NCBI GenBank assembly: GCA_004144175.1
Contig: SEFT01000006.1
Coordinates: forward strand, 124,001 to 188,000
Direction: 5' to 3'
DNA: 64,000 nt
Source: Sphingobacteriales bacterium
GTDB taxonomy: Bacteria > Bacteroidota > Bacteroidia > Chitinophagales > Chitinophagaceae
Of the stretch, positions 1-64,000 are shown in pieces. The notes beneath the pieces are model-generated. The model had not been told where the DNA came from and did no database searches. It saw only the letters and a list, made by a program, of their open reading frames with translations. How positions within the stretch are numbered: the stretch's first letter is position 1; the number at the start of each line of letters is the position of its first letter. The position numbers and the translations under genes were made by a program.

Positions 1-2
1 CC

Positions 3-3000
3 AGCTTCTACTACGATACACTGGATGTGTTCGTAATGGCGGCACCGATCATTACTGTCGCTGTCGACTCTGACTCTGTATGTAGCGGCACGCCTGTTAA
101 CTTCACCGTAAGTAGCACACCCGGCCTTACCGGCTGGACCAGCATAACCTGGGATTACGGTGATGGACCTCCTTTACCTGGTGGTCTTTCGCAGGGACAT
201 ACGTATACTACCACCGGCGCTACTACCAATATTGCATTTACTGCAACGGTTACCATTGTTGATGCTAATGGTTGTGCTACCGTATCTGCAGCGGCTTCTC
301 CAGTATGGGTGAAACCAGCGCCTGTAGCGCACGTATCGCCAGATGGGCCTTTCGTATTCTGTAATCCGCCTGTAAATATCAATCTTGTAGCAACCGTAAC
401 GAGCGGTATTGGTGCAACTACCAACTATGCCTGGTCGCCCGGTCCTTCGGGCCCATTTGCCAACTCGATGACGGCTACCACATTCGGTAGTTACAGCTGC
501 ACGGTAACCAATTCGAACGGATGTTCCGCTACGTCAAACGTAGTAAGCATCATTCAGGCTTGCGATACACCTTGCGGCCCTGGTACTCCTCCGGTATTGA
601 CGGTAACACCAACGCTTACCTCTTGCGGTCATGTAGCTATCACTGCCAGCAGTACAGGTGGTTTCTCACCACAATGGGTATATCCACCAAATTCAATCAG
701 CCCTGTGGTTACCGCTACCAGCTTCGATGCTGACTATGATGTGGCCGGTAATTACCAGTTCAGGTATATTGTATTTTACGTGAATAATACGGGTGATACT
801 TGCTATACCGATACAACAGTGAGCATCATAGTTCCGTTCATTGCTGGTCTTAAGCATACCATCAATTGCGTGAGTGGTAGCGGCTATACAGTGAACCTGC
901 TGGATAATTCTAACTTCTATCCGGGTGTTCCGTTGACGCATTCCTACTACCTGAACGGCGGTTTGCTTACCAACAATCCGGGTAACATGAGTGCTACGGC
1001 AACAGGCCTAGGTGCAGGTACTTATACGCTGACACAGATCGTAACATCAAGCGGCTATCCGGCTTGTACGGTATCGTACAACATTACGCTAGATACGCTG
1101 CCGGTTGCATCGTTCAATGTAACGACACCGCTGCCTGCCTGCGAAGACTGGGTAGATATTAATTTCGTCAACACCAGTACACCATCTTCATCCACGCCGC
1201 CGCTAACGGTACTCTGGAACTTTGGCGATGGTAGTACCAACAGCCAATGGAATGTACAGCGCAACTATGCTGCTGCCGGTAGCTACAATGTAACACTATC
1301 GGTAAGCAACGTATATGGTTGCAACAGTTTTGCCAACGTAACCGTACAGGTAGACTCTGACAAGCTGGATGGTCTGTTAACTTCCGCGCCTTCGGCACCT
1401 TGCCAGGGCGACCCGGTTACGGTAAGCTATGTACCTGGGGTCGGAACAGTATACCCAACCAGCTATACCTGGAACGAGACCGATAATGTGCTGTATTCCA
1501 ACATTCCTAGTTCATCCATTACAGTGTTTGAACCTGGTGGATACTGGGCAAATGGTACCAACAGCATCGGTTGTATCGTAAACACACCGATACATGTGGT
1601 AGACATCACGCAGGTACCGCCTGCCGTTATCACAGGCGACTCCAGCCAATGTGTGGATGGCGAATTCACGTTGAATGGCTGGGCAGGTGACAACATCACT
1701 AACTACGTATGGATCATCGATGGTGTGGCAGGCCCAATGGGCAATACGCCTACGCTCGACCAGGTGTTCAGCACACCGGGCGCCCATACCTACAGGGTGG
1801 TGATATTTGTACCAAAACCGGGTGGTGGCTATTGCACCGATACCAGCGATGTATTCATCGTTGTTATCAACCCGCTGCCGCCTGCGCCATGGCCTACGTT
1901 CAGCATCCTGAACTGCAACACATACCAGATACAGCTGAGCGCTACCAACACGCAGCCAGGTACGTTTACCTGGAGCAATGGGGCATCGGGCACTCCGGTA
2001 TATACGTACACAGGTGGCCCCTACAAAGTATGGTTCACCGACGTGAATGGATGTAAGAGCAGTACCAATATGTTTGTGCCCAAGGATCCGAGAACATTCC
2101 TCTGGATATTCCCATCGGGATGTTATACGTTCTGTAAAGACCAGCTGCCATTTACACTGATAGGGCCCAACAGCCTTACCAACTGGCTGCCCTGGGAATG
2201 GTGGCACAATGGCGGCATCGCATCGAGCGGATGGGGACCTGTACTGCCACTGACGGTAACCACCCCGGGCACCTACAGCCTGATGCTCAACAATGGCTAT
2301 TGCAGTGCTATGAGCGATTCTATGGATCTGACCGTAATACCGGATTGTAAAGATCCTTGCGACCAGATAACCATGCACATCGACGGTGTGTACAACATGG
2401 ACGGTACACCTAGCGGTATCTCCGTGTCGGCCGCTGACGATGATAAAGCCGCGATAGCACCGCCGCAAAACGGCCCATGTGATAAGAAGATCATAGTGAC
2501 CTTCAACAGCACATTTGGCAGCACCGTAGGCTATAGCGCGTGGACTACCAATGGTACCATAACACCTACATGGGGTACTATACCTCCGGGTGCATCTACT
2601 ACCAGCTTTATCTTTACGCCGGCCGCAGGCTTCACTAGTGGCTGGGTGTATTTCACGGTATCGACATGGCTGGGCAGCGACGATGTTAAGTGTACCTACG
2701 TAGACAGCTTCTTCTTCCAGTGCGGAAAAGGGGGCCCTGGTTCGCTTGTAGTTACGGAAATGTCCAACGGTCCGAAAACGCACAAAGACTGCGAGTATGC
2801 CGAAATGGTAGTAGTGAACTGCCGCAACAGCGACGACAAGTATGTAGATGTACGTGGCTGGATCATGGACGACAACTCCGGCAACTTCAACACCACCGGT
2901 TGCGATGGTACAGTGGGCATTACCCGCGGGCACTATAGGCTCAGCTATGAGAATATGTGGGCCGCAGTGCCTGTAGGTAGCATCATTGTGATATACAACC

Positions 3001-3857
3001 ATGATGAGAACTGCTACAACCTGCCGAACAACTTCACGGTACAAAACAACGGTAGTACCAACACCTATTGGATACCAATTGGCGGTACACCTAGTGCACC
3101 ATACGGTACGCCGCACGTAGAGCGCTTTGGTGACCTGCCGGTGGCGCCGGGCAACTGCCGCTACTGCCAGGGAGACTACCAGGTGGCCAACTCATGGGTA
3201 CGTACGATCGGCTTCTACAACAGGCATGATGCATTCCAGGTAAGATGCCCTGGCTGCACCGATCTGAATCCGTTTGAACCGTCCTTCTACCATGGTATAG
3301 GCTACGGTCCTGACTTCTTCCAGACTATACCTGCGGGCTGGTCGGATCTTGGCGGACCGGTAGTACATGTAGATGGTACCGACCGGAAGTTCGAATTCAT
3401 GGGTAGTACAAGGCCAGACCTTGGTAACCCTGCTATGTGGGCACCGCTTACCGCCGATCCGGCAGGTACGCCGCCACCATCGCTGGGCAATATCAACTCG
3501 GGCCTTGAGGCTATGATCGTGGATAATAAGATGGAACTGCCTTGCTGTAAGATCGAATATCCTGACGCACGCAAAGGCGGCGGCAGCGATGGTAAATCTG
3601 GCAAGCTGAATACTGCATCACAAGGTATCAGGGTATATCCAAACCCGGCAAAAGATATGCTGTATGTAGAATTCCCTGCCTCGGCTAAGGCAACCATCCG
3701 TATATCCGACGTACAGGGCCGCGTAATAGCTACGCAAACCCTCGAAGATGCAACACATGCACAGTTCGATGTACGCACACTGGCACCGGGCCTGTACATG
3801 TACCACATCACTACCGATGATAAAGTACAGTCAGGAAAAGTGCTGATACAGAAATAG
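3..3857 (+). CDS. Giant secreted PKD/Ig-repeat protein with T9SS sorting domain (5' end outside window)
   Basis: The reading frame is open from base 3, so the true start lies before the window; at least 1284 residues are visible. It has repeated beta-sandwich modules, including PKD signatures (DYGDG near the start, NFGDGS near residue 400), many Cys and high Thr/Ser/Gly content. A lamin-tail-like segment follows (about residues 905-1010, VTEMSNGP then YVDVRGWIMDD). The last ~75 residues are a type A type IX secretion signal: YPNPAKD, then a GRVI strand, LAPGLY and a terminal GKVLIQK. Such proteins cross the outer membrane through the T9SS and are usually attached to the surface or released as adhesins. 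The function of this one is unknown. A strong terminator follows. Long minus-strand reading frames opposite it are codon-bias shadows. Confidence 0.9.
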   Translation, partial: SFYYDTLDVFVMAAPIITVAVDSDSVCSGTPVNFTVSSTPGLTGWTSITWDYGDGPPLPGGLSQGHTYTTTGATTNIAFTATVTIVDANGCATVSAAASPVWVKPAPVAHVSPDGPFVFCNPPVNINLVATVTSGIGATTNYAWSPGPSGPFANSMTATTFGSYSCTVTNSNGCSATSNVVSIIQACDTPCGPGTPPVLTVTPTLTSCGHVAITASSTGGFSPQWVYPPNSISPVVTATSFDADYDVAGNYQFRYIVFYVNNTGDTCYTDTTVSIIVPFIAGLKHTINCVSGSGYTVNLLDNSNFYPGVPLTHSYYLNGGLLTNNPGNMSATATGLGAGTYTLTQIVTSSGYPACTVSYNITLDTLPVASFNVTTPLPACEDWVDINFVNTSTPSSSTPPLTVLWNFGDGSTNSQWNVQRNYAAAGSYNVTLSVSNVYGCNSFANVTVQVDSDKLDGLLTSAPSAPCQGDPVTVSYVPGVGTVYPTSYTWNETDNVLYSNIPSSSITVFEPGGYWANGTNSIGCIVNTPIHVVDITQVPPAVITGDSSQCVDGEFTLNGWAGDNITNYVWIIDGVAGPMGNTPTLDQVFSTPGAHTYRVVIFVPKPGGGYCTDTSDVFIVVINPLPPAPWPTFSILNCNTYQIQLSATNTQPGTFTWSNGASGTPVYTYTGGPYKVWFTDVNGCKSSTNMFVPKDPRTFLWIFPSGCYTFCKDQLPFTLIGPNSLTNWLPWEWWHNGGIASSGWGPVLPLTVTTPGTYSLMLNNGYCSAMSDSMDLTVIPDCKDPCDQITMHIDGVYNMDGTPSGISVSAADDDKAAIAPPQNGPCDKKIIVTFNSTFGSTVGYSAWTTNGTITPTWGTIPPGASTTSFIFTPAAGFTSGWVYFTVSTWLGSDDVKCTYVDSFFFQCGKGGPGSLVVTEMSNGPKTHKDCEYAEMVVVNCRNSDDKYVDVRGWIMDDNSGNFNTTGCDGTVGITRGHYRLSYENMWAAVPVGSIIVIYNHDENCYNLPNNFTVQNNGSTNTYWIPIGGTPSAPYGTPHVERFGDLPVAPGNCRYCQGDYQVANSWVRTIGFYNRHDAFQVRCPGCTDLNPFEPSFYHGIGYGPDFFQTIPAGWSDLGGPVVHVDGTDRKFEFMGSTRPDLGNPAMWAPLTADPAGTPPPSLGNINSGLEAMIVDNKMELPCCKIEYPDARKGGGSDGKSGKLNTASQGIRVYPNPAKDMLYVEFPASAKATIRISDVQGRVIATQTLEDATHAQFDVRTLAPGLYMYHITTDDKVQSGKVLIQK

Positions 3858-3880
3858 GTTTTAATTGGGTTTTAATTTGA

Positions 3881-3912
3881 AAGTGGCGGGGTTCTCCCCG
3901 TCACTTTTTTTT
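3881..3912 (+). terminator. Intrinsic terminator of the T9SS cargo gene
   Basis: An 11-bp stem (AAGTGGCGGGG against CCCCGTCACTT, one G-T pair) with a TTCT loop is followed by a run of eight T, 24 bases after the stop codon. Confidence 0.9.
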
Positions 3913-3927
3913 GTTGCGGCCAGGGCT

Positions 3928-4575
3928 TTACGGTTTATCCAGCAATGATTTAAGGACATCATAGACGCTCTTATAGCTGCTGATGTTGAACAGGCCTTGC
4001 AGGCGGTCAAGTGCCGCTATGATTGCCACCTGTTCATAGTTTTCATAAAAGAACAAGCTCTCGGCAACACTAATGGGCGGCAACAACCTTTCGGCATTGG
4101 GTGCCCGTGTTGCTATCAGTTCCTTTAGTGCGTTGTGTTGCTCCAGTTCTTCGGCTGTATGTCCCTCCGGGCTTGGTACTGCTGGTTCTTCTACATCCTG
4201 CTTCTGTATATGTGCACTTTCTATCGTTGCATCGTTGGCGGCAGGTTCAATAGCTATAGCCTTAGGTGATTTGCGGCTGCCGGTATAGCTGATAGCCGAT
4301 ACCAGCCTTCCATCCGCTACCTCCAGCAGTTCGTATATCTCTATCATGTCTTGCAGTAGTCGGGCAAAGGCTTCGCGCTCCATGCCGATCTGGCCGCCAA
4401 GGCGCTTCATACGCTTTTCAGTATACTCGATGCACATGCCTTCTTCGCGGTGCAGTATTTCCAGTATCATCCAGTAGGCTCCATAACCTGCAGGGCCATG
4501 GTCGCCTACAAGGGCTGCTATCTTTTCATTGTTACGCGCATCTGCCGGGTGGCGGAAGTTCTTTGCTCTTGCCAT
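3928..4575 (-). CDS. DUF4373 (Lin1244/Lin1753-type N-terminal) protein
   Basis: 215 residues from the ATG at 4575; an in-frame GTG 21 codons upstream gives only a Pro-rich extension and was not used. The N-terminus (FRHPADARNNEKIAALVG, then GYGAYWMILEILHRE) matches the DUF4373 domain, common in phage and mobile-element proteins related to replication-initiation and DnaD-like factors. The middle is a low-complexity Glu/Ala-rich linker, and the C-terminus may be a small helical domain. Its base composition resembles the host, so it is not obviously recent. It is convergent with the T9SS gene and stands alone, with no phage genes nearby. A role in DNA replication is only a family association. 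Confidence 0.75.
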   Translation of the reverse strand: MARAKNFRHPADARNNEKIAALVGDHGPAGYGAYWMILEILHREEGMCIEYTEKRMKRLGGQIGMEREAFARLLQDMIEIYELLEVADGRLVSAISYTGSRKSPKAIAIEPAANDATIESAHIQKQDVEEPAVPSPEGHTAEELEQHNALKELIATRAPNAERLLPPISVAESLFFYENYEQVAIIAALDRLQGLFNISSYKSVYDVLKSLLDKP

Positions 4576-4667
4576 AATAGGGTAGGGTTTTATGTATGGC
4601 AAAGATGGGTGAATGGCGGGAGGCGGGTGGTTTTGCACACCCCCTTTTTTCTTGAGTAAGTAATCAG

Positions 4668-5150
4668 CTAATGTTTAAGTTCATTTTTAATCGGCTCTAA
4701 AATGTATGCTTCAAACTTCTTCTCATACCGTCTATTCTCAGACAAACAGAATTCGTCGTTGATACGCTTCCAATTCCCCAGTTCTAAACCATAATTTACA
4801 CCTACAAATGCGAAGTCTGTTCCACCATCAAAATTAGATCTGGTCCAGGTATGAATAATTTTGTTCTCGTCTGGAAAATAAAAGTAAAAGTGATACCAAA
4901 GCCCCGGGTCTTCGCTTCGCTCATCACTTAGTGTTCCTGCATCTTTTCCATCTATTGTTACATTTGGTACTGAGTACTCCGGGTGCGTGCGCTTAAATCC
5001 TTCAATTGCTTTAATGACCCTTTCTTCTTTATAATCTAGCTCGTATACTTCTGCGAAAGGATAGCTACCAGGCGCAATCATTCTGGCTGCGAAATACATG
5101 GCTGCTACAGTTGCAAATAGAGATCCTATAATGATTGCGATCTTGCGCAT
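4668..5150 (-). CDS. Small membrane-anchored hypothetical protein
   Basis: 160 residues from the ATG at 5150 (MRKIAIIIGSLF). The longer in-frame version runs through intergenic repeat sequence and is unlikely. It has one N-terminal transmembrane segment (about residues 3-23), then a soluble alpha/beta domain rich in aromatic residues and acidic patches (YHFYFYFPDENK). I do not recognise a family. The gene is AT-richer than its flanks and, with the BIG2 lipoprotein gene beside it, lies among repeated hairpins and a duplicated terminator, so it may be an accessory insertion. Confidence 0.6.
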   Translation of the reverse strand: MRKIAIIIGSLFATVAAMYFAARMIAPGSYPFAEVYELDYKEERVIKAIEGFKRTHPEYSVPNVTIDGKDAGTLSDERSEDPGLWYHFYFYFPDENKIIHTWTRSNFDGGTDFAFVGVNYGLELGNWKRINDEFCLSENRRYEKKFEAYILEPIKNELKH

Positions 5151-5217
5151 ACTGTAAGATAAACGTAATGAAAAATTAAATAGAGGCAATGTTGGTATAT
5201 GATTTCGCTGTTTTTCG

Positions 5218-5244
5218 CCCTTATTAGTATTCTTTACCAACAAG
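5218..5244. repeat. Dispersed intergenic repeat, copy 1
   Basis: A 27-base sequence matching 25 of 27 positions at 40150-40176. Its core, read on the other strand as TTGGTAAAGAA, recurs in the hairpin at 5337-5361. All copies are intergenic. Confidence 0.6.
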
Positions 5245-5336
5245 CTCGCGCTGGTCTTTTCAATATTTATTCCAATGTTTGTTTTTAAGGCGATGAACAT
5301 AGTTATTGTCTACAAATATTACCTATCCTTCACTAG

Positions 5337-5361
5337 CGTGTTGGTAAAGAACACCAACACG
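5337..5361. repeat. Dispersed repeat copy 2, perfect hairpin
   Basis: A 9-bp perfect stem (CGTGTTGGT against ACCAACACG) with the loop AAAGAAC. It shares its core with the repeats at 5218 and 40150. It sits in the 311-base gap between the genes ending at 5150 and 5461 (both minus strand). That gap otherwise holds only a terminator and a short sequence resembling a tRNA T-loop. Confidence 0.6.
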
Positions 5362-5371
5362 GGCATAAAAC

Positions 5372-5404
5372 AAAAAGGACTCTACATCTGTAGAATCCTT
5401 TTTT
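5372..5404. terminator. Bidirectional terminator, near-identical to the tRNA terminator at 6592
   Basis: AAAAAGGA and TCTACA pair with TGTAGA and TCCTTTTT around a TC loop, with one A-C mismatch. T-runs on both sides let it work in either direction. It lies downstream of the minus-strand lipoprotein gene and matches the hairpin at 6592-6625 at all but a few positions. Confidence 0.8.
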
Positions 5405-5460
5405 GTTGCTGTTGGTCCCTGGTATTTGAACGCCGGGCCTATTAAAAGATTATTCTTAAC

Positions 5461-6429
5461 CTATCTGTTCGTTATTACAGTTTCCCTTGTCTTGCCAATA
5501 GTGATGTAAACCGGTCGTGCTCCGATAGTGGCTTCAATCCGCACCCGGCTGTAAAAGCTAAGGCTATTTTCATGTGCTTCCGTTACAGGTATGTTAGCCA
5601 GTATATTGGCAGTATTAGGTTCGAGTACCACTGTCTGGTTGCTGGTCCCGGCTACTTCCGTGTAAGCTGAGCCTGTGAATAACTGTACTTCCGTAACGGT
5701 TATTTTTTCTGTGCCGGTATTGGCAAGATATACTTCCCAGTTATGCCGGGTAGGGTTGGCGGCTGTTATGTTCACATAAGATGCCATAGCCTCCTGGTTG
5801 CGGATAGATGGGATAACGACCGTATAGTCACTGATAGAGCCATGCGTAGCGGTAACAAGGATATATCCGGGTTTGGTAGGCGTGATGTAGCCTGTTGGTT
5901 CCAGTGTGGCTATATCGTGCTGGTAAGTTTGCCAGGTCAGCTCCTTATTGGTGGCATTAGCAGGGGTAATGGTAATGGGCAATGCTGTCCGCTCATTGAG
6001 GTAAGCGATGGTATATCGGTTTTGGAAGCTAATGCTGGTGACCCTAATATCACGGACGTTAATTTTTAGTGTGGCCGAAAGGACTCCGTCGACACTCTTA
6101 ACAGAAACGTTGGCCTCGCCGGGGCTTATACCTTTTACCATACCTGTAGGCGACACCTTTACAATGTCTTCGTTATCAGAAGACCAGATGACCTTTATTG
6201 TGTCTTTCAACCCTTGGGGTTCGCCATTGAAGGTTAGCTGCAAAGAATCGTGTAGATCGATATTTTCTACTGTGTTAGAGAAGGACAGTTTGCGTTGTAC
6301 TTCGGTTTCGGTTTTATCTTTCTCCGGTTGGTCTTCTTTAGTACACCCGCTTATAACGGCGGCTAAAGCGATAAGATACATCGACAGTGTTTTCCTTATT
6401 CCCGCGGTTTGTCTGCTTTTGTAGTTCAT
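5461..6429 (-). CDS. Big2-type Ig-domain lipoprotein
   Basis: 322 residues from the ATG at 6429 (MNYKSRQ). The signal peptide ends in a lipobox (AVISGC, Cys near residue 25), so this is a lipoprotein. Two tandem bacterial Ig-like Big2 modules follow: one with KVSPTGMVKGISPGEANVSV, the other with YITPTKPGYILVTATHG. A C-terminal beta-sandwich of unknown type ends the protein. Such proteins are cell-surface adhesins or binding proteins. It is the last host gene on the left before the integrated island. No partner gene is evident. Confidence 0.8.
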   Translation of the reverse strand: MNYKSRQTAGIRKTLSMYLIALAAVISGCTKEDQPEKDKTETEVQRKLSFSNTVENIDLHDSLQLTFNGEPQGLKDTIKVIWSSDNEDIVKVSPTGMVKGISPGEANVSVKSVDGVLSATLKINVRDIRVTSISFQNRYTIAYLNERTALPITITPANATNKELTWQTYQHDIATLEPTGYITPTKPGYILVTATHGSISDYTVVIPSIRNQEAMASYVNITAANPTRHNWEVYLANTGTEKITVTEVQLFTGSAYTEVAGTSNQTVVLEPNTANILANIPVTEAHENSLSFYSRVRIEATIGARPVYITIGKTRETVITNR

Positions 6430-6591
6430 AGTAGTGAGCAAAGATACGACTATGGCGTGTCTAAAGCAGACGGATTCTGATCTTTCAACCGGCGCTGATC
6501 CTGCTTGCAGGTTCTATGACGCGCCATTGCCTTCTTGCAAATTATGTGTGAGACTGTATTCTTCTGGGGCAAGTATGCAAGTATGTAAAAC

Positions 6592-6625
6592 AAAAAAGGA
6601 CTCTACAGCTGTAGAATCCTTTTTT
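6592..6625 (-). terminator. Original tRNA terminator, now separated from its tRNA by the island
   Basis: A near-perfect hairpin (AAAAAAGGA and TCTACA pairing with TGTAGA and TCCTTTTTT, loop GC, one mismatch) lies immediately beyond the 15-base tRNA 3'-end copy at 6628-6642. On the minus strand it reads tRNA 3' end, GG, then hairpin with T-run, which is what should follow the tRNA before integration. Confidence 0.8.
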
Positions 6626-6627
6626 CC

Positions 6628-6642
6628 GTGGGCCCACTAGGA
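6628..6642. repeat. Left attachment-site repeat (displaced tRNA 3' end)
   Basis: GTGGGCCCACTAGGA, identical over 15 bases to 23188-23202, which is the acceptor/T-arm 3' end of the tRNA gene at the right boundary. It lies between the displaced tRNA terminator and the integrase gene. The 378-base gap 6430-6806 holds this repeat, the terminator and no gene that I can support. Confidence 0.88.
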
Positions 6643-6806
6643 ACCTCTTTTTCTTTAAAAGTTTTCATCAGTTTTTATAGGATTTAATAGCGCCACTTAG
6701 GCGCTTTAAGGCTTTTGCAATGGCCGTAGAAAATAGAATTGTAAAATCTTTAAATTTTCTAAAACATTGCGGACAACCACTAGGACAACTTCAAAAACAA
6801 TGTTTC

Positions 6807-8039
6807 ATGTTAATACCCAAAGCAAATTTTTATCTCAAAAACCTTAAGGCAGAAGAGCCGACGCTTATCAGTCTGCAATTAAAATTTAACGGACACCGTG
6901 TATTTATGAGCACTGGTGAGAAAGTGCTCCCAACTAGCTGGGACTTTACCCAACAGCGAGCTATTGGAAAGGGCTACAGCGAACTGAATTTCTGGCTTGA
7001 TAAGATTGAGGGTGAAGCAAAATCTATTTTTAGGAACCTTAATATTGATGGGATAACTCCGACCGCTGAAATGGTGCAGGATATGTTAAGGCAGCGTATT
7101 GATAACACTCCAGTAGCTAAGCCCCAGGAGCAGAAGCCAACATTGCTTCGTTTTATTGAGCAATATATTTGTGAAGTAGCAGCAACGAAAAAGAAAGAAA
7201 CCATTAAGGCCTACAAAACTACTTTGAACCATCTTGCCAACTACTCAAGATTATACAACAAAAAGGTAGACTTCGAGAATATCACCATGGAGTTCTACTA
7301 TGAGTTTAGTGAGTACATCGCCAAAGATCTAGGGAATTCTAAGAATACGGTGGCCAAACAGATAAAGACAATAAAAACATTTCTGCATGAAGCAACTGAT
7401 CGAGGCATAAATACAAATATGACCTTCAAGTCTCGGAACTTTAAAAAGGTAACAGAGGTAGTTGATAAGATATATCTTACTCGTGAAGAAATTGACCGAA
7501 TATACGCGCTTGATCTGGCTAAGACGAAAACAAAAGAGTTCGTAAGAGATTTGTTTATTGTTTCCTGTTACACGGGACTCCGTTTTTCGGACTTCACCAA
7601 AATAAAGAAAGAAGATGTGAAGAATGGCCAGTTACATATTCGCACAACCAAAACAGACCAATTTGTGGTTATACCAATTGCTTCGATTGTTGAAGCTGTT
7701 CTTAAGAAGTATAGCTACTGCCTGCCAAATAACATAACTAATCAAAAAATGAATCAGTATCTGAAAGAGATTGGTCAGATGGCAGGCATAAATGAGCCGA
7801 TTGTAATAACAAAAACTGAGGGCGGTACTAGAGTGCAGAAAGTATATAAAAAGTATGAGTTAATATCTGCTCACTGCGGAAGAAGGAGTTTTGCGACAAA
7901 TGCTTATAAGGAAAATATACCTTCAATTTCAATAATGAAAATTACAGGGCATACTTCCGAGAAGGCGTTCCTTGGCTATATTAGAATCAGCCAAGAGGAG
8001 AATGCTTTACTGTTACAGGATCATTCATTTTTTAAATAG
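6807..8039 (+). CDS. Tyrosine recombinase / site-specific integrase
   Basis: 410 residues from the ATG at 6807 (MLIPKANFYLKN), the usual start for Bacteroidota integrases; an ATG at 6720 would add 29 atypical residues. Order: arm-type DNA-binding beta domain (residues ~1-75), SAM-like core-binding helices (~115-215), C-terminal catalytic domain. Catalytic residues visible are Arg in TGLRFSDF, His and Arg in SAHCGRRSF, and a GHTSEKAFLGYI block with His and the nucleophilic Tyr. It sits next to the left attachment repeat and should integrate and excise the island at the tRNA 3' end. Confidence 0.95.
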   Translation: MLIPKANFYLKNLKAEEPTLISLQLKFNGHRVFMSTGEKVLPTSWDFTQQRAIGKGYSELNFWLDKIEGEAKSIFRNLNIDGITPTAEMVQDMLRQRIDNTPVAKPQEQKPTLLRFIEQYICEVAATKKKETIKAYKTTLNHLANYSRLYNKKVDFENITMEFYYEFSEYIAKDLGNSKNTVAKQIKTIKTFLHEATDRGINTNMTFKSRNFKKVTEVVDKIYLTREEIDRIYALDLAKTKTKEFVRDLFIVSCYTGLRFSDFTKIKKEDVKNGQLHIRTTKTDQFVVIPIASIVEAVLKKYSYCLPNNITNQKMNQYLKEIGQMAGINEPIVITKTEGGTRVQKVYKKYELISAHCGRRSFATNAYKENIPSISIMKITGHTSEKAFLGYIRISQEENALLLQDHSFFK

Positions 8040-8112
8040 TTTTTTAATATTTTAATAGTAATAGTTTTTATTAATTATTATTAATAACAAAATTATTATA
8101 AATAAAGGTTTT

Positions 8113-8145
8113 TTTGTTTTGTTCAGTTATTTGTTTTTACCTTTG
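8113..8145 (+). promoter_or_regulatory. Bacteroidota-type promoter for the xis-like/DUF3987 genes
   Basis: TTTG at 8113-8116, then 21 bases, then TACCTTTG (TAnnTTTG) at 8138-8145. This matches the -33/-7 pattern of Bacteroidota housekeeping promoters. It would give a leader of about 130 bases before the ATG at 8286. Confidence 0.5.
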
Positions 8146-8198
8146 TACTGCTCCAATTAATTATGCCTTCAGTTGTGAGCAAACCGTAAAGAGGCCTA

Positions 8199-8219
8199 CA
8201 GGACTCGGCATAAGTCCTG
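8199..8219. other. Hairpin in the leader of the xis-like gene
   Basis: A perfect 7-bp stem, CAGGACT against AGTCCTG, with a 7-base loop. CGTAAAG occurs on both sides (about 8185 and 8229). The 246-base gap 8040-8285 holds this, the promoter and no evident gene. It may be an excisionase or recombinase accessory site or an RNA leader element. Confidence 0.4.
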
Positions 8220-8285
8220 CTCATACATCGTAAAGCTGAGACAGTCGTCTAGCAAAACTGTATTAACTCATAATAACAGTAATGT

Positions 8286-8579
8286 ATGGGCAGGATATCC
8301 ATTTACGAATTATCCTACGTAGAATTTGTTGAACTAATTGATGCAAGCGTCAAGAAAGCAATTTCCGAGATGCTGCAAGGGGACATCCCCTTATTCAATA
8401 CCCATTCCCCCCCTTCTAATTCAATAGAGACCTACACCACTAAGGAGGTTTGTACTCTATTGGGCATTACTCCCCCTACGCTTATTAAGTATCGGAAACA
8501 GGGAAAAATACGTGCGAAGCAGATGGGAGGGAAAAATATATACCTCAAGTCTGAGGTCAACAAATTTTTAAAAAATTAA
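8286..8579 (+). CDS. Excisionase-like helix-turn-helix protein (MerR/HTH_17 type)
   Basis: 97 residues. The C-terminal half is a winged HTH: YTTKEVCTLLGITPPTLIKY, then KQGKIRAKQMGGKNIYLKSEV. This is the pattern of excisionase/MerR-type HTH_17 proteins, which in Bacteroidota elements lie beside the integrase and before a DUF3987 gene. The N-terminal half is a short helical segment. The likely role is DNA bending at the attachment sites or local transcription control. It ends 10 bases before the DUF3987 gene and probably shares its transcript. Confidence 0.8.
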   Translation: MGRISIYELSYVEFVELIDASVKKAISEMLQGDIPLFNTHSPPSNSIETYTTKEVCTLLGITPPTLIKYRKQGKIRAKQMGGKNIYLKSEVNKFLKN

Positions 8580-8589
8580 ATGAATAATA

Positions 8590-10245
8590 ATGAGAAAAAA
8601 CTATAATGGTAGGCTTGACTTTGCTAACAGAAATTCAGGAGAGAACTTTGAAACATTAGTTGAAATTAATATTGAACAGTATGGTCCGTTTGTGCTAAAA
8701 GATGAAGTTTGGATTGATTCGCTTGTGAAATTGTGTAACGAGTTTGGGATGGAGTTTGAATCAGCTAGAGATAATGTGATCAGATATGTTGGTGTTCGGC
8801 CGGGAGGCAGCGAAATAACAATGCTACGATTTTATATTGTAAGAGTTAACGACATCTATGAACGAGACCTGTCTTTGCATGGCACTTGGGAATCGAGAAA
8901 TGACGAAGAATATCATACTCCAACATTTCCTAGGAGTGTTTATGAGAACTTGCCTAGGTTCTTAAAGGATATGACTACCCTTTACGAGATTCCTCGGGAA
9001 AGGGACATAATGCTACTAAGCACGCTAACAGTTCTTAGTGCTCTTTTTCCTAAAGTTTATGGGATATATGATAAAAGGAAATATAGCGCCAACGTATATT
9101 TACTTATCATTGCTCCGCCAGCTTCCGGGAAAGGAACTGTGGCTATAGTGCGAACGCTTGGAAGTGAGATACAGAGACAGCTGCATCTCGGTTTCCAACG
9201 AGAGTATACTCGCTACAAAGAAGAACAAAATGAATCGTCAAACGATAATGATGACGCGGAAGGTATTATTAAACCTTATCCTAAGCTTCTATTTATCCCA
9301 GCAAATAATACAAGTGCTAAGGTTATCGAGACGCTGAAGCGAAATAGGGATTTTGGTATTATAATGGATACTGAGGCCGATACGTTAACCCAGTCTTTGA
9401 AATCTCAATATGGAGGGTTCTCAGACCTGCTCAGAAAAGCATTTCAGAATGAGGCAATCGAATCTCAACGAAAATTGAATGATGAACATAACTTAATTTC
9501 TCGAGCAGCTTTATCCGTTCTACTTACTTGCACACCATCTCAGGTAGATGCGTTACTTAATAATGTAGGCAATGGTCTTGACACAAGGTTTATGTACTAC
9601 GAATTTACCGGTAAAAAAGCTTGGAAAGACGTTTTCGAAGAGCCTGATATCTTACCGGAAGTAGCTTTCAATAATATGGCGCTGGAACTTGCGGACTTTA
9701 CTACTCGATGGGGAAGCTTTAATGAAAGTGCTGATAATCTTGAGATCATGTTTACATTAACTGGAGCTCAACAGCTTGCATTTAATAGGTGGTTTACAGA
9801 AAAGAGTAGTCTGCTAGCCAAAGTGTGTGGAGACGACATAATTAGTTCGGTAAGGAGGTTAGGCCTTATTACGTGGAGGCTAGCAATGACTCTGTCGATA
9901 ATAAGGCAAATCGACTCTAATCACAAACCACAGTCAATAGAATGCCACGACGACGATTTTAGTACGGCCTTCGCAATCACTGAGTGTTTGATATTCCATA
10001 CAACCAAGGTGTTCGATCAACTGAAGGAACTAAAAACTAGTAAGCAAAAGGTAAAGCCTGACCAGACAAAACCAGTAGATCGATTCTGGACTAAGTTACC
10101 GAGTGTATTTAGTTGGAAAGAGGCAGTTGAGATCGCTGGACACCTAGGAATTAAAGATAAAACGGCCGGCAACTACATCGCCAAGTACATTATAGATAGT
10201 AAACTATTAAGAACCAGTCATGGCTCTTACTCAAAGAGCTGTTAG
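8590..10245 (+). CDS. DUF3987 family P-loop protein
   Basis: 551 residues. A short N-terminal domain (~1-100) precedes the DUF3987 core. A Walker A-like loop IIAPPASGKGT lies near residues 177-187, and a probable Walker B segment GIIMDTEADTL near 257. A C-terminal winged-helix-like segment (WKEAVEIAGHLGI) follows. DUF3987 proteins are common in integrated elements and resemble the ATPase/helicase part of primase-helicases. A replication role for the excised element is likely but unproven. A long stem-loop follows the stop codon. Confidence 0.8.
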   Translation: MRKNYNGRLDFANRNSGENFETLVEINIEQYGPFVLKDEVWIDSLVKLCNEFGMEFESARDNVIRYVGVRPGGSEITMLRFYIVRVNDIYERDLSLHGTWESRNDEEYHTPTFPRSVYENLPRFLKDMTTLYEIPRERDIMLLSTLTVLSALFPKVYGIYDKRKYSANVYLLIIAPPASGKGTVAIVRTLGSEIQRQLHLGFQREYTRYKEEQNESSNDNDDAEGIIKPYPKLLFIPANNTSAKVIETLKRNRDFGIIMDTEADTLTQSLKSQYGGFSDLLRKAFQNEAIESQRKLNDEHNLISRAALSVLLTCTPSQVDALLNNVGNGLDTRFMYYEFTGKKAWKDVFEEPDILPEVAFNNMALELADFTTRWGSFNESADNLEIMFTLTGAQQLAFNRWFTEKSSLLAKVCGDDIISSVRRLGLITWRLAMTLSIIRQIDSNHKPQSIECHDDDFSTAFAITECLIFHTTKVFDQLKELKTSKQKVKPDQTKPVDRFWTKLPSVFSWKEAVEIAGHLGIKDKTAGNYIAKYIIDSKLLRTSHGSYSKSC

Positions 10246-10252
10246 AAGGAAG

Positions 10253-10294
10253 TTAGGATATAGGATAGTCGTATTAGAACTTCCTATATCCTAA
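10253..10294. other. Long stem-loop after the DUF3987 gene
   Basis: A perfect 13-bp stem, TTAGGATATAGGA against TCCTATATCCTAA, with a 16-base loop. No T-run follows, so termination is uncertain. Confidence 0.5.
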
Positions 10295-10365
10295 ATCTTA
10301 AATTCTAAAAAACTAGGGTTCCGAGCAATATCGTTGAATGTAGTAGTCTATTATTAGTAAAAAAA

Positions 10366-10373
10366 TATCTTTG
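10366..10373 (+). promoter_or_regulatory. Putative -7 promoter box before the dCTP-deaminase-like gene
   Basis: TATCTTTG fits TAnnTTTG and lies 17 bases before the ATG at 10390. No good -33 TTTG is seen at the usual distance. Confidence 0.35.
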
Positions 10374-10389
10374 TTTCTAAAAATAGACT

Positions 10390-11370
10390 ATGGCCTTTTT
10401 GGGTTCACAAAAGTTAATAGAGCTTATCACTAATGAAAAGGTCATACTTCCCAACCCTGATACAAAGAGGGTGAAAGGTGGAGCTTATGAACTTTCCCTT
10501 GGGAATGAAGCATTCACAACAGATTCTAAAGATAAAAGGAAAGAAATATTTAGTAATAACGGACTTGTTACTATAAATCCGGGCCAGTTTGCGCTTTTAC
10601 TTACTTATGAGGAAGTCGATATACCACTTAGTAAGATCGCCTTTATTTCAATTAAAGCCGGTGTAAAACTGCGCGGGCTGGTGAATGTTTCAGGTTTTCA
10701 TGTCGATCCGGGCTTCAAAGGCAATCTCGTATTTTCAGTATATAATGCAGGTACAAGCCCCATTTCACTGGAGGTATGTGGTGAACCATATTTTTTGATA
10801 TGGTTTGCAGAGCTACAGCTAGCCACAGGAGAAACTACTGTTTATAATGGTGATCATAAGAATCAAAAGAGTATTCCACCAAAGTATATAGACGCTCTAA
10901 TCGCTGGGGAACTGGCCTCTCCAGTTGTTTTAAGTAGAAAGATTGAGGATAACTATAAAGCGGCTGACAACAAGATTGGGATCCTTAATAAGGAGATCGA
11001 CAATAAAATAGATAAGCATGAAAAAGAAATTGATAATCGGTTAAACAAACATGAGAAGGAAGTAGATAATAGATTAGACAAATACGAGAAGGATATTGAG
11101 GGGAAAATCAGTTTGCTTGAAAAAGAGCAGACAGCCAAAGATTATTTAGTAAAAACTGCAGTGGGATTGGGGGTAATCATTCTTATGAAAATCATCTTCG
11201 ATTATTTCGCTTACGATAATGGTGTTAAAAAGGGCGCTGAGTTTAAACAGATGGAGTTAAAGTCACAAATGGCCATTGAAAAATTACGCATCCAGGAAAG
11301 GGCAATTCTGATAGAAATTGATAGCCTCAGAAAATATAGAGATTCAGCTTTTCGAAACAAAGGTTTATGA
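10390..11370 (+). CDS. dUTPase/dCTP-deaminase-fold protein with coiled coil and membrane anchor
   Basis: 326 residues. Residues ~1-165 match the dCTP deaminase/dUTPase fold, with the core HVDPGFKGNLVFSVYNAG (104-121). The conserved Asp106 is kept. At the position of the catalytic Glu of dCTP deaminases (VLEFYN) there is Ser116, as in dUTPases (ISVWN), so deamination is doubtful. Residues 204-236 carry three near-identical 11-residue units (DNKIDKHEKEI type), a hendecad coiled coil. A transmembrane helix spans ~253-274, and a second coiled coil ends the protein. The stop overlaps the next gene's start (ATGA), so the two genes are translationally coupled. It may act as a nucleotide sensor or nucleotidase at the membrane, which is inference. 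Confidence 0.75.
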   Translation: MAFLGSQKLIELITNEKVILPNPDTKRVKGGAYELSLGNEAFTTDSKDKRKEIFSNNGLVTINPGQFALLLTYEEVDIPLSKIAFISIKAGVKLRGLVNVSGFHVDPGFKGNLVFSVYNAGTSPISLEVCGEPYFLIWFAELQLATGETTVYNGDHKNQKSIPPKYIDALIAGELASPVVLSRKIEDNYKAADNKIGILNKEIDNKIDKHEKEIDNRLNKHEKEVDNRLDKYEKDIEGKISLLEKEQTAKDYLVKTAVGLGVIILMKIIFDYFAYDNGVKKGAEFKQMELKSQMAIEKLRIQERAILIEIDSLRKYRDSAFRNKGL

Positions 11371-12101
11371 GAAATGCTTATCAAACGCATGAGTACTTCG
11401 TGGGGAAAATTGCACCTTTTTTACTATTTGAATTAGAGTTTCATAGTTTAGCCTATTTAGTGGAAAGCCATGAAGGTGATAAACATTATCCAGATGCTAA
11501 TCCTGCATCTCACGTATCATTTATTGGATTAGTCTCATATTTTGAAGCTTTTTGCAAGCATCAGTTTGCGGCACTTGTGAATATTTTCCCTGATTTGATT
11601 AGTGCCTTTGCCTTGAAAAGGGATGCGCCAAAACTTGAATTTTCGACAGTTGTATCCTTCCAAGGTGAGAATTTCAAGAAGTATGTAGGCTTTGTTCTCG
11701 CTGAACACTATGACTTTGGTTCAGCTAAACTAATCAATGGCTTGTATCGTGATCTCTTACAGATTACTCCCTTTACCAAAGAAGAAGAAAGGATGTTCAA
11801 TGATATTTTGCAACAGAGAAATTTACTTGTACACCATGCGGGATACTATACTTTAAAGCATTTTAAAGGTACCGCTAGACAAAATGATTTTGAGGAAAGA
11901 GTATTTAAGGATGCATTAAAAATCGGCATAGATGAATATTTGAAAATTTCTGATTTCATTTTCGGCATAGCTATAAAAATTGCTCGTGAATCAACAAAGG
12001 CTGCCAAAAGAATGACAGACTATGACACTTTATCAGTAGATCACGAAAAGCGCATCGCAGTAGCAGAACTTCTCAAAGGAATTTACGACACGCTCGAATA
12101 A
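11367..12101 (+). CDS. HEPN-like protein (putative RNase), partner of the upstream gene
   Basis: 244 residues, all-helical. QQRNLLVHHAGYY contains the HEPN motif R-x4-H (Arg151, His156). Before it lies a helix with SYFEAFCKHQFAAL, typical of RiboL-PSP/MAE-type HEPN families. HEPN proteins are metal-independent RNases or their scaffolds and are common toxins in phage defence and toxin-antitoxin systems. The start overlaps the stop of the membrane-anchored dUTPase-like gene by 4 bases, which suggests a two-gene unit. Active RNase function is inferred from the motif only. Confidence 0.65.
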   Translation: MRNAYQTHEYFVGKIAPFLLFELEFHSLAYLVESHEGDKHYPDANPASHVSFIGLVSYFEAFCKHQFAALVNIFPDLISAFALKRDAPKLEFSTVVSFQGENFKKYVGFVLAEHYDFGSAKLINGLYRDLLQITPFTKEEERMFNDILQQRNLLVHHAGYYTLKHFKGTARQNDFEERVFKDALKIGIDEYLKISDFIFGIAIKIARESTKAAKRMTDYDTLSVDHEKRIAVAELLKGIYDTLE

Positions 12102-12120
12102 ATAAAAAATTTTGGCCGTA

Positions 12121-12158
12121 TGAAAATCCTACATACATTTGTTTGAAAATCCTACATA
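12121..12158. promoter_or_regulatory. Direct-repeat operator candidate upstream of the carrier/XRE genes
   Basis: TGAAAATCCTACATA occurs twice exactly, at 12121-12135 and 12144-12158, a 23-base period (about two helix turns). The second copy abuts the ATG of the carrier-like gene. The nearby XRE protein at 12435 is a candidate ligand. Confidence 0.5.
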
Positions 12159-12445
12159 TGGTGAAGCTTAGTACCGAAGCAGTGGAAAATGAAATAGTAA
12201 AAGTGATTGAGCAATTCAAAGTGGCGTTCGGATTAGATTGCGAAATAGATGTAAATAGTTCGCCAGGGGAAATTGAATCAATTTCAAGTTTAATGCTGGT
12301 AACAGCATCCACTCGAGTTGGACGCGCACTAGGCGTGACGATTCCATTAGGGTGTTATATTTTTTGCGATAAAGCCAAAGGGAGACAATTGACAATTAGG
12401 GAGGCTGCTCAGAAATTAATCAAAGAAGCTAAATATGGAGAATAA
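12158..12445 (+). CDS. Acyl-carrier-protein-like protein
   Basis: 95 residues from the ATG at 12158; a TTG 5 codons upstream is possible. The layout follows ACP: a first helix (ENEIVKVIEQFKVAFGL), a long loop, then Ser44-Leu45 starting helix 2. Exactly as in E. coli ACP, Ile-Pro comes 18-19 residues after that Ser (LGVTIP), followed by a C-terminal helix LTIREAAQKLI matching ACP ITTVQAAIDYI. The motif is SSL rather than DSL. A phosphopantetheinyl transferase gene (15516-15890) lies in the same island, which supports Ser44 as a carrier site. It overlaps the XRE gene by 11 bases. What it would carry is unknown. Confidence 0.6.
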   Translation: MVKLSTEAVENEIVKVIEQFKVAFGLDCEIDVNSSPGEIESISSLMLVTASTRVGRALGVTIPLGCYIFCDKAKGRQLTIREAAQKLIKEAKYGE

Positions 12446-12779
12446 TAATCTAAATGATGATCGTGAGAAGATTGCTTCGAGGTTAAAAGAGGCAAGAGTT
12501 ATGGCTGGATTGTCGCAAGCACAAGCTGCTGATAGGCTTGGATTGCAGAGGCCCGCAATTTCGGAAATTGAATCAGCCAAAAGAAAGGTAAGTGCTGAGG
12601 AAATAATTCAATTTGCAAGTTTGTATAGGGTGGATACTTCATGGTTGCTGCTGCAAGATAAAGAAAACGAACAAAGTATGTCTCAGCACTTAAAGTTTGC
12701 GGCTAGGGAACTAGAAAAGCTAAGCGAAGATGACATTCGTAAGTTAATTGATGTTCTAAAAATACTTCCAAAGAAGTGA
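12435..12779 (+). CDS. XRE-family transcriptional regulator
   Basis: 114 residues. A Cro/C1-type HTH occupies residues ~12-65 (IASRLKEARVMAGLSQAQAA, then LGLQRPAISEIESAKRKV). A short helical C-terminus follows. It overlaps the carrier-like gene upstream and ends 4 bases before the ImmA/IrrE peptidase gene. XRE-ImmA pairs act as repressor and anti-repressor protease in integrative elements such as ICEBs1. It probably binds the direct repeats at 12121-12158 and controls this operon. Confidence 0.9.
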   Translation: MENNNLNDDREKIASRLKEARVMAGLSQAQAADRLGLQRPAISEIESAKRKVSAEEIIQFASLYRVDTSWLLLQDKENEQSMSQHLKFAARELEKLSEDDIRKLIDVLKILPKK

Positions 12780-12783
12780 TCTA

Positions 12784-13641
12784 ATGAGCGCCTTATATTT
12801 AAAAGCTGCAGTTAAAGCTGATGAGATTAGGGAACGATTGGAATTGAGTATGTTCCAGCCAATTAACATCTTTGATGCTAGCGTTAGTCTAGGACTTGGC
12901 GTACGTTTTTTGGATATAAATATGGAGGGTATGTACATTAGCCACGAAAATGGACTGTCCCCCACAATTTTACTTTCCAATCAGCGCCCATTACCTCGTC
13001 GATGTTATACCTGTGCCCATGAATTAGGGCACCACTTTTTCGCGCATGGAACAAAATTAGACGCACTTTCTAGTGAGGCGGGTGGAATTAGTGTCGATAA
13101 TTTGGATGAACAACTAGTTGATGCTTTTGCTGGTTCATTGTTAATGCCTATTGCTGGTGTTCAAGCAGAGTTTGCGAAAAGGAATATACTATTAAAAGCA
13201 GCTTCACCAGTTGACTTTTATATTGTAAGTTCTGTTTTTGGAACCGGCTACCAGACATTAGTCACTCATTGCAGCGCTAATGGATTAATAGATGAAACAA
13301 AGAAAAGATCTCTGCTTAAGTATTCGCCTGCGAAAATATTACATGAGCTGTTTGGTTTGGAAATAAAAAATTCCTACTTCAAAATTGTTGATTCAAAATT
13401 TCCTGTTTCAATCGTTGATCTAGAGGTTGGGAATTATGTTGTACTCCCGCTTTCTGCAAAGGTCGAAGGCGATCACCTTCAATACGTTCAAACAACAAGG
13501 CTGGGGATTGGCTATCGTGCTATTAAGTCTGGAGTATTTCGTGCTGCTATTGATGGGGAATCCGGTCACTTTATAAGAATACAAAAGCATGGTTATATTG
13601 GTCTTGCCGAATATCGCCATCTAGAAAATGAAAATGAATGA
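12784..13641 (+). CDS. ImmA/IrrE family metallopeptidase
   Basis: 285 residues. The zinc motif HELGHHFFAHG (HExxH) lies near residues 79-89, after RRCYTCA. A downstream acidic helix (LDEQLVDAFAGSLLMP) supplies the third ligand region typical of the ImmA/IrrE family. The C-terminal half is a less conserved domain. The family cleaves XRE-type repressors to induce mobile elements or stress genes. The adjacent XRE protein is the obvious substrate candidate. Its last 14 bases overlap the start of the TS-like gene, so control and modification genes are co-translated. Confidence 0.9.
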   Translation: MSALYLKAAVKADEIRERLELSMFQPINIFDASVSLGLGVRFLDINMEGMYISHENGLSPTILLSNQRPLPRRCYTCAHELGHHFFAHGTKLDALSSEAGGISVDNLDEQLVDAFAGSLLMPIAGVQAEFAKRNILLKAASPVDFYIVSSVFGTGYQTLVTHCSANGLIDETKKRSLLKYSPAKILHELFGLEIKNSYFKIVDSKFPVSIVDLEVGNYVVLPLSAKVEGDHLQYVQTTRLGIGYRAIKSGVFRAAIDGESGHFIRIQKHGYIGLAEYRHLENENE

Positions 13642-14380
13642 TTTTATGAATACATCCCCAATTTTGATCGAAGGTGTAAATCTTTCTGAAGCATGGCGTA
13701 TAACTTTAGAGCGCACAGTCGCTGACTCTAACCATGAGATTACTCCCCTAGTCCTGTCGCTCTCAAATTTCGAGGAGTCGAAGCATATTAGAAATATATT
13801 AGACAGGGAATTGAAGAAGGATAAGAAAGGGTCTGTGGAGACCGTTTCGGAAACGATATTTCCTGAATCTATATACAGGCTTTATAACCATGACAGATAT
13901 GCATTCTATGAAGGGTATCTTGACATCCTTCCGCAAATCAAAAAAATAGATGCTCGAAGTAACAGTAGAGGTACCTATTTTGAAAGACTGATTGCTTATA
14001 GGGGCACTACGGGAAAAATTAACCAGTTGGAAATAATTATATCTTCTCTGAAAGACAAGCAAAATAGACGACGATCTAAACTTCAAGCATCAGTTTTTGA
14101 TCCAACGACAGATCACACAAACAGTCCATATCAACGGTTTCCTTGCTTACAGCATGTTACATTCTACGTAACCAGCAATGGTCTTGTTTTAAATAGTTTT
14201 TATGCAATACAATATCTTTACGAGAGAGCATATGGCAATTGGCTTGGGTTGATAAATCTAGGAAAATTTGTGGCAAACGAACTCGATTTGAAATTCGATA
14301 AATTCAATTGCTATATAGGTGTTGAAAAACTTGATATGAATACATCGAAGGCTAGAGAACTGCTAAAAATGACCAATTAG
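13628..14380 (+). CDS. Divergent thymidylate-synthase-like protein (pyrimidine hydroxymethylase candidate)
   Basis: 250 residues. The C-terminal half shows the thymidylate synthase core: catalytic Cys173 in QRFPCLQHVTFYV, then a helix ERAYGNWLGLINLGKFVANEL and a GVEKLD strand, corresponding to TS blocks around GVPFNIASYALL and GDAHLY. The N-terminal half is unusual and shorter than in true ThyA (~264 residues). TS homologues beside 5-hmdU-kinase/pyrophosphorylase-clade genes usually make hydroxymethyl-dUMP rather than dTMP. It overlaps the ImmA gene by 14 bases and is followed at 37 bases by the clade gene. The exact substrate is not readable from sequence. Confidence 0.65.
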   Translation: MKMNDFMNTSPILIEGVNLSEAWRITLERTVADSNHEITPLVLSLSNFEESKHIRNILDRELKKDKKGSVETVSETIFPESIYRLYNHDRYAFYEGYLDILPQIKKIDARSNSRGTYFERLIAYRGTTGKINQLEIIISSLKDKQNRRRSKLQASVFDPTTDHTNSPYQRFPCLQHVTFYVTSNGLVLNSFYAIQYLYERAYGNWLGLINLGKFVANELDLKFDKFNCYIGVEKLDMNTSKARELLKMTN

Positions 14381-14417
14381 CATCCTCTCCTTAGAAAGAC
14401 TATTTTTGTCGCTTATT

Positions 14418-15467
14418 ATGACGCAGGTGATAAAAAATCAGCTATTTAAAGAGCCCGAGTTACAGCCAAGTGTAAGTTCTAGTTTGACCATACATGTTGC
14501 ATTGTCACCTGCTAAAATAACCGAAGTATACGACACTTATTGGAAGTTTGCTGCCCTTAGACAAGAGGCATTTTTTAATCGCTTAGAGGGTAGGCCATAC
14601 CCTTGGTCGAGTGATGCTATTGTTAACCGACACAAATTTACCAACGTTTACCGGGCAGCGGATAGGGTCAGTCAATTTTTGATAAAGAACGTTATCTACA
14701 ATGAAGATTTGCCTAATACTGCTGATGAAATATTGTTTAGAATCTTGTTATTCAAGCTTTTTAATAAAATAGAAACTTGGGAATTGCTTACTTCAAAGAT
14801 TGGCAAGCTGACACTAGCAGATTATAGCTTTGATAAATATGACAAGATATTAACGGAAGCAATTACATCAGGTAAGCGAATTTATTCTGCAGCTTATATT
14901 ATGCCTTCAGGGCAATCCTATTTCGGTTTTGTTAGAAAGCATTCTAACCATTTAAAACTAATAGAACTAATTATTAAGGGAGAGACGCACAAGCGCCTGG
15001 CTGATGTAAGGACAATGCAAGGCGCTTTCGAATTGCTAAAAAGTTTTCCAGGCTTAGGCGATTTTCTTGCATATCAGTTACTGATAGATATTAATTACTC
15101 TACAATTATAGATTTTTCTGAATCGGATTTTGTTGTAGCAGGACCTGGGGCAAAAGGTGGAATCAGCAAATGTTTTCAGGATACAGGCGGGCTTAGCAAT
15201 GTGGAGATTATTAAACTGGTGACTGATAGGCAGGAAAAAGAGTTTGATAGATTGAACTTGCCATTTAGGACTTTGTGGGGGCGCCGCTTGCAGCTAATCG
15301 ACTGTCAAAATATTTTTTGTGAAGTTGATAAATATGCAAGGGTTAGACATCCGGATATAAAAGGCGATAGTGACAGAACAAGGATAAAGCAAATGTTTAA
15401 AATTAATCCTAAACCAATAGATTACTGGTTCCCGCCGAAGTGGGAGATCAATGACAAATTACTATAG
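14418..15467 (+). CDS. 5-hmdU DNA kinase helical-domain / putrescinyl-thymine pyrophosphorylase-clade protein
   Basis: 349 residues from the ATG at 14418; an upstream TTG adds four residues. Signature stretches are RPYPWSSDAIVNRHKFTNVY, then RAADRVSQFLI, and a helix-hairpin-helix-like FPGLGDFLAYQLLIDI leading to ESDFVVAGPGAKGGISKCF. This matches the glycosylase-like helical family described by Iyer, Aravind and colleagues in thymine hypermodification loci (HMUDK_hel / AGPT-pyrophosphorylase clade). No P-loop is seen, so a kinase role of this polypeptide alone is doubtful. It likely binds or alters hydroxymethyl-pyrimidine in DNA or nucleotides. It follows a TS-like gene and precedes an AcpS gene on the other strand. 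Confidence 0.7.
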   Translation: MTQVIKNQLFKEPELQPSVSSSLTIHVALSPAKITEVYDTYWKFAALRQEAFFNRLEGRPYPWSSDAIVNRHKFTNVYRAADRVSQFLIKNVIYNEDLPNTADEILFRILLFKLFNKIETWELLTSKIGKLTLADYSFDKYDKILTEAITSGKRIYSAAYIMPSGQSYFGFVRKHSNHLKLIELIIKGETHKRLADVRTMQGAFELLKSFPGLGDFLAYQLLIDINYSTIIDFSESDFVVAGPGAKGGISKCFQDTGGLSNVEIIKLVTDRQEKEFDRLNLPFRTLWGRRLQLIDCQNIFCEVDKYARVRHPDIKGDSDRTRIKQMFKINPKPIDYWFPPKWEINDKLL

Positions 15468-15515
15468 TAATAAGAAGATCGATGATTTCAAGATTTATGG
15501 ATTGTCAATTCTGCT

Positions 15516-15890
15516 TTAGCCTTGGGCGATAACGACTGCTATTGAGTAGTTTGTTGAATGAGAAATACTCAGTTGAAAAAACCGAATACCTAGAAGATCA
15601 GAAATCTTTTTTACTTCTCCAGAAATTATGAGCTCAGGTTTTCCTAAGCTATCGTTGAGGATTTGAATGTTATTCAAAGGTATTCCATCCCGCATTCCCG
15701 TCCCTAAACTTTTTACGGCAGCTTCTTTTGCCGCGAATCGTCCAGCTAAAAATTTAATGCCTTTTCTAGATTCATATAACTTAAGTTCTTCTGCTGAAAA
15801 TATGGTTTGTTGTATCGAAATGTCTGCCTCCCATTCAAGAACTTTGATCATATTATGTTCAACAATATCACATCCAATTCCAACTATCAT
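15516..15890 (-). CDS. acpS: Holo-ACP synthase (4'-phosphopantetheinyl transferase), island copy
   Basis: 124 residues, normal AcpS length. Motifs are MIVGIGCDIVEH at the start, FLAGRFAAKEAAVKSLGTG in the middle (Mg and CoA binding) and FQLSISHSTNYSIAVVIA at the end. AcpS transfers phosphopantetheine from CoA to the carrier-protein serine. It is the only minus-strand gene in the left two-thirds of the island and as AT-rich as its neighbours, so it is cargo rather than the host housekeeping gene. Together with the ACP-like gene at 12158 it suggests a dedicated carrier-protein step. Whether it also serves the host ACP cannot be told here. Confidence 0.9.
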   Translation of the reverse strand: MIVGIGCDIVEHNMIKVLEWEADISIQQTIFSAEELKLYESRKGIKFLAGRFAAKEAAVKSLGTGMRDGIPLNNIQILNDSLGKPELIISGEVKKISDLLGIRFFQLSISHSTNYSIAVVIAQG

Positions 15891-16009
15891 TTAGGGTATT
15901 TTATTTATCCAAATTATGATTAGGCAGTGTAATAGCAATCCATCTTTGCAAAAATCGAAATACTTGAATTCTAATATAGTAAGATATATAACATAAACCT
16001 AAACAAACT

Positions 16010-16017
16010 TAACTTTG
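16010..16017 (+). promoter_or_regulatory. Putative -7 box for the TS/Nmad/TIR/SLOG operon
   Basis: TAACTTTG fits TAnnTTTG and lies 56 bases before the ATG at 16074, in the only sizeable gap (15891-16073) before the six-gene operon. No clear -33 TTTG is seen. Confidence 0.4.
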
Positions 16018-16073
16018 AATGGAGGCGGCGAAAGAAATAAACACATTGCAAATAAAAATTCAAATTCGAGAGC

Positions 16074-17138
16074 ATGTATTCAGTGGAATTTAAGGGCATT
16101 AATTCTTTCTTGGTAGGCGCATCAAAATTGCTTCTTCAAGAGGGTGTTAAAAGAAATACAAGGGGCGAAGTTTGCTATGAGTTACCTGCACCAATAATAA
16201 TTAAGATAAGTAATCCTTGTGCTAGAATAGTAACAATACCAGAGCGGAAGTGGAATTTAACTTTACCCTACGCGGAATCATTGTGGATTGCATCTGGACG
16301 TAATGACATAGCACTTATAAAGCACTACTTGAAAAAAATGCTTAATTATTCAGATGATCATTTGTTCATGAGAGCTGGATATGGCCCAAGACTGCGCTTT
16401 CATAATGGTATTAAAAACGACTATGAAATAGGATTTACGTCTCATGAAATCAGGCAAGAAGGTGTAGAGGTAGTCGAAGTAGACCAATTCAAGTTCATTG
16501 AAAAGATATTTGAAAGAGATCCCAATACACGACAGGCAATTATTTCAATAAATGATCCTGCAAAAGACTTCTTCTCAAGCTCAGAGAATTTAAAAGTAAC
16601 TAAGGATTTCCCTTGCACTTGTACAATCCAATTTTTAAAGGTTAATGGCAAACTTGATTTGATCGTCCATATGCGCTCAAACGATTTTGTATGGGGCGCA
16701 TCTGCCGTGAACATTTTCAATTATACGTTTATGCAGGAGTATTTCTCGAGAATATTAAATCTCGAGATTGGCAACTATTATCATGTAGTAAACAATTTTC
16801 ATTATTATGAAAATTTCAAAGGACTACTGCAAACACTCGCAGATATTAATCATCCCTTAGATGACTCGTATGAATACGGAAAAGCATTTAGGAATTTAGA
16901 AGAGTTTGATCAAATGATTAGACTTTTGGAAAGCTACGAGAATGATATACGTAACCGAAGGGTCAGTTCCATTATAGATTTTGGTGATGATTTTTTTAAT
17001 GATTGGGCTAAGATGCTTTACCGTTTTAATATAGACAAGAATTTTAATAAATTTACTAATCCGATTTTGGTAAATTTATTATCTCATAATACTGATGGAT
17101 ATACAACTGAACAAAGACCAACTCACACCGCTAAGTGA
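16074..17138 (+). CDS. Thymidylate synthase family protein, first gene of the TIR/SLOG operon
   Basis: 354 residues, longer than ThyA. Residues ~55-265 match the TS fold: catalytic Cys181 in KDFPCTCTIQFL, phosphate-binding RSND (201-204), VWGASAVNIFNYTFMQ around the pyrimidine-recognition Asn, and YYHVVNNFHYYE in place of GDAHLY. The Asn near 213 suggests a uracil rather than cytosine substrate (dCMP hydroxymethylases have Asp), but the spacing is shifted by one, so this is tentative. A helical C-terminal extension (~265-354) is extra. The last 44 bases overlap the Nmad1 gene. The likely product is a modified dUMP such as 5-hydroxymethyl-dUMP. Confidence 0.75.
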   Translation: MYSVEFKGINSFLVGASKLLLQEGVKRNTRGEVCYELPAPIIIKISNPCARIVTIPERKWNLTLPYAESLWIASGRNDIALIKHYLKKMLNYSDDHLFMRAGYGPRLRFHNGIKNDYEIGFTSHEIRQEGVEVVEVDQFKFIEKIFERDPNTRQAIISINDPAKDFFSSSENLKVTKDFPCTCTIQFLKVNGKLDLIVHMRSNDFVWGASAVNIFNYTFMQEYFSRILNLEIGNYYHVVNNFHYYENFKGLLQTLADINHPLDDSYEYGKAFRNLEEFDQMIRLLESYENDIRNRRVSSIIDFGDDFFNDWAKMLYRFNIDKNFNKFTNPILVNLLSHNTDGYTTEQRPTHTAK

Positions 17139-17388
17139 GGATATTATTGAAATGTTGCTAAAAAAGAATGCTGATTATGGATCGGCAAGTTTTGATCTTG
17201 GACTGAATGGCAATATGGTGCATTTGTGGGACAAGGTTAAGCGTTATCGTACGCTAGTTGAAAAACAACAGTGCAGCAATGCAAAACCAAACTTTGAATC
17301 GATCGAAGACACGCTTAGGGATATTATCGGGTATGCATTAATTGGTTTAACAATAATTAAAAATAGTAGTGATGGAGAAAGCATGTAA
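17095..17388 (+). CDS. Nmad1 / DUF1599 nucleotide-modification-associated protein
   Basis: 97 residues. The signature LLKKNADYGSASFDLGLNGN, then LWDKVKRYRTL and LRDIIGYALIGL, is that of DUF1599 (Nucleotide modification associated domain 1), a small all-alpha MazG-like fold. The family was named for its repeated presence in nucleotide and DNA-base modification loci. It is embedded between a TS homologue (44-base overlap) and a TIR gene (17-base overlap), so it is almost certainly co-translated with both. Its biochemical activity is not known; nucleotide binding or pyrophosphohydrolysis is plausible. Confidence 0.8.
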   Translation: MDIQLNKDQLTPLSEDIIEMLLKKNADYGSASFDLGLNGNMVHLWDKVKRYRTLVEKQQCSNAKPNFESIEDTLRDIIGYALIGLTIIKNSSDGESM

Positions 17389-17842
17389 TGTTTTCATAAG
17401 CCATCATCATGCAGATGATGAGCACATAGGCAAGATGAAGGATTTACTTGCAGCGAAGGGTTATCAGCTAAAGAACAGCTCAATCGATAGCAGTAAACCC
17501 AATAGGATAATTTCTGATGAAGCAATCAAACGTCTTTTAAGATTACGGATATCTTGGGCCGGCACATTCATTTGTCTAATTGGCCCAGATACCCACAATC
17601 GGCCTTGGGTAGATTGGGAGATAGATGAGGCCTTCAAAAAGGGTAAACGTATTATTGGGGTTTTTGCTCATGGTGCGAAAGATTCTGACGTTCCAGAGAA
17701 TTTTAAGCTATATGGCAATGCTCTCGTTGGCTGGAATAGTGACAAGATAATAGACGCTATTGAGGGGCGCCTTAACAATTCGGAAAATTCCGATGGCTCT
17801 CCAAAAGAGAGGTCTTGGGATGTTGAACGTGAAATTTGCTAG
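17372..17842 (+). CDS. ThsB-like TIR-fold protein (DUF1863 / MTH538 type)
   Basis: 156 residues from the ATG at 17372. The TIR-like core is NVFISHHHADDEHIGKMKDL at the start, then FICLIGPDTHNRPWVDWEIDEA, with Glu83 in the expected catalytic position after the conserved Trp, and a GKRIIGVFAHG strand. This is the family of Thoeris ThsB, which on infection converts NAD to a cyclic ADP-ribose isomer that activates an SLOG-domain effector. A SLOG protein is encoded in the same operon, but no SIR2-SLOG ThsA gene is present. The C-terminus is a short charged tail. NADase activity is inferred. Confidence 0.85.
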   Translation: MEKACNVFISHHHADDEHIGKMKDLLAAKGYQLKNSSIDSSKPNRIISDEAIKRLLRLRISWAGTFICLIGPDTHNRPWVDWEIDEAFKKGKRIIGVFAHGAKDSDVPENFKLYGNALVGWNSDKIIDAIEGRLNNSENSDGSPKERSWDVEREIC

Positions 17843-17845
17843 AAT

Positions 17846-18469
17846 ATGAAGTTCTATACCTATCCTATTGTAAGAGACTTTGGATTTGCACCCAACCCTT
17901 TTGGGGGTTATTGCACATTGGCTACATGTAAACCATTATTGCGAAAGCATGCTGCTGTAGGAGATTGGATTTTTGGCACTACTTCCGTTACAGGACATAG
18001 TGTCGTGGGTAGATTGGTTTATGCAATGCGGGTAGATGAGAAGCTTACTTTTAATGAGTATTGGCATGACCCCCGCTTTTTCTATAAGAAACCTACGTTC
18101 AACGGCAGTCTAATTCAATGCTATGGTGACAATATTTATCATTTAAAATCTGATGCAAAGTGGCACCAAGAGGATTCGCACCACAGCCTGAATGGAGGAG
18201 CTACAAATATGAAAAATCTGAGAAATGATACACAATGGCCTAACGTTTTGATATCTCGGAGGTATTACTATTTTGGAAAGAATCATGTCGTCATTCCAGA
18301 AGATATTAAAGTTGAGATGTGCCACAATAAGCGCGTTCCGACCTATAAGGAGATACCAGAACCCATCGGTCAACAGGCTATTAAATGGTTATCAGATCAG
18401 TTTAGCCAATGCGTAATACTCGGAGTGCCGTTCCACTTAAATAACAGTTTTACAAGATTTGCAGGTTAG
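17846..18469 (+). CDS. Nmad2-like nucleotide-modification-associated protein
   Basis: 207 residues. The N-terminus YPIVRDFGFAPNPFGGYCTL, then ATCKPLLRKHAAVGDWIFGT, matches Nucleotide modification associated domain 2. The rest has an alpha/beta, EVE/ASCH-like look with many aromatic residues (RRYYYFGKNHVVIP), as expected for a protein that recognises modified bases. It starts 3 bases after the TIR gene and ends 24 bases before the dual-TIR gene. A reader or enzyme of modified nucleotides is a reasonable guess; the reaction is unknown. Confidence 0.75.
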   Translation: MKFYTYPIVRDFGFAPNPFGGYCTLATCKPLLRKHAAVGDWIFGTTSVTGHSVVGRLVYAMRVDEKLTFNEYWHDPRFFYKKPTFNGSLIQCYGDNIYHLKSDAKWHQEDSHHSLNGGATNMKNLRNDTQWPNVLISRRYYYFGKNHVVIPEDIKVEMCHNKRVPTYKEIPEPIGQQAIKWLSDQFSQCVILGVPFHLNNSFTRFAG

Positions 18470-18493
18470 GCATTCTGTCTTCAATTGGAAAAT

Positions 18494-19675
18494 ATGCATT
18501 TTGAACAGCCGTTGGAAATCTATGTTGCATGGCACCCTTCATTTGAGGAGGGGATGGATCATGCAAAGAGATTGTTCAGTATCTTCTGTAGAGATTACAA
18601 GAAGCCTTTCGACACAACGTTATCTATACCAACTTATTTTCGGTATTTAGGTGAAGATAACATACCCGCACCTATCGAAACAGGGAATGTGAGTAAGTGC
18701 GCTATTGTACTTTTGATTGACGATAACATCATAATTGATAAGAAATTTAGGACTTATGTTGACCGGTTAGTCCAAGTTGAGAAGGATAGCTCAGGCAACC
18801 ATCGCATTTTCCCTATTGCGTTTACCAAAAGCTTTAATAATCTACACGAGTTTATTTCCTCAAAGAATGTCATAAGAGCTTATGATGATCGCTTATTGTC
18901 AACTCTGGCTTGTTCTCAGGATGACCTAATCAAGTCTGCACTTTTACATGAGGTTAGTAGATTAATGCTGCAATTAGAAGCCGTACAAGCTGAATCGTTA
19001 TTAGGTGCGCCGCCTCCAATTAGATTGTTTCTTAGTCATTCAAAACATGATTCGACTCAAAACAGTGCCATGGAGTTTAAACGCTTTATACATGACAGGA
19101 CTCAGCTAAAAACTTTCTTCGATGTACATGATATAGGGTATGGGTATGACTTCGCAGATGAAATTAAGAAAGGTATAAGAGAAAGCGTATTGGTCGTTTT
19201 TCAGTCTGATAGCTATGCGAGTAGAGAATGGTGTAGAATAGAGGCGATTACGGCAAAGGCACACAATTGTCCTGTCATTGTTGTAAATGCATTGGAAAAA
19301 GGTGAGAAAAGGAGCTTTCCTTACCTAGGAAATGTTCCGACTATTCGTTTAGGTGGTAGTAACTTTCATGAAATTGTGGATATGGCTTTAGAAAAGGTTC
19401 TATATAATGTTTATCAGAAAGCCTTAATGACACAAATGGCAAACCTTTACAATCTGGATGTCAATTATACAATGGCCAATTTCCCGGAACTCTTTGACAT
19501 AATTAACATTCAGAATCAAATGAAAGAAGGTAAAAGAGATTTTTCAATTGTACTTTATCCTGATCCACCATTAGGTAGCGAAGAGTTGAAACTGCTAAAT
19601 GATATGAACGACAACCTTTTCTTTATTACGCCTAATCAACTCCCTACGTTAGAAATAATAAGCAATGGAAGATAA
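18494..19675 (+). CDS. Dual TIR-domain protein
   Basis: 393 residues from the ATG at 18494. Residues ~5-120 look like a degenerate TIR-like domain (PLEIYVAWHPSFEEGMDHAK, later CAIVLLIDDNIIID and FPIAFTKS). Residues ~175-300 are a canonical TIR domain: IRLFLSHSKHDS, a DIGYG loop, SDSYASREWCRIEA with putative catalytic Glu250, then NCPVIVVNAL. A C-terminal region of about 90 residues lacks a recognised domain. The last 11 bases overlap the SLOG gene, so the two are made together. The family includes NADases and nucleotide-signal synthases of anti-phage systems. The first domain may be regulatory. Confidence 0.8.
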   Translation: MHFEQPLEIYVAWHPSFEEGMDHAKRLFSIFCRDYKKPFDTTLSIPTYFRYLGEDNIPAPIETGNVSKCAIVLLIDDNIIIDKKFRTYVDRLVQVEKDSSGNHRIFPIAFTKSFNNLHEFISSKNVIRAYDDRLLSTLACSQDDLIKSALLHEVSRLMLQLEAVQAESLLGAPPPIRLFLSHSKHDSTQNSAMEFKRFIHDRTQLKTFFDVHDIGYGYDFADEIKKGIRESVLVVFQSDSYASREWCRIEAITAKAHNCPVIVVNALEKGEKRSFPYLGNVPTIRLGGSNFHEIVDMALEKVLYNVYQKALMTQMANLYNLDVNYTMANFPELFDIINIQNQMKEGKRDFSIVLYPDPPLGSEELKLLNDMNDNLFFITPNQLPTLEIISNGR

Positions 19676-20606
19676 TCCTAAAATAGGCTCAGTAAGTACT
19701 GATCCAATAATTAACGGAATTATCATAGACAGTAAGGACGCCGTACAAAAACGTCGCTTTTTCCTAAGAGGGAAAAATGTTGCTATTTCAATTTCAGAAT
19801 GTGAAGATCTTGGGCGTTACGGTTTTTCAATTTGCCACTTACAGGATGCAATGATCGAGATTGCTAGGTATATACTCTCTGTTGGCGGTAATCTGCTATA
19901 CGGTGGAGACCTGCGACAAGGCGGGTTTACTGAAATTCTTATGGATTTGGTTGAAGTCTACAAAGATTATGAGGACTTCAAGGGGCATAGGCTTATAAAC
20001 TTCCTTGCTTGGCCTTCTAATTTGACATTAACATCTAAGATAGAAGCAGAGTACTTTAATAAAATTAGGTTTGAGACAATATTTCCGAACATAGCAGGAT
20101 TTGATGACCCCTCAAGTCAGCTCAGGCAGGGCAGCGGTCAAAGAAGTATTTTGATTGCAAATGCACTGTCTCAAATGCGGTATGCGTTAGAGAAGGAAAG
20201 CCACGCAAAGATCTTGGTTGGTGGAAAAAGTGCCAAATATGCAGGATTGCTACCTGGGATACTAGAGGAATTCCAAGCTGCAATATTGTTGAATAAACCT
20301 ATTTATTTGATTGGTGGATTTGGCGGTATGACACGTCTAATCTCCAATGTTGTTAAGGGTACAGCTAAAATAGAAAATGTCGTTGAATCCTTGGATTATG
20401 AGTTTATAAACGCTTACAACAAAGTAGCCGTTGAGAAATTCGACGTAAATAACCTTATCAAAGCTGTCAATTCAGTGGACTTAAGAAAAATCGCTACTAA
20501 TAGCGGGTTAACGGAAGATGAATATTTAGTTCTAACTACAACAAATAATATATCGGTTATAGTATACTTAGTATTGAAAGGCTTAAATCGAATTTTGAAC
20601 GTTTGA
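19665..20606 (+). CDS. SLOG-superfamily nucleotide-binding protein
   Basis: 313 residues. Rossmann-like SLOG features are GKNVAISISECEDL (first strand), SVGGNLLYGGDLRQGGFTEI (residues ~72-91), and a later AKILVGGKSAKYAGLLPGI plus KPIYLIGGFGGMTRLI. SLOG domains bind nucleotide ligands; in Thoeris ThsA the SLOG part senses the TIR-made cyclic ADP-ribose isomer. Here there is no SIR2 or membrane effector domain on the same chain, so it may be a sensor acting through the TIR protein it overlaps (11 bases), or an enzyme producing or cleaving a signal. It is the last gene of the operon and convergent with the next TIR gene. Confidence 0.8.
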   Translation: MEDNPKIGSVSTDPIINGIIIDSKDAVQKRRFFLRGKNVAISISECEDLGRYGFSICHLQDAMIEIARYILSVGGNLLYGGDLRQGGFTEILMDLVEVYKDYEDFKGHRLINFLAWPSNLTLTSKIEAEYFNKIRFETIFPNIAGFDDPSSQLRQGSGQRSILIANALSQMRYALEKESHAKILVGGKSAKYAGLLPGILEEFQAAILLNKPIYLIGGFGGMTRLISNVVKGTAKIENVVESLDYEFINAYNKVAVEKFDVNNLIKAVNSVDLRKIATNSGLTEDEYLVLTTTNNISVIVYLVLKGLNRILNV

Positions 20607-20608
20607 GT

Positions 20609-21160
20609 TTATTTGTCCCAGTCTAAAACTAAATCTAAAGGATGAGACATTTGATAGTGGCTAAATAACCTATGCTCAGTTACAAGGTTTTCAACACTAT
20701 TACCTTTAATAGAAGCAACGTATTTGTTTACGGATTGAGTTCCTCTTAAGAGTAGTGGTGCTGCCTTGATGTAGTCAGGTAACTCGGTATCTGTAATGCC
20801 CTTCAACGTTAAAACCGCTAACCTAGTTTTGTCGTAGCCGTAGCCAACTTCAAACGGTACCCATTTAGAAGCTAAGGTATTTTTGGAGATGACACATAAC
20901 ATGTGAGTACTTGAATCGATACCATGTCGTATTGAATTGATGACGCCGGACGGGTTGTGATTTCTTCTGAAGTCTGCTAAATGCTCGTCTTCCTCATCAA
21001 AGTATACGTCTAGATCAGCCTTGATGATGTACTCAACTATTTTTTTACATTCTGGTGAATCTCTTTTTTGATGGCTGATAAAAATACAAGGCTTGTTTTC
21101 TTTGATGCTTTGAGAAATAGTGTAGGGATATGTTTTTGTTTCCGCTCGATTGATAGCCAT
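20609..21160 (-). CDS. Single TIR-domain protein (TIR_2 type)
   Basis: 183 residues. The core is KPCIFISHQKRDSPECKKIV, then LDVYFDEEDEH, THMLCVISKNTLASKWVPFEV with putative catalytic Glu104, and an AVLTLKG strand. It ends two bases from the end of the SLOG gene on the opposite strand and is followed upstream by a small XRE gene in the same direction. It could be a third signalling enzyme of the same system or a separate TIR defence gene that shares the island. Confidence 0.85.
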   Translation of the reverse strand: MAINRAETKTYPYTISQSIKENKPCIFISHQKRDSPECKKIVEYIIKADLDVYFDEEDEHLADFRRNHNPSGVINSIRHGIDSSTHMLCVISKNTLASKWVPFEVGYGYDKTRLAVLTLKGITDTELPDYIKAAPLLLRGTQSVNKYVASIKGNSVENLVTEHRLFSHYQMSHPLDLVLDWDK

Positions 21161-21236
21161 AAGGTATTTTCCACCAAATTAATAAATCAACTTTATTAGC
21201 TAATAAATCTCCTCGATAGGACGCCTTAAGGACCCT

Positions 21237-21488
21237 TCATACCTTCGCATTAATGAACTTTTCAGGCAAAAAATCTCGTGGTGAGCATTCTAATATCTCC
21301 GCAAGTTTATTGATATGATTTAAGTTGTACTTAGCGATGGATTTTGGGCTTTCGATATCGCCAATAAAGCTTGGCGAAAGGTCAAGTAAATATGCTAGCT
21401 CTCTTTGAGACAAACCCTTTTCAATTCGTTTTTCTCGCACGGCGTCAATAACATATTGCTCTATAGGCGTGATCCCATTATTCGACAT
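21237..21488 (-). CDS. XRE-family regulator beside the TIR gene
   Basis: 83 residues from the ATG at 21488; a GTG five codons upstream is possible. The HTH spans ~12-66: VREKRIEKGLSQRELAYLLD, then LSPSFIGDIESPKS and a CSPRDFLP tail. It lies 76 bases upstream of the TIR gene on the same strand and is divergent from the small membrane gene at 21576. It probably represses its own promoter and the TIR gene. Confidence 0.85.
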   Translation of the reverse strand: MSNNGITPIEQYVIDAVREKRIEKGLSQRELAYLLDLSPSFIGDIESPKSIAKYNLNHINKLAEILECSPRDFLPEKFINAKV

Positions 21489-21575
21489 TATTGTGATTTG
21501 CACAAATAATGAGTATGTATTGAAATGGCTTGCTCGTATATATACGTGTGTTTATCTTTATCAGAAAACTTTCTT

Positions 21576-22040
21576 ATGAAACAGCAGAAAAGTTTAGTTG
21601 CTGCAATACTTCTTAGCGTATTGTTAGGTCCTATCGGAGTATTTTATGCAAGTATCTGGAGCGGGACAATCCTCACTTTTGGTCCATTTATACTAGTATT
21701 TTTATTAAAGGCACCGCAATATGCGAGTTTAGGCGACGCTATTGAAAGTACCCTTCTAACCGTATTTACGATCGGTATTCTTTCCTTTGTGATCTATTGG
21801 CCGTTTTGCATTATGTGGTCTGCACTCATGACCGTCATATACAATCGCAGAGTGAACAAATCGAATTATCGACTTGCTAGAACTCTGACGACCGTGGAAC
21901 CGGTAAAAGTTCAGCGTAATACAATTCGAAAAGCCGAGCCTCAAAAACAAAGCAATGCAGAGGTGCGACCAAAAATCGGAGACTGGCTTCGTGATAATCC
22001 TGGGAAGACGATGCAAGATTATCATTCCAATTTTAAATAA
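21576..22040 (+). CDS. Small membrane protein of unknown function
   Basis: 154 residues from the ATG at 21576; the upstream ATG at 21525 adds an unlikely 17-residue leader. Two or three transmembrane helices (residues ~6-30, 35-48 and 52-85) are rich in Ile/Leu/Phe. A basic cytoplasmic tail ends in KIGDWLRDNPGKTMQDYHSN, a motif I associate with uncharacterised Bacteroidota proteins. It is 11 bases upstream of the deiminase-fold gene, so the two are probably co-transcribed. Small membrane proteins next to TIR genes can be effectors, but there is no direct evidence here. Confidence 0.6.
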   Translation: MKQQKSLVAAILLSVLLGPIGVFYASIWSGTILTFGPFILVFLLKAPQYASLGDAIESTLLTVFTIGILSFVIYWPFCIMWSALMTVIYNRRVNKSNYRLARTLTTVEPVKVQRNTIRKAEPQKQSNAEVRPKIGDWLRDNPGKTMQDYHSNFK

Positions 22041-22051
22041 TCATCTACAAT

Positions 22052-23062
22052 ATGAACATCCAAACTGACTACTCAAAAGTAGATACCGTTCTTATTGCCT
22101 ATCCTCAAGGCTTCAACAACGAATTCGAAGAACTGGTTCCCTTTTACGATTTACTACTAACGAAGATTCCTTTTGATATCAATATCCTTGTTGTCGTAAA
22201 CAGTAAAAGTGCAAGAGAACGCCTCAAACTGAAGTTCAAAAATCGAAAGCTTGAAATACTTGTGTTCGAGGAATGGGACGATATTTGGATGAGAGACATA
22301 ATCGGTATCGGTATAAATCAGTCGATAGTTAAGCCGCTATACGATTGTACTTATTGCAACTATCTTAGAGCAAATCGAAACTTCAATAAGCTAAATAGTA
22401 TAACGGAAATCCTTATTAAGGATCACCTTAAAAAAGAACTTGTCAAAGTTCCGTTGAAATTAGATGGAGGTAATATGATACTTAATAGCAAGTACGCATT
22501 TATCACGAAGAAAATATTCCAAGATAATGGCGACATAACGGAAGAAGAAGTTCTCGACATCTTAAATCAGAGGCTTGGCATAACTCCAATAATAGTGCCG
22601 TCAAATACAGGAGATAGTTTGGGCCACATTGATGGCTATTTAGCATTCTTGAATGATGAAACTATTGCTGTGGTAGAGTATCCAAAGATGGATGTTTTTA
22701 AGAACGACAATCTATATTCTAGTACTCTCGTAAAGTACTGCAACGATCTAACTCTAAGAGTCGTTAAGATACAAGAGCGTCCCATTAGTCAAGCTATAGC
22801 TTGCGAATGCGATATGCAGAAATCAAAAAAATACTGTTGCTACAGTTCAATTGGCAATTACATTAACTATCTGCGAATAAATAATACGATTATTCTGCCA
22901 GAGTATACCCTACCAACATTAAAAGAAACAGTCTACTATAACAACACAAATGAGGAGGAGCTATCAAATCTAGGCTTTCAAGTGATCAAAATTAATTGCG
23001 ATATACTGGGACGACATGGTGGATCACTAAGGTGTCTTAGCTACACATGCAGTTTAAATTAG
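22052..23062 (+). CDS. Agmatine deiminase / peptidylarginine-deiminase-fold protein
   Basis: 336 residues, the usual length of the family. Guanidino-modifying motifs are visible in order: EEWDDIWMRDI (substrate Asp), LDGGNMI, the catalytic His in DSLGHIDGYLAF, and catalytic Cys in HGGSLRCLSYT near the C-terminus. The family hydrolyses agmatine to N-carbamoylputrescine or citrullinates peptidyl-arginine. Host copies are normally in polyamine genes; this one is AT-rich and the last gene of the island. A link to putrescine-type base modification is attractive but speculative. It may equally modify arginine-containing proteins. Confidence 0.8.
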   Translation: MNIQTDYSKVDTVLIAYPQGFNNEFEELVPFYDLLLTKIPFDINILVVVNSKSARERLKLKFKNRKLEILVFEEWDDIWMRDIIGIGINQSIVKPLYDCTYCNYLRANRNFNKLNSITEILIKDHLKKELVKVPLKLDGGNMILNSKYAFITKKIFQDNGDITEEEVLDILNQRLGITPIIVPSNTGDSLGHIDGYLAFLNDETIAVVEYPKMDVFKNDNLYSSTLVKYCNDLTLRVVKIQERPISQAIACECDMQKSKKYCCYSSIGNYINYLRINNTIILPEYTLPTLKETVYYNNTNEEELSNLGFQVIKINCDILGRHGGSLRCLSYTCSLN

Positions 23063-23142
23063 AATCTTCGAATTTTCCTTGAAAAACGCGTAAATCCAGA
23101 GATTTCTTATGAGGACAACTATTGGGACGACCACAAAGGCTA

Positions 23143-23171
23143 GAAAAAAGAAAATGCCGGAAAATCCGGCA
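23143..23171 (-). terminator. Island-borne terminator for the rebuilt tRNA
   Basis: On the minus strand TGCCGGA, a TTT loop and TCCGGCA are followed by TTTTCTTTTTT. It lies just downstream of the tRNA 3' end, inside the island, and probably replaces the native terminator displaced to 6592-6625. Confidence 0.75.
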
Positions 23172-23187
23172 CTTTCGCGAAATTTTA

Positions 23188-23202
23188 GTGGGCCCACTAG
23201 GA
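23188..23202. repeat. Right attachment-site repeat within the tRNA 3' end
   Basis: GTGGGCCCACTAGGA, identical to 6628-6642. It covers the tRNA discriminator base, acceptor 3' strand and part of the T arm. Confidence 0.88.
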
Positions 23203-23262
23203 CTTGAACCTAGGACCACCTGATTATGAGTCAGGTGCTCTAACCAACTGAGCTATAGGCCC
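23189..23262 (-). tRNA. tRNA with CAU anticodon, probably tRNA-Ile2 (lysidine), possibly elongator tRNA-Met
   Basis: 74 bases, full cloverleaf: acceptor GGGCCTA against TGGGCCC, D arm GCTC/GAGC, anticodon stem CCTGA/TCAGG with loop CTCATAA, T arm CCTAG with loop GTTCAAG type. CCA is not encoded. The acceptor pairs C4-G69 and C5-G68 match the known TilS determinants of tRNA-Ile2, so isoleucine is preferred over methionine. It is the integration target of the island; the 3' end is supplied by the element and the gene is intact. Confidence 0.92.
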
Positions 23263-23345
23263 GGCTGTGAAGCCAAAATTAGGATGGCAAAAGTAGTAGT
23301 TTTTCTATAAAAACAAAAAAGAAACGAAAGTTTATTTTTGCATCC

Positions 23346-23969
23346 ATGATAAAAGGTATCAGGCATATACTGTTCGATCTGGGCGGCGTGCTGCTCAATC
23401 TCGACTACAGCCGCACGGAACAGGCCTTTCGCGACCTGGGTATTGAGAATTTCGACGAGATGTTCAGCCAACTGAAACAGACACCCTTGTTCGACGAACT
23501 GGAAACAGGTAAGATAGGCAAGGCCGATTTTGTAGCAGGGCTGCGCTCTGCCGCCGGTATAGAGGTGAGCGACGAGGATCTGCTAAAAGCGTGGAATGCC
23601 ATGCTGCTTGATTTTCCGCTGCGCAGGCTACAGCTATTGCAGCAGCTACGCCTGCACTACGATCTGCTGCTGCTCAGCAATACCAACGAAGTACACGAAG
23701 AAGCCTTCAACCTGATACTGAACCAGGCGCATGGCCTGTCCATAGGTATGCTGTTCGATAAGGTGTACCTGAGCCACCGCATAGGCATGCACAAGCCCGA
23801 TGCCGCAGTGTTTGAACATATATTGAATGAAAACGGCCTGAAGGCAGAGCATACACTCTTTATAGATGACAGTCCCCAACACATAGAGACAGCCAAGAGG
23901 CTAGGCATACAAACCATATGGCTGGAGAAAGGGATGACGATAGAGGGTGACATATTTTTACAGAAATGA
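23346..23969 (+). CDS. HAD-superfamily hydrolase
   Basis: 207 residues. HAD motif I is FDLGGVLLNLD (the second Asp position is Gly, but DLGGVL is common in this YihX/epoxide-hydrolase-like subgroup), motif II LLSNTN, motif III Lys in HKPDAAVFEHIL, motif IV FIDDSPQHIETA. The cap domain at residues 15-80 is helical. The family dephosphorylates small phosphorylated metabolites; the substrate is not predictable. It is the first host gene right of the island and ends before a bidirectional terminator. Confidence 0.88.
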   Translation: MIKGIRHILFDLGGVLLNLDYSRTEQAFRDLGIENFDEMFSQLKQTPLFDELETGKIGKADFVAGLRSAAGIEVSDEDLLKAWNAMLLDFPLRRLQLLQQLRLHYDLLLLSNTNEVHEEAFNLILNQAHGLSIGMLFDKVYLSHRIGMHKPDAAVFEHILNENGLKAEHTLFIDDSPQHIETAKRLGIQTIWLEKGMTIEGDIFLQK

Positions 23970-24051
23970 AGTCAAAAATGATAAGTCAAACCCTAAAAGT
24001 GTACAACCTTTAGCTTTTCAGTTTTGACTTTTGGCTTCTTTCCAAAATCCA

Positions 24052-24077
24052 AAAGGCGCAACCTGAGTTGCGCCTTT
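24052..24077. terminator. Bidirectional terminator between convergent genes
   Basis: An 11-bp perfect stem, AAAGGCGCAAC against GTTGCGCCTTT, with a CTGA loop, placed between the HAD gene and the convergent DUF4834 gene. Confidence 0.8.
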
Positions 24078-24107
24078 ACAAATAGTTTAGCTAAAAAAGT
24101 TCTGTCG

Positions 24108-24338
24108 TTATTTTACTTCCTCGTAGTCCACGTAGTCGCTTTGCTTCACGTTGGCGCGGGCCTGGCTGCGCTGTTGTGTTTGCTGTGCTTGCTTGTTCAT
24201 GTCGTCCATTTGCTTTTGCATTTGCTGCAAACGGTTTTGCGTAGCACGGGTAATGTTCAATATCGGCAGTACGAAACGTAGTACGAAACGTAAAGCCATT
24301 ACCAATACAACCGACCAGATAATGAAACGTAGTATCAT
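24108..24338 (-). CDS. DUF4834 family small membrane protein
   Basis: 76 residues. One N-terminal transmembrane helix (FIIWSVVLVMALRFVLRFVL) is followed by a Gln/Met/Lys-rich coiled coil and an acidic tail (SDYVDYEEVK). This matches DUF4834, a Bacteroidota-specific family of unknown function. It is divergent from rimP, with the rimP promoter between them. Confidence 0.75.
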   Translation of the reverse strand: MILRFIIWSVVLVMALRFVLRFVLPILNITRATQNRLQQMQKQMDDMNKQAQQTQQRSQARANVKQSDYVDYEEVK

Positions 24339-24414
24339 AATGGATCCAAAGTTACCTAAAGGTAGGGGAAAATCGGTGTTAACGGATATATAATTCGAAG
24401 TTTAAAATATATGC

Positions 24415-24445
24415 TTGGTGAGAATTATAATTTCCCCTAAATTTG
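24415..24445 (+). promoter_or_regulatory. Promoter of the rimP-nusA-infB operon
   Basis: TTG at 24415-24417, a 20-base spacer and TAAATTTG (TAnnTTTG) at 24438-24445 match the Bacteroidota promoter pattern. It lies 55 bases before the rimP ATG. Confidence 0.5.
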
Positions 24446-24467
24446 TACCCGGAATAAAATCAAAAGA

Positions 24468-24496
24468 AAGGGGACTAATTAGTCCCCTTGTTTTTT
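24468..24496 (+). terminator. Attenuator-like palindrome plus T-run in the rimP leader
   Basis: A perfect 22-base palindrome (AAGGGGACTAA and its exact complement) is followed by GTTTTTT and ends 4 bases before the rimP ATG at 24501. It is downstream of the predicted promoter and in the rimP direction, so it can act as an attenuator or translation-blocking structure. Confidence 0.7.
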
Positions 24497-24500
24497 ACCC

Positions 24501-24968
24501 ATGAATGAAGCAATAATAGAACAGGTAAGAACACTGACAGAGCCCTTGCTGGAAGGCACGGATATATTTATTGTAAATATCAAGATAAAGCCTACCAACA
24601 ATATAAAGCTATACCTGGACGCTGATAGCGGCCTGAATGTAGCCAAGAGTGCATCGGTAAACCGTAAGCTGGCCGCGCTGATAGAAGAGTCGGGCATGTT
24701 TCCGGACGGCGATTTTTCGCTGGAGGTATCGAGCCCCGGGGTAGATGAGCCGCTGCTGTCGATGCGCCAGTACCGGAAGAATGTAGGCCGCACCATATTG
24801 GTGACCTATAATAATGAAGAGACACCGGAGACACTGGGCGTACTGAAAGAAGTGACCGAAGACGAAAAACTGGTGCTGGAAGTGAAAGTAGGTAAGAAAA
24901 AAGAAATACAGCAGGTAGAGATACCTGTTGCCGACATTAAAAAAACAGTAGTACAAATTATATTTTAA
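24501..24968 (+). CDS. rimP: Ribosome maturation factor RimP
   Basis: 155 residues, normal length. The N-terminal alpha/beta domain (residues ~1-82) contains GLNVAKSASVNRKLAALIEE and the family motif FSLEVSSPGVDEPL; the C-terminal SH3-like domain follows. RimP binds the 30S subunit and helps assemble the small-subunit head. It is the first gene of the conserved rimP-nusA-infB operon, 49 bases upstream of nusA. Expression may pass through the palindrome just before the start codon. Confidence 0.95.
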   Translation: MNEAIIEQVRTLTEPLLEGTDIFIVNIKIKPTNNIKLYLDADSGLNVAKSASVNRKLAALIEESGMFPDGDFSLEVSSPGVDEPLLSMRQYRKNVGRTILVTYNNEETPETLGVLKEVTEDEKLVLEVKVGKKKEIQQVEIPVADIKKTVVQIIF

Positions 24969-25017
24969 TAATAAAACGCTCCGGAGATAATACGGAGCGC
25001 ACTAAATGCGATGAAAC

Positions 25018-26268
25018 ATGGCTAGTATCAATCTTATTGATTCGTTTTCAGAGTTTAAGGATGCCGAGAATATTGACAGGCCGACCTTAATGAAGGTGAT
25101 CGAGGATGTTTTCAAAACCTTGCTGCGCAAGAAATACGGAACGGACGAGAACTTCGACGTAATCGTGAACGACCAGACAGGTGACCTGGAGATATTCCGC
25201 CGACGCGAGATCGTAGAGGACGACCTGATAGAAGACGATAACCTGCAGATCGCATTGTCGGAAGCCGTACTGATAGAACCCGACTATAACGTAGGCGAAG
25301 AGGTGTATGAGGAAATGAACGTGACCGAGTTTGGGCGCAGGGCTATACTGGCCGCCAAGCAAACGCTGGCAGCACGTATCGGCGACCTGAAGAAGAACAA
25401 CCTTGTGAAGAAATATGCCGACCGTGTGAGTGAGATCATCAGCGGCGAGGTATACCAGATATGGAAAAAAGAGATACTGCTGCTGGATGACGAAGGCAAT
25501 GAACTAATACTACCTAAATCGGAGCAGATACCGAGCGACTTCTTTAAGAAAGGCGAAGCGGTACGTGCCGTGGTGAAGAAAGTAGAGATGAGGAATAATA
25601 CGCCTGTCATCATCCTGAGCCGTACGCATCCTTCATTCCTTGAGAAGCTCCTGGAAATAGAAGTACCGGAAATAATGGATGGCTTGATCGTCATCAAAAA
25701 GATCGTTCGCGAGCCGGGCGAACGTGCTAAAGTAGCCGTAGAAAGCTACGACGACCGTATAGACCCGGTAGGCGCCTGCGTTGGTATGAAGGGTAGCCGT
25801 ATACACGGTATCGTGCGCGAGCTGAAGAACGAGAACATAGATATTATTAACTATACGAATAATACACAGCTGCTGATACAGCGTTCGCTGACGCCATCAC
25901 GCATCAACCGTATGGAAGTAGACGGCGAAGGGCTGCACGCAGATGTGTACCTGGAGCCTGATCAGGTATCGCTGGCCATCGGTAAAAAAGGTGTCAACAT
26001 CAAGCTGGCACAGGAGCTTACCGGCTATAGCATAGATGTATACCGCGATGTACAGGAGCAGGAAGTAGAATACGATATCGACATGGAAGAATTCTCAGAC
26101 GAGATCGAACCATGGATTATCGAGGAATTTAAGAAAGTAGGCTGTGATACTGCACTTAGTATCATGGAGCTTTCGGTAGAAGAACTGGTACGCCGTACAG
26201 ACCTGGAAGAAGAAACAGTGCGTGATGTACAGCGTATTTTGAAGCAGGAATTCGAGAACGAACAATAA
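25018..26268 (+). CDS. nusA: Transcription termination/antitermination factor NusA
   Basis: 416 residues. Order: N-terminal RNA-polymerase-binding domain (~1-130, LIDSFSEFKDAENI), S1 domain (~135-205), KH1 (GACVGMKGSRIHGIVREL) and KH2 (SLAIGKKGVNIKLAQELTGY), then a helix-hairpin-helix tail (~355-416) with an acidic segment. NusA controls pausing, termination and rRNA antitermination. It sits between rimP and infB; a 158-base gap containing a large stem-loop separates it from infB. Confidence 0.96.
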   Translation: MASINLIDSFSEFKDAENIDRPTLMKVIEDVFKTLLRKKYGTDENFDVIVNDQTGDLEIFRRREIVEDDLIEDDNLQIALSEAVLIEPDYNVGEEVYEEMNVTEFGRRAILAAKQTLAARIGDLKKNNLVKKYADRVSEIISGEVYQIWKKEILLLDDEGNELILPKSEQIPSDFFKKGEAVRAVVKKVEMRNNTPVIILSRTHPSFLEKLLEIEVPEIMDGLIVIKKIVREPGERAKVAVESYDDRIDPVGACVGMKGSRIHGIVRELKNENIDIINYTNNTQLLIQRSLTPSRINRMEVDGEGLHADVYLEPDQVSLAIGKKGVNIKLAQELTGYSIDVYRDVQEQEVEYDIDMEEFSDEIEPWIIEEFKKVGCDTALSIMELSVEELVRRTDLEEETVRDVQRILKQEFENEQ

Positions 26269-26291
26269 TTAGCTGCCGGCGCTATTAAACG

Positions 26292-26329
26292 CCTGCCATA
26301 CAAGGCTTGATGAGGCCTTGTATGGCAGG
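26292..26329 (+). other. Large stem-loop between nusA and infB
   Basis: A perfect 15-bp stem, CCTGCCATACAAGGC against GCCTTGTATGGCAGG, with an 8-base loop. GCGCTATT upstream and AATAGGCGC downstream can extend it. There is no T-run, so it is more likely an mRNA stability or processing element than a terminator. Confidence 0.6.
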
Positions 26330-26426
26330 AAAATAGGCGCTTTCAGCAAAATGGCGTAAGTTTGTAGATTAGGTTCGTAAGCCAAGTACAGACTTAAGCA
26401 CCAATATTTTTTGAGTAAATAACCGA

Positions 26427-29400
26427 ATGGCAACAGCAACAACAAAGACACCCAGATTACTGGCGGCAGCCAAAGAATTCAACATAGGTAAAGAGACCCT
26501 TGTGGAATTCCTTACTGGCAAAGGTTTTGAGATCAACGCGAGTAATCCTAATACCAAGATTACCGAAGTGATGTATGATGCCTTGCAGAGAGAGTTTGCA
26601 CAAGACAAACTCGCCAAACGCAAGAGTGAAGAGATAGCTTTGCCTAAAGGTTCTTCGCTGGAAGGCGGAAAGAAAGGCAAAGAAGAGCCCGCGGATCTGA
26701 AAAAGAAAGGGTTGGAACCTGTGGAGCCTGTTGCCCCGGTAGCCAAAAAAGAAGAGAAGCCTGCAGTGGCCGAGAAGCCAAAGGAAGAGGCACCTGCCGA
26801 AGCGCCTGTTACCCCGGTAACGGAGCCTACCCCGGTAGCGCCCATCGAGGCTAAGAAGCCCGAGCCTGTGGCGCCGCCTGCCGAGCCGGAAGCACCTAAA
26901 GCTCCCGTAGCAGAAGCGCCTAAAGTGCCCGCAGCACCGGCCGAAGAAAGCGGTGATGGTGATGGACACATCGAAACAAAATCGCCTAAGCTGGAAGGCC
27001 CGAACATCCTGGGTAAGATAAACCTGGATGAGCTGAATATGTCGTCTCGCCCTAAGAAAGGAGCAGCGGCACCTAAGAAGAAAGCAACGACTACAGATAA
27101 GAAGGAAGAGCAGCAGCAGCAGCAGGAAGCCCCAGTTGCTGAGAAACCGGAAGCACCGGCACCCGTAGTAGCAGAAGAAAAGCCAGCGCCTGCAGCAGAG
27201 AAACCTGCACCGGTGTCTGAAACTCCGGCTCCAAGCAAGCCGGTGGCAGAAGAAAAGCCTGCACCTACGCCTTCTGTAGAAGAAGATAATAAACCGGAGC
27301 ACATCGAAATGAGGGCTCCAAGGCTGGAAGGTCCAAAGATCATCGGGCGCATTGAGCTGCCTGCATCAGGGTCGAGCGGATCGAAAGCCGATAGCAAGGA
27401 AAAACGTAATCGCAAACGCATACCTGTAGCCAAGAAGCCCGAAAGCTTCAAACCCGACCAACAAGGTCAGGGTGGTCAGCAGCAAGGCCAGGGTGGCGGC
27501 TTCAACCGTGATAACCGCGGCGGTGGTCAGGGCCAGGGCACTTTCAACCGCGACAACCGTGGTGGTGGCCAGCAAGGCCAGGGCGGCGGCTTTAACCGCG
27601 GTGGCGGTCAAGGCCAGGGTCAGGGCGGCTTCAACCGTGGTGGTCAGGGCCAGGGCGGTGGTTTCAACCGTGGTGGTCAGGGCCAGGGCGGTGGTTTCAA
27701 CCGTGGTGGCCAGGGCCAGGGTGGCGGCCGATTCCAGCGTCCCGGTACAGGTACACCAGGTACGCCGCAACAGCAGCAGGAGATCGATGCTAAAGCAATA
27801 CAAGACAAAATACGCCAGACGCAGGCTAAACTTGCCGGTGGCAACCAGCGTGGAGGCAGAGGCTCTAAATCGAAATACCGCCGTAACAAGCGTGAGGAGA
27901 TGGCCGAAAAACGTGCAGCCGAGCATTCAGGGCCTAATAATACAGTACAGGTTACAGAGTTTATCTCGGTAAGCGAATTTGCAGGTCTGCTGGATGTAAG
28001 CTTTGCAGAGGTGATCGGTAAATGTATGAGCCTTGGTATCATGGTATCTATCAACCAAAGGCTGGATGCCGAGGTGATAGAGCTGGTAGCAGCAGAGTTC
28101 GGGTACGACGTTGAATTCATCAACCTGGAGCAGGAAAGCGACGACGATGAAGAAGAAACAGACGACGAAGCAAGCATGATACCCCGTGCACCGATCGTTA
28201 CCATCATGGGTCACGTTGACCATGGTAAAACATCGTTGCTCGACTATATACGCAGTGCGAATGTGGTAGCCGGTGAGGCGGGTGGTATCACCCAGCACAT
28301 TGGTGCCTACCAGGTAGTAACAGGAAGTGGCAAACGCATTACCTTCCTCGATACCCCGGGTCACGAAGCGTTTACGGCGATGCGTGCGCGTGGTGCCAAA
28401 GTAGCCGACGTTGCCGTTATCGTGGTAGCAGCCGACGATGCGATCATGCCTCAGACAAAAGAAGCTATATCGCACGCACAGGCAGCCAACCTGCCGATGA
28501 TCTTTGCGATCAACAAAATAGATAAAGACGGAGCTGATCCGGAAAGAATAAAGCAACAGCTTTCGAGCATGAACATCCTGGTAGAAGACTGGGGTGGTAA
28601 ATTCCAAAGCCAGGAAATATCAGCTAAGAAGGGTCTGAACATCGACCTGCTGCTGGAAAAAATAGGTCTGGAAGCCGAAATGCTGGAACTGAAAGCGAAC
28701 CCCGACCGCCTTGCACAAGGTAGTGTTATCGAGGCATCGCTGGATAAAGGCCGCGGTTATCAATCGACCATCCTGGTACAGAACGGTACCTTGGAGCAAG
28801 GCGATATGATCGTGTGCGGACAGTACTATGGTAAGATCAAGGCAATGTTCAACGAGCGCGGTCAGCGTGTCGAAAAAGCCGGTCCATCTGCACCGGTACA
28901 GGTACTGGGCTTGAACGGTGCACCACAAGCGGGTGAGAAATTCAAAGTTTACGAAGAAGAAGACGACGCAAAAGAAATAGCCAACCACCGTGCGCAGATA
29001 CTGCGCGAACAGGGTATCCGCGCCCGCAAGCACATTACGCTTGACGAGATCGGACGCCGCCTGGCACTGGGTAACTTTAAAGAACTGGGTATCATCATCA
29101 AGGGTGACTTTGACGGTTCGGTTGAGGCGCTTAGTGACTCGCTGCAAAAACTGTCTACCCAAGAGGTAGCGGTGAATGTGGTACACAAAGGTGTGGGCCA
29201 GATCACAGAGAGCGATGTATTGCTGGCAACAGCGTCTGACGCTATCATCATTGGCTTCCAGGTTCGCCCTTCTATGCAGGCCGCCAAGCTTGCTGAGCAG
29301 GAGAATATCGAGATCCGTACGTACTCTATCATCTACGATGCTATCGAAGAGATCAAGAGCGCGATGGAAGGCCTGCTGGAACCGAAGATCGAGAAGAAGA

Positions 29401-29690
29401 CGGTATGTAATGCCGAAGTACGTGAGGTGTTCAAGATTACGGGTGTAGGTACCATCGCAGGTTGCTACATGCTGGATGGTAAGATGACGCGTAATACCAA
29501 AGTGAACCTGGTACGTGATGGTATCGTGGTATACACGGGTGAGCTGGCATCGCTGAAGCGCTTTAAAGATGACGTGAAAGAAGTAAACGCAGGTTACGAA
29601 TTTGGTACGCAGATCAAGAACTACAATGACATACGCACAGGCGACATCATTGAAGGATTTGAAGAAGTGGAAGTGAAACGTACTTTGTAG
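26427..29690 (+). CDS. infB: Translation initiation factor IF-2, long Gly/Gln-rich form
   Basis: 1087 residues, longer than E. coli IF-2 (890). Order: IF2N-like domain (~1-60), a Pro/Glu/Ala/Lys-rich linker (~70-320), a Gly/Gln/Arg/Phe/Asn-rich repeat stretch (~345-440), a second IF2N region (~500-560), then the GTPase core with GHVDHGKT (G1), DTPGHEAF (G3) and NKID (G4), and domains II-IV. IF-2 brings fMet-tRNA to the 30S subunit and joins the subunits. It is the last gene of the operon, followed by a strong terminator. Confidence 0.97.
27460..27745 (+). repeat. Gly/Gln-rich tandem repeat inside infB
   Basis: Imperfect repeats encode units such as [12 protein letters not shown] many times in a row. 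The DNA is repetitive enough to allow slippage and length variation. Confidence 0.85.
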
Positions 29691-29710
29691 CTTACGGATA
29701 ATATAAATTG

Positions 29711-29746
29711 AACCGTTAACCTGTTTCAGGTTAACGGTTTGTTTTT
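29711..29746 (+). terminator. Terminator of the rimP-nusA-infB operon
   Basis: A 13-bp perfect stem, AACCGTTAACCTG against CAGGTTAACGGTT, with a TTT loop and then TGTTTTT, 22 bases after the infB stop. Confidence 0.9.
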
Positions 29747-29766
29747 AAAGTAAATTTGCAGACCCG

Positions 29767-30690
29767 ATGCAGAAACAACTGATGCAACAGATACAGCAGG
29801 TAGAGCAGCTGGCCAATGGCGGTAAGCTGGGCAGGTTGCTGCACGACCCTGTACGTTACCTAACCGCACAGACCTTTCTGAAATACATTTACCCTAAGAC
29901 ACAAAAGGGAAAGCTGGCAATAGCAAAGACCTTCTTTGGGCATGATATGGAGGTACTACTGCCGGCAGCTACCGATATATACCTCACGGGCGGCAAAACA
30001 CATGCTTCGGAAATAAGACTGGCGAAATTTATGATCAGCAGGTTGCAGCCGGAGCACGTGTATATGGATATTGGTGCTCATTTTGGCTACTATACCTTGC
30101 TGGCTGCAAAGCTGGTAGGAGAAAACGGCAAAGTATTTGCATTTGAAGCAGCAGGAAAGACCTACGAAGTATTGCAGCGCAATGTGAAAGGTCACAAACA
30201 GGTGCAGGCGCTTCATAATGCGGTCTCCAATAGTGAAGAGGTGATCAGCTTTTATGAGTTTCCGATCCTCTACTCCGAGTACAACTCGATGGATGTAGCG
30301 CAGTTTAAGAATGAAGAATGGATAAAGAAATACAAGCCGGAGCAGACAGAGGTAAGGGCGGTGACCATCGACATTTTTGCGGAAGCCTTATTTAAGAAGC
30401 CCGATTTTATAAAAATAGACGTAGAAGGTGCCGAGGATAAGGTATTGCTGGGCTGCAAAGAAACGCTGGCAAAGTATCATCCCGTAGTGGTGATGGAATA
30501 CATCAGCAATAGCGTGAATATGCAAGTGTATGACCGGGCCATGCTGATACTGCTGGAGCTTGGGTACATAGCTCATTTTATAGAAGGTAATGGTGAACTG
30601 AGACCGGTGAAGAACCTGAAACAGGAGATACTGAACAATACCTCTGAGAATCTGGTGTTTATTTACCGGCAAAAGGGAGAAGTGGTGTAG
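29767..30690 (+). CDS. FkbM-family methyltransferase (1)
   Basis: 307 residues. An N-terminal helical extension (~1-65) precedes a Rossmann methyltransferase: MDIGAHFGYYTLLAAKLVGE (SAM-binding loop, residues ~99-118), FAFEAAGKTYEVL, and the FkbM signature PDFIKIDVEGAEDKVLLG near the C-terminal third. FkbM enzymes O-methylate sugars or lipids. It lies upstream of a second FkbM gene with a 60-base gap; both may decorate surface polysaccharide, in keeping with the polysaccharide genes further on. Confidence 0.88.
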   Translation: MQKQLMQQIQQVEQLANGGKLGRLLHDPVRYLTAQTFLKYIYPKTQKGKLAIAKTFFGHDMEVLLPAATDIYLTGGKTHASEIRLAKFMISRLQPEHVYMDIGAHFGYYTLLAAKLVGENGKVFAFEAAGKTYEVLQRNVKGHKQVQALHNAVSNSEEVISFYEFPILYSEYNSMDVAQFKNEEWIKKYKPEQTEVRAVTIDIFAEALFKKPDFIKIDVEGAEDKVLLGCKETLAKYHPVVVMEYISNSVNMQVYDRAMLILLELGYIAHFIEGNGELRPVKNLKQEILNNTSENLVFIYRQKGEVV

Positions 30691-30750
30691 CAGCAATGAT
30701 TGATTTACTTTTGCGGGCCTTACAGCGCCTTAGCAACGAGATTGTAAATA

Positions 30751-31470
30751 ATGAAAGAGACCGTTAAGAAAATTATTAAGGCCATCCCTATAGCGTTTAC
30801 GCAAAATCAGCGGTATGACAAGCAAACCAAAAAGATCATAGCACGGGTTTGCAAAGCCGATAGTAACTGTATAGATGTAGGCGCACACAAAGGCGAGGTG
30901 CTGGACATTATGCTGAAACATGCACCCAACGGCATGCACCACGCTTTTGAGCCGATACCCGACCTATACACAAAGCTTGCGTCAAAATACGGTAGTAACA
31001 AGCATTGCAGGGTATATGACCTGGCGCTTAATAATGAAAAAGGTACTGCAACATTTAATTATGTGGTATCTAATCCTTCTTACAGCGGCTTGATAAAAAG
31101 AAAATACGATCGTCCGGATGAACAGGATACGCAGATAACGGTAAAAACAGAACTGCTGGATGATGCGTTGCCTGCCGATGTAAAGATAGACCTGATAAAA
31201 ATAGATGTAGAAGGCGGAGAACTGCGGGTGCTGGAAGGTGCCAGGCAGACGCTGAAGCGGAACAAGCCTGTCGTAATATTTGAGCATGGCCTCGGCGCTT
31301 CGGATTTTTATGGCTCCACTCCCGATAAGGTGTACAAACTGATGGAAGATTGTGGCCTGAAGATATCGAGAATGAAAGATTGGCTGGATGGCAAGAACCA
31401 TCTGAGCCTGTCTGAATTTGAAACGATTTATAAGAATGGCAGCGACTATTACTTTATAGCGCATCGCTAA
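30751..31470 (+). CDS. FkbM-family methyltransferase (2)
   Basis: 239 residues, close to the typical FkbM length. SAM-binding loop SNCIDVGAHKGEVLDIML (~45-62), HAFEPIPDLYTKL, and signature IDLIKIDVEGGELRVLEGA (~148-166). A paralogue of the preceding gene, but shorter and clearly diverged. Likely sugar or glycolipid O-methylation. A gap of only 49 bases separates it from prfA. Confidence 0.88.
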   Translation: MKETVKKIIKAIPIAFTQNQRYDKQTKKIIARVCKADSNCIDVGAHKGEVLDIMLKHAPNGMHHAFEPIPDLYTKLASKYGSNKHCRVYDLALNNEKGTATFNYVVSNPSYSGLIKRKYDRPDEQDTQITVKTELLDDALPADVKIDLIKIDVEGGELRVLEGARQTLKRNKPVVIFEHGLGASDFYGSTPDKVYKLMEDCGLKISRMKDWLDGKNHLSLSEFETIYKNGSDYYFIAHR

Positions 31471-31519
31471 TGAAGTGTGATCGCTGATAATAATTACTGA
31501 AACTTAGAGTTAATAAGAT

Positions 31520-32596
31520 ATGATTGACAAACTGGAGGCAATAAAGGCAAGGTTCGATGACTTGGGAGTTGCTTTGACGAATCCGGAAGTAGTGGGCGAC
31601 AACAAGCGTTTCTCGCAAGTGAGCAAGGAGTACCGCAAGCTGGAAAAGATCGTTACAGTCTATAATAAATACAGGGCCTGCACCGAAGGCCTGGAGTTTG
31701 CGCGTGATATACTCGCCAATGAAAGCGATGCCGACCTGCGCGATATGGCCAAGGAAGACCTGGACAAGCTGGAAGTGCAGAAGGAGGAAATGGAAACAGA
31801 GATACGCCAGCTACTGATACCAAAAGACCCACAGGATGAGAAGAATGCAGTGCTGGAGATACGTGCCGGTACAGGTGGCGATGAGGCCAGCATATTTGCG
31901 GGCGATCTGCTGCGTATGTACCTGCGCTACTGCGAGCGCCGCGGCTGGAAGGTGGCGGTGATCACAGAGGCAGAAGGTACCGTTGGCGGTTACAAGGAAG
32001 TGCAACTGGAAGTAATAGGCGAAGACGTATATGGTACCCTGAAATTTGAGAGCGGTGTACACCGTGTGCAACGGGTACCTGCTACAGAGGCCAGCGGCCG
32101 TGTGCATACATCGGCAGCAACTGTGGCTGTAATGCCGGAGGCGGAAGAAGTAGACTTTGAACTGAAGGAAAGCGACCTGAAAATGGAAACTGCGCGAAGT
32201 GGCGGTGCCGGTGGCCAGAACGTAAACAAGGTAGAAACGAAAGTAATATTGACCCACGTACCTACCGGTACGGTGATCACCTGCCAAACAGAGCGTACGC
32301 AGCTGGGGAACCGCGAAAAGGCAACTGCAATGATGCGTACCAAACTGTATGAAGAGCAGGTTCGTAAGCATGAAGAAGAGATATCGAGAAGGAGAAAAAG
32401 TCTTGTGAGTACGGGCGACCGGTCGGCCAAGATACGTACCTACAACTACCCGCAGGGGCGTATTACGGATCACCGCATCAATATGACGATATATAACCTG
32501 GATGACTTCATGAACGGGAACATACAGGAAATGCTGGAAGCATTACAGTTTGCAGAGAATGCAGAGAAGATGCAAAGCGGCGAAACGGTAATATAA
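31520..32596 (+). CDS. prfA: Peptide chain release factor 1
   Basis: 358 residues. The tripeptide anticodon PAT is in [13 protein letters not shown], identifying RF1 (UAA/UAG) rather than RF2. The peptidyl-transfer motif GGQ is in [16 protein letters not shown]. The N-terminal helical domain (~1-100) and the domain I acidic-basic stretch are normal. It releases finished proteins on the ribosome and is in core position with no unusual features. Confidence 0.97.
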
Positions 32597-32669
32597 TATG
32601 CTGTAAACGTTGTAATTGCAGTAAAATACGTAAGTTTATCACTCTTTTTTTAATCACACACATCATTCA

Positions 32670-33644
32670 ATGAACACACCCCGTTTCGATCTGGTGGATA
32701 TCACGCACACGCTGCGCAACCGAGGGCGTTTTGTACTTATCATAACAGTGGTAGCAGGCTTACTGGGCCTGGCCTTGTCGCTGGTACGGAAGAAGAAATA
32801 CGAAGCACAGGCCGATATCATCATGACCAATCCGCTGTACACCGACCGTAATAACCTGTTCCGGGCAAATGAGATGCGCTTTGTCGACTACTTTGGTGGT
32901 GATGATGATGCTGACCGTGTACTGGTGATAGCGGAATCGGATACAGTACGCGAAATGGTGGCTAAAAGGCTGAATCTGGCAGATGCCTATAAGCTGGATA
33001 TGTCGAAACCAGCGGATCGGGATAAGTTGAAAGGTATCTTCAAAAAGAACTTTAAGGTTGACCGTACCGAGTACAAAACTTGCCAGATGTTCTATACCGA
33101 CACTGACCCGCAACGTGCCGCGGCGGTGCTCAACGAAGCTACGGTGGCTATGGAAGAAATATTCCGTGGGTTTTATGTACACATGAGAGGTAAAGTGTCT
33201 ACTTCCATACAAGCCAAAGTAGTAGAGATGGACAGCACCATCGTGTCGCTTACCGATACGTTGTCGGTACTGAGAGATAAATACAAGATGTATGACATTG
33301 TGAGCCCCGGCAGGCAGAATGTGATGCTGGGTAGTATAAAAAGCAGCGGTGCAGCAGACTTTGGCCGTGGGGTAGAAGAAATCCAAACCGTTGAAGCAGT
33401 AAAAGACCAATTGGTTACCGACAGGGCTAAATACTTCTCGTTGCTCAATGAGTTCTCGACAGGTAACTCTGCCAGCGACCTTAGGTTGATACAAGTGATA
33501 ACAGCGGCAAGGCCACCGGTAGACCCTAAAGGGCCGGGCGTGTTGATTACCGTACTGGCTTGCATGATGCTGGGCTTCTTCTTCAGCGCCCTGTATGTGC
33601 TTATTGTGACCTATTATCGTCTTTTAGTAGCCGTACAGCGATAG
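32670..33644 (+). CDS. Wzz-like polysaccharide chain-length/co-polymerase protein
   Basis: 324 residues. Transmembrane helix 1 (FVLIITVVAGLLGLALSLV, ~18-36) and helix 2 (VLITVLACMMLGFFFSALYVLIV, ~293-315) flank a periplasmic domain with a central coiled coil. This is the architecture of Wzz/GumC-type proteins that set polysaccharide length; no C-terminal tyrosine kinase domain is present. It is followed with a one-base gap by the O-antigen ligase/polymerase-like gene, so both act in surface polysaccharide export or polymerisation. Confidence 0.8.
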   Translation: MNTPRFDLVDITHTLRNRGRFVLIITVVAGLLGLALSLVRKKKYEAQADIIMTNPLYTDRNNLFRANEMRFVDYFGGDDDADRVLVIAESDTVREMVAKRLNLADAYKLDMSKPADRDKLKGIFKKNFKVDRTEYKTCQMFYTDTDPQRAAAVLNEATVAMEEIFRGFYVHMRGKVSTSIQAKVVEMDSTIVSLTDTLSVLRDKYKMYDIVSPGRQNVMLGSIKSSGAADFGRGVEEIQTVEAVKDQLVTDRAKYFSLLNEFSTGNSASDLRLIQVITAARPPVDPKGPGVLITVLACMMLGFFFSALYVLIVTYYRLLVAVQR

Positions 33645-33645
33645 T

Positions 33646-35121
33646 ATGATGCAGCAGCAGGCGATGTTACCGGGTAAGTGGGGGCAGTATATCAGCTACG
33701 GGGTATTATTCCTGTGCCTGATGGCGTTTGCCTATACCGGCAATTATATACTGGCTGCATTGCCGCTGGGCTTTTTGTTTGTATTGCTGCTGGGTGTCAA
33801 CTGGAAGTCGGCATACTTTATACTGCTGGCTACCATACCGGTCTCCTACGATCTTAGTTTTTTCAACAATACGCTGTCTACCTCGGTGCCCGATGAGCCT
33901 ATGATGTGGCTCTTCTTCCTGTTGTTCATCGTAATGCTGGCGCGTAACCCCAGGATGATACCGGAATGGTGGTGGCGCAATCCGCTGGTATTGGTAATAG
34001 CTTTGCAGTTCTTATGGCTGCTGGTAGCAGTGCTTTTCTCGCGCGAGCCTGTCTTCTCTATTAAGTTCCTATTGGCAAAGACCTGGTTTTTGGTCACGTT
34101 CTTTGTCATTCCAATATTCGTATTCAGAGGCAAAAAAGACTTCAGGCTGGCATTCCTGCTGGTGCTGATACCCTTGCTGATAACAATGCTGATCATCAAT
34201 GTGCGGCATGCTGCACTGGGTTTTCACTTCCGCAAGGTAGAGAAGGCCATTGGTGATATCTACTTCAATCACGTAGATTATTCAACGCTCATGTCGATGA
34301 TCTACCCGCTGGTATGGATCGCTTATCCGCTTACCAAGGGTAAGAGTCCTGTATTCAGGTGGGTAGTGCTGGCGCTTATCCTGTTCTTCCTGCCTGCCAT
34401 TTATCTTACCTATGCAAGGGCAGCGCTGCTGGCTATCGTATTTGCAGCAGTAGTAGGCATTGCTATCCGTATCAGGCTGGTCAACCTGATCATGCCGGGT
34501 TTTTATATCATCTGCGGGCTTGTATTTGCCTACATGATCAACCATAACAAGTATATAGAGTTCCGGCCCAACTATGAGAAGACCTATAGCCACAAGCACT
34601 TTACCGACCATATGATAGCCACTGTACGTGGCGAGGATATGAGCTCGATGGAGCGCCTGTACCGGTGGATAGCGGCTGTGCGCATGAGCCAGGACGAGCC
34701 TGTGACCGGTTTCGGGCCTAATTCATTTTATTACTACTACAAGCCATATACCGTTACTTCTTTTAAGACCTATGTAAGCCGCAACCCCGAGCGGTCAACC
34801 ACGCATAACTACTTCCTGTATATGCTGGTGGAGCAGGGCTGGCCGGGTATGATACTTTACGCGCTAATGGTGTTTGCCGTGTTCTGGCAGGCACAGCGTA
34901 TTTACCATCGCTTCAAGGATCGGTTCTACAAATGGGTAACGCTCGGTGTCATCATGATGTTCGCAGCAGGGTTCATCAACAACTTCTTTTCAGAACTGCT
35001 GGAGACGCACAAGATCGGCTCGCTCTTTTACCTCACCATAGCCTTATTAGTAGTGCTGAGGAAGAAAAGCTATGATGAGCAGGAAGAAGCTGTAGCCGAA
35101 GTCATAGTAGTTAAGCCATAA
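33646..35121 (+). CDS. O-antigen ligase / polymerase-like membrane protein
   Basis: 491 residues with about 10-12 predicted transmembrane helices over residues ~15-270 and ~370-475. The extended periplasmic loop between (~300-370) contains RWIAAVRMSQDEPVTGFGPN, YYYKPYT and ERSTTHNYFLYMLVEQGWPG, which are the Wzy_C/WaaL signature region. It transfers or polymerises polysaccharide at the inner membrane. Its stop codon lies inside the convergent ispG gene (11-base overlap). Confidence 0.85.
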   Translation: MMQQQAMLPGKWGQYISYGVLFLCLMAFAYTGNYILAALPLGFLFVLLLGVNWKSAYFILLATIPVSYDLSFFNNTLSTSVPDEPMMWLFFLLFIVMLARNPRMIPEWWWRNPLVLVIALQFLWLLVAVLFSREPVFSIKFLLAKTWFLVTFFVIPIFVFRGKKDFRLAFLLVLIPLLITMLIINVRHAALGFHFRKVEKAIGDIYFNHVDYSTLMSMIYPLVWIAYPLTKGKSPVFRWVVLALILFFLPAIYLTYARAALLAIVFAAVVGIAIRIRLVNLIMPGFYIICGLVFAYMINHNKYIEFRPNYEKTYSHKHFTDHMIATVRGEDMSSMERLYRWIAAVRMSQDEPVTGFGPNSFYYYYKPYTVTSFKTYVSRNPERSTTHNYFLYMLVEQGWPGMILYALMVFAVFWQAQRIYHRFKDRFYKWVTLGVIMMFAAGFINNFFSELLETHKIGSLFYLTIALLVVLRKKSYDEQEEAVAEVIVVKP

Positions 35122-37114
35122 CCGCAGGCTCTACCCACACATCGTTATCCTTCAGCAGCTGTATCAGCTCATCTACCGCTATCTCGCTGGGTACATTGCG
35201 TTTTACTACCTCTTTGCTTTTATACAATGTGATCTTGCCCGGGCCGCTGCCTACGTAGCCAAAGTCGGCATCGGCCATTTCGCCGGGGCCATTTACGATG
35301 CAGCCCATAATGGCGATCTTAACACCCTTCAGGTGGTTAGTCGCATTGCGGATCTTGGCTGTAGTCGCCTGCAAGTCGAACAGTGTGCGGCCGCAGCTGG
35401 GGCAGCTGATGTACTCCGTCTTGCTGATGCGCGTACGCGTAGCCTGTAGTATGCTGAAGGAAGTATTGTTGAGGAATTGTTGCTGGTCCTTTACCTCCAG
35501 GTAGGTACGGCCTGTAATGTTCAGGTTTTGTATCTCTTTATTCGCCGTCAGCCATATACCATCGCCAAAGCCATCGAGCAGTAGCCCACCGGTGTCAGTG
35601 GCAAAGGTGATGAGCTGTTCATCGATGGTAGTATCGTTGCTATCCGCCATCAGTATGACAGGATTGCTCACCTGCTTTGCGATCATCTCGGCCAGCAAGC
35701 GACGCATAGATGGCATACGGTGTGCGTTGCTGCTGCTGAGGCAGAGTACTGCATTTGTATGAGCTTTCAGCTTTTCGAGCAATTGCAGTTGTGTAGCCCA
35801 TGGTGTATTGGCATCTGCTGCTACAAAGTATTGTGTTGCGTCAGGCGCATTACCATTCAGGAAAGCATCCGCCTTTACCAGCGGCAGGTATTTGGTTTTG
35901 TCTGTTGCTGCTTGCCATGTGTCATGGTCGCAGATGACTTGCAAAGTTCCCGGTAGTGCGAAATCCAAAACTTTGCTGCCCGTGTAGATATAGTCGGCAG
36001 CCATATCGCCGATGTTCCATTTGTCCAGCAGTTCATCGTACTTATAGCCTATGGCTTGCAGGGTAGCGGGTGTTATTGCGGCTACCTTACTATAGTCGGC
36101 CACTACAACGGGTACATGGCCTGTGCCTATGTTACCTGCGGTAATAGTCTCGCGGCGTTTGTAGTTGGACGGGTCATATGGAAGCGCTGTAGCATCCTCG
36201 AAAGATTGTATCGGCTCGTGGGCAATACGGTTGCTATAACGCTTTACGATGTCGCGGCAAACCGGTATCTCAAATTCCGGATCTTCGGTAAGCGATACAC
36301 GTATGGTATCGCCAATGCCGTCTTCCAGCAGGGTGCCGATGCCTATAGCACTTTTGATGCGGCCATCTTCGCCATCGCCTGCTTCGGTAACGCCCAGGTG
36401 CAGCGGGTAACACTCGCCAAATTCCTCATCCATCTTTTGAATGAGCAAGCGATAAGCCTGTACCATCACCTGCGGGTTGCTCGACTTCATGCTGAGTATC
36501 ACCTGGTGGTAGCTCTCATTGCGTGCTATACGCAGGAACTCCATCGCGCTCTCCACCATACCTATCGGCGTATCGCCATAGCGGCTCATAATGCGATCGC
36601 TGAGCGAGCCGTGATTGGTACCGATGCGCATAGCGGTGCCATACTCCTTACAGATCTTCACCAGCGGGGTAAAGCGCTCGTAGATGCGCTCTATCTCGGC
36701 ATTGTATTCGGCATCGGTATATTCTATCAGGTCAAATTTCTTCTTGTCCACATAGTTACCGGGATTCACGCGCACCTTCTCTATCAGCCTTGCTGCTATC
36801 TCGGCTGCATTAGGTGTAAAGTGTATGTCGGCCACCAGTGGCGTATTATAGCCCGCCGCTTTTAGCCGGTTTTTTATGTGCAACAGGTTCTCTGCTTCCT
36901 TCTTGCTGGGTGCTGTTATGCGTACCAACTCGGCCCCGGCCTCTATGCAACGGATGCATTGGGCAACGGTAGCTTCCGTATCCATGGTATCTGTTGTGGT
37001 CATGGTTTGTATGCGGATGGGGTTGTTGTTGCCCAGCAGCAGGTCGCCGATTTTTACTTCGCGTGTGGGTAGTCTTTTGTAGGCCGTCAAAGAAGGGCTG
37101 TATTGTTGCAGCAT
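35111..37114 (-). CDS. ispG: 4-hydroxy-3-methylbut-2-enyl diphosphate synthase, long form
   Basis: 667 residues from the ATG at 37114; 94 upstream in-frame codons look non-coding. The N-terminal TIM barrel (QTMTTTDTMDTEATV, VADIHFTPNAA, RVNPGN) is followed by a large central insertion (~320-520) and the [4Fe-4S] domain (ISCPSCGRTLFDLQ, IAIMGCIVNGPGEM). Bacteroidota, Chlamydia and plants have this long IspG with an extra domain. It catalyses the step from MEcPP to HMBPP in the MEP isoprenoid pathway. It ends 11 bases inside the convergent O-antigen ligase gene. Confidence 0.95.
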   Translation of the reverse strand: MLQQYSPSLTAYKRLPTREVKIGDLLLGNNNPIRIQTMTTTDTMDTEATVAQCIRCIEAGAELVRITAPSKKEAENLLHIKNRLKAAGYNTPLVADIHFTPNAAEIAARLIEKVRVNPGNYVDKKKFDLIEYTDAEYNAEIERIYERFTPLVKICKEYGTAMRIGTNHGSLSDRIMSRYGDTPIGMVESAMEFLRIARNESYHQVILSMKSSNPQVMVQAYRLLIQKMDEEFGECYPLHLGVTEAGDGEDGRIKSAIGIGTLLEDGIGDTIRVSLTEDPEFEIPVCRDIVKRYSNRIAHEPIQSFEDATALPYDPSNYKRRETITAGNIGTGHVPVVVADYSKVAAITPATLQAIGYKYDELLDKWNIGDMAADYIYTGSKVLDFALPGTLQVICDHDTWQAATDKTKYLPLVKADAFLNGNAPDATQYFVAADANTPWATQLQLLEKLKAHTNAVLCLSSSNAHRMPSMRRLLAEMIAKQVSNPVILMADSNDTTIDEQLITFATDTGGLLLDGFGDGIWLTANKEIQNLNITGRTYLEVKDQQQFLNNTSFSILQATRTRISKTEYISCPSCGRTLFDLQATTAKIRNATNHLKGVKIAIMGCIVNGPGEMADADFGYVGSGPGKITLYKSKEVVKRNVPSEIAVDELIQLLKDNDVWVEPAVMA

Positions 37115-37295
37115 AAAGTATATAAATACGCAGGCAAAGTTAGGTAAAGAACCGCGGGAGGAAATGTGAAAAAAGCCCACAGAATAATTTTTTATATTGA
37201 AAAGCAAGTATTTGAGAAAAAACAAATTGTTAGCAGTAGAGAGAAGTTTGTATTTTTCTCTTAAACAATAGTATTTTAGCGACAGTAAATACCTG

Positions 37296-38057
37296 ATGGA
37301 ATACGAAATCAAACACTTAGGCAAGTTCAAATATGTAGAGGAGGGCGCGGGAGAACCTCTGGTATTGCTACATGGCTTGTTCGGGGCATTGAGCAACTTT
37401 AAAGACCTGGTAGATCACTTCAAAGTGACGCATAAGGTCTATATCCCGATGCTTCCCTTGTTCGACCTGACGATACTGGATACTACGGTGAGCGGGCTGG
37501 CCAAGTATGTGACCAAGTTCATAGACGCAATGGGTTTCGACAAGGTACACCTGCTGGGCAACTCGCTGGGTGGGCACGTAGGCCTTGTGTATACATTGAA
37601 ACATCAGGAAAAAGTAAAGACACTGACACTCACCGGCAGCTCTGGACTGTTTGAGAACGGTATGGGCGAGACCTACCCCAAGCGCGGTGACTACGAATAT
37701 ATACGTAAGAAGACAGAGCTTACCTTCTACGATCCGAAGATGGCAACCAAGGAATTGGTAGACGAGGTGTACTCGATCACCAACAACCGCCTGAAGGTGC
37801 TAAAGATCATTGCCCTGGCAAAATCGGCGATACGCCACAACCTGGGAGATGAGCTGCAGGACATTAGGGTGCCAACTTGTCTTATATGGGGTAAGAACGA
37901 CACCATCACGCCCCCGATGGTGGCAGAAGAATTTCAGAAATTGATTCCTAATTCAGAGCTTCATTGGGTAGACAAGTGCGGACATGCCCCAATGATGGAA
38001 GTACCCGAAGATTTCAACAAGATACTGGACGCATTCCTCGAGAAGCACAAGGGATAA
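37296..38057 (+). CDS. Alpha/beta-fold hydrolase
   Basis: 253 residues. Oxyanion loop LLHGLFGALSNFKDL, nucleophile elbow GNSLGGH (Ser near residue 91), acid region WGKNDTITPP and catalytic His in CGHAPMMEVP. A short cap lies between. Homologous to MhpC/BioH-type hydrolases; the substrate is unknown. It is divergent from ispG across 181 AT-rich bases and is followed by the CBS-domain gene. Confidence 0.9.
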   Translation: MEYEIKHLGKFKYVEEGAGEPLVLLHGLFGALSNFKDLVDHFKVTHKVYIPMLPLFDLTILDTTVSGLAKYVTKFIDAMGFDKVHLLGNSLGGHVGLVYTLKHQEKVKTLTLTGSSGLFENGMGETYPKRGDYEYIRKKTELTFYDPKMATKELVDEVYSITNNRLKVLKIIALAKSAIRHNLGDELQDIRVPTCLIWGKNDTITPPMVAEEFQKLIPNSELHWVDKCGHAPMMEVPEDFNKILDAFLEKHKG

Positions 38058-38164
38058 AATTCTCTTAAAGTTTGTCATAGGTCTGTTATAAAGTCACCCC
38101 GTTTTTAAACTGGTGTAAGATTTGTATTGTTGTATATAGAGACGATTGAAAAAGTGTCTGTAAC

Positions 38165-38827
38165 ATGGTAATAGAACAATTAATATCACCCATAGTACCC
38201 ACGCTGGACCCGAAGGACACCGGTAACAGGGCATTGAACCTCATGGAGGAGAATAACCTGAACCAGTTGCCGCTGGTAGCTGAGGAAAAGTATATGGGCC
38301 TGGTGCAGGAGAATGACGTATTGGACTGGGAAAAGCCGGAAGTACAACTCGGTGAGGCAGGTACGCTGAACTACCGCCCCGCGGTATTTGCCAGCGGACA
38401 CCCTTATGATGCACTGCGCATAGCGCACCAGCAAAACCTGGCTGTGGTACCGGTAATAGACAACGAGAACAAATATCTTGGCTCTATTACCCGCGATGAC
38501 CTGCTGAAATACATTACGGAGAATAGCGGTGTAAGTAACCCCGGGGGTATCATAGTGTTGCAGATGGACCCGCGCAACTATAGCCTTACGGAGATAGCGC
38601 GCATATGCGAAAGTGAAGATGTAATGATCATTAGCTCGCAGGTGTTTACCAATCCTGTAAATGGTATGCTGGAAGTGACGCTGAAGCTGAACCGTACGGA
38701 CCTTGGTGCGATCGTATCTTCATTTGAGCGCCATGAATACCATGTGAAGGAAGTATTTGGAGAGCAGGCACACGAAGAAGACATGATGGATAGGTTAAAG
38801 CTGTTGATGAATTACATCAATATGTAA
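38165..38827 (+). CDS. CBS-domain protein
   Basis: 220 residues. Two CBS motifs occupy ~1-135 (MVIEQLISPIVPTLDPKDTG, then HPYDALRIAHQQNLAVVPVI and LGSITRDDLLKYI). The C-terminal part (~140-215) is ACT-like (ALTEIARICESEDVMIIS type strand-helix). CBS pairs bind adenine nucleotides; a regulatory role is likely. It is 107 bases downstream of the hydrolase and just upstream of the DUF3109 gene, which may be a common unit. Confidence 0.85.
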   Translation: MVIEQLISPIVPTLDPKDTGNRALNLMEENNLNQLPLVAEEKYMGLVQENDVLDWEKPEVQLGEAGTLNYRPAVFASGHPYDALRIAHQQNLAVVPVIDNENKYLGSITRDDLLKYITENSGVSNPGGIIVLQMDPRNYSLTEIARICESEDVMIISSQVFTNPVNGMLEVTLKLNRTDLGAIVSSFERHEYHVKEVFGEQAHEEDMMDRLKLLMNYINM

Positions 38828-38853
38828 GTACCTTTGCGGCATAATAGTTGCCG

Positions 38854-39441
38854 ATGATTGCCATAGATAATGTGTTGCTGAGTGATGATGTGATAACCGA
38901 GCAGTTTGTATGTGACCTGAACGCCTGTAAAGGCGGATGTTGTGTGGACGGAGACTGCGGAGCCCCCCTTACCCAAGACGAAGCAGATACGATTGCTGAG
39001 ATATACCCCAAGATAAAGCACCTGCTTGCCCCCGAATACATTGCCGAAATAGAAAGACAAGGTACCCATACCATGGACGATGAGTATGGATACGTGACCC
39101 CTACCGTAAACGGCGGTATATGCGTATATGCCTACAGCGATGAACTGGGCATTGTGAAATGCGCCATAGAAAAAGCCTGGAAAGATGGCATCATCGATGC
39201 ACAAAAGCCGATCTCCTGCCACCTGTTCCCGATACGTATTACCGAATCGTCGGGCTTTGATATGGTGAACTATGAGCCACGTAAAAAACTGTGCAGGCCG
39301 GCATGCAAGCAAGGCAAGAAACTAAAAGTACCCGTATATAAATTCCTCAAAAATTCCCTTGTGCGTAAGTACGGCGAAGAGTTTTATGCTACGCTGGATG
39401 CGGTCGCGAATAAGTATTATGCGGATCAGATAAAGTTGTAG
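38854..39441 (+). CDS. DUF3109 Cys-rich protein
   Basis: 195 residues from the ATG at 38854. Conserved cysteine clusters CDLNACKGGCCVDGDCGAPL (residues ~18-37), CVYAYSDELGIVKCAIE and ISCHLFPIRI identify the DUF3109 family, typical of Bacteroidota and possibly metal-binding (Fe-S or Zn). The start is 26 bases after the CBS gene. The function is not established. Confidence 0.85.
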   Translation: MIAIDNVLLSDDVITEQFVCDLNACKGGCCVDGDCGAPLTQDEADTIAEIYPKIKHLLAPEYIAEIERQGTHTMDDEYGYVTPTVNGGICVYAYSDELGIVKCAIEKAWKDGIIDAQKPISCHLFPIRITESSGFDMVNYEPRKKLCRPACKQGKKLKVPVYKFLKNSLVRKYGEEFYATLDAVANKYYADQIKL

Positions 39442-39553
39442 TTAGACTTATTTTTTCTTCCCTATTGATGAAAGATGCCAAGAGGGAGGAACAGATTATT
39501 GTAGCACTTAGAATGATGTACAAGTTTATTGACTACTAAAATTTGGTCAAGCG

Positions 39554-40120
39554 ATGCCAACTAAACGAGTATGTAACGTCTTGATATTGGTAGGTCTATT
39601 TTGGTTTTTACTACTTTTATATGGTTGCGTTAGCTACAAAACACTCCCCATTGACAACCGTAGCTTATATACTTCTTCTGGAGCGGTAAGGGATGTCACT
39701 TTAGACACATTAGATTCAAAGTTTAGACCCACAGTTTCACAATTAGGGCTATTAATTCCTGATATTATTGTTGATAAATATTGGAAGAATAGAGATAAAA
39801 TTGTTCTTAAATGTCACGTTAGCTATCAGGTTATCGGTTATGACACTACTGTAGATACATTGAGACCCTTAGTCCAAGAAAGTAGATGTAATAGGTATTC
39901 TATTATCAGTTCTCGAAAGGAAATTAAGCCCAATATCGACACGTTATATGTTGGACAGAGAGAGCGATACGTCGCGGTAAATATTTTAGCAAAAAACCGA
40001 AAGGAGTTTAAATTGCAGTTAGAGAATGACAGCAGTTTTCTAATACTCTACTTTGATGATTGGGCAATCGGAATGCTGTATAACGTATCTGAAATATTTG
40101 CTGATGAGAGATTGCTATAA
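39554..40120 (+). CDS. Putative lipoprotein, unknown function
   Basis: 188 residues. The N-terminal hydrophobic helix (ILVGLFWFLLLLYGC) ends in a lipobox-like LLYGC, so a lipoprotein is likely. The rest is a soluble, mostly beta domain with no recognised family. It is distinctly AT-rich against its neighbours and is followed by a copy of the dispersed repeat and a gene fragment, which suggests an insertion or decaying accessory gene. Confidence 0.55.
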   Translation: MPTKRVCNVLILVGLFWFLLLLYGCVSYKTLPIDNRSLYTSSGAVRDVTLDTLDSKFRPTVSQLGLLIPDIIVDKYWKNRDKIVLKCHVSYQVIGYDTTVDTLRPLVQESRCNRYSIISSRKEIKPNIDTLYVGQRERYVAVNILAKNRKEFKLQLENDSSFLILYFDDWAIGMLYNVSEIFADERLL

Positions 40121-40149
40121 CGATACACGTGTTAACTGAGACATTTCCT

Positions 40150-40176
40150 CCCTTATTAGTGTTCTTCACCAACAAG
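40150..40176. repeat. Dispersed intergenic repeat, copy 3
   Basis: 27 bases, 25 identical to 5218-5244. It lies just upstream of the fragment at 40190. Confidence 0.6.
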
Positions 40177-40189
40177 GGCGGGAGAGCCG

Positions 40190-40339
40190 CATTGGAAAAG
40201 CTTTGGGCAGCCTACCATGGGCAGCACTACGCAGGTAGATAACTTTAAGATGAGTGATAGAGCATATTTCAATTTGGCTGCCGGTGTGGATGCCGACCGC
40301 AATGAAGTGATGTACTATGGCCCATACAGCCCGATGTGA
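40190..40339 (+). pseudogene. Fragment of the 3' end of a protein-coding gene
   Basis: An open frame with host-like codon use encodes about 49 residues (ending VDADRNEVMYYGPYSPM, then TGA) but has no start of its own. Residues such as STTQVDNFKMSDRAYFNLAAG look like a genuine C-terminal tail. I do not recognise the parent protein. It lies between an AT-rich lipoprotein gene and rpoN, in a 293-base gap that otherwise holds the repeat at 40150. Probably the remnant of a deleted gene. Confidence 0.45.
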
Positions 40340-40413
40340 CAACAAAGATAGTAAAAGCGCCATTGCAGCTGCAAGGAAATGAATATCGGAGAAGTAATGC
40401 TAGTAAACTGGAG

Positions 40414-41904
40414 CTACAGCTCCTTCCTCAACCTCGCCACAGGTATATTCAGCTGCTCGCGATACTTGGCTACGGTGCGGCGGGCTATGTTGTAACCCTT
40501 CTCTTGCAGCATATCGGTTAGCTTTTCGTCGGAATATGGCTTGCGCTTGTTCTCGCCGCCTATTATTTCGTTGAGTATGATCTTTACCTCGCGGGTCGAT
40601 ACTTCTTCACCGCTTTCGGTTTGCAGGGCTTCTGAGAAGAAATACTTCAGCTTATAAGTACCAAACTCTGTTTGTACAAATTTGCTGTTAGCCACGCGCG
40701 ATACCGTAGAAACATCCAAATGGGTAATCTGTGCAATGTCTTTCAGGATCATCGGCTTCAGATTGGTTTCATCGCCCGTCAGGAAAAACTCCTTCTGGAA
40801 GTCGATAATAGCCGACATGGTTTGCAGCAAGGTATGCTGGCGCTGCTTAATGGCATCGATGAACCACTTCGCCGAATCCAGCTTTTGCTTGATGAAGAGC
40901 AGGGCTTCTTTCTGGCGCTTGTCCTTCTTATCGCTGCGGTCATAGGCGCGCATCATTTCTTTATAACCTTCCGATACACGCAGCTCCGGTGCATTCTTGG
41001 CGTTAAGTGTAAGCTCCAGCACTCCATTGTTGTTATACACAAAGAAGTCGGGGATGATATAGCTCTCCGCCTTATTGACAATAGAAAAAGAAGAACCGGG
41101 TTTAGGATTAAGTTTTATAATAATGCCTATCACTTCTTTAAAGGCTTCATTATTAAGCCCCAGTTGCTTCTGTATCTTATCGTAGTGCTTCTTGATGAAC
41201 TCATTAAAATGCACCTCGATGATCTCGATGGCATTTTTTACGGGCTTGCTCGCCGGCATACGTTTCAGTTGCAGCAGCAGACATTCCTGTAAGGTCCAGG
41301 CGCAAACCCCGGGCGGGTCGAACTGCTGGATGAGCTTTATTAGCTCATTCACCTCTTCTACCGATGTATATATATTCTGGCCAAAGGCAAGGTCGTCTAC
41401 CAGTGCGCTTACTTCGCGGCGCAGGTAGCCGTCTTCGTCAATACTGCCAATTATCTGTTCTGCTATTTTATGGCGGTGATCGTCCAGCTCCAGCATGCCC
41501 AGCTGGTCCAGCAGGTGGTCGTGAAAGCTGGTCTCCACCCGTACAGGCGTACCTTGTTTCTCCTCGCCGCTGCCATAGTAGTCGTCGCCGTAGTCATGTC
41601 CGCCGCCTTCGTCGTCTTCGTGGCGCAGGAAATCGTCCAGGTCTACCTTCTCGGCTGTATCGTTGCTCAGTTCTACGTCATCGGCCTCGCCTTCAAATTC
41701 TCCGTCTTCGCTATTGTTATCGAGGCTGGCGTATTCGTCGGGCATAGTGTCTTCATTACCATGCTCCAGCGCAGGGTTTTCCTCCAGTTCTTCCTTTATC
41801 CGCTCTTCCAGGTTGGCAGTAGGTATCTGCAGCAGTTTCATAAGCTGAATCTGCTGAGGGGATAGTTTTTGAAGGAGCCTTTGCGACTGCGACTGTCTTA
41901 ACAT
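40414..41904 (-). CDS. rpoN: RNA polymerase sigma-54 factor
   Basis: 496 residues. Region I is Gln/Leu-rich (LRQSQSQRLLQKLSPQQIQL), region II acidic (~45-110), and region III holds the core-binding domain, HTH and the RpoN box (KPYSDEKLTDMLQEKGYNIARRTVAKYREQLNIP). A normal Bacteroidota sigma-54, reading promoters of the -24/-12 type; activators are elsewhere. Confidence 0.97.
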   Translation of the reverse strand: MLRQSQSQRLLQKLSPQQIQLMKLLQIPTANLEERIKEELEENPALEHGNEDTMPDEYASLDNNSEDGEFEGEADDVELSNDTAEKVDLDDFLRHEDDEGGGHDYGDDYYGSGEEKQGTPVRVETSFHDHLLDQLGMLELDDHRHKIAEQIIGSIDEDGYLRREVSALVDDLAFGQNIYTSVEEVNELIKLIQQFDPPGVCAWTLQECLLLQLKRMPASKPVKNAIEIIEVHFNEFIKKHYDKIQKQLGLNNEAFKEVIGIIIKLNPKPGSSFSIVNKAESYIIPDFFVYNNNGVLELTLNAKNAPELRVSEGYKEMMRAYDRSDKKDKRQKEALLFIKQKLDSAKWFIDAIKQRQHTLLQTMSAIIDFQKEFFLTGDETNLKPMILKDIAQITHLDVSTVSRVANSKFVQTEFGTYKLKYFFSEALQTESGEEVSTREVKIILNEIIGGENKRKPYSDEKLTDMLQEKGYNIARRTVAKYREQLNIPVARLRKEL

Positions 41905-42069
41905 AATCGTCTACCTCACAAAAATATACTTTACAACCACAAAACCGCATACAAGGGACAGTTTTAAGAGCTTTTTACATTTTGGCTATTATATAACAGA
42001 ACATGTTAAAGTACTTCCTAAATCAAAACTAGTTTCGTACTTTTCGCGGAGGATAATCAGCACTGATGC

Positions 42070-43281
42070 ATGAGTAAGAGGCCGTATATTTCTCCTTCGT
42101 TTTCGTATGTACCGCTGGAAGAAGCTTTAGAGATACTACCCAGAAAGAAACAACTCTTTATAGGTATACCCAAAGAAACTTCTTTCCAGGAAAATCGTAT
42201 TGCACTGACACCCGAAGCCGTTTCGGTGTTGGTGAACAACGGCCATGATGTGGCTGTAGAGCATAATGCGGGCGAGGGCTCGTTTTACTTCGACAGCGAC
42301 TATAGCGAGGCGGGGGCACGTATCGTGTACGATAAGGTAGAACTGTACAAGGCTACTACCATCATCAAGTCAGCACCGATATCGGAAGACGAGGCGGCGC
42401 TGTTGCAACCCAACCAGGTGGTGATATCACCCATACACCTGCCGCTGCTGAAGGCAGAGATACTGGAGCAACTGATACAAAAGAAGATCATAGCCATAGC
42501 ATTCGAGTCGATAAAGGATGATGCGGGTTCTTACCCGATCGTAAGGTCAATGAGTGAAATAGCCGGTAGCTCGGCCATACTGACTGCCGCCAAATACCTG
42601 AGCAACGTACACAATGGCAAGGGTATACTGCTGGGTGGTATATCGGGCGTACCGCCTGCACAGGTGCTTATTATAGGCGCCGGTATAGTGGGCGAATTTG
42701 CAGCTCGCACGGCACTGGGCCTTGGCGCTTCGGTAAAGGTGTTCGATAACTCGATATACCGCCTCATGCGCTTGCAGAACAACATAGGCCGCAGGTGCTT
42801 TACCTCGGTGCTGGAGCCGGTGACGCTGGCTAATGAGCTGGCCGAGGCCGACGTAGCCGTAGGTGCGCTGAAGCCGTCGAACGGCATTACCCCGGTGGTA
42901 GTGACCGACGATATGGTGAGCAATATGAAAGCCGGATCGGTGATCGTAGATATAAGCATTGACCGCGGCGGATGCTTTGAGACCTCGAAGCTGACATCGC
43001 ACGAAAAGCCGATATATAAGAAATACGATGTGATACACTATTGTGTACCGAATATAGCCTCGGGTGTATCGCGTACTGCCTCGCGCGCCATCAGCAATGT
43101 ATTGATGCCGATACTGCAGCAATGTGCCGATATGGGCGGCATGGAAGGCATTATACAGGCGAAGACCGGCATACGCAATGGGGTATATATGTATAAAGGA
43201 TGCGTGACCAATGCGCCCATAGCCAAGCGGTTCAACTTTAAGTATACCGACCTGGACCTGCTGCTGGCCGCGCAGAGTTAA
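42070..43281 (+). CDS. ald: Alanine dehydrogenase
   Basis: 403 residues, slightly longer than the classical ~370. The N-terminal catalytic domain has IPKETSFQENRIALTPEAVS and a Lys/His region; the NAD-binding loop is IIGAGIVGEFAARTALGLGA (~200-219); a conserved D-RGG motif is SIDRGGCFETS. It interconverts alanine and pyruvate plus ammonia with NAD. Related transhydrogenase alpha subunits are similar, but no beta or membrane subunit is nearby. It is followed by a small TerB-like gene at 18 bases. Confidence 0.85.
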   Translation: MSKRPYISPSFSYVPLEEALEILPRKKQLFIGIPKETSFQENRIALTPEAVSVLVNNGHDVAVEHNAGEGSFYFDSDYSEAGARIVYDKVELYKATTIIKSAPISEDEAALLQPNQVVISPIHLPLLKAEILEQLIQKKIIAIAFESIKDDAGSYPIVRSMSEIAGSSAILTAAKYLSNVHNGKGILLGGISGVPPAQVLIIGAGIVGEFAARTALGLGASVKVFDNSIYRLMRLQNNIGRRCFTSVLEPVTLANELAEADVAVGALKPSNGITPVVVTDDMVSNMKAGSVIVDISIDRGGCFETSKLTSHEKPIYKKYDVIHYCVPNIASGVSRTASRAISNVLMPILQQCADMGGMEGIIQAKTGIRNGVYMYKGCVTNAPIAKRFNFKYTDLDLLLAAQS

Positions 43282-43299
43282 TAATAAAGTGATTTGCTT

Positions 43300-43662
43300 A
43301 TGCCCAACCATAGAATGAACAGAACGATAGCGGGATACCATATGCTAATGATACTATCGGCAGTGGACTTCCGCATTGGTGCAGAAGAAGATGCGGTGAT
43401 AAGGCATTACCTGGTTACGGAATTCCCCTTCCATGTGAACCTCGACCGCGAAATGGAGATCATCAGCAACCTGCGCCCCGATGAGTGGCAGGCACACTTT
43501 ACCAAGGCCATGGACGACTTCTACGATGATGCTACCGAAGCAGAGCGCCACAACCTCCTCCGCTTTGCGCTAAGGCTCACCCGCGCCGATAACGTAGTAA
43601 CCAAAGAAGAGAATAAGTTCCTCAACTTATTATTTGAAGCCTGGAAGCCCGAGGAGGCTTAA
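43300..43662 (+). CDS. Small TerB-like protein
   Basis: 120 residues from the ATG at 43300; ATG 43315 is an alternative. All-helical, with LMILSAVDFRIGAEEDAVIR and a second acidic helix RLTRADNVVTKEENKFLNLL, the two-repeat pattern of TerB/DjlA-like domains that bind metal or act as scaffolds. It probably shares the ald transcript. Unknown function. Confidence 0.6.
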   Translation: MPNHRMNRTIAGYHMLMILSAVDFRIGAEEDAVIRHYLVTEFPFHVNLDREMEIISNLRPDEWQAHFTKAMDDFYDDATEAERHNLLRFALRLTRADNVVTKEENKFLNLLFEAWKPEEA

Positions 43663-43743
43663 GGCATTACTCAAGCATATACGATATTGCATTAGGCTCA
43701 GCTCTGTTACCTGATGCGTCTTTTACAATTGCGTCCGTGATAA

Positions 43744-45201
43744 TTAGTTTGTCACCGGCTGTAGCCAGATCTTCAAGCGTTCAATTTCTTCATTGCCTGT
43801 CATAACGTTGTTCTGGACGCTAACCGGCCCAAAGAATTCCTGTCCTTTTATCAGTATCAGCGTATAAGACTCCAGCCTGTATTCTATTGGAAAGTCTTCA
43901 TTTGCCGGTGTAACATCAATGCTTTTGAGCGTTTTGAAATCGTTTAAACTAAACCTGTTTTCATTTGCAGTGGGTATGGAAAGTATAGGTGCAGGAAGTG
44001 CTACAATCTTCATTTTCAAGCCCGCTACAGTGCTTGTAACACCCTCGCTATTCTCTGCATCTACATAGGCTAAAAGCTCGCGCGTGTTTGCTTCTGGGGT
44101 GAATTCGTATTGACCATCATTTATCTTATTGACCTTGGCATTGGGTATACGAAGCGTAAGCTTCGATGCCTCATAACCGGGCATAGAGACAGAAATCGGA
44201 TTCGGCACGCCTGCGTATGCAGTCTTTGCACGATTGAGTTGTAGGGAGACGCCCTTCGCGAGGACGAGGTATTGGAAAGACCAGGGAAATTCATGTTTTT
44301 TCTTTTTCTCATCGTAGATGACCGCATTGCCGGAAATTGTTTTCGCGCCTAAACTGGCTGCCTTTTTATTCCAGTAACTAATACCGCCCTCCTGTTTTAC
44401 AATTTCTCCGTCATTAATTTCGATAATGGGATTGTAACTGTAGTGACGCCAACCCAAGGTAATCTTAGCCTGAATAGATTGCCCTTCAAAGCTATACATT
44501 GGTGCAGGGATACCGATTACTGTAGCTGGTATCCCCCAGCTACAACCTGTGTTATAGTATTCATTGAGCAACTGGTTGTAAACTACCTCTGTTGATTGCG
44601 CAATGTCATTTCGCATTGCGGATAGGATTAATGAGCGCTCCTTGACCGAAGTTTTAAACAAAAGTCGTTGTAACGGCGCTGCTGTTTGGTCGAAGACTCC
44701 GGTACAATACTTTGCTATGGGCAAAAAAATCACTAAAGCGTCATGATAACGTGGATTGCAAACAGACTTCAGTAAATGGAAAAGACTATCCATTGTCGTT
44801 TGAATAGAATCAACCAGTTTTTCGTCCTGATTTGTCATCCAAGTATTGTCGCCAGAAGATTTTGAATAAAAACCAGCGTAGTGATTTTTTATTAAATCAT
44901 CGTGTGCATTTGATAAGAATTTGATGCATTCGTTATGTGCATTACACACTGTAGATGCCTTGATTTTTGCCTGTTGAAATCTTATATACAGCGTGTCTTC
45001 AGATATCAACGTATAAAGCTCATTGTTGGAATTTTCTAAATGCTGAAAAGTATGATTGAGAGAACGCTTTAAATCATTATAGTCAGGCCGGTTGCTAAAT
45101 CGCATTTCTACCAACAAAAGTGCGAATACTACCAGAAACATCAATGGTTTCAGCCACCTGTCCGGCAGTAGTCTGGTTAGTATATTCCGTATTCTCTTCA
45201 A
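43744..45201 (-). CDS. GldM/PorM-like protein outside a gliding operon
   Basis: 485 residues. One N-terminal transmembrane helix (LKPLMFLVVFALLLVEM, ~17-36) is followed by a large periplasmic part with the GldM domain pattern AKTAYAGVPNPISVSMPGYE (compare GVDNPVSI in GldM) and further beta domains. GldM/PorM is the periplasmic rod of the T9SS motor and normally sits in gldKLMN; none of those neighbours is here. It is therefore a paralogue with perhaps a specialised role. The gene is slightly AT-richer than its flanks. Confidence 0.7.
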   Translation of the reverse strand: MKRIRNILTRLLPDRWLKPLMFLVVFALLLVEMRFSNRPDYNDLKRSLNHTFQHLENSNNELYTLISEDTLYIRFQQAKIKASTVCNAHNECIKFLSNAHDDLIKNHYAGFYSKSSGDNTWMTNQDEKLVDSIQTTMDSLFHLLKSVCNPRYHDALVIFLPIAKYCTGVFDQTAAPLQRLLFKTSVKERSLILSAMRNDIAQSTEVVYNQLLNEYYNTGCSWGIPATVIGIPAPMYSFEGQSIQAKITLGWRHYSYNPIIEINDGEIVKQEGGISYWNKKAASLGAKTISGNAVIYDEKKKKHEFPWSFQYLVLAKGVSLQLNRAKTAYAGVPNPISVSMPGYEASKLTLRIPNAKVNKINDGQYEFTPEANTRELLAYVDAENSEGVTSTVAGLKMKIVALPAPILSIPTANENRFSLNDFKTLKSIDVTPANEDFPIEYRLESYTLILIKGQEFFGPVSVQNNVMTGNEEIERLKIWLQPVTN

Positions 45202-45310
45202 TAAAAAATGGCTGTATCTAAATATAACAAGATATAGCCAAATAGATAATAACGGGTATCGCTACAGTTTCATTATTTGACAACCGTAAATTGTTTTTCA
45301 GTTGTCCGCA

Positions 45311-47512
45311 TCACCACCTCAGCTTTATACCACCATTCACAACAATGCCATCAAGCGGTGCCCATACTTCGGTGAACTGTGGTGTATCGAAGGGACGTGA
45401 ACGTAGGCTGTCATATTTGGTCTGGCGGACATTGGTGAAGTTCTCTACATTGCCGAATAGGGTGATGTGCTTCCAGGTATATTCCACTAGCGCGCCGAAT
45501 GTCCAGTAAGATGGTGTCCTGATACCCGACGACAGCAACTGGCCGCTCTTAAACTCATAGTCGGCACCGATGCGCCACTTGCCGGGTATGCTATACAGTA
45601 GGTCGCCCTTCAGGCTATGCTTTGGCGTCAGGGTAAATTCTGTGGTTGCACTGCTTGCAAAATGCGTGGTTGCGTTAGTGTAGGTATAGCCGGCAAAGAA
45701 TACAAAATCGTAGAAGCCAAACTTAAAGAAGGTCTCCGACCCATAGCTACGGGCAAAGCCGCCTATGTTGGTAAAGAACGGATTGCCAGAACTAAACCCG
45801 GGGCCCGGATATACTAAAGCCAATGGCTTATCCAGGTGGGTGTAGAAGAACATCTGGTTGATGTTGAGGAAGAAGTGCTTGCCAAGCCTGGTGCGATAGC
45901 CTATATCGGCATTGCTGCCGTAAGAGCGTTCAGCCTTTGTATATTTCTTATCGATGGGCATCACATTGCGATAGCCTATCAATTCCGATTCCTGATTGAA
46001 TATCGTTGGGTTGCGGTAGCCAAGGCCGCCGCCTATGCGGGTGGTCAGTTTATCGGTCCATTTAAAGAGCGCTGCTATGCGTGGTAGCAGCAGGGCTTCC
46101 TCGTCCAGCACATAGTCGGCACGCAGCCCGCTCTCTATCGATACTCGCTTGCCTATATCAAAGGTATAGTTAGCAAAAGCGCCCATCGTTTTGTAGGTCT
46201 CATTCCTTTTGGGAATGAAAGAGTCAACTGAAGTTTCTTTAAAGTCGTCGCTATAGTAGTTGATACCTGCTATCAGCACATTCTCTTTGTGCTTCATGGT
46301 AAGAGCAGCCTCTGAGAAGGAAGACAACTGCTTGCCGGCAAAGTTGTACTGCACCAAGTCGGGCGTAGGAGTGATTGTCAGGCTGCGGTCGAAGAAATTG
46401 AAGCTGTTGCGAAGCGTAACGGAGAACTTATTATTGATGCGGTGATCGAATTTGAGCTGGGTAGTGGCCCTGTTTACATCATTGGCTTCATTATAGAAGT
46501 TGTAGCGTGAGACTTGGCGGGAGCTCAGGCGTATGATATCGCCGCCTTCCCGTTCTTCCTTCGTAAAAGTAGCGCCCAGCGATATTTTAGTATTGTCGGA
46601 GAAATAGTAGAACAGTTTAGGGTTGAAATTGTACTTGGTGAGGGCAGGCATGTCGGTATATCGGTCGTTATCGGCATCGAAGTACAGGTGGCTGTTTCGC
46701 TGCGCCAGCATGGTAAAGCCAACCTTTTTTATCCTGCGGCTTACGAATGCATTTACATCGAAAGCGCCTATTTGCGAAGCATTCAGGTGCAGGAGCGTCT
46801 CATTGCCCGACGGCTCTTTCGATATCAGGTTGATGAGCCCCGCAATAGCACCGCCGCCATATAAAGTAGAGGCAGAACCTTTGATATACTCCACTTGCCG
46901 TAGGTCGAGCGGCGGTATCTGCATAATGCTAAGGCTACCCGAGAAGCCGCCATACAGCGGAAAGCCGTCTTTCAGTATCTGCGTATAACGCCCGTCCAGC
47001 CCTTGTATGCGCACATTGGCTGTGTTGGATGTAGCGGAGGTTTGTTGTACTTGTATGCCCGTACTGTGCGTCAGCAGGTGCGCTACTTTACTCGGGTCCA
47101 TCGAGCTGGCCTCGTCTATCTCTTCAGTAAGTACCTCTACGCGGGTGGGTATATTGGCAATGCTCCGGTTGCTGCGGGTGCCTTCCACTATTATCTCGTT
47201 CATCTTTGCAGCCGTACCCTGCATCCATACGGTAACGGGCTCTGTTGTCTGCGGTAGTGTTACGTTGTACTCACGGGTATCATAACCCACCAGGCTCAGG
47301 ATGATCGTTTGTGTGCCCTCCGAGATATTGGTTATTTCCAGTACACCTTTATCGTCCGATACTGCTCCGTTCGTGCTGCCTTTTACAACGCCGGTCACTC
47401 CCGTTACAGGCTCATTGCTTGCACTGTCTTTAATAACAGCCCTGAAGGTATGCTGGCTGAATGCCAGGCCCGCCGCCAGCAGCAGGGGTAGGAGCAAGAG
47501 TATTCTTTTCAT
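45311..47512 (-). CDS. TonB-dependent outer-membrane receptor
   Basis: 733 residues from the ATG at 47512. Signal peptide (LLLLPLLLAAGLAFSQ), a carboxypeptidase-regulatory-like domain (~20-105), plug (~115-230, QVEYIKGSASTLYGGGAIAG) and a C-terminal beta barrel ending in the canonical aromatic residue (GGIKLRW). It imports a siderophore, vitamin or other large ligand across the outer membrane with TonB energy. No SusD gene accompanies it, so it is not a classical Sus locus. It is separated from the GldM-like gene by 109 bases. Confidence 0.94.
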   Translation of the reverse strand: MKRILLLLPLLLAAGLAFSQHTFRAVIKDSASNEPVTGVTGVVKGSTNGAVSDDKGVLEITNISEGTQTIILSLVGYDTREYNVTLPQTTEPVTVWMQGTAAKMNEIIVEGTRSNRSIANIPTRVEVLTEEIDEASSMDPSKVAHLLTHSTGIQVQQTSATSNTANVRIQGLDGRYTQILKDGFPLYGGFSGSLSIMQIPPLDLRQVEYIKGSASTLYGGGAIAGLINLISKEPSGNETLLHLNASQIGAFDVNAFVSRRIKKVGFTMLAQRNSHLYFDADNDRYTDMPALTKYNFNPKLFYYFSDNTKISLGATFTKEEREGGDIIRLSSRQVSRYNFYNEANDVNRATTQLKFDHRINNKFSVTLRNSFNFFDRSLTITPTPDLVQYNFAGKQLSSFSEAALTMKHKENVLIAGINYYSDDFKETSVDSFIPKRNETYKTMGAFANYTFDIGKRVSIESGLRADYVLDEEALLLPRIAALFKWTDKLTTRIGGGLGYRNPTIFNQESELIGYRNVMPIDKKYTKAERSYGSNADIGYRTRLGKHFFLNINQMFFYTHLDKPLALVYPGPGFSSGNPFFTNIGGFARSYGSETFFKFGFYDFVFFAGYTYTNATTHFASSATTEFTLTPKHSLKGDLLYSIPGKWRIGADYEFKSGQLLSSGIRTPSYWTFGALVEYTWKHITLFGNVENFTNVRQTKYDSLRSRPFDTPQFTEVWAPLDGIVVNGGIKLRW

Positions 47513-47586
47513 GATTGGTAACAACTACGCAATAACAAGGTAAGGCGAATAGCCCGCAAACAAAAAGATATGCAATAAGGAAATGC

Positions 47587-48405
47587 TTAAACGTACTTCA
47601 GTCCAAGCACGATCAGCATGACGATACCGGCTATAATGCGGTAAACGCCGAATGCCCGGAAGCCATACTTTTGCAGGAAGCTGATAAACGTTTTGATGGC
47701 CAGCATGGCTACTACGAATGCTACCAACGTGCCAATGCCAAAGCTCACCAGGTTTTCGCTGTTTTGCATCATCAGTTCGTAACCTTTCATTTCAGTGCCG
47801 TTTACATCCCAGTCTTTCAGTACAAGCGAGTAGCCACTTGCCGCAGCCATAGTAGGTACCGCCAGGAAGAATGAGAACTCTGCCGCCACATTGCGCGTAA
47901 GCTTCTGTTGCATACCGCCTATAATGGACGCCGCGCTACGGCTGACGCCGGGTATCATTGAGATACACTGCCACAGGCCTATCATAAATGCGTTCTTATG
48001 GGTTATCTGCGGTTCTTCTGTAATCGTAGGGTTCTTAAATGCCTTATCGATGAACAAGAGCACGATACCACCCAGTATCAGCATAATAGATACCGTAAGC
48101 GGGCTTTCGAGCGCGGCTTCAATAGTATCATTTAAAAGGAAACCCAGCACCAGTGCCGGAACTACTGCGATGAAAAGCTTTACATAGAACTGCCATTTGG
48201 AGAAATCAAAGAACTTGCGCCAGTATAGTACCACTACCGACAAAATCGCCCCAAGCTGTATACATATCTCAAACAACTTGGTAAAGGAATCTTCCTGGAT
48301 GCCCATAAAATAGCTGGCCAGTATCATATGGCCGGTAGATGATATGGGTAGAAATTCTGTGATTCCTTCAACAATGCCGAGGATGATGGCTTCGAGCGTA
48401 GTCAT
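47587..48405 (-). CDS. uppP: Undecaprenyl-diphosphatase
   Basis: 272 residues, multi-pass membrane. Both signature blocks are present: EGITEFLPISSTGHMILA (residues ~13-30) and PGVSRSAASIIGG (~152-164). UppP recycles the lipid carrier for peptidoglycan and polysaccharide synthesis and gives bacitracin tolerance. It is followed closely by queE and folD on the same strand. Confidence 0.96.
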   Translation of the reverse strand: MTTLEAIILGIVEGITEFLPISSTGHMILASYFMGIQEDSFTKLFEICIQLGAILSVVVLYWRKFFDFSKWQFYVKLFIAVVPALVLGFLLNDTIEAALESPLTVSIMLILGGIVLLFIDKAFKNPTITEEPQITHKNAFMIGLWQCISMIPGVSRSAASIIGGMQQKLTRNVAAEFSFFLAVPTMAAASGYSLVLKDWDVNGTEMKGYELMMQNSENLVSFGIGTLVAFVVAMLAIKTFISFLQKYGFRAFGVYRIIAGIVMLIVLGLKYV

Positions 48406-48415
48406 TATGATTGTG

Positions 48416-49042
48416 CTATGGTATGTTAAGATATTTATGTGTTTGCAGCGACAACTGCCACTGCGGGTGCTGCTGTATATAGTCGATGATGAGTGGTGTC
48501 ATCTGGTTGCGCTTACTCCACTCGGGTTGCAGGTACAGGCGGCAGCCAGGTTTCACTTTAGCCGCATGTTGCTCTGCCCAGTCGAAGTCCGATTTGTTGA
48601 ATACGATGATCTTCAGCTCGTTGGCCTGCACCATGCTAGCGTCCAACGGCGCCTTAAATTTCTTAGGTGAAAGGGTGATCCAATCCAGCGCACCGCTGAT
48701 GGTTGACGAGCCGGATGTCTCTATATGCGTACGGAATCCCGCAGCGTGCAGCGCATTACACAGTGCCTCCAAATTGTGCAGGCAAGGCTCGCCGCCGGTA
48801 ATGACCGCTATGCGGCCGGGGTGCTGCGAAGCTATATTTACGATCTCTTCGGTACTCATTTTAGGATGCACATCGGCATCCCAGCTTTCCTTCACATCGC
48901 ACCATACGCACCCTACATCGCAGCCGCCCAGGCGGATGAAATAGGCAGCCTGCCCGGTATAGAAGCCCTCACCCTGCAGGGTGTAAAAGTGCTCCATAAC
49001 GGGATAAACGGCGGTGCTGGTCTCTGTCACTCTGTCTATCAA
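48416..49042 (-). CDS. queE: 7-carboxy-7-deazaguanine synthase
   Basis: 208 residues. Radical SAM cluster motif CDVGCVWC (C-x3-C-x2-C) lies near residue 40, followed by GGEPCLHNL (SAM-binding GGEP). QueE converts carboxy-tetrahydropterin to CDG on the queuosine/preQ0 route. Short form typical of Bacteroidota. It lies 10 bases upstream of uppP and 6 bases after folD in one minus-strand run, probably an operon. Confidence 0.93.
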   Translation of the reverse strand: MIDRVTETSTAVYPVMEHFYTLQGEGFYTGQAAYFIRLGGCDVGCVWCDVKESWDADVHPKMSTEEIVNIASQHPGRIAVITGGEPCLHNLEALCNALHAAGFRTHIETSGSSTISGALDWITLSPKKFKAPLDASMVQANELKIIVFNKSDFDWAEQHAAKVKPGCRLYLQPEWSKRNQMTPLIIDYIQQHPQWQLSLQTHKYLNIP

Positions 49043-49048
49043 TGTCTA

Positions 49049-49933
49049 TTAATGTATGTTGTTTCTCAGCTTAAAGGCTTCCAGTGTATTTTTCATCAAA
49101 CCGCAGATAGTCATGGGTCCTACGCCTTTTGGTACGGGGGTGATGTAGCTGCATTTTGGAGCCACGTTATCAAAATCGACATCGCCTACCAGGCGGCTGC
49201 CGCTTTTCTTCGTAGCGTCGTCTATTCGGTTGATGCCCACGTCTATTACGATCGCTCCGTCCTTTACCATATCCGCCTTCAGGAAGAAAGAGCGGCCTAT
49301 TGCAGCCACGATCAGGTCGGCACGGAGGGTGTGTTCTTTCAGGTCTTTGGTCTTGCTATGGCACATGGTTACCGTAGCATTGCCCGGCGTTCCGTTGCGG
49401 CCCAGCAGCACCGTCATAGGCGTACCTACGATATTGCTGCGCCCTATCACCACGCAGTTCATACCGGTGGTATCTATATTATAATGCTCCAGCATCAGCA
49501 GGATGCCATATGGTGTAGCCGGCAGGAACGAGCGCTGCCCCAGCAGCATCTTACCCTGCGTTATCGGGTGGAAGCCATCCACGTCTTTGGCCGGGTCTAT
49601 ATTATTAATGACCATATCGGGCGATATATGGCCAGGCAGCGGTAGCTGTACCAGTATACCATCAACCGCCTCATTGTCATTCAGTTTTTGTATTTCGGCC
49701 AGTAATTGCTGCTCAGTGATGTCGCCATCGAAGCGGAGCAGGGTAGAGTCGAAGCCCAGCTCTTCGCAAGTGCGTACTTTAGAGCCTACGTACGATTCGC
49801 TGGCGGGGTTGTTGCCTACCAGCACAGCCGCCAGGTGGGGCTTTTTACCGGTCTTCGCGCTGAGCGATGCTGCTTCCTCTTTTATCTGAGATTTGATGTG
49901 TGCGGATACCGCTGTACCATCCAGAATTTGCAT
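49049..49933 (-). CDS. folD: Methylenetetrahydrofolate dehydrogenase / cyclohydrolase
   Basis: 294 residues. The cofactor motif VVIGRSNIVGTPMTVLLGR and the substrate region VGNNPASESYVGSK with its catalytic Lys are present; KDVDGFHPITQGKM and GGVGPMT-like (PKGVGPMTICGL) complete the family. It interconverts methylene-, methenyl- and formyl-tetrahydrofolate. First gene of the folD-queE-uppP run. Confidence 0.96.
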   Translation of the reverse strand: MQILDGTAVSAHIKSQIKEEAASLSAKTGKKPHLAAVLVGNNPASESYVGSKVRTCEELGFDSTLLRFDGDITEQQLLAEIQKLNDNEAVDGILVQLPLPGHISPDMVINNIDPAKDVDGFHPITQGKMLLGQRSFLPATPYGILLMLEHYNIDTTGMNCVVIGRSNIVGTPMTVLLGRNGTPGNATVTMCHSKTKDLKEHTLRADLIVAAIGRSFFLKADMVKDGAIVIDVGINRIDDATKKSGSRLVGDVDFDNVAPKCSYITPVPKGVGPMTICGLMKNTLEAFKLRNNIH

Positions 49934-50047
49934 GGCGCAAAGATACAGGGCTGTTTTGTAATAAATAGCTCCGCCTTTAATGTGCCATCGATTGTACCCA
50001 AAAATTTACAGGAAATCCCTATTCGTATTTATTTTGTGGTTCTTTCT

Positions 50048-51535
50048 ATGGAACGATTAAAAAACGCCAGATATATACTCCTCGTTAGTGCAGTTTGTTT
50101 GCTGGTCCGCATTCCGCAGCTCTTAAGCGCCGATTTCAGACTGGATAGTGACGAATGCATAGTTGGCCTCATGGCTAAGCATCTTATTGAAGGAAAAGAA
50201 TTCCCCCTTTTCTTTTACGGGCAGTATTATGGATTCTCGCTGATAGAAGAACTATTTATTATACCCTTCTATTGGGTTATGGGCATCACTGCTCATGCCG
50301 TAAAGCTAGGCATGCTGGCGCTTTGGACCATTGGCGTACTGTTTTTTTATAAAGCGCTTGTGAAAATAAGCGGCAATAAATGGTCGGCCTTTCTAACCAC
50401 CCTGATATTTGTAGTGACGCCCGCCTGGGCCCTTTGGAGCTTTAAAGCGCGAGGCGGTTACCTTACATCGCATTTTTTGACCTCAGTGATCCTATGCCTG
50501 TTGTTCGATGAGGTAAAGAATAAAAAAAATATTACGTATGTCTTGATAGGTTTTTTGCTGCTCCTCATCTTTCAAAGCCAGCCCTTCTGGCTAGCCGGTG
50601 TCATACCCTTATTGGTATATAAGCTTTTGGTGCATAAAAGTTTCGCTAAAGCTGGTTTTGTACTGCTGCCTATACTAATCCTGTCTTATCCTTTATATAT
50701 CTACAAGCAGGGCCTGCATCAATTCTACAATGCACCGATTCAGGAACTGACAACGGACCTGTTGATTGATAATATAAACCGGTTCCCGGCATTCTTATAC
50801 ACATCGCTGCATGGGGCATATCACTTTGCCTGGGCGGCAAACCCGGATTTCTTTTCGGCTGTATTCGCTTACATTTTTATGGGGATGATACTCGTAGCAG
50901 GTCTAGCCGGCATACTTCATTTGTTTGAAAAGAATAATAGGCACAAGTGGTTGCTGGTGTCTTCGACCTTATTCCTTCCCCTTGTTTTAGGGTATTCGTT
51001 GTTTTCGCAGGAGCCGTCTTACAGGTATATGCTGCCTGTCACCGTTTTTACGTTGTTCTCCTTGTATCTTTTTTTATACTATTACAATATAGATATCCGG
51101 CTAAGGGTGCAGAACTATGTGCTTACAGCAGCTTTAATAGGCGCTATCGGAACCGCAACTTACTATAGAAGCCAGCTGTTACGGTCGCACGGCAAGTCGA
51201 TGGCAGAGGCGATCAGCTACTTGGAGAAAGAGCAGGTATCGTTCGTTTTTGTGGACGACTATACTTTTCAATGGGATATCCTGTTTCTTACCAAAGAGAA
51301 AATAAAGACAAGGTTCTTCTTCAGCCCGGGACGATATCCTGCTTACGATAGCCTGGTAGACCGTGGCCTGCACGAAGGCAAGCGAGTTGCAGTCTTCGGC
51401 CATGCTGCCAGGATTTTTGGCGATAGCTTCGGTCATTTTGATTTTCAGAACACGGACTATTACATAAGCCTGAACCCTACAAAAGAGACCCTATCCAGAA
51501 ACAAGTTCCAGTTTCACGACTGGAAATTCAAATAA
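50048..51535 (+). CDS. GT39/ArnT-like multi-pass membrane glycosyltransferase
   Basis: 495 residues from the ATG at 50048; the longer in-frame version extends through folD antisense and is unlikely. About 10-11 transmembrane helices. The first periplasmic loop carries DSDECIVGLMAKHL, the Asp-Glu catalytic loop of ArnT/PMT-type glycosyltransferases that use polyprenyl-phosphate sugars. The substrate is unknown. It is divergent from folD and convergent with the DUF1080 gene. Confidence 0.75.
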   Translation: MERLKNARYILLVSAVCLLVRIPQLLSADFRLDSDECIVGLMAKHLIEGKEFPLFFYGQYYGFSLIEELFIIPFYWVMGITAHAVKLGMLALWTIGVLFFYKALVKISGNKWSAFLTTLIFVVTPAWALWSFKARGGYLTSHFLTSVILCLLFDEVKNKKNITYVLIGFLLLLIFQSQPFWLAGVIPLLVYKLLVHKSFAKAGFVLLPILILSYPLYIYKQGLHQFYNAPIQELTTDLLIDNINRFPAFLYTSLHGAYHFAWAANPDFFSAVFAYIFMGMILVAGLAGILHLFEKNNRHKWLLVSSTLFLPLVLGYSLFSQEPSYRYMLPVTVFTLFSLYLFLYYYNIDIRLRVQNYVLTAALIGAIGTATYYRSQLLRSHGKSMAEAISYLEKEQVSFVFVDDYTFQWDILFLTKEKIKTRFFFSPGRYPAYDSLVDRGLHEGKRVAVFGHAARIFGDSFGHFDFQNTDYYISLNPTKETLSRNKFQFHDWKFK

Positions 51536-51542
51536 TACCTGT

Positions 51543-52436
51543 TTATCGGTAAGCTTCCGATACTTCAGTTATCTGGCGTATCTGTATGTTGCGGTACCAG
51601 GCTTCTGCCCCTTCCGATTGTATTTGTATAACACCCCGGGTAAGAGTTGTTAGCATACCCATGTCATTTTTGCGCCGGGAGTTTTTCAACCGCATTACGA
51701 CCATGCCGTTCACTATATGTATGCTGCTGTCGCCGAGGCATATCAATTCCAATGTATTCCATTCTCCGTGCGGCTTTTCATAATCCTTGCCCCTGCGGCA
51801 GCGGCCCGCTACGCCATCATCGCCAAATATGCGTAAGGAATCGGTCGGCTCATAGATCCAGGCGTCTTCATTGTCTTGCAGCCTGCGGGCTGCTTTAATA
51901 TCCATTAGTGGCCCCAGTGCATAATAATCGCCCATATCGGCCTCCTGTATCTGGAATTCCTGCGAGTTCATCCACACATTCCAGAACTTGCCATGCGGGC
52001 CGTAGCAATGATATAGTATTCCATTATCCCTTTTTGCATTTAGCCGGGGCTCATATTTCTTTTCACCCCATTTAAATTCCAGCTTCAGGTGATAATTTTC
52101 GTATTCTTTTTTTGTTGTCAATCCACCGTATATCTGTCCTGAAATATGCAGGTAAGGCTTGCCATCCACCGCTTCTATCTTATATACGCTTAAGGGGTCG
52201 TTGTTAAGTCCTATCGGAGTACCATTCATTCCATCCCCCTTCGGGTAGCCCGGCAGGTCAACCGAATAATGAGGTACACCGATCCATTTGTCCCAGTGAG
52301 ACAGGCTGCTATCAAGCAGGGTTGTCCAGACAATTTCCTTAGGCACAGGTGCCGGGACGGGTGTATCATGTTTACAGCCATTCAATGCGATAGCACAAAT
52401 CAGTATAATGGTAGCCAATGAAAGTCTGATGAACAT
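51543..52436 (-). CDS. DUF1080 (3-keto-disaccharide hydrolase-like) lipoprotein
   Basis: 297 residues. The signal peptide ends in a lipobox (ALNGC, Cys near 21). The concanavalin-like DUF1080 fold includes YENYHLKLEFKWGEKKYEPR, NGILYHCYG, and ESGAEAWYRNIQIRQI-type ends (here EGAEAWYRNIQIRQI). The family includes 3-keto-glycoside hydrolases and is widespread in Bacteroidota. A periplasmic or surface sugar-related role is likely. Confidence 0.85.
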   Translation of the reverse strand: MFIRLSLATIILICAIALNGCKHDTPVPAPVPKEIVWTTLLDSSLSHWDKWIGVPHYSVDLPGYPKGDGMNGTPIGLNNDPLSVYKIEAVDGKPYLHISGQIYGGLTTKKEYENYHLKLEFKWGEKKYEPRLNAKRDNGILYHCYGPHGKFWNVWMNSQEFQIQEADMGDYYALGPLMDIKAARRLQDNEDAWIYEPTDSLRIFGDDGVAGRCRRGKDYEKPHGEWNTLELICLGDSSIHIVNGMVVMRLKNSRRKNDMGMLTTLTRGVIQIQSEGAEAWYRNIQIRQITEVSEAYR

Positions 52437-52536
52437 ATCTGCTGTATTTATTATAACGATGCTAACATAGACACAGGAATTGATGGTAGCAAAAAAAATA
52501 GTTACGAAATCTAATTTTCAGGATAATTTGCCGCGT

Positions 52537-53637
52537 ATGCAAGTAAAAGATATCATGCAGGCACTGGAAGCCTTTGCCCCGCTCACCTACCAGGAAGGCT
52601 ACGACAATAGCGGATTGCAAGTAGGCAATGCAGGCGATGAAATAAAGGGCGTATTGCTGACACTGGACGTAACGGAAGAGGTATTGCAGGAAGCATTGGA
52701 CAGGAATTGTAATATGATAGTCGCCCATCACCCGGTCATATTCTCGGGGCTGAAGCGGCTGACGGGCAGGGGGTACGTAGAGCGCATCGTACAAAAAGCA
52801 ATAAAAAATGACCTTAATATATATGCGGCCCATACCAATATGGACAATGCGCGCTATGGTGTGAATGCCAAAATAGCCCTTAAGCTTGGGCTAAAGGGCA
52901 CAGCCATACTATCGATGATGATGGATACGCTACGCAAACTGTACACCTTTGCCCCTGCCGATGCTGCCGATAAAGTTAGAGAGGCATTATTTGACGCTGG
53001 TGCGGGTGATATTGGCAGGTATAGGGAATGCAGTTTCAATACCCAGGGCAAAGGAACCTTTAAACCTGATGCAGATGCCGACCCGGCTATAGGCCAGGCC
53101 GGCGGGCCGCGAGAGTTGGTAGACGAGGTGAAAATAGAGGTGCTGGTACAAAAGCACAAGGAGGCAAAAGTGCTGAAAGCATTATTTGACAGTCACCCCT
53201 ATGAAGAAGTGGCCTATGAATTCATCGCCCTGCAAAACCCCAACCAGGAACTGGGCGCTGGCCTGATCGGCACCCTGCCGCAGCCTATGGATGAAACAGA
53301 GTTCCTAAAATTCCTGAGGGATACCATGAAAACAGACTGCATCCGCCATACGGCCCTGCGGGGGAAGAAAATAGAGCGGGTAGCGGTCTGCGGCGGCTCG
53401 GGCAGCTTTCTGCTGAAAGAGGCCATTGGTGCAGGTGCTGATATCTTCATAACAGGAGATTTTAAATATCACCAATTCTTCGATGCCGACGGGCAAACCA
53501 TTATTGCCGATATAGGGCACTATGAGAGTGAGCAGTTTACAGTTGAATTATTTGAAGAAATACTTACGGAAAAATTTCCTAATTTTGCCATTCTTTTATC
53601 AAATACATCCACGAATCCCGTAAAATATTTTTGCTGA
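52537..53637 (+). CDS. Nif3-like dinuclear-metal-centre protein
   Basis: 366 residues from the ATG at 52537; an ATG at 52483 would add 18 residues. YQEGYDNSGLQVG at the start, IVAHHPVIFSGLKRL (metal-binding His pair), AAHTNMDNARYGVN, and ITGDFKYHQFFDADG near the end identify Nif3/YbgI (DUF34) with the extra PII-like insertion (~130-235) found in longer members. Suspected GTP cyclohydrolase-type or metal-dependent hydrolase; the real function is unsettled. The stop is followed after one base by the start of the next gene. Confidence 0.9.
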   Translation: MQVKDIMQALEAFAPLTYQEGYDNSGLQVGNAGDEIKGVLLTLDVTEEVLQEALDRNCNMIVAHHPVIFSGLKRLTGRGYVERIVQKAIKNDLNIYAAHTNMDNARYGVNAKIALKLGLKGTAILSMMMDTLRKLYTFAPADAADKVREALFDAGAGDIGRYRECSFNTQGKGTFKPDADADPAIGQAGGPRELVDEVKIEVLVQKHKEAKVLKALFDSHPYEEVAYEFIALQNPNQELGAGLIGTLPQPMDETEFLKFLRDTMKTDCIRHTALRGKKIERVAVCGGSGSFLLKEAIGAGADIFITGDFKYHQFFDADGQTIIADIGHYESEQFTVELFEEILTEKFPNFAILLSNTSTNPVKYFC

Positions 53638-53638
53638 T

Positions 53639-54400
53639 ATGGCTAATGTAAAAGACTTTTCAGTTGAAGAAAAGCTGACCGCTGTCCTGACGTTGCAGAA
53701 GATCGACTCAAAGATCGATGAGATCAAGACTCTGAAAGGAGAGCTGCCAATGGAGGTTAAAGATCTGGAAGACGAGATCGAAGGCCTGCAAACCCGCCTG
53801 CAAAACATTGATGCTGAGATCAATAGCATCAACAACTTCATCGAGGCAAAGACCAACGGCAAGAAAGAAGCCCAGGCGCTCATTAAGAAATATGAGAAGC
53901 AGGCTGAGAACGTAAAGAACAACCGCGAGTTTGAAGCGATAAATAAAGAGACCGAGCTGCAGGAACTGGAAGTAAGGCTGAACGACAAGCATATAAAAGA
54001 TGCTACATATGAGCTAAAAGACCGCGGCAACCAGCGCCTGAAGACCGAAGAAAGAATGCAGCAGGTACAGGAAGCCCTGAACCAGAAGAAAGCTGAACTG
54101 GAAAAGATCATCGGCGAAACAGAGAAAGAAGAAAAAGTGCTGAGCGAAAAATCGGAGACTGCAAAGGCAAAGGTTGACCCGCGCCTGCTTACAGCCTACG
54201 ACCGTATCCGCACCAGCTACCGCAATGGCCTGGCAGTAGTGCCTATCCTGCGCGACTCTTGCGGCGGATGCTTCAACGTGATACCTCCACAGCGCCAGTC
54301 AGAAATTCGCCAGCACAAGAAGATCATCGTGTGCGAACACTGTGGCCGTATTCTGGTAGACAACGATATGAACGACCAGATATCTGCTGAGAATAAATAA
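53639..54400 (+). CDS. Coiled-coil zinc-ribbon protein
   Basis: 253 residues. A long coiled coil (~20-180) precedes a C4 zinc ribbon: CGGCFNVIPPQRQ and CEHCGRILVD (two CxxC pairs). This is the CT398/FlaC-like DUF164 family, common beside Nif3 in Bacteroidota. It starts one base after the Nif3-like gene, so the two are translationally coupled. A chaperone or nucleic-acid role has been suggested for the family, but nothing is established. Confidence 0.88.
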   Translation: MANVKDFSVEEKLTAVLTLQKIDSKIDEIKTLKGELPMEVKDLEDEIEGLQTRLQNIDAEINSINNFIEAKTNGKKEAQALIKKYEKQAENVKNNREFEAINKETELQELEVRLNDKHIKDATYELKDRGNQRLKTEERMQQVQEALNQKKAELEKIIGETEKEEKVLSEKSETAKAKVDPRLLTAYDRIRTSYRNGLAVVPILRDSCGGCFNVIPPQRQSEIRQHKKIIVCEHCGRILVDNDMNDQISAENK

Positions 54401-54421
54401 TTGCAGATTTTGATATTTTTG

Positions 54422-54450
54422 AAAAAGGAGTCCGTTGGGCTCCTTTTTGT
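54422..54450 (+). terminator. Terminator of the Nif3/Zn-ribbon unit
   Basis: A 12-bp stem, AAAAAGGAGTCC against GGGCTCCTTTTT, with a GTT loop and then GTTTT, 21 bases after the stop codon. Confidence 0.88.
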
Positions 54451-54490
54451 TTTAACAAAGAGGAGTAAACTAAGTATGTAACTTTAATAC

Positions 54491-55345
54491 ATGCGAATCT
54501 TGCTATACTCCCTTTTATTCTTTTCCTCAACGGTAGCTACTGCAACAGGGGTTGATTCCGCATTTATTGCTACCGTTACACAATATGCCGCGCGACAGCT
54601 GGGGTTACCGCAGGGTCAATATTTTACCGCCTGGGAAGGTAATGAGGAGCCTTATTACTGTTTGTTCGTCTCTTACGCCGACACGGTAAAGACGCTACCA
54701 GAGGCGCATATATACATACCATGCACAATAAAAAAGGAAGCTGATAGTGTTGCGAAACATTATGTAAACAATGGGTACGAAGTGCTTTTATACAAAGTAC
54801 ATGCTAACTCAGATACGAAAATGCACGCGAGGCTTTTGCAATATAGCAGGGAAGCCATCTGTTTTATCGTGTTTCATGAACTGGCGCATAACTATGCATT
54901 TAAGAATCTATGGCTGCCCTATGCCTATCACGAGGCTATGTGCGATGTGATAGCCGCCTTTGGTACAGAGCATTTCGCGAGGGAGACTCATCTTATTGAT
55001 GTAAAGTCTGCTCAAACATTTGCACGAAAGACGGAACGCGTTTACCATGCAGTAAACAAATGTGTTGTAAAGGTGAATGAGCATAGCCTTGGCAGAACAC
55101 AATATCATCGCAGCTGCGAGCGGCAAATACAAAGGTTACTGAAGGGAACAGACAGCTTTATGCGCGACCGATTCCAATACCCGGTAAACAACGGGTTTTT
55201 GCTTAAGAATGGATACTATTCTACTTATTACTTCAAGCTGAAAAAGTGGATGGAAGAGGACGGCACCCTTAGCGTTTTCCTTGCGCGGATGAAAAGACTT
55301 TTTCCAAAGTCGCTTGATAATAAAGAACGGATGCTTAAATGGTGA
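54491..55345 (+). CDS. Secreted putative zinc-dependent protease-like protein
   Basis: 284 residues. Signal peptide (ILLYSLLFFSSTVATATG). A zincin motif VFHELAHNYAF (HExxH) lies near residues 126-136, followed by a helix YHEAMCDVIAAF that could supply the third ligand. Basic residues follow. I do not recognise a named family; the motif supports a metallopeptidase. It is somewhat AT-richer than its neighbours. Confidence 0.6.
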   Translation: MRILLYSLLFFSSTVATATGVDSAFIATVTQYAARQLGLPQGQYFTAWEGNEEPYYCLFVSYADTVKTLPEAHIYIPCTIKKEADSVAKHYVNNGYEVLLYKVHANSDTKMHARLLQYSREAICFIVFHELAHNYAFKNLWLPYAYHEAMCDVIAAFGTEHFARETHLIDVKSAQTFARKTERVYHAVNKCVVKVNEHSLGRTQYHRSCERQIQRLLKGTDSFMRDRFQYPVNNGFLLKNGYYSTYYFKLKKWMEEDGTLSVFLARMKRLFPKSLDNKERMLKW

Positions 55346-55443
55346 GCAGGTCAAATATGTTCAGGCTAAATGTATTTTTCGGAGTCTGTGTTATTGGTTA
55401 ATTCCTGATATTACAAACATGTAACAGATTCGTGTTATGCTTT

Positions 55444-55460
55444 GCGCGTCGCCGACGCGC
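55444..55460. other. GC-rich hairpin upstream of etfB
   Basis: A perfect 7-bp stem, GCGCGTC against GACGCGC, with loop GCC, followed by TTT. It may be a weak terminator of the upstream gene. The gap 55346-55565 also has a TAGGTTTG box (55503-55510), a possible etfB promoter -7 element. Confidence 0.35.
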
Positions 55461-55565
55461 TTTAATCCTAACGGCCCGTTCGGCATAGTCAAAGTTTTGA
55501 CGTAGGTTTGCAAACAATTTAGCCGATTAAGGCATATATAATATAGAACAACAAATTTACTTCTG

Positions 55566-56309
55566 ATGAAGATTTTAGTTTGTATCAGTCAGGTACCTGA
55601 CACTACTACCAAGATCGCTTTTAGCGACAATAACAGCAAATTCAATACACAGGGTGTTACGTTCATCATCAATCCCTACGATGAGTGGTATGCACTGGTA
55701 CGCGCACTGGAGCTGAAAGAGGCCGGTACTGCAACAGCCGTACACCTGGTAACTGTGGGTAAGGCAGATGCCGAGCCTGTGATACGCAAGGCGCTGGCGC
55801 TGGGTGGCGACGAGGCGATACGCATAGATGCCGAAAGCGACGACCCTTATGTGGTAGCTGCACAGATAGCTGAATATGCAAAAAGCGAAGGTTACGACCT
55901 GGTACTTTGCGGTAAAGAATCTATCGATTATAATAATGCTTCTGTTGGCGCTATGCTGGCCGAACTGCTGGATATGAACTTCATCGGTTTTGCTACCAAC
56001 CTGCAGATAGCAGGCGGTACTGCTACTGTGAAGCGCGAGATAGAAGGCGGTGAAGAAACAAATACCTCACCATTGCCGCTGGTAGTATCTTGCCAGAAGG
56101 GTATGGCCGAGGCGCGTATACCTAACATGCGCGGCATCATGGCAGCACGCACCAAGCCATTGAAAGTGGTTCCGGCTGCGGGTGTTGAGGCGCTTACCAG
56201 CATCGTTTCTTACGATCTTCCTCCTGCAAAAACAGGTGTGAAAATGTACACGGCAGATAATGTGGACGAACTGGTATCTGCACTGCACAGCGATGCTAAA
56301 GTGATCTAA
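55566..56309 (+). CDS. etfB: Electron transfer flavoprotein, beta subunit
   Basis: 247 residues, normal length. Start MKILVCISQVPDT, the AMP-binding stretch (LVLCGKESIDYNNASVG) and the recognition loop before PLPLVVSCQKGMAEARIPNM match EtfB. With EtfA it passes electrons from acyl-CoA dehydrogenases to the quinone pool. It is 40 bases upstream of etfA in the same direction. Confidence 0.96.
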   Translation: MKILVCISQVPDTTTKIAFSDNNSKFNTQGVTFIINPYDEWYALVRALELKEAGTATAVHLVTVGKADAEPVIRKALALGGDEAIRIDAESDDPYVVAAQIAEYAKSEGYDLVLCGKESIDYNNASVGAMLAELLDMNFIGFATNLQIAGGTATVKREIEGGEETNTSPLPLVVSCQKGMAEARIPNMRGIMAARTKPLKVVPAAGVEALTSIVSYDLPPAKTGVKMYTADNVDELVSALHSDAKVI

Positions 56310-56349
56310 AAAAACTATTTCTTAATCTGACCTTTTCGAAACTAATAAT

Positions 56350-57327
56350 ATGTCTGTAATCGTTTTAGCAGAACACAGCCAGGGCGCTTTTAAGAAGAAG
56401 AGCTTTGAAGCCATACAATATGCAGCAGCCATAGCGCAAAGCATGGGCACTACCGCTACTGCCATAGTACTGGGCGATGCGCCAGAAGCCAATATGCAAA
56501 CACTGGGACAATACGGTGCCCAAAAAGTGATAAACATTGCCGATGCACGCCTGAACGACCTGCACGCACGCGCTTATGCAAAAGCGGTAATAGCTGCTGC
56601 ACAAAAAGAAGGCGCTAAAGTAATAGTAGCCAGCCACGATGTAACTGGTAAATCTGTTGCGCCACGTGTAGCTGCCCGTCTGAAGGCTGGTATGGTAGCC
56701 GGTGCAGTATCGCACCCCGACCTAAGCAAAGGCTTCGTAGTAAAGAAGAACGTATTCTCGGGTAAGGCTTTTGCATACGCTAACATTACCAGCGATGTAA
56801 AAGTGGTAACCCTGCTGCCTAACACCTTCCCGGTAAAGAAAGGCGAAGGATCGGCTACGGTTGAGAAGCTGGATGTAAGCTTCGAAGACAAAGACTTCAG
56901 TGTAGTAGTAAAAGAAACAAATAAAGTGACGGGTGCTATTCCGCTTTCGGAAGCTGAACTGGTAGTATCTGGTGGCCGCGGACTGAAAGGCCCTGAGAAC
57001 TGGGGTATACTGGAAGACCTGGCAGGCAGCCTTGGCGCTACGCTGGCATGTTCGCGCCCTGTGGCCGACTCACATTGGCGTCCGCACCACGAGCACGTTG
57101 GCCAAACAGGTGGTACCATTCGCCCGAACCTGTACATTGCCGTAGGTATCTCCGGCGCTATACAGCACCTTGCAGGTGTTAACGGTTCTAAGACCATCGT
57201 TGTGATCAACAAAGATCCCGAAGCTCCTTTCTTCAAAGCTGCCGACTATGGTATAGTAGGCGATGCACAGGAAATAGTTCCGAAGCTGACAGCCGCGATC
57301 AAAAAATTCAAAGAGAACCACAACTAG
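56350..57327 (+). CDS. etfA: Electron transfer flavoprotein, alpha subunit
   Basis: 325 residues. The FAD-binding C-terminal domain has VVSGGRGLKGPENW, VADSHWRPHHEHVGQTG, LYIAVGISGAIQHLAGVNGS and ADYGIVGDAQEIVP, all diagnostic for EtfA. It holds FAD and forms a heterodimer with EtfB. Followed by a strong terminator. Confidence 0.97.
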   Translation: MSVIVLAEHSQGAFKKKSFEAIQYAAAIAQSMGTTATAIVLGDAPEANMQTLGQYGAQKVINIADARLNDLHARAYAKAVIAAAQKEGAKVIVASHDVTGKSVAPRVAARLKAGMVAGAVSHPDLSKGFVVKKNVFSGKAFAYANITSDVKVVTLLPNTFPVKKGEGSATVEKLDVSFEDKDFSVVVKETNKVTGAIPLSEAELVVSGGRGLKGPENWGILEDLAGSLGATLACSRPVADSHWRPHHEHVGQTGGTIRPNLYIAVGISGAIQHLAGVNGSKTIVVINKDPEAPFFKAADYGIVGDAQEIVPKLTAAIKKFKENHN

Positions 57328-57354
57328 TAGCTGGTAATCTTAATGATATAAGGT

Positions 57355-57389
57355 AAAGGATGGGCTGATGCTCATCCTTTATTTTTTTT
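57355..57389 (+). terminator. Terminator of etfBA
   Basis: Stem AAAGGATGGGC against GCTCATCCTTT (one G-T pair), loop TGAT, then ATTTTTTTT. Confidence 0.9.
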
Positions 57390-57428
57390 GTCAACTCTTT
57401 AATAACTTTAGCAGACGAACATGGAATA

Positions 57429-58553
57429 ATGCCAATAGGGTTTTTTGCTATACTGATATTTATGCTGGCTCTTGCCCAACCTGCCCATGCGCAATATGTA
57501 GAACTCGTAGGGGCAGATACCTCAGACAAGCGCATAAAAGCAGCTACGAACTTCCTGGTGTCCTACCTTAAAGAATTTAATGACCGTAAGCTGCCCGACT
57601 ATAGCCGATATTGGAGTAAAGAAGACTGCAAACGCTCTACGCTGCCCGATAATATTGTGTATAGCATTTCCGATGATTATCCTACCTACCAGTTTTGCAA
57701 GACGCCCACCATCTTCTACGCACTGCCTTACGATGATTATGTTCATCTGAAAACGCTATTCTATAATTATGATAGTTCCGGTAAAGTGTTTCCTTGGGCC
57801 ATCACCAATCATTATGTGGCGCTGGATGGGCATACAAGTAAGCCTTATTTTATTAGTGAACTGGAGTTGAAGAAGAAGAACTATAAAACGGTTCGTAAAC
57901 GGAATATAATCTATCACTTTCCGGCATTGCACAGGTTTGACCGCAGGGTTAGTAAGACAATGCTTAAGCGATTGGAGCAGATAGAGCAAGATTGGGGATT
58001 CAAACCCGTTCCTGTCCATTATTACTTTGCTGATAATCCGCAGCAGCTTACAGCGATGCGAGGTATGGACTATGTCTTTGCTATGGATGAAATGGCACCT
58101 AACGGCATCTCATACCCCCAGCACGGAATGATATTCAGCCAGGGTATGGGCGAGGGTTATTTGCATGAGGTATTGCATATGTACTTCAATCCCGCCTATC
58201 CAAAGTCTCCGATGACGCATGCGCTGGTATATTATTATGGCGGCGGTATCGGTCATGATTTCGATTGGATCATCAACCGGATGGCGCGTTATCTTACTGC
58301 CTATCCTGACACCGACCTTACTAATTACGTGGAGTTGCGTTCAAAAGATAAGATGCTGCATATAAGCCATACAGTAAATGGCCTGCTGCTGAAAATGATA
58401 GATAAGAAAGATGGCGTGGCAGGTTTAAAAAGGGCTTTGACTTACGCGACTACAGATGAGTTATTAAAAAAAGAATTTGGTTTGGAGCCCAAAGACCTGA
58501 ACGAATTTCTGCGAAAAGAGTTCGGCAAGTATGCGTCCAATACTGCTGAATAA
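57429..58553 (+). CDS. Secreted putative gluzincin-like protein
   Basis: 374 residues. Signal peptide (FFAILIFMLALAQPAHAQ). A zinc-binding helix GEGYLHEVLHMYFNP contains HEVLH (HExxH), preceded by a HGMIFSQGMG strand; Asp/Glu later in the chain could complete the site. The C-terminal helix repeats (TTDELLKKEFGLEPKDLNEF) look like the tail of peptidase MA-like proteins. The family was not identified with certainty. It is separate from the other HExxH protein at 54491 and not homologous in an obvious way. Confidence 0.6.
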   Translation: MPIGFFAILIFMLALAQPAHAQYVELVGADTSDKRIKAATNFLVSYLKEFNDRKLPDYSRYWSKEDCKRSTLPDNIVYSISDDYPTYQFCKTPTIFYALPYDDYVHLKTLFYNYDSSGKVFPWAITNHYVALDGHTSKPYFISELELKKKNYKTVRKRNIIYHFPALHRFDRRVSKTMLKRLEQIEQDWGFKPVPVHYYFADNPQQLTAMRGMDYVFAMDEMAPNGISYPQHGMIFSQGMGEGYLHEVLHMYFNPAYPKSPMTHALVYYYGGGIGHDFDWIINRMARYLTAYPDTDLTNYVELRSKDKMLHISHTVNGLLLKMIDKKDGVAGLKRALTYATTDELLKKEFGLEPKDLNEFLRKEFGKYASNTAE

Positions 58554-58712
58554 TATTATCGGCAGGTTAATATTGAATTTTTTAAAATGTATTTTTTGAA
58601 GATAACGTATTGATAATAAATAAGTTTTTGTGAGCGATACACGCATTGCTTTTTTTCATTCTTTTTTCTGTATGCCGTTGGGTAAATTTGAGCCTCAAAT
58701 AGGTACGGCCAC

Positions 58713-58916
58713 ATGCCTTTTTTCAGAGTAGTTTTTGCCGACAACAGTATCATTTCCTGCGAAGAAGAGAAGAACGTGGTGCCTTATAATACAGACCTGT
58801 ATTATGAGAAGGACAACGACAAGCTCATATTTGCTTACATAAGGGCAGAGAATGCCGCCGAAGCAAATAAGATCGCAAAGGATCTGATCGAAAGGACAAA
58901 AGAAGGACGCAAGTAG
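58713..58916 (+). CDS. Small hypothetical protein
   Basis: 67 residues. Beta strands at the start (FFRVVFADNSIISC) and a helix at the end (ENAAEANKIAKDLIERTK). Possibly a small alpha/beta protein; no family recognised. Its stop codon lies in the loop of the hairpin at 58902-58924. Confidence 0.6.
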   Translation: MPFFRVVFADNSIISCEEEKNVVPYNTDLYYEKDNDKLIFAYIRAENAAEANKIAKDLIERTKEGRK

Positions 58917-58924
58917 CGTCCTTC
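58902..58924. terminator. Terminator overlapping a stop codon
   Basis: A perfect 9-bp stem, GAAGGACGC against GCGTCCTTC, with loop AAGTA, which contains the TAG of the small gene. The convergent acetyltransferase gene ends 5 bases further on. Confidence 0.65.
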
Positions 58925-58928
58925 TTCC

Positions 58929-59504
58929 TTATATGCTGCTGTCGTTCCCATCATTCCTGCGTATCACTTTGCAAGGGTTGCCTGCCGCTATCACATCGGC
59001 CGGTACGTCTTTGGTCACCACACTGCCTGCTCCTATAATGGCGCGGTCGCCAATGGTGACGCCGGGGCATATGATGGCGCCACCGCCCACCCATACATGC
59101 GTGCCTATCATTACAGGCTTGGCAAATTCAAGCCCCAATGCGCGTTCTTTCCAGTCCGTAGGGTGCGTTGCTGTGTAGATCTGTACCGAGGGGGCAAACA
59201 GCGTATTATCGCCAATCTTTACCCGCATTACATCCAGCACCACACAGTTGAAGTTGAAGAATACATTGTTGCCTACTTCTATGTTGTAGCCATAGTCGCA
59301 GTAGAAGGGCGGCTGCAGCCATAGGTTGTCGCCTTGTACGGGTATAAGTTCTTTCAGTATCTCTTGCCGACGTGCGCTTTCATTTTCGGGCAGGTCGTTC
59401 AGTTGTTTAATCAGCAACCTCGCTCTAAGCCTGTCTTCTACCAGTACGGGATCGAGCGGATTGTACAATTCGCCCGCAAGCATTTTGCCTTTTTCTGTTT
59501 TCAT
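58929..59504 (-). CDS. Sugar O-acetyltransferase (hexapeptide repeat, maltose/galactoside type)
   Basis: 191 residues from the ATG at 59504; the longer version is a non-coding extension. N-terminal helices (MKTEKGKMLAGELYNPLDPV) and left-handed beta-helix turns with YGYNIEVGNNVFFNFNCVVL, the His site in YTATHPTDW, HVWVGGGAIICPGVTIGDRA and VVTKDVPADVIAAGNP. Matches Maa/LacA acetyltransferases. The acceptor sugar is unknown. Confidence 0.92.
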   Translation of the reverse strand: MKTEKGKMLAGELYNPLDPVLVEDRLRARLLIKQLNDLPENESARRQEILKELIPVQGDNLWLQPPFYCDYGYNIEVGNNVFFNFNCVVLDVMRVKIGDNTLFAPSVQIYTATHPTDWKERALGLEFAKPVMIGTHVWVGGGAIICPGVTIGDRAIIGAGSVVTKDVPADVIAAGNPCKVIRRNDGNDSSI

Positions 59505-59703
59505 CTGTGTTGATATGTATGATGATGGATACTGCATGAAAACTATGCCCGCCACCTGAAAAACAGACATATATAGGGCTGCGCGCCACGCATTGTAATC
59601 GGTTATGTCTTAACTTTGTATAGCACGCAGTTGTACGATTGTACAAGTTGCTGCCCGGGCCTTCCGGCCCCATTATCACTTATAAGAGAATCCTGTATTC
59701 CGG

Positions 59704-61077
59704 ATGCTGTATGCGATTGTAGATATTGAGACGACAGGGAGTTATGCTTTAGGAAACGGCATTACCGAGATCGCCATTGCCATACACGACGGTAGGGAAA
59801 TACTCGATTTCTACGAAACGCTGGTAAACCCCCACCGCCACATACCCATCTTCATACAGTCGCTTACCGGCATCACCAACGATATGGTAGCCAATGCGCC
59901 ATCGTTTGCGGAAGTAGCGGGCAAGATAAATGAGCTGCTGCAGGATAAGGTCTTTGTGGCGCACAATGTCAATTTCGACTACTCCTTTGTAAAACACCAA
60001 CTGGAAGCAGCAGGGTACCAGTACGATGCCCGCAAGCTATGTACCGTGCGCCTGTCGCGCAAGATACTGCCGGGGCTTAAGAGCTATAGCCTGGGCAAGC
60101 TATGCCACCAGGTAGGCATCCGCCTTACCAATCATCACCGTGCAGGTGGCGATACCATGGCTACGGCCCACCTCTTTACCATGCTGATGGAAGAGGATAA
60201 GGAAGGGGTGATACACGGTATGCTGAAGGGCCGCAACCGCGAGCAGTACATACCCCCGCATGTGCCCGTAGAGCAGATAGACAACCTGCCGCAAACGCCG
60301 GGTGTGTACTACTTCTACGATGCCAAGGGCAAGATCGTATATGTAGGCAAGGCGGTCAATATCTTTAAGCGGGTAAAAAGCCATTTCTCCAACAACAAGC
60401 CCAATAAACAGAAACAGGATTTTCTGCGCGATATATACCGCATCAGCTATAAGGAATGTGCTACCGACCTGATGGCGCATATACTGGAGAGCGTAGAGAT
60501 ACGCAGGCTATGGCCGGTGTATAACCGCAGCCAGCGAGGCTACCTGCCGCAGTTTGGCCTGCTGGTATATGAGGACCGCAATGGCTATAAGCGACTGGCT
60601 ATTGAAAAAAACAAGCATCAACTGAAGCCCGTATATACCTTCAATACCATAGTGGAAGGCCATCAACGGCTGCGTGAACTGATAGCAGAGTTCCAGCTAT
60701 GTACCAGGCTATGCAACCTAGCCAAAGGTGCCGACTGCGAGCATGGAGTATTGGGCGATGGCTGTGCCGACCCATGTACTTCTACCGAGGGCGTAGATGT
60801 TTATAATGATAGAGTAGATAGTGCCATAAGCTGGCTGCAAAAGCAGCTGCCTACATTTGCACTGCTGGATGTAGGCATCGGGCAGGATGAGCAGAGTTGT
60901 ATACTGATGAAAGGTGGCAACTTCTACGGTATGGGCTACATCACCAATGGCAGAGCGCTCGATAATATAGAGCAACTGCAAAAAGACATAGAGCCACTAC
61001 AGGACAATGACTATATCCGCAACCTCATCTATAAACACGCAGCAGCTTTCCCGGAGAAGTGTGTAGCGTTTTCTTAA
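59704..61077 (+). CDS. DnaQ-like exonuclease fused to GIY-YIG nuclease (Cho/UvrC-like)
   Basis: 457 residues. N-terminal 3'-5' exonuclease (AIVDIETTGSYALGNGITEI, HNVNFDYSFV, HRAGGDTMATAHLF; ~1-170), then a GIY-YIG domain (TPGVYYFYDAKGKIVYVGKA, ~198-275) and a UvrC-C-like part with cysteine residues (CEHGVLGDGCADPC). This is the fused form related to E. coli Cho and DNA polymerase III epsilon-like proteins, probably in DNA repair. The exonuclease motifs appear complete. Confidence 0.9.
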   Translation: MLYAIVDIETTGSYALGNGITEIAIAIHDGREILDFYETLVNPHRHIPIFIQSLTGITNDMVANAPSFAEVAGKINELLQDKVFVAHNVNFDYSFVKHQLEAAGYQYDARKLCTVRLSRKILPGLKSYSLGKLCHQVGIRLTNHHRAGGDTMATAHLFTMLMEEDKEGVIHGMLKGRNREQYIPPHVPVEQIDNLPQTPGVYYFYDAKGKIVYVGKAVNIFKRVKSHFSNNKPNKQKQDFLRDIYRISYKECATDLMAHILESVEIRRLWPVYNRSQRGYLPQFGLLVYEDRNGYKRLAIEKNKHQLKPVYTFNTIVEGHQRLRELIAEFQLCTRLCNLAKGADCEHGVLGDGCADPCTSTEGVDVYNDRVDSAISWLQKQLPTFALLDVGIGQDEQSCILMKGGNFYGMGYITNGRALDNIEQLQKDIEPLQDNDYIRNLIYKHAAAFPEKCVAFS

Positions 61078-61085
61078 TTGATAGG

Positions 61086-63119
61086 TTACTGAGCCATCCA
61101 GTATTTCCTCAATAACCACTCTGCGACAGCGATCACCAGTATCAGGAAGAAATACCATTTCCAATCCACGAGCGGTACCGATTCTGTATTAGAGATAATG
61201 ACCGGCTTGATGGCTGTGTTGCGTGATATACTGTCGTACAAGGCACCTACGCGCGATGCCGGTACAAAGCTGCCATTGTATTTTTTAGAGAGTGCGTACA
61301 GCAGCGGGAAGTCTGCCCCGGTCTCCATCATTTCGAGCGGCATACTCTCCACCACAAAGCTGCCCGATACGGAATGTACCTTGCCATTATGCGTAGTACG
61401 CCCGGTGTAAGTATAATAGCCGCCGGCGCGGATTCCTATATTCAGCCTGTAGCCACTGCCTGCCCGTTCAAAAGAATAGCTTTGCTTATTGCCAGCGCTA
61501 TCGGCTATAATAAGTTGCGCCTCGGGTGTATTTATCTGCTGGTTGTTGGCATTCAGCAGGTATGCATTGAGGGTGATCGATTCCTTATCGCTCCACACAT
61601 ACTTAGGCAGCGATACCTGGAACGGACGTTCGTTGCTGTTCGCACTCAGGAACGATATTGTCTGCCTGATGCACTCATCCACTACCTGGTGCTGGTTGAA
61701 ATAGCGATACTCGTATAGCCTCCAACGCCATAGTCCCTCACCCATCAGTATAGAAATAGGCGGTGTGCCTTGCTGAAACATCCATAGCGGGTTATTCGCA
61801 TCGCTACGTGTATGGAAGAGTACAGATACCTCGGGTGACGCCTTTGCATTACCTGCCTGCACGCTTAGTGGAGGCAGCCTGTCGATAACGGCCTGCAAGT
61901 TGGGAGGTAGGGTAAAAATGTTGAATGCTGTATTGTAGGTCGGCTGTGCATCTTTGGTGGCTGCTGCATTGGTATTAAGGAATGCAGCCCGCTGGTATTG
62001 GTTAAGCAATGCAGCGTTAGACTGTCCGCCCAGTATGTACCAAATTGGTTTGCGAGCGCTGAGCAGACCTGCCGGAACATCGTACCGCTGCGAAGGCAGC
62101 TGATGCAGGATGACCACATTGTAAGCCGAAAAGTCTGCCGGTGCTTTGTCGATGGCGCGTATGGTAATATCGTAGGTCTCCATGCCGGTCAATGCCTCCT
62201 TTATGGCATTGATATCGGGGTGCGGGGCGGCAGAGAGTATCAGCACGCTTTTCTTTTCGTCTACGACCTCTACGAATATATCGCGGCGGTTATTCACTAC
62301 ATTTTCTTCGCCTTCTGCGGGCGGAGCACTTACTACATAGTGATGCAGTCCAAGCTTATCTGCCTTCACCGTAAATGATAAAGAACGGTCGTAGCGGTCG
62401 CTGTTGATGGATATGCTGTTGCTACCCAGCAGGCTGCCATTCTCGGTCAGTTGCACGCTATTAGCATAGCCATTGGCCAATGTGGCAATGATATCCGTAC
62501 GTATCTCGAACTGGCTATTGAGTGTTACCACGCGGTTGGCATATGCCTGGGCTATGCGCAGGTCCTTCTGTGCTGTGCTATCACCGATGCCCACAGTGTA
62601 AACAGGGCTGCGTAGCGATAACTGCTGGAACAGCGGATTGCTGCCCTGGTTGTAGCGGCCGTCGGTAGCCAGTACTACTGCACCCAGGTTTTGCAAGCCG
62701 TAAAACTCCTGCGCCTGCGATAAGGCTGCGGATATATCGGTGGCGTCCTGGCGGTAGCTGAAGGTGCTGTCTTGCTGTATGCGGTTGCCGAATGCCCAGG
62801 TTACGACCTTATATTTATCCGATAACTTCTCCAATAATTCCTGTGTGTTCTTGCGGTAAGTAGCGCTGTCTTTGGCAAGGGCTATGCCTGCCGATGCCGA
62901 ATTGTCTTGCAGGAAGAGTACAACCGGTTTTTGGGTCTCGTTCTTATTGATGCTGATGGCCGGGGCTAGCAGCAGCAACAGGGTAAGCAGTATCAATGCG
63001 CTGCGGAGCAATGCCGTAAGCCAGGGGTAGGGCACTGCCCGCCGCTGGTCGGCCTTATAAACAACATATCCTGCCCCTGCCGCCAGTACTATCGATACGA
63101 TCCAGATTAACCATTGCAT
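61086..63119 (-). CDS. Large VWA/BatA-like membrane protein
   Basis: 677 residues. N-terminal membrane helices (IVSIVLAAGAGYVVYKA, then LLRSALILLTLLLLLAPAI), a von Willebrand A-like domain with VVLFLQDNSASAGIAL (a metal-site-like D-x-S-x-S), a glutamine-amidotransferase-like/ beta region, then a C-terminal helix (YFFLILVIAVAEWLLRKY). Resembles Bacteroidota proteins beside the Bat/moxR genes, which are not here. Function unknown; perhaps an envelope integrity or stress role. Confidence 0.7.
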   Translation of the reverse strand: MQWLIWIVSIVLAAGAGYVVYKADQRRAVPYPWLTALLRSALILLTLLLLLAPAISINKNETQKPVVLFLQDNSASAGIALAKDSATYRKNTQELLEKLSDKYKVVTWAFGNRIQQDSTFSYRQDATDISAALSQAQEFYGLQNLGAVVLATDGRYNQGSNPLFQQLSLRSPVYTVGIGDSTAQKDLRIAQAYANRVVTLNSQFEIRTDIIATLANGYANSVQLTENGSLLGSNSISINSDRYDRSLSFTVKADKLGLHHYVVSAPPAEGEENVVNNRRDIFVEVVDEKKSVLILSAAPHPDINAIKEALTGMETYDITIRAIDKAPADFSAYNVVILHQLPSQRYDVPAGLLSARKPIWYILGGQSNAALLNQYQRAAFLNTNAAATKDAQPTYNTAFNIFTLPPNLQAVIDRLPPLSVQAGNAKASPEVSVLFHTRSDANNPLWMFQQGTPPISILMGEGLWRWRLYEYRYFNQHQVVDECIRQTISFLSANSNERPFQVSLPKYVWSDKESITLNAYLLNANNQQINTPEAQLIIADSAGNKQSYSFERAGSGYRLNIGIRAGGYYTYTGRTTHNGKVHSVSGSFVVESMPLEMMETGADFPLLYALSKKYNGSFVPASRVGALYDSISRNTAIKPVIISNTESVPLVDWKWYFFLILVIAVAEWLLRKYWMAQ

Positions 63120-63239
63120 GTGTATCGCAAACTAAGGAAAAATATGTTAGATAAAACCTAAGTCGCGCGTAAATCACCCGCCGGTAGATGGCAGACCTGA
63201 AATTGCCGTATCTTTCGACGCTTAAAAAACGGTGATATA

Positions 63240-64000
63240 ATGATGCAGATGCAGGAAGTAAGAACGGAGGCCGACAAGCGTGCCTTTGTGGAGCTGGCTG
63301 TAGATATATACAAGAATGACCCTAACTGGATACGTCCGCTGGATAAGGATATAGAAGAGGTGTTTGACCCTGGCAAGAACAAATTCTTTAAAAAAGGCGA
63401 GTGTACACGGTGGGTATTACGCGATGTGCAGGGGAAGGCAATAGGCCGGATAGCTGCATTTATAAACAAACAGTATAAACAGGAGCAGCCAACGGGCGGC
63501 ATCGGTTTTTTCGAATGCATAGACGACCGGCAGGCTGCAAACTTTATGTTCGACCATTGTAAGCGCTGGCTACAGGAGCGTGGTATGGAAGCAATGGACG
63601 GGCCTATCAACTTTGGTGAGCGCGACAAATGGTGGGGATTGCAGGTAGAAGGTTTCCAGTCGCCGCTGTATGGTATGAACTATAACCTGCCCTATTATCA
63701 GCCATTATTTGAGCAATATGGTTTTCAGGCTTACTTCCACCAAATATGCTTCGGGCTGAGGGCGAACAGTCGCTTGCAGGATAAGTTTTATACACGCCAT
63801 GCCGAGCTATCGAAAGACCCGAATTATAAGGCAGTGCCGATCGACAAAAGCAAGCTCGATAAGTTTGTAAAAGACTTTACCTACGTGTACAACAAAGCAT
63901 GGGCCGGGCATGGCGGTGGTAAGACCCTGGAAGAGCGTACGGTGCAGAAGATGTTCCAGAAGATGAAGCCTGTCATAGATGAAAGCATTAGCTGGTTTGC
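63240..64000 (+). CDS. GNAT-like hypothetical protein, 3' end outside the window
   Basis: The frame from the ATG at 63240 (nearby ATGs at 63243 and 63249 are alternatives) stays open to the window end, at least 253 residues. It starts MMQMQEVRTEADKRAFVELA, with IYKNDPNWIRPLDKDIEEVF, GGIGFFECIDDRQAANFMF and a GPINFGERDKWWGL block. This resembles the N-terminal part of a GNAT-like Bacteroidota family of roughly 380 residues. Acyltransferase activity is not certain. Confidence 0.65.
   Translation, partial: MMQMQEVRTEADKRAFVELAVDIYKNDPNWIRPLDKDIEEVFDPGKNKFFKKGECTRWVLRDVQGKAIGRIAAFINKQYKQEQPTGGIGFFECIDDRQAANFMFDHCKRWLQERGMEAMDGPINFGERDKWWGLQVEGFQSPLYGMNYNLPYYQPLFEQYGFQAYFHQICFGLRANSRLQDKFYTRHAELSKDPNYKAVPIDKSKLDKFVKDFTYVYNKAWAGHGGGKTLEERTVQKMFQKMKPVIDESISWF

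Follow-up and report, generated by a model that had tools for sequence, protein, structure and literature searches.

Thymidine hypermodification has so far been mostly a phage phenomenon, its chemistry being that of SPO1, the ViI-like phages, M6 and PhiW-14, and what a Thoeris-type TIR protein senses is, to our knowledge, largely open. The bacterial systems nearest to the locus described here are Thoeris, especially type III, and a set of E. coli systems from the DefensePredictor work, in which domains of the thymidylate synthase (TS), dNMP kinase, 5-hmdU kinase and NMAD types are reported to have been validated in phage defence (PMC13092281). The predicted systems of that source include aGPT-Pplase, NMAD and UDG (legend of its Fig. 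6F) and MazG and MazG-C (text). The domain types are those of the operon analyzed below; TIR, SLOG and Thoeris are not mentioned in the main text of that source (PMC13092281). The locus lies in a 64,000-nucleotide stretch of DNA from a Sphingobacteriales bacterium (the window) and joins thymidine hypermodification to TIR/SLOG second-messenger immunity, usually separate fields, by way of a pair of adjacent genes, TIR1 and Nmad2. No description of a TIR1-Nmad2 unit was found in the literature searched (parts of it may be predicted in Burroughs 2015 and Iyer 2013), nor was a paper on type III Thoeris recognized there.

The packed six-gene operon that an earlier note had described is real (Table 1). 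TS and Nmad1 overlap by 44 bp, Nmad1 and TIR1 by 20 or 17 bp (GTG or ATG start of TIR1), and the two-domain TIR protein and SLOG by 11 bp; gaps of 3 bp and of 15 or 24 bp (TTG or ATG start of the TIR protein) precede and follow Nmad2. Each spacing claimed earlier fits one of these possible starts, and the claimed identities of TS, Nmad1, ThsB-like TIR, Nmad2 and SLOG are confirmed by Pfam matches, all six operon domains scoring over their Pfam cut-offs. What had been called a dual-TIR protein has one TIR domain by Pfam, the C-terminal one; the name "dual" is not supported, TIR models finding no match in the first ~170 residues. The gene set is also wider than had been said, extending to HMUDK_hel upstream and to a further TIR gene, TIR3, downstream.

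Table 1. Features of the integrative element and its operon (window coordinates)
Feature	Position	Strand	Basis or remark
attL-like 15-bp direct repeat of tRNA-Met 3' end	6628..6642	.	longest exact copy of 23121-23270 within 1-23000
Tyrosine recombinase of integrative element	6720..8039	+	by eye from translation; adjoins attL
DCD (dCTP-deaminase/dUTPase-like) protein with C-terminal extension	10390..11370	+	PF22769 2.8e-10
HTH regulator of module 1	12435..12779	+	label by eye
ImmA/IrrE-like protein of module 1	12784..13641	+	label by eye
U13628, uncharacterised module-1 protein	13628..14380	+	kept beside ImmA and HMUDK
HMUDK_hel protein	14406..15467	+	PF18723 4.7e-107
AcpS-like phosphopantetheinyl transferase, cargo between modules	15516..15890	-	PF01648 7.5e-16
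TS homologue (predicted dUMP 5-hydroxymethylase)	16074..17138	+	PF00303 Thymidylat_synt 2.6e-15
Nmad1 (DUF1599)	17095..17388	+	PF07659 4.7e-7
TIR1, ThsB-like TIR	17369 (GTG) or 17372 (ATG)..17842	+	PF08937 ThsB_TIR 6e-22; PADLOC ThsB PDLC00418 187 bits
Nmad2	17846..18469	+	PF18753 8.9e-66
Two-domain TIR protein	18485 (TTG) or 18494 (ATG)..19675	+	PF13676 TIR_2 1.3e-10, residues 182-289
SLOG cluster-2 protein, putative sensor of TIR product	19665..20606	+	PF18163 LD_cluster2 SLOG 4.4e-64
TIR3, ThsB-like TIR	20609..21160	-	PF13676 3.7e-10
HTH regulator adjoining TIR3	21237..21503	-	PF01381 7e-8
attR-like repeat, 3' end of tRNA-Met	23188..23202	.	

The TS homologue, a predicted dUMP 5-hydroxymethylase, resembles phage dUMP hydroxymethylases and not ThyA. 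It retains the equivalents of C146, R166, S167, D169, N177, H207 and Y209, which we take to be the catalytic and dUMP-binding sites of TS, and it is without W80 and H147 of ThyA, a pattern found in four phage enzymes as well. (Among the aligned sequences, both residues are present in 8 of 8 ThyA rows, and one or the other in 0 of 32 non-ThyA rows.) The tree splits ThyA from the non-ThyA side at 100/100 and places the window's TS on the side of the phage hydroxymethylases, whose rows have long branches and fail to group with it in a single clade. The protein matches 515 phage records; among those listed, spaced evenly through the set, are phages of the SPO1-like, M6-like, Ackermannviridae (Det7) and PhiW-14 kinds, known for modifying thymidine. 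A household thymidylate synthase is ruled out by this site pattern, by scores below every listed TS equivalog cut-off and by a separate thyA elsewhere in the genome (G000:C4:131725). The idea that Nmad1 is a MazG relative was dropped, hhalign giving no link (probability 0.1%, on a shallow alignment). An E. coli plasmid TS locus has another annotated set of genes (metallophosphoesterase, MazG and TS), and the features listed for it include no TIR.

Between HMUDK_hel and the operon is the AcpS gene, in opposite orientation. As judged by its position in a tree, HMUDK_hel is part of a second, adjacent module (module 1) outside the operon: it groups with a module-1 HMUDK, apart from the HMUDKs of the 11 TS-Nmad1 loci described below. 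Its fold is predicted to be HhH-like (AF2 pLDDT 91.7). No convincing sequence match to any solved structure was found; the top Foldseek match in the PDB is weak (8z2n, E 0.35, prob 0.87; none at or below 0.001), and the nearest solved fold is that of a 5-PmdU glycinyltransferase. A P-loop kinase was rejected for the window's protein, which has this predicted fold and no kinase domain by Pfam. (In one relative, L107, a scan among the long relatives found a thymidylate kinase fused to HMUDK.) The site pattern of TS and an HMUDK of this predicted fold are features shared with the thymidine-hypermodifying phages. In contrast with the phage sets, the window's genes are bacterial and coupled to TIR genes, and Nmad2 matches none of 50,697 phage records. 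The element proteins scanned include no recognizable further side-chain enzyme.

Comparison of gene neighborhoods shows TIR1-Nmad2 to be the core pair of a conserved TS-Nmad1-TIR1-Nmad2 unit. In 84,980 genomes scanned with four Nmad2 sequences, all of them from TIR1 loci, TIR1 immediately precedes Nmad2 in 77 of 80 loci (the best of 201); of the three exceptions, two break off at a contig end. Going by record titles, the organisms represent more than a dozen phyla. More distant Nmad2 proteins, in a sample of 395 genomes, are without TIR1 in 9 of 14 genomes. TS and Nmad1 accompany the pair in 11 loci besides the window, 8 of them contiguous in the order HMUDK-TS-Nmad1-TIR1-Nmad2, one with an inserted gene and two with TS and HMUDK convergent. 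Because of this recurrence and of the TIR1-Nmad2 adjacency, the operon is placed beyond chance. The companions of the pair are TS with HMUDK_hel and Nmad1 or DCD (the DCD family is present in 9 of 79 Nmad2 loci), or else MazG: among the 79 loci, HMUDK is found in 21 of the 22 with TS, and MazG in 0/22 of these vs 48/57 others (p 1e-12). Since 48 of the 79 have MazG and no TS, hydroxymethylation is not needed by all Nmad2 loci. A blastn search for a counterpart of the Pectobacterium unit in E. coli gave zero matches.

TIR1 is ThsB-like, as in Thoeris types I and II, and has a glutamate, Glu84, that is kept in 120 of 123 aligned TIR1-profile matches. Unlike these systems, the operon has Nmad2 and the modification genes in addition; no ThsA (SIR2-SLOG or Macro-TM) is found among its proteins. 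The AF2 model of Nmad2 (pLDDT 91.5) points, on weak scores, to a fold of the PUA/EVE/ASCH/YTH kind: of the 50 Foldseek rows shown, 49 are of PUA type (for 16, on our assumption as to family), the best PDB match having E 0.03 and none being at or below 0.001. The modification-dependent nuclease VcaM4I is among these rows; sequence searches of Nmad2 gave no convincing match to any solved structure. The alignment also has an invariant Cys, His and Asp, with which Nmad2 could be an enzyme and not a reader.

The likeness to type III Thoeris is in the last two genes of the operon, where a TIR protein of ~390 residues is followed directly by SLOG, with separate TIR genes often nearby; the window's SLOG differs in being of Pfam cluster 2, not cluster 3. 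Membership in type III was rejected, both NCBIfam cut-offs being missed: the TIR protein scores 33 bits against ThcB4 (NF058526, cut-off 220), and the window's SLOG does not match ThcA (NF058525, cut-off 110 bits). The ThcA profile found no match in the organism's own genome, nor in 14 controls. TIR/SLOG pairs over both cut-offs do occur near TIR1-Nmad2 in L075, L083, L123 and L133 (ThcB4 365-463 bits, ThcA 208-252 bits; 4 of 4 tested of 11 SLOG-cluster-3 loci), and a ThcA relative is just ahead of TIR1-Nmad2 in a Cupriavidus locus (L196).

The earlier note held all six genes to be one system. This stands for TS-Nmad1-TIR1-Nmad2, as a conserved unit with a nucleotide-modification theme; TIR-SLOG is not an obligate part of it but an exchangeable partner, because it is often found without Nmad2 and because a different candidate effector often takes its place in TIR1-Nmad2 units. 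The pair does recur beside the unit in other genomes (L042, in permuted order, and L064, in the same order with one extra TIR), and G018 has MazG, the TIR protein, SLOG, HMUDK, TIR1 and Nmad2 together in an order differing from the window's. A check for TIR-SLOG without TS/Nmad genes gave a mixed answer: 5 of the 7 genomes with SLOG cluster 2 in the 395-genome sample are without any Nmad2 match (in 4 of the 5 the TIR protein is beside or fused to SLOG). The TIR protein is in 11 plasmid records; 6 of these have no Nmad2 match and 5 hold Nmad2 too, as against Nmad2 in 16 of 72,556 records overall. Other genomes have a membrane-type protein or a further candidate effector in the TIR/SLOG slot. 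One alternative candidate, C1, and the TIR protein avoid each other (TIR protein in 8/35 C1 loci vs 33/44 others, p 4.6e-6).

It is possible, though rather unlikely, that the operon is a defence-island composite, in which a TS-Nmad1-TIR1-Nmad2 unit, its own HMUDK and effector lost, has come by chance to stand before an independent TIR-SLOG-TIR3 module that works alone. TIR-SLOG pairs without Nmad2 and with TIR genes of their own (L036, L037, L054-L056) are what such an origin would lead one to expect, as is the different clade of the window's HMUDK; TIR3, a close relative of which adjoins the stand-alone pair in L054, is probably a member of the TIR-SLOG module. The shared strand and the 11-bp overlap argue the other way, as do the partnership with TIR1-Nmad2 repeated in G018 and L064, the 5 plasmid records that combine the TIR protein with Nmad2, and the presence of C1 in 8 of the 11 TS-Nmad1 loci.

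On balance, the operon is probably a mobile Thoeris-like anti-phage system with a sensing arm built from thymidine-modification genes. Sequence and fold lead to the prediction that the TS homologue converts dUMP to 5-hydroxymethyl-dUMP, that Nmad1 (elsewhere DCD or MazG) acts on the nucleotide pool, that the HhH-fold HMUDK_hel, here of the neighboring module, acts on hmdU or derivatives of it, probably in DNA, and that Nmad2 binds or processes the modified base or nucleotide through its PUA/EVE-like fold. Infection would alter the amount or place of modified thymidine, a change that Nmad2 may relay to TIR1, which would convert NAD+ to an ADP-ribose-type signal. SLOG and the second TIR protein would read this signal and stop infection, probably by NAD+ consumption because the C-terminal TIR has a Glu at the catalytic position (32 of 32 aligned rows, the window being counted twice). 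More tentatively, it may be a widespread design that dedicated enzymes make 5-hydroxymethyl-dU, that an HhH-fold transferase modifies it further, and that Nmad2 reads the mark, in DNA or in nucleotide pools, and by its state controls not a nuclease but a ThsB-type TIR. Such a design would follow the logic of restriction-modification, its output being an NAD-derived alarm, and could plug into type III-like Thoeris hubs and swap effectors; if modification gates the alarm, self would be told from non-self without DNA cutting. The locus points to candidates for a reader (Nmad2), a hydroxymethylase (the TS homologue) and an alternative membrane-type effector family.

The predicted PUA-like fold of Nmad2 is also a likeness to modification-dependent restriction (an EVE/PUA reader plus a nuclease, as in VcaM4I), from which the proposed output, TIR signalling and no nuclease, sets the operon apart. 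On a type IV restriction logic, Nmad2 would recognize hypermodified phage DNA or hmdUTP and TIR1 would set off abortive infection, TS, Nmad1 and MazG only tuning the pool. The fold predicted for Nmad2 would suit this, as would the many Nmad2 loci without TS or HMUDK (in 30 of 79, MazG is the sole one of these genes present); but a pure detector would need no hydroxymethylase of its own, and TS and HMUDK go together in nearly every TS locus, so that we regard it as unlikely. A more improbable reading makes the modified nucleotide a building block of the messenger, TIR1 (or TIR1-Nmad2) joining NAD+-derived ADP-ribose to a thymidine derivative that SLOG reads. TS, DCD and MazG act on free nucleotides, and all the modification genes except HMUDK are of such kinds; the thymidylate kinase-HMUDK fusion in L107 agrees with this, and some SLOG proteins are described as sensors of nucleotide ligands (PMC9503650). 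HMUDK and a UDG-like protein, with their DNA-glycosylase-type folds or annotation, point instead to DNA. That the hypermodification genes guard the mobile element's DNA from host restriction and are unrelated to TIR signalling is very unlikely: the TS homologue has phage relatives and the genes are on an integrative element, but Nmad2 is missing from the phage records, has just 4 relatives in a scan of viral contigs, and in the window's subfamily is nearly always adjacent to TIR1.

The whole gene set is inside a 16.6-kb integrative element at tRNA-Met (23188-23262). The DCD protein is possibly part of module 1, in which U13628 has neither a Pfam nor a PADLOC match. The HTH regulator of module 1 clusters with relatives in six loci (the window, L062, L107, L113, L126 and L139), and relatives of the ImmA/IrrE-like protein immediately precede those of U13628 in L107, L126 and L189-L192.

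The operon at 16074-20606 holds six open reading frames whose order, strand and spacings, granted ATG or alternative starts, are as the earlier note described them, and its domain labels (thymidylate synthase, TS; Nmad1; a ThsB-type TIR, here TIR1; Nmad2; TIR; SLOG cluster 2) are backed by Pfam. The fifth product had been called a dual-TIR protein, a label that is half supported: in this two-domain TIR protein, TIR models match residues 182-289 alone. A separate thyA is present elsewhere in the source genome, so the TS homologue of the operon is an extra copy. The best reading, which we hold with somewhat better than even confidence, is a modular Thoeris-like system with a sensor linked to thymidine modification. 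The sensor would drive a Thoeris-like alarm, and the modification may be a self-mark or a phage mark.

The modules of the window sit within a low-GC stretch. Two exact copies of a 15-bp repeat lie at 6628 and 23188, the second copy being the 3' end of tRNA-Met, and 6628-23202 is likely an integrative element at this tRNA gene, with all modules inside. A DCD-like protein at 10390 is possibly also part of module 1, and the downstream ThsB-like TIR3 (20609-21160), on the opposite strand, probably belongs to module 3. The AcpS-like gene encodes 124 aa, as compared with frames of 215-242 aa for the PF01648 matches in the 13 other genomes of the same genus that have one. An agmatine deiminase family look-alike (recognised by eye; 22052-23062) lies just within the right end of the element.

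Features of the element, and examples of the C1 candidate effector family in comparison loci (L handles)
Feature	Position	Content or remark
Tyrosine recombinase	6720-8039	recognised by eye
Module 1	12435-15467	HTH, ImmA-like, U13628 (uncharacterised protein), HMUDK_hel
AcpS-like gene	15516-15890	between modules 1 and 2; element cargo
Module 2	16074-18469	TS-Nmad1-TIR1-Nmad2
Module 3	18485-20606	two-domain TIR protein and SLOG
C1 example	L045:9183-9881	
C1 example	L095:5060-5758	
C1 example	L035:11438	
C1 example	L055:10508	

Four Nmad2 queries, run in one scan against 84,980 species, yield 201 relatives; the analysis covers the best 80 of them. In 77 of these 80 loci, homology to the TIR1 profile ends -30 to 260 nt from the start of Nmad2 homology, on the same strand; the exceptions are two loci cut at a contig end (L080, L118) and one that is not cut (L081). 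Of the 79 loci in which an Nmad2 frame was called, 59 satisfy a stricter rule that relies on called start codons; 17 fail with room available, and 3 are at a contig end. All four queries come from TIR1 loci, and the adjacency rule therefore applies to this Nmad2 subfamily. The titles of the scan records name Bacteroidetes, Pseudomonadota, Bacillota, Streptomyces, Phormidesmis, Anaerolineae, Nitrospira, Myxococcus, Spirochaetes, Planctomycetota, Verrucomicrobia, Acidobacteria and others. One locus (L110) is probably contig G244:C41 of the phylum survey, length and gene layout being identical.

Within the phylum sample (395 genomes, own genome counted), Nmad2 is found in 14 genomes, and SLOG cluster 2 and the HMUDK_hel protein (HMUDK) in 7 each. 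TIR1 adjoins Nmad2 in 5 of the 14 and is absent beside it in 9. Searching with the TIR1 profile returns five close members, all adjoining Nmad2 and the same five that built the profile, followed by a gap to E 1.7e-21. Nmad2 is present in 2 of the 7 SLOG cluster 2 genomes, and TIR1-Nmad2 in 3 of the 7 HMUDK genomes. The remaining 4 have HMUDK in a module-1 setting; they give no Nmad2 match, and their examined stretches (one a contig of only 5.6 kb) contain no TIR1-profile gene. Module 1 itself exemplifies a second recurrent set, HTH-ImmA-U13628-(DCD)-HMUDK-(TS or MazG), that is also seen in loci L189-L192, where the four stretches examined contain no TIR1-profile gene. The module-1 set may be a separate nucleotide-modification defence system.

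The companions of TIR1-Nmad2, counted in 79 loci out of the best 80 of 201 relatives, are MazG_C type proteins (48), HMUDK (40), TS (22), Nmad1 (10) and DCD (9), and candidate effectors in the same loci are the two-domain TIR protein (41), C1 (35), SLOG cluster 2 (16), SLOG cluster 3 (11) and SLATT (2), with 9 loci carrying none of these kinds. HMUDK accompanies TS in 21 of 22 TS loci. MazG occurs in 0 of 22 TS loci versus 48 of 57 others (p 1e-12), and the TIR protein in 8 of 35 C1 loci versus 33 of 44 others (p 4.6e-6), p values that ignore shared ancestry and come from loci on which the profiles were iterated. C1 proteins, roughly 230 aa long and with a single hydrophobic segment recognised by eye at the N-terminus, score over the cut-off of no curated family and are also found near other ThsB-like TIRs; they are candidate membrane effectors. 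Besides the window, 11 loci have TS-Nmad1 (L045 and ten of the best 80); 8 of them carry C1, L064 and L075 carry TIR-SLOG, and L065 has neither. The UDG-like family C2 is restricted to MazG loci (25 of 25 among the 79), and its relatives in L196 and L038 are annotated as uracil-DNA glycosylase. UDG-like genes are seen in L062, L071, L074 and L196:10085-10744. Near TIR1-Nmad2 in L109, Pfam identifies a specificity subunit of type I restriction (L109:12390-13799), and related genes cluster in nine loci.

None of the 24 TS enzymes of these systems has W80 of ThyA, and all have T or N at H147, a pattern also seen in each of the four phage enzymes compared (SPO1L5, M6, Det7 and PhiW-14); both residues are kept in 8 of 8 ThyA rows. 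In the system enzymes the catalytic Cys is retained, as are the residues that bind dUMP (Asn177 in 23 of 24). All four phages are thymidine modifiers. The PhiW-14 record describes its gene as similar to dUMP hydroxymethylase. The AF2 model of HMUDK (pLDDT 91.7) finds as its top row in a PDB fold search a 5-PmdU glycinyltransferase (8z2n; prob 0.87, with a weak E of 0.35), then 8-oxoguanine glycosylases and MutY, the lower rows including unrelated helical folds. At L107:5776-7449 a thymidylate-kinase domain is fused to HMUDK_hel, adjoining TS, TIR1 and Nmad2. Beside TIR1, Nmad2 and HMUDK are an annotated O-methyltransferase in L150 and a radical SAM protein in L140 (annotated) and L199 (by eye), neighbours that are compatible with a chemically elaborated base.

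For the Nmad2 model (AF2, pLDDT 91.5), 33 of the 50 PDB fold rows listed are titled ASCH or YTH, the best E being only 0.03; a further 16, which we take to belong to the PUA superfamily, are EVE proteins, THYN1, VcaM4I, TRIP4, EOLA1 and ATP sulfurylases, and the one that differs is DrmAB. Viral structure models give no match at E 0.001. Invariant residues of Nmad2 include D11, N17, C23, C28, D95, Q108, H113 and D128, and by reason of this conservation it is possible that Nmad2 is an enzyme.

TIR/SLOG pairs of the 4 sister loci tested, of 11 with SLOG cluster 3, pass the curated cut-offs for ThcB4 and ThcA of Thoeris type III. In contrast, the pair in the window fails both, and its TIR protein matches the L075 ThcB4 only locally (94 residues, 27%). 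Type III Thoeris-like, multi-TIR plasmid arrays with an annotated patatin-type phospholipase are seen in L195 and L196. In the first, from E. coli, a ThcA relative and its preceding TIR gene sit amid four other TIR genes and the phospholipase, and this record is absent from the 16 Nmad2-bearing plasmid records (72,556 searched). In the second, from Cupriavidus, TIR1-Nmad2-MazG-UDG comes after a ThcA relative. Nmad2 is also present in 4 of 29 ThcA plasmid records. From these contexts, TIR1-Nmad2 and its modification genes look like a sensing module able to plug into multi-TIR hubs.

The finding is not categorically new, in the sense that its parts fall under Thoeris and a partly validated nucleotide-modification defence. 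The available part of PMC13092281 reports 42 units validated in E. coli, with named domains that include 5-hydroxymethyluracil kinase and thymidylate synthase, and predicted systems with aGPT-Pplase, MazG, MazG-C and NMAD, several credited to a 2015 study; its Fig. 3C legend explains TS, dNMPk, 5hmdUk and NMAD, which may or may not lie in one unit. TIR, SLOG and Thoeris do not occur in its main text, nor do TIR, Thoeris and Nmad as whole words in an EVE survey (PMC7641849). No account of the TIR1-Nmad2 unit, of its predicted reader fold or of its putative hydroxymethylase partner turned up in the literature searched.

The combination of the window recurs in other arrangements. A genome of the same family (G018) has the order MazG, TIR protein, SLOG, HMUDK, TIR1, Nmad2, and locus L064 has HMUDK, TS, Nmad1, TIR1, Nmad2, TIR, TIR protein, SLOG. 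Among the 11 plasmid records that carry the TIR protein, 5 have Nmad2 too (overall 16 of 72,556; chance expectation about 0.002). TIR-SLOG pairs without Nmad2, with TIR genes of their own, are found in L036, L037, L054, L055 (as a fusion) and L056. Sequence trees mark the window as a mosaic, with a TS that falls in the TS-Nmad1 clade (12 rows, support 100/100). The HMUDK of the window pairs with that of L192, a module-1 locus without TIR1 (69% identity, 100/99), and is left out of a clade that unites all 11 TS-Nmad1 HMUDKs with that of L140 (100/100); module 2 is thus here without its usual HMUDK, and the neighbouring module may supply one in trans.
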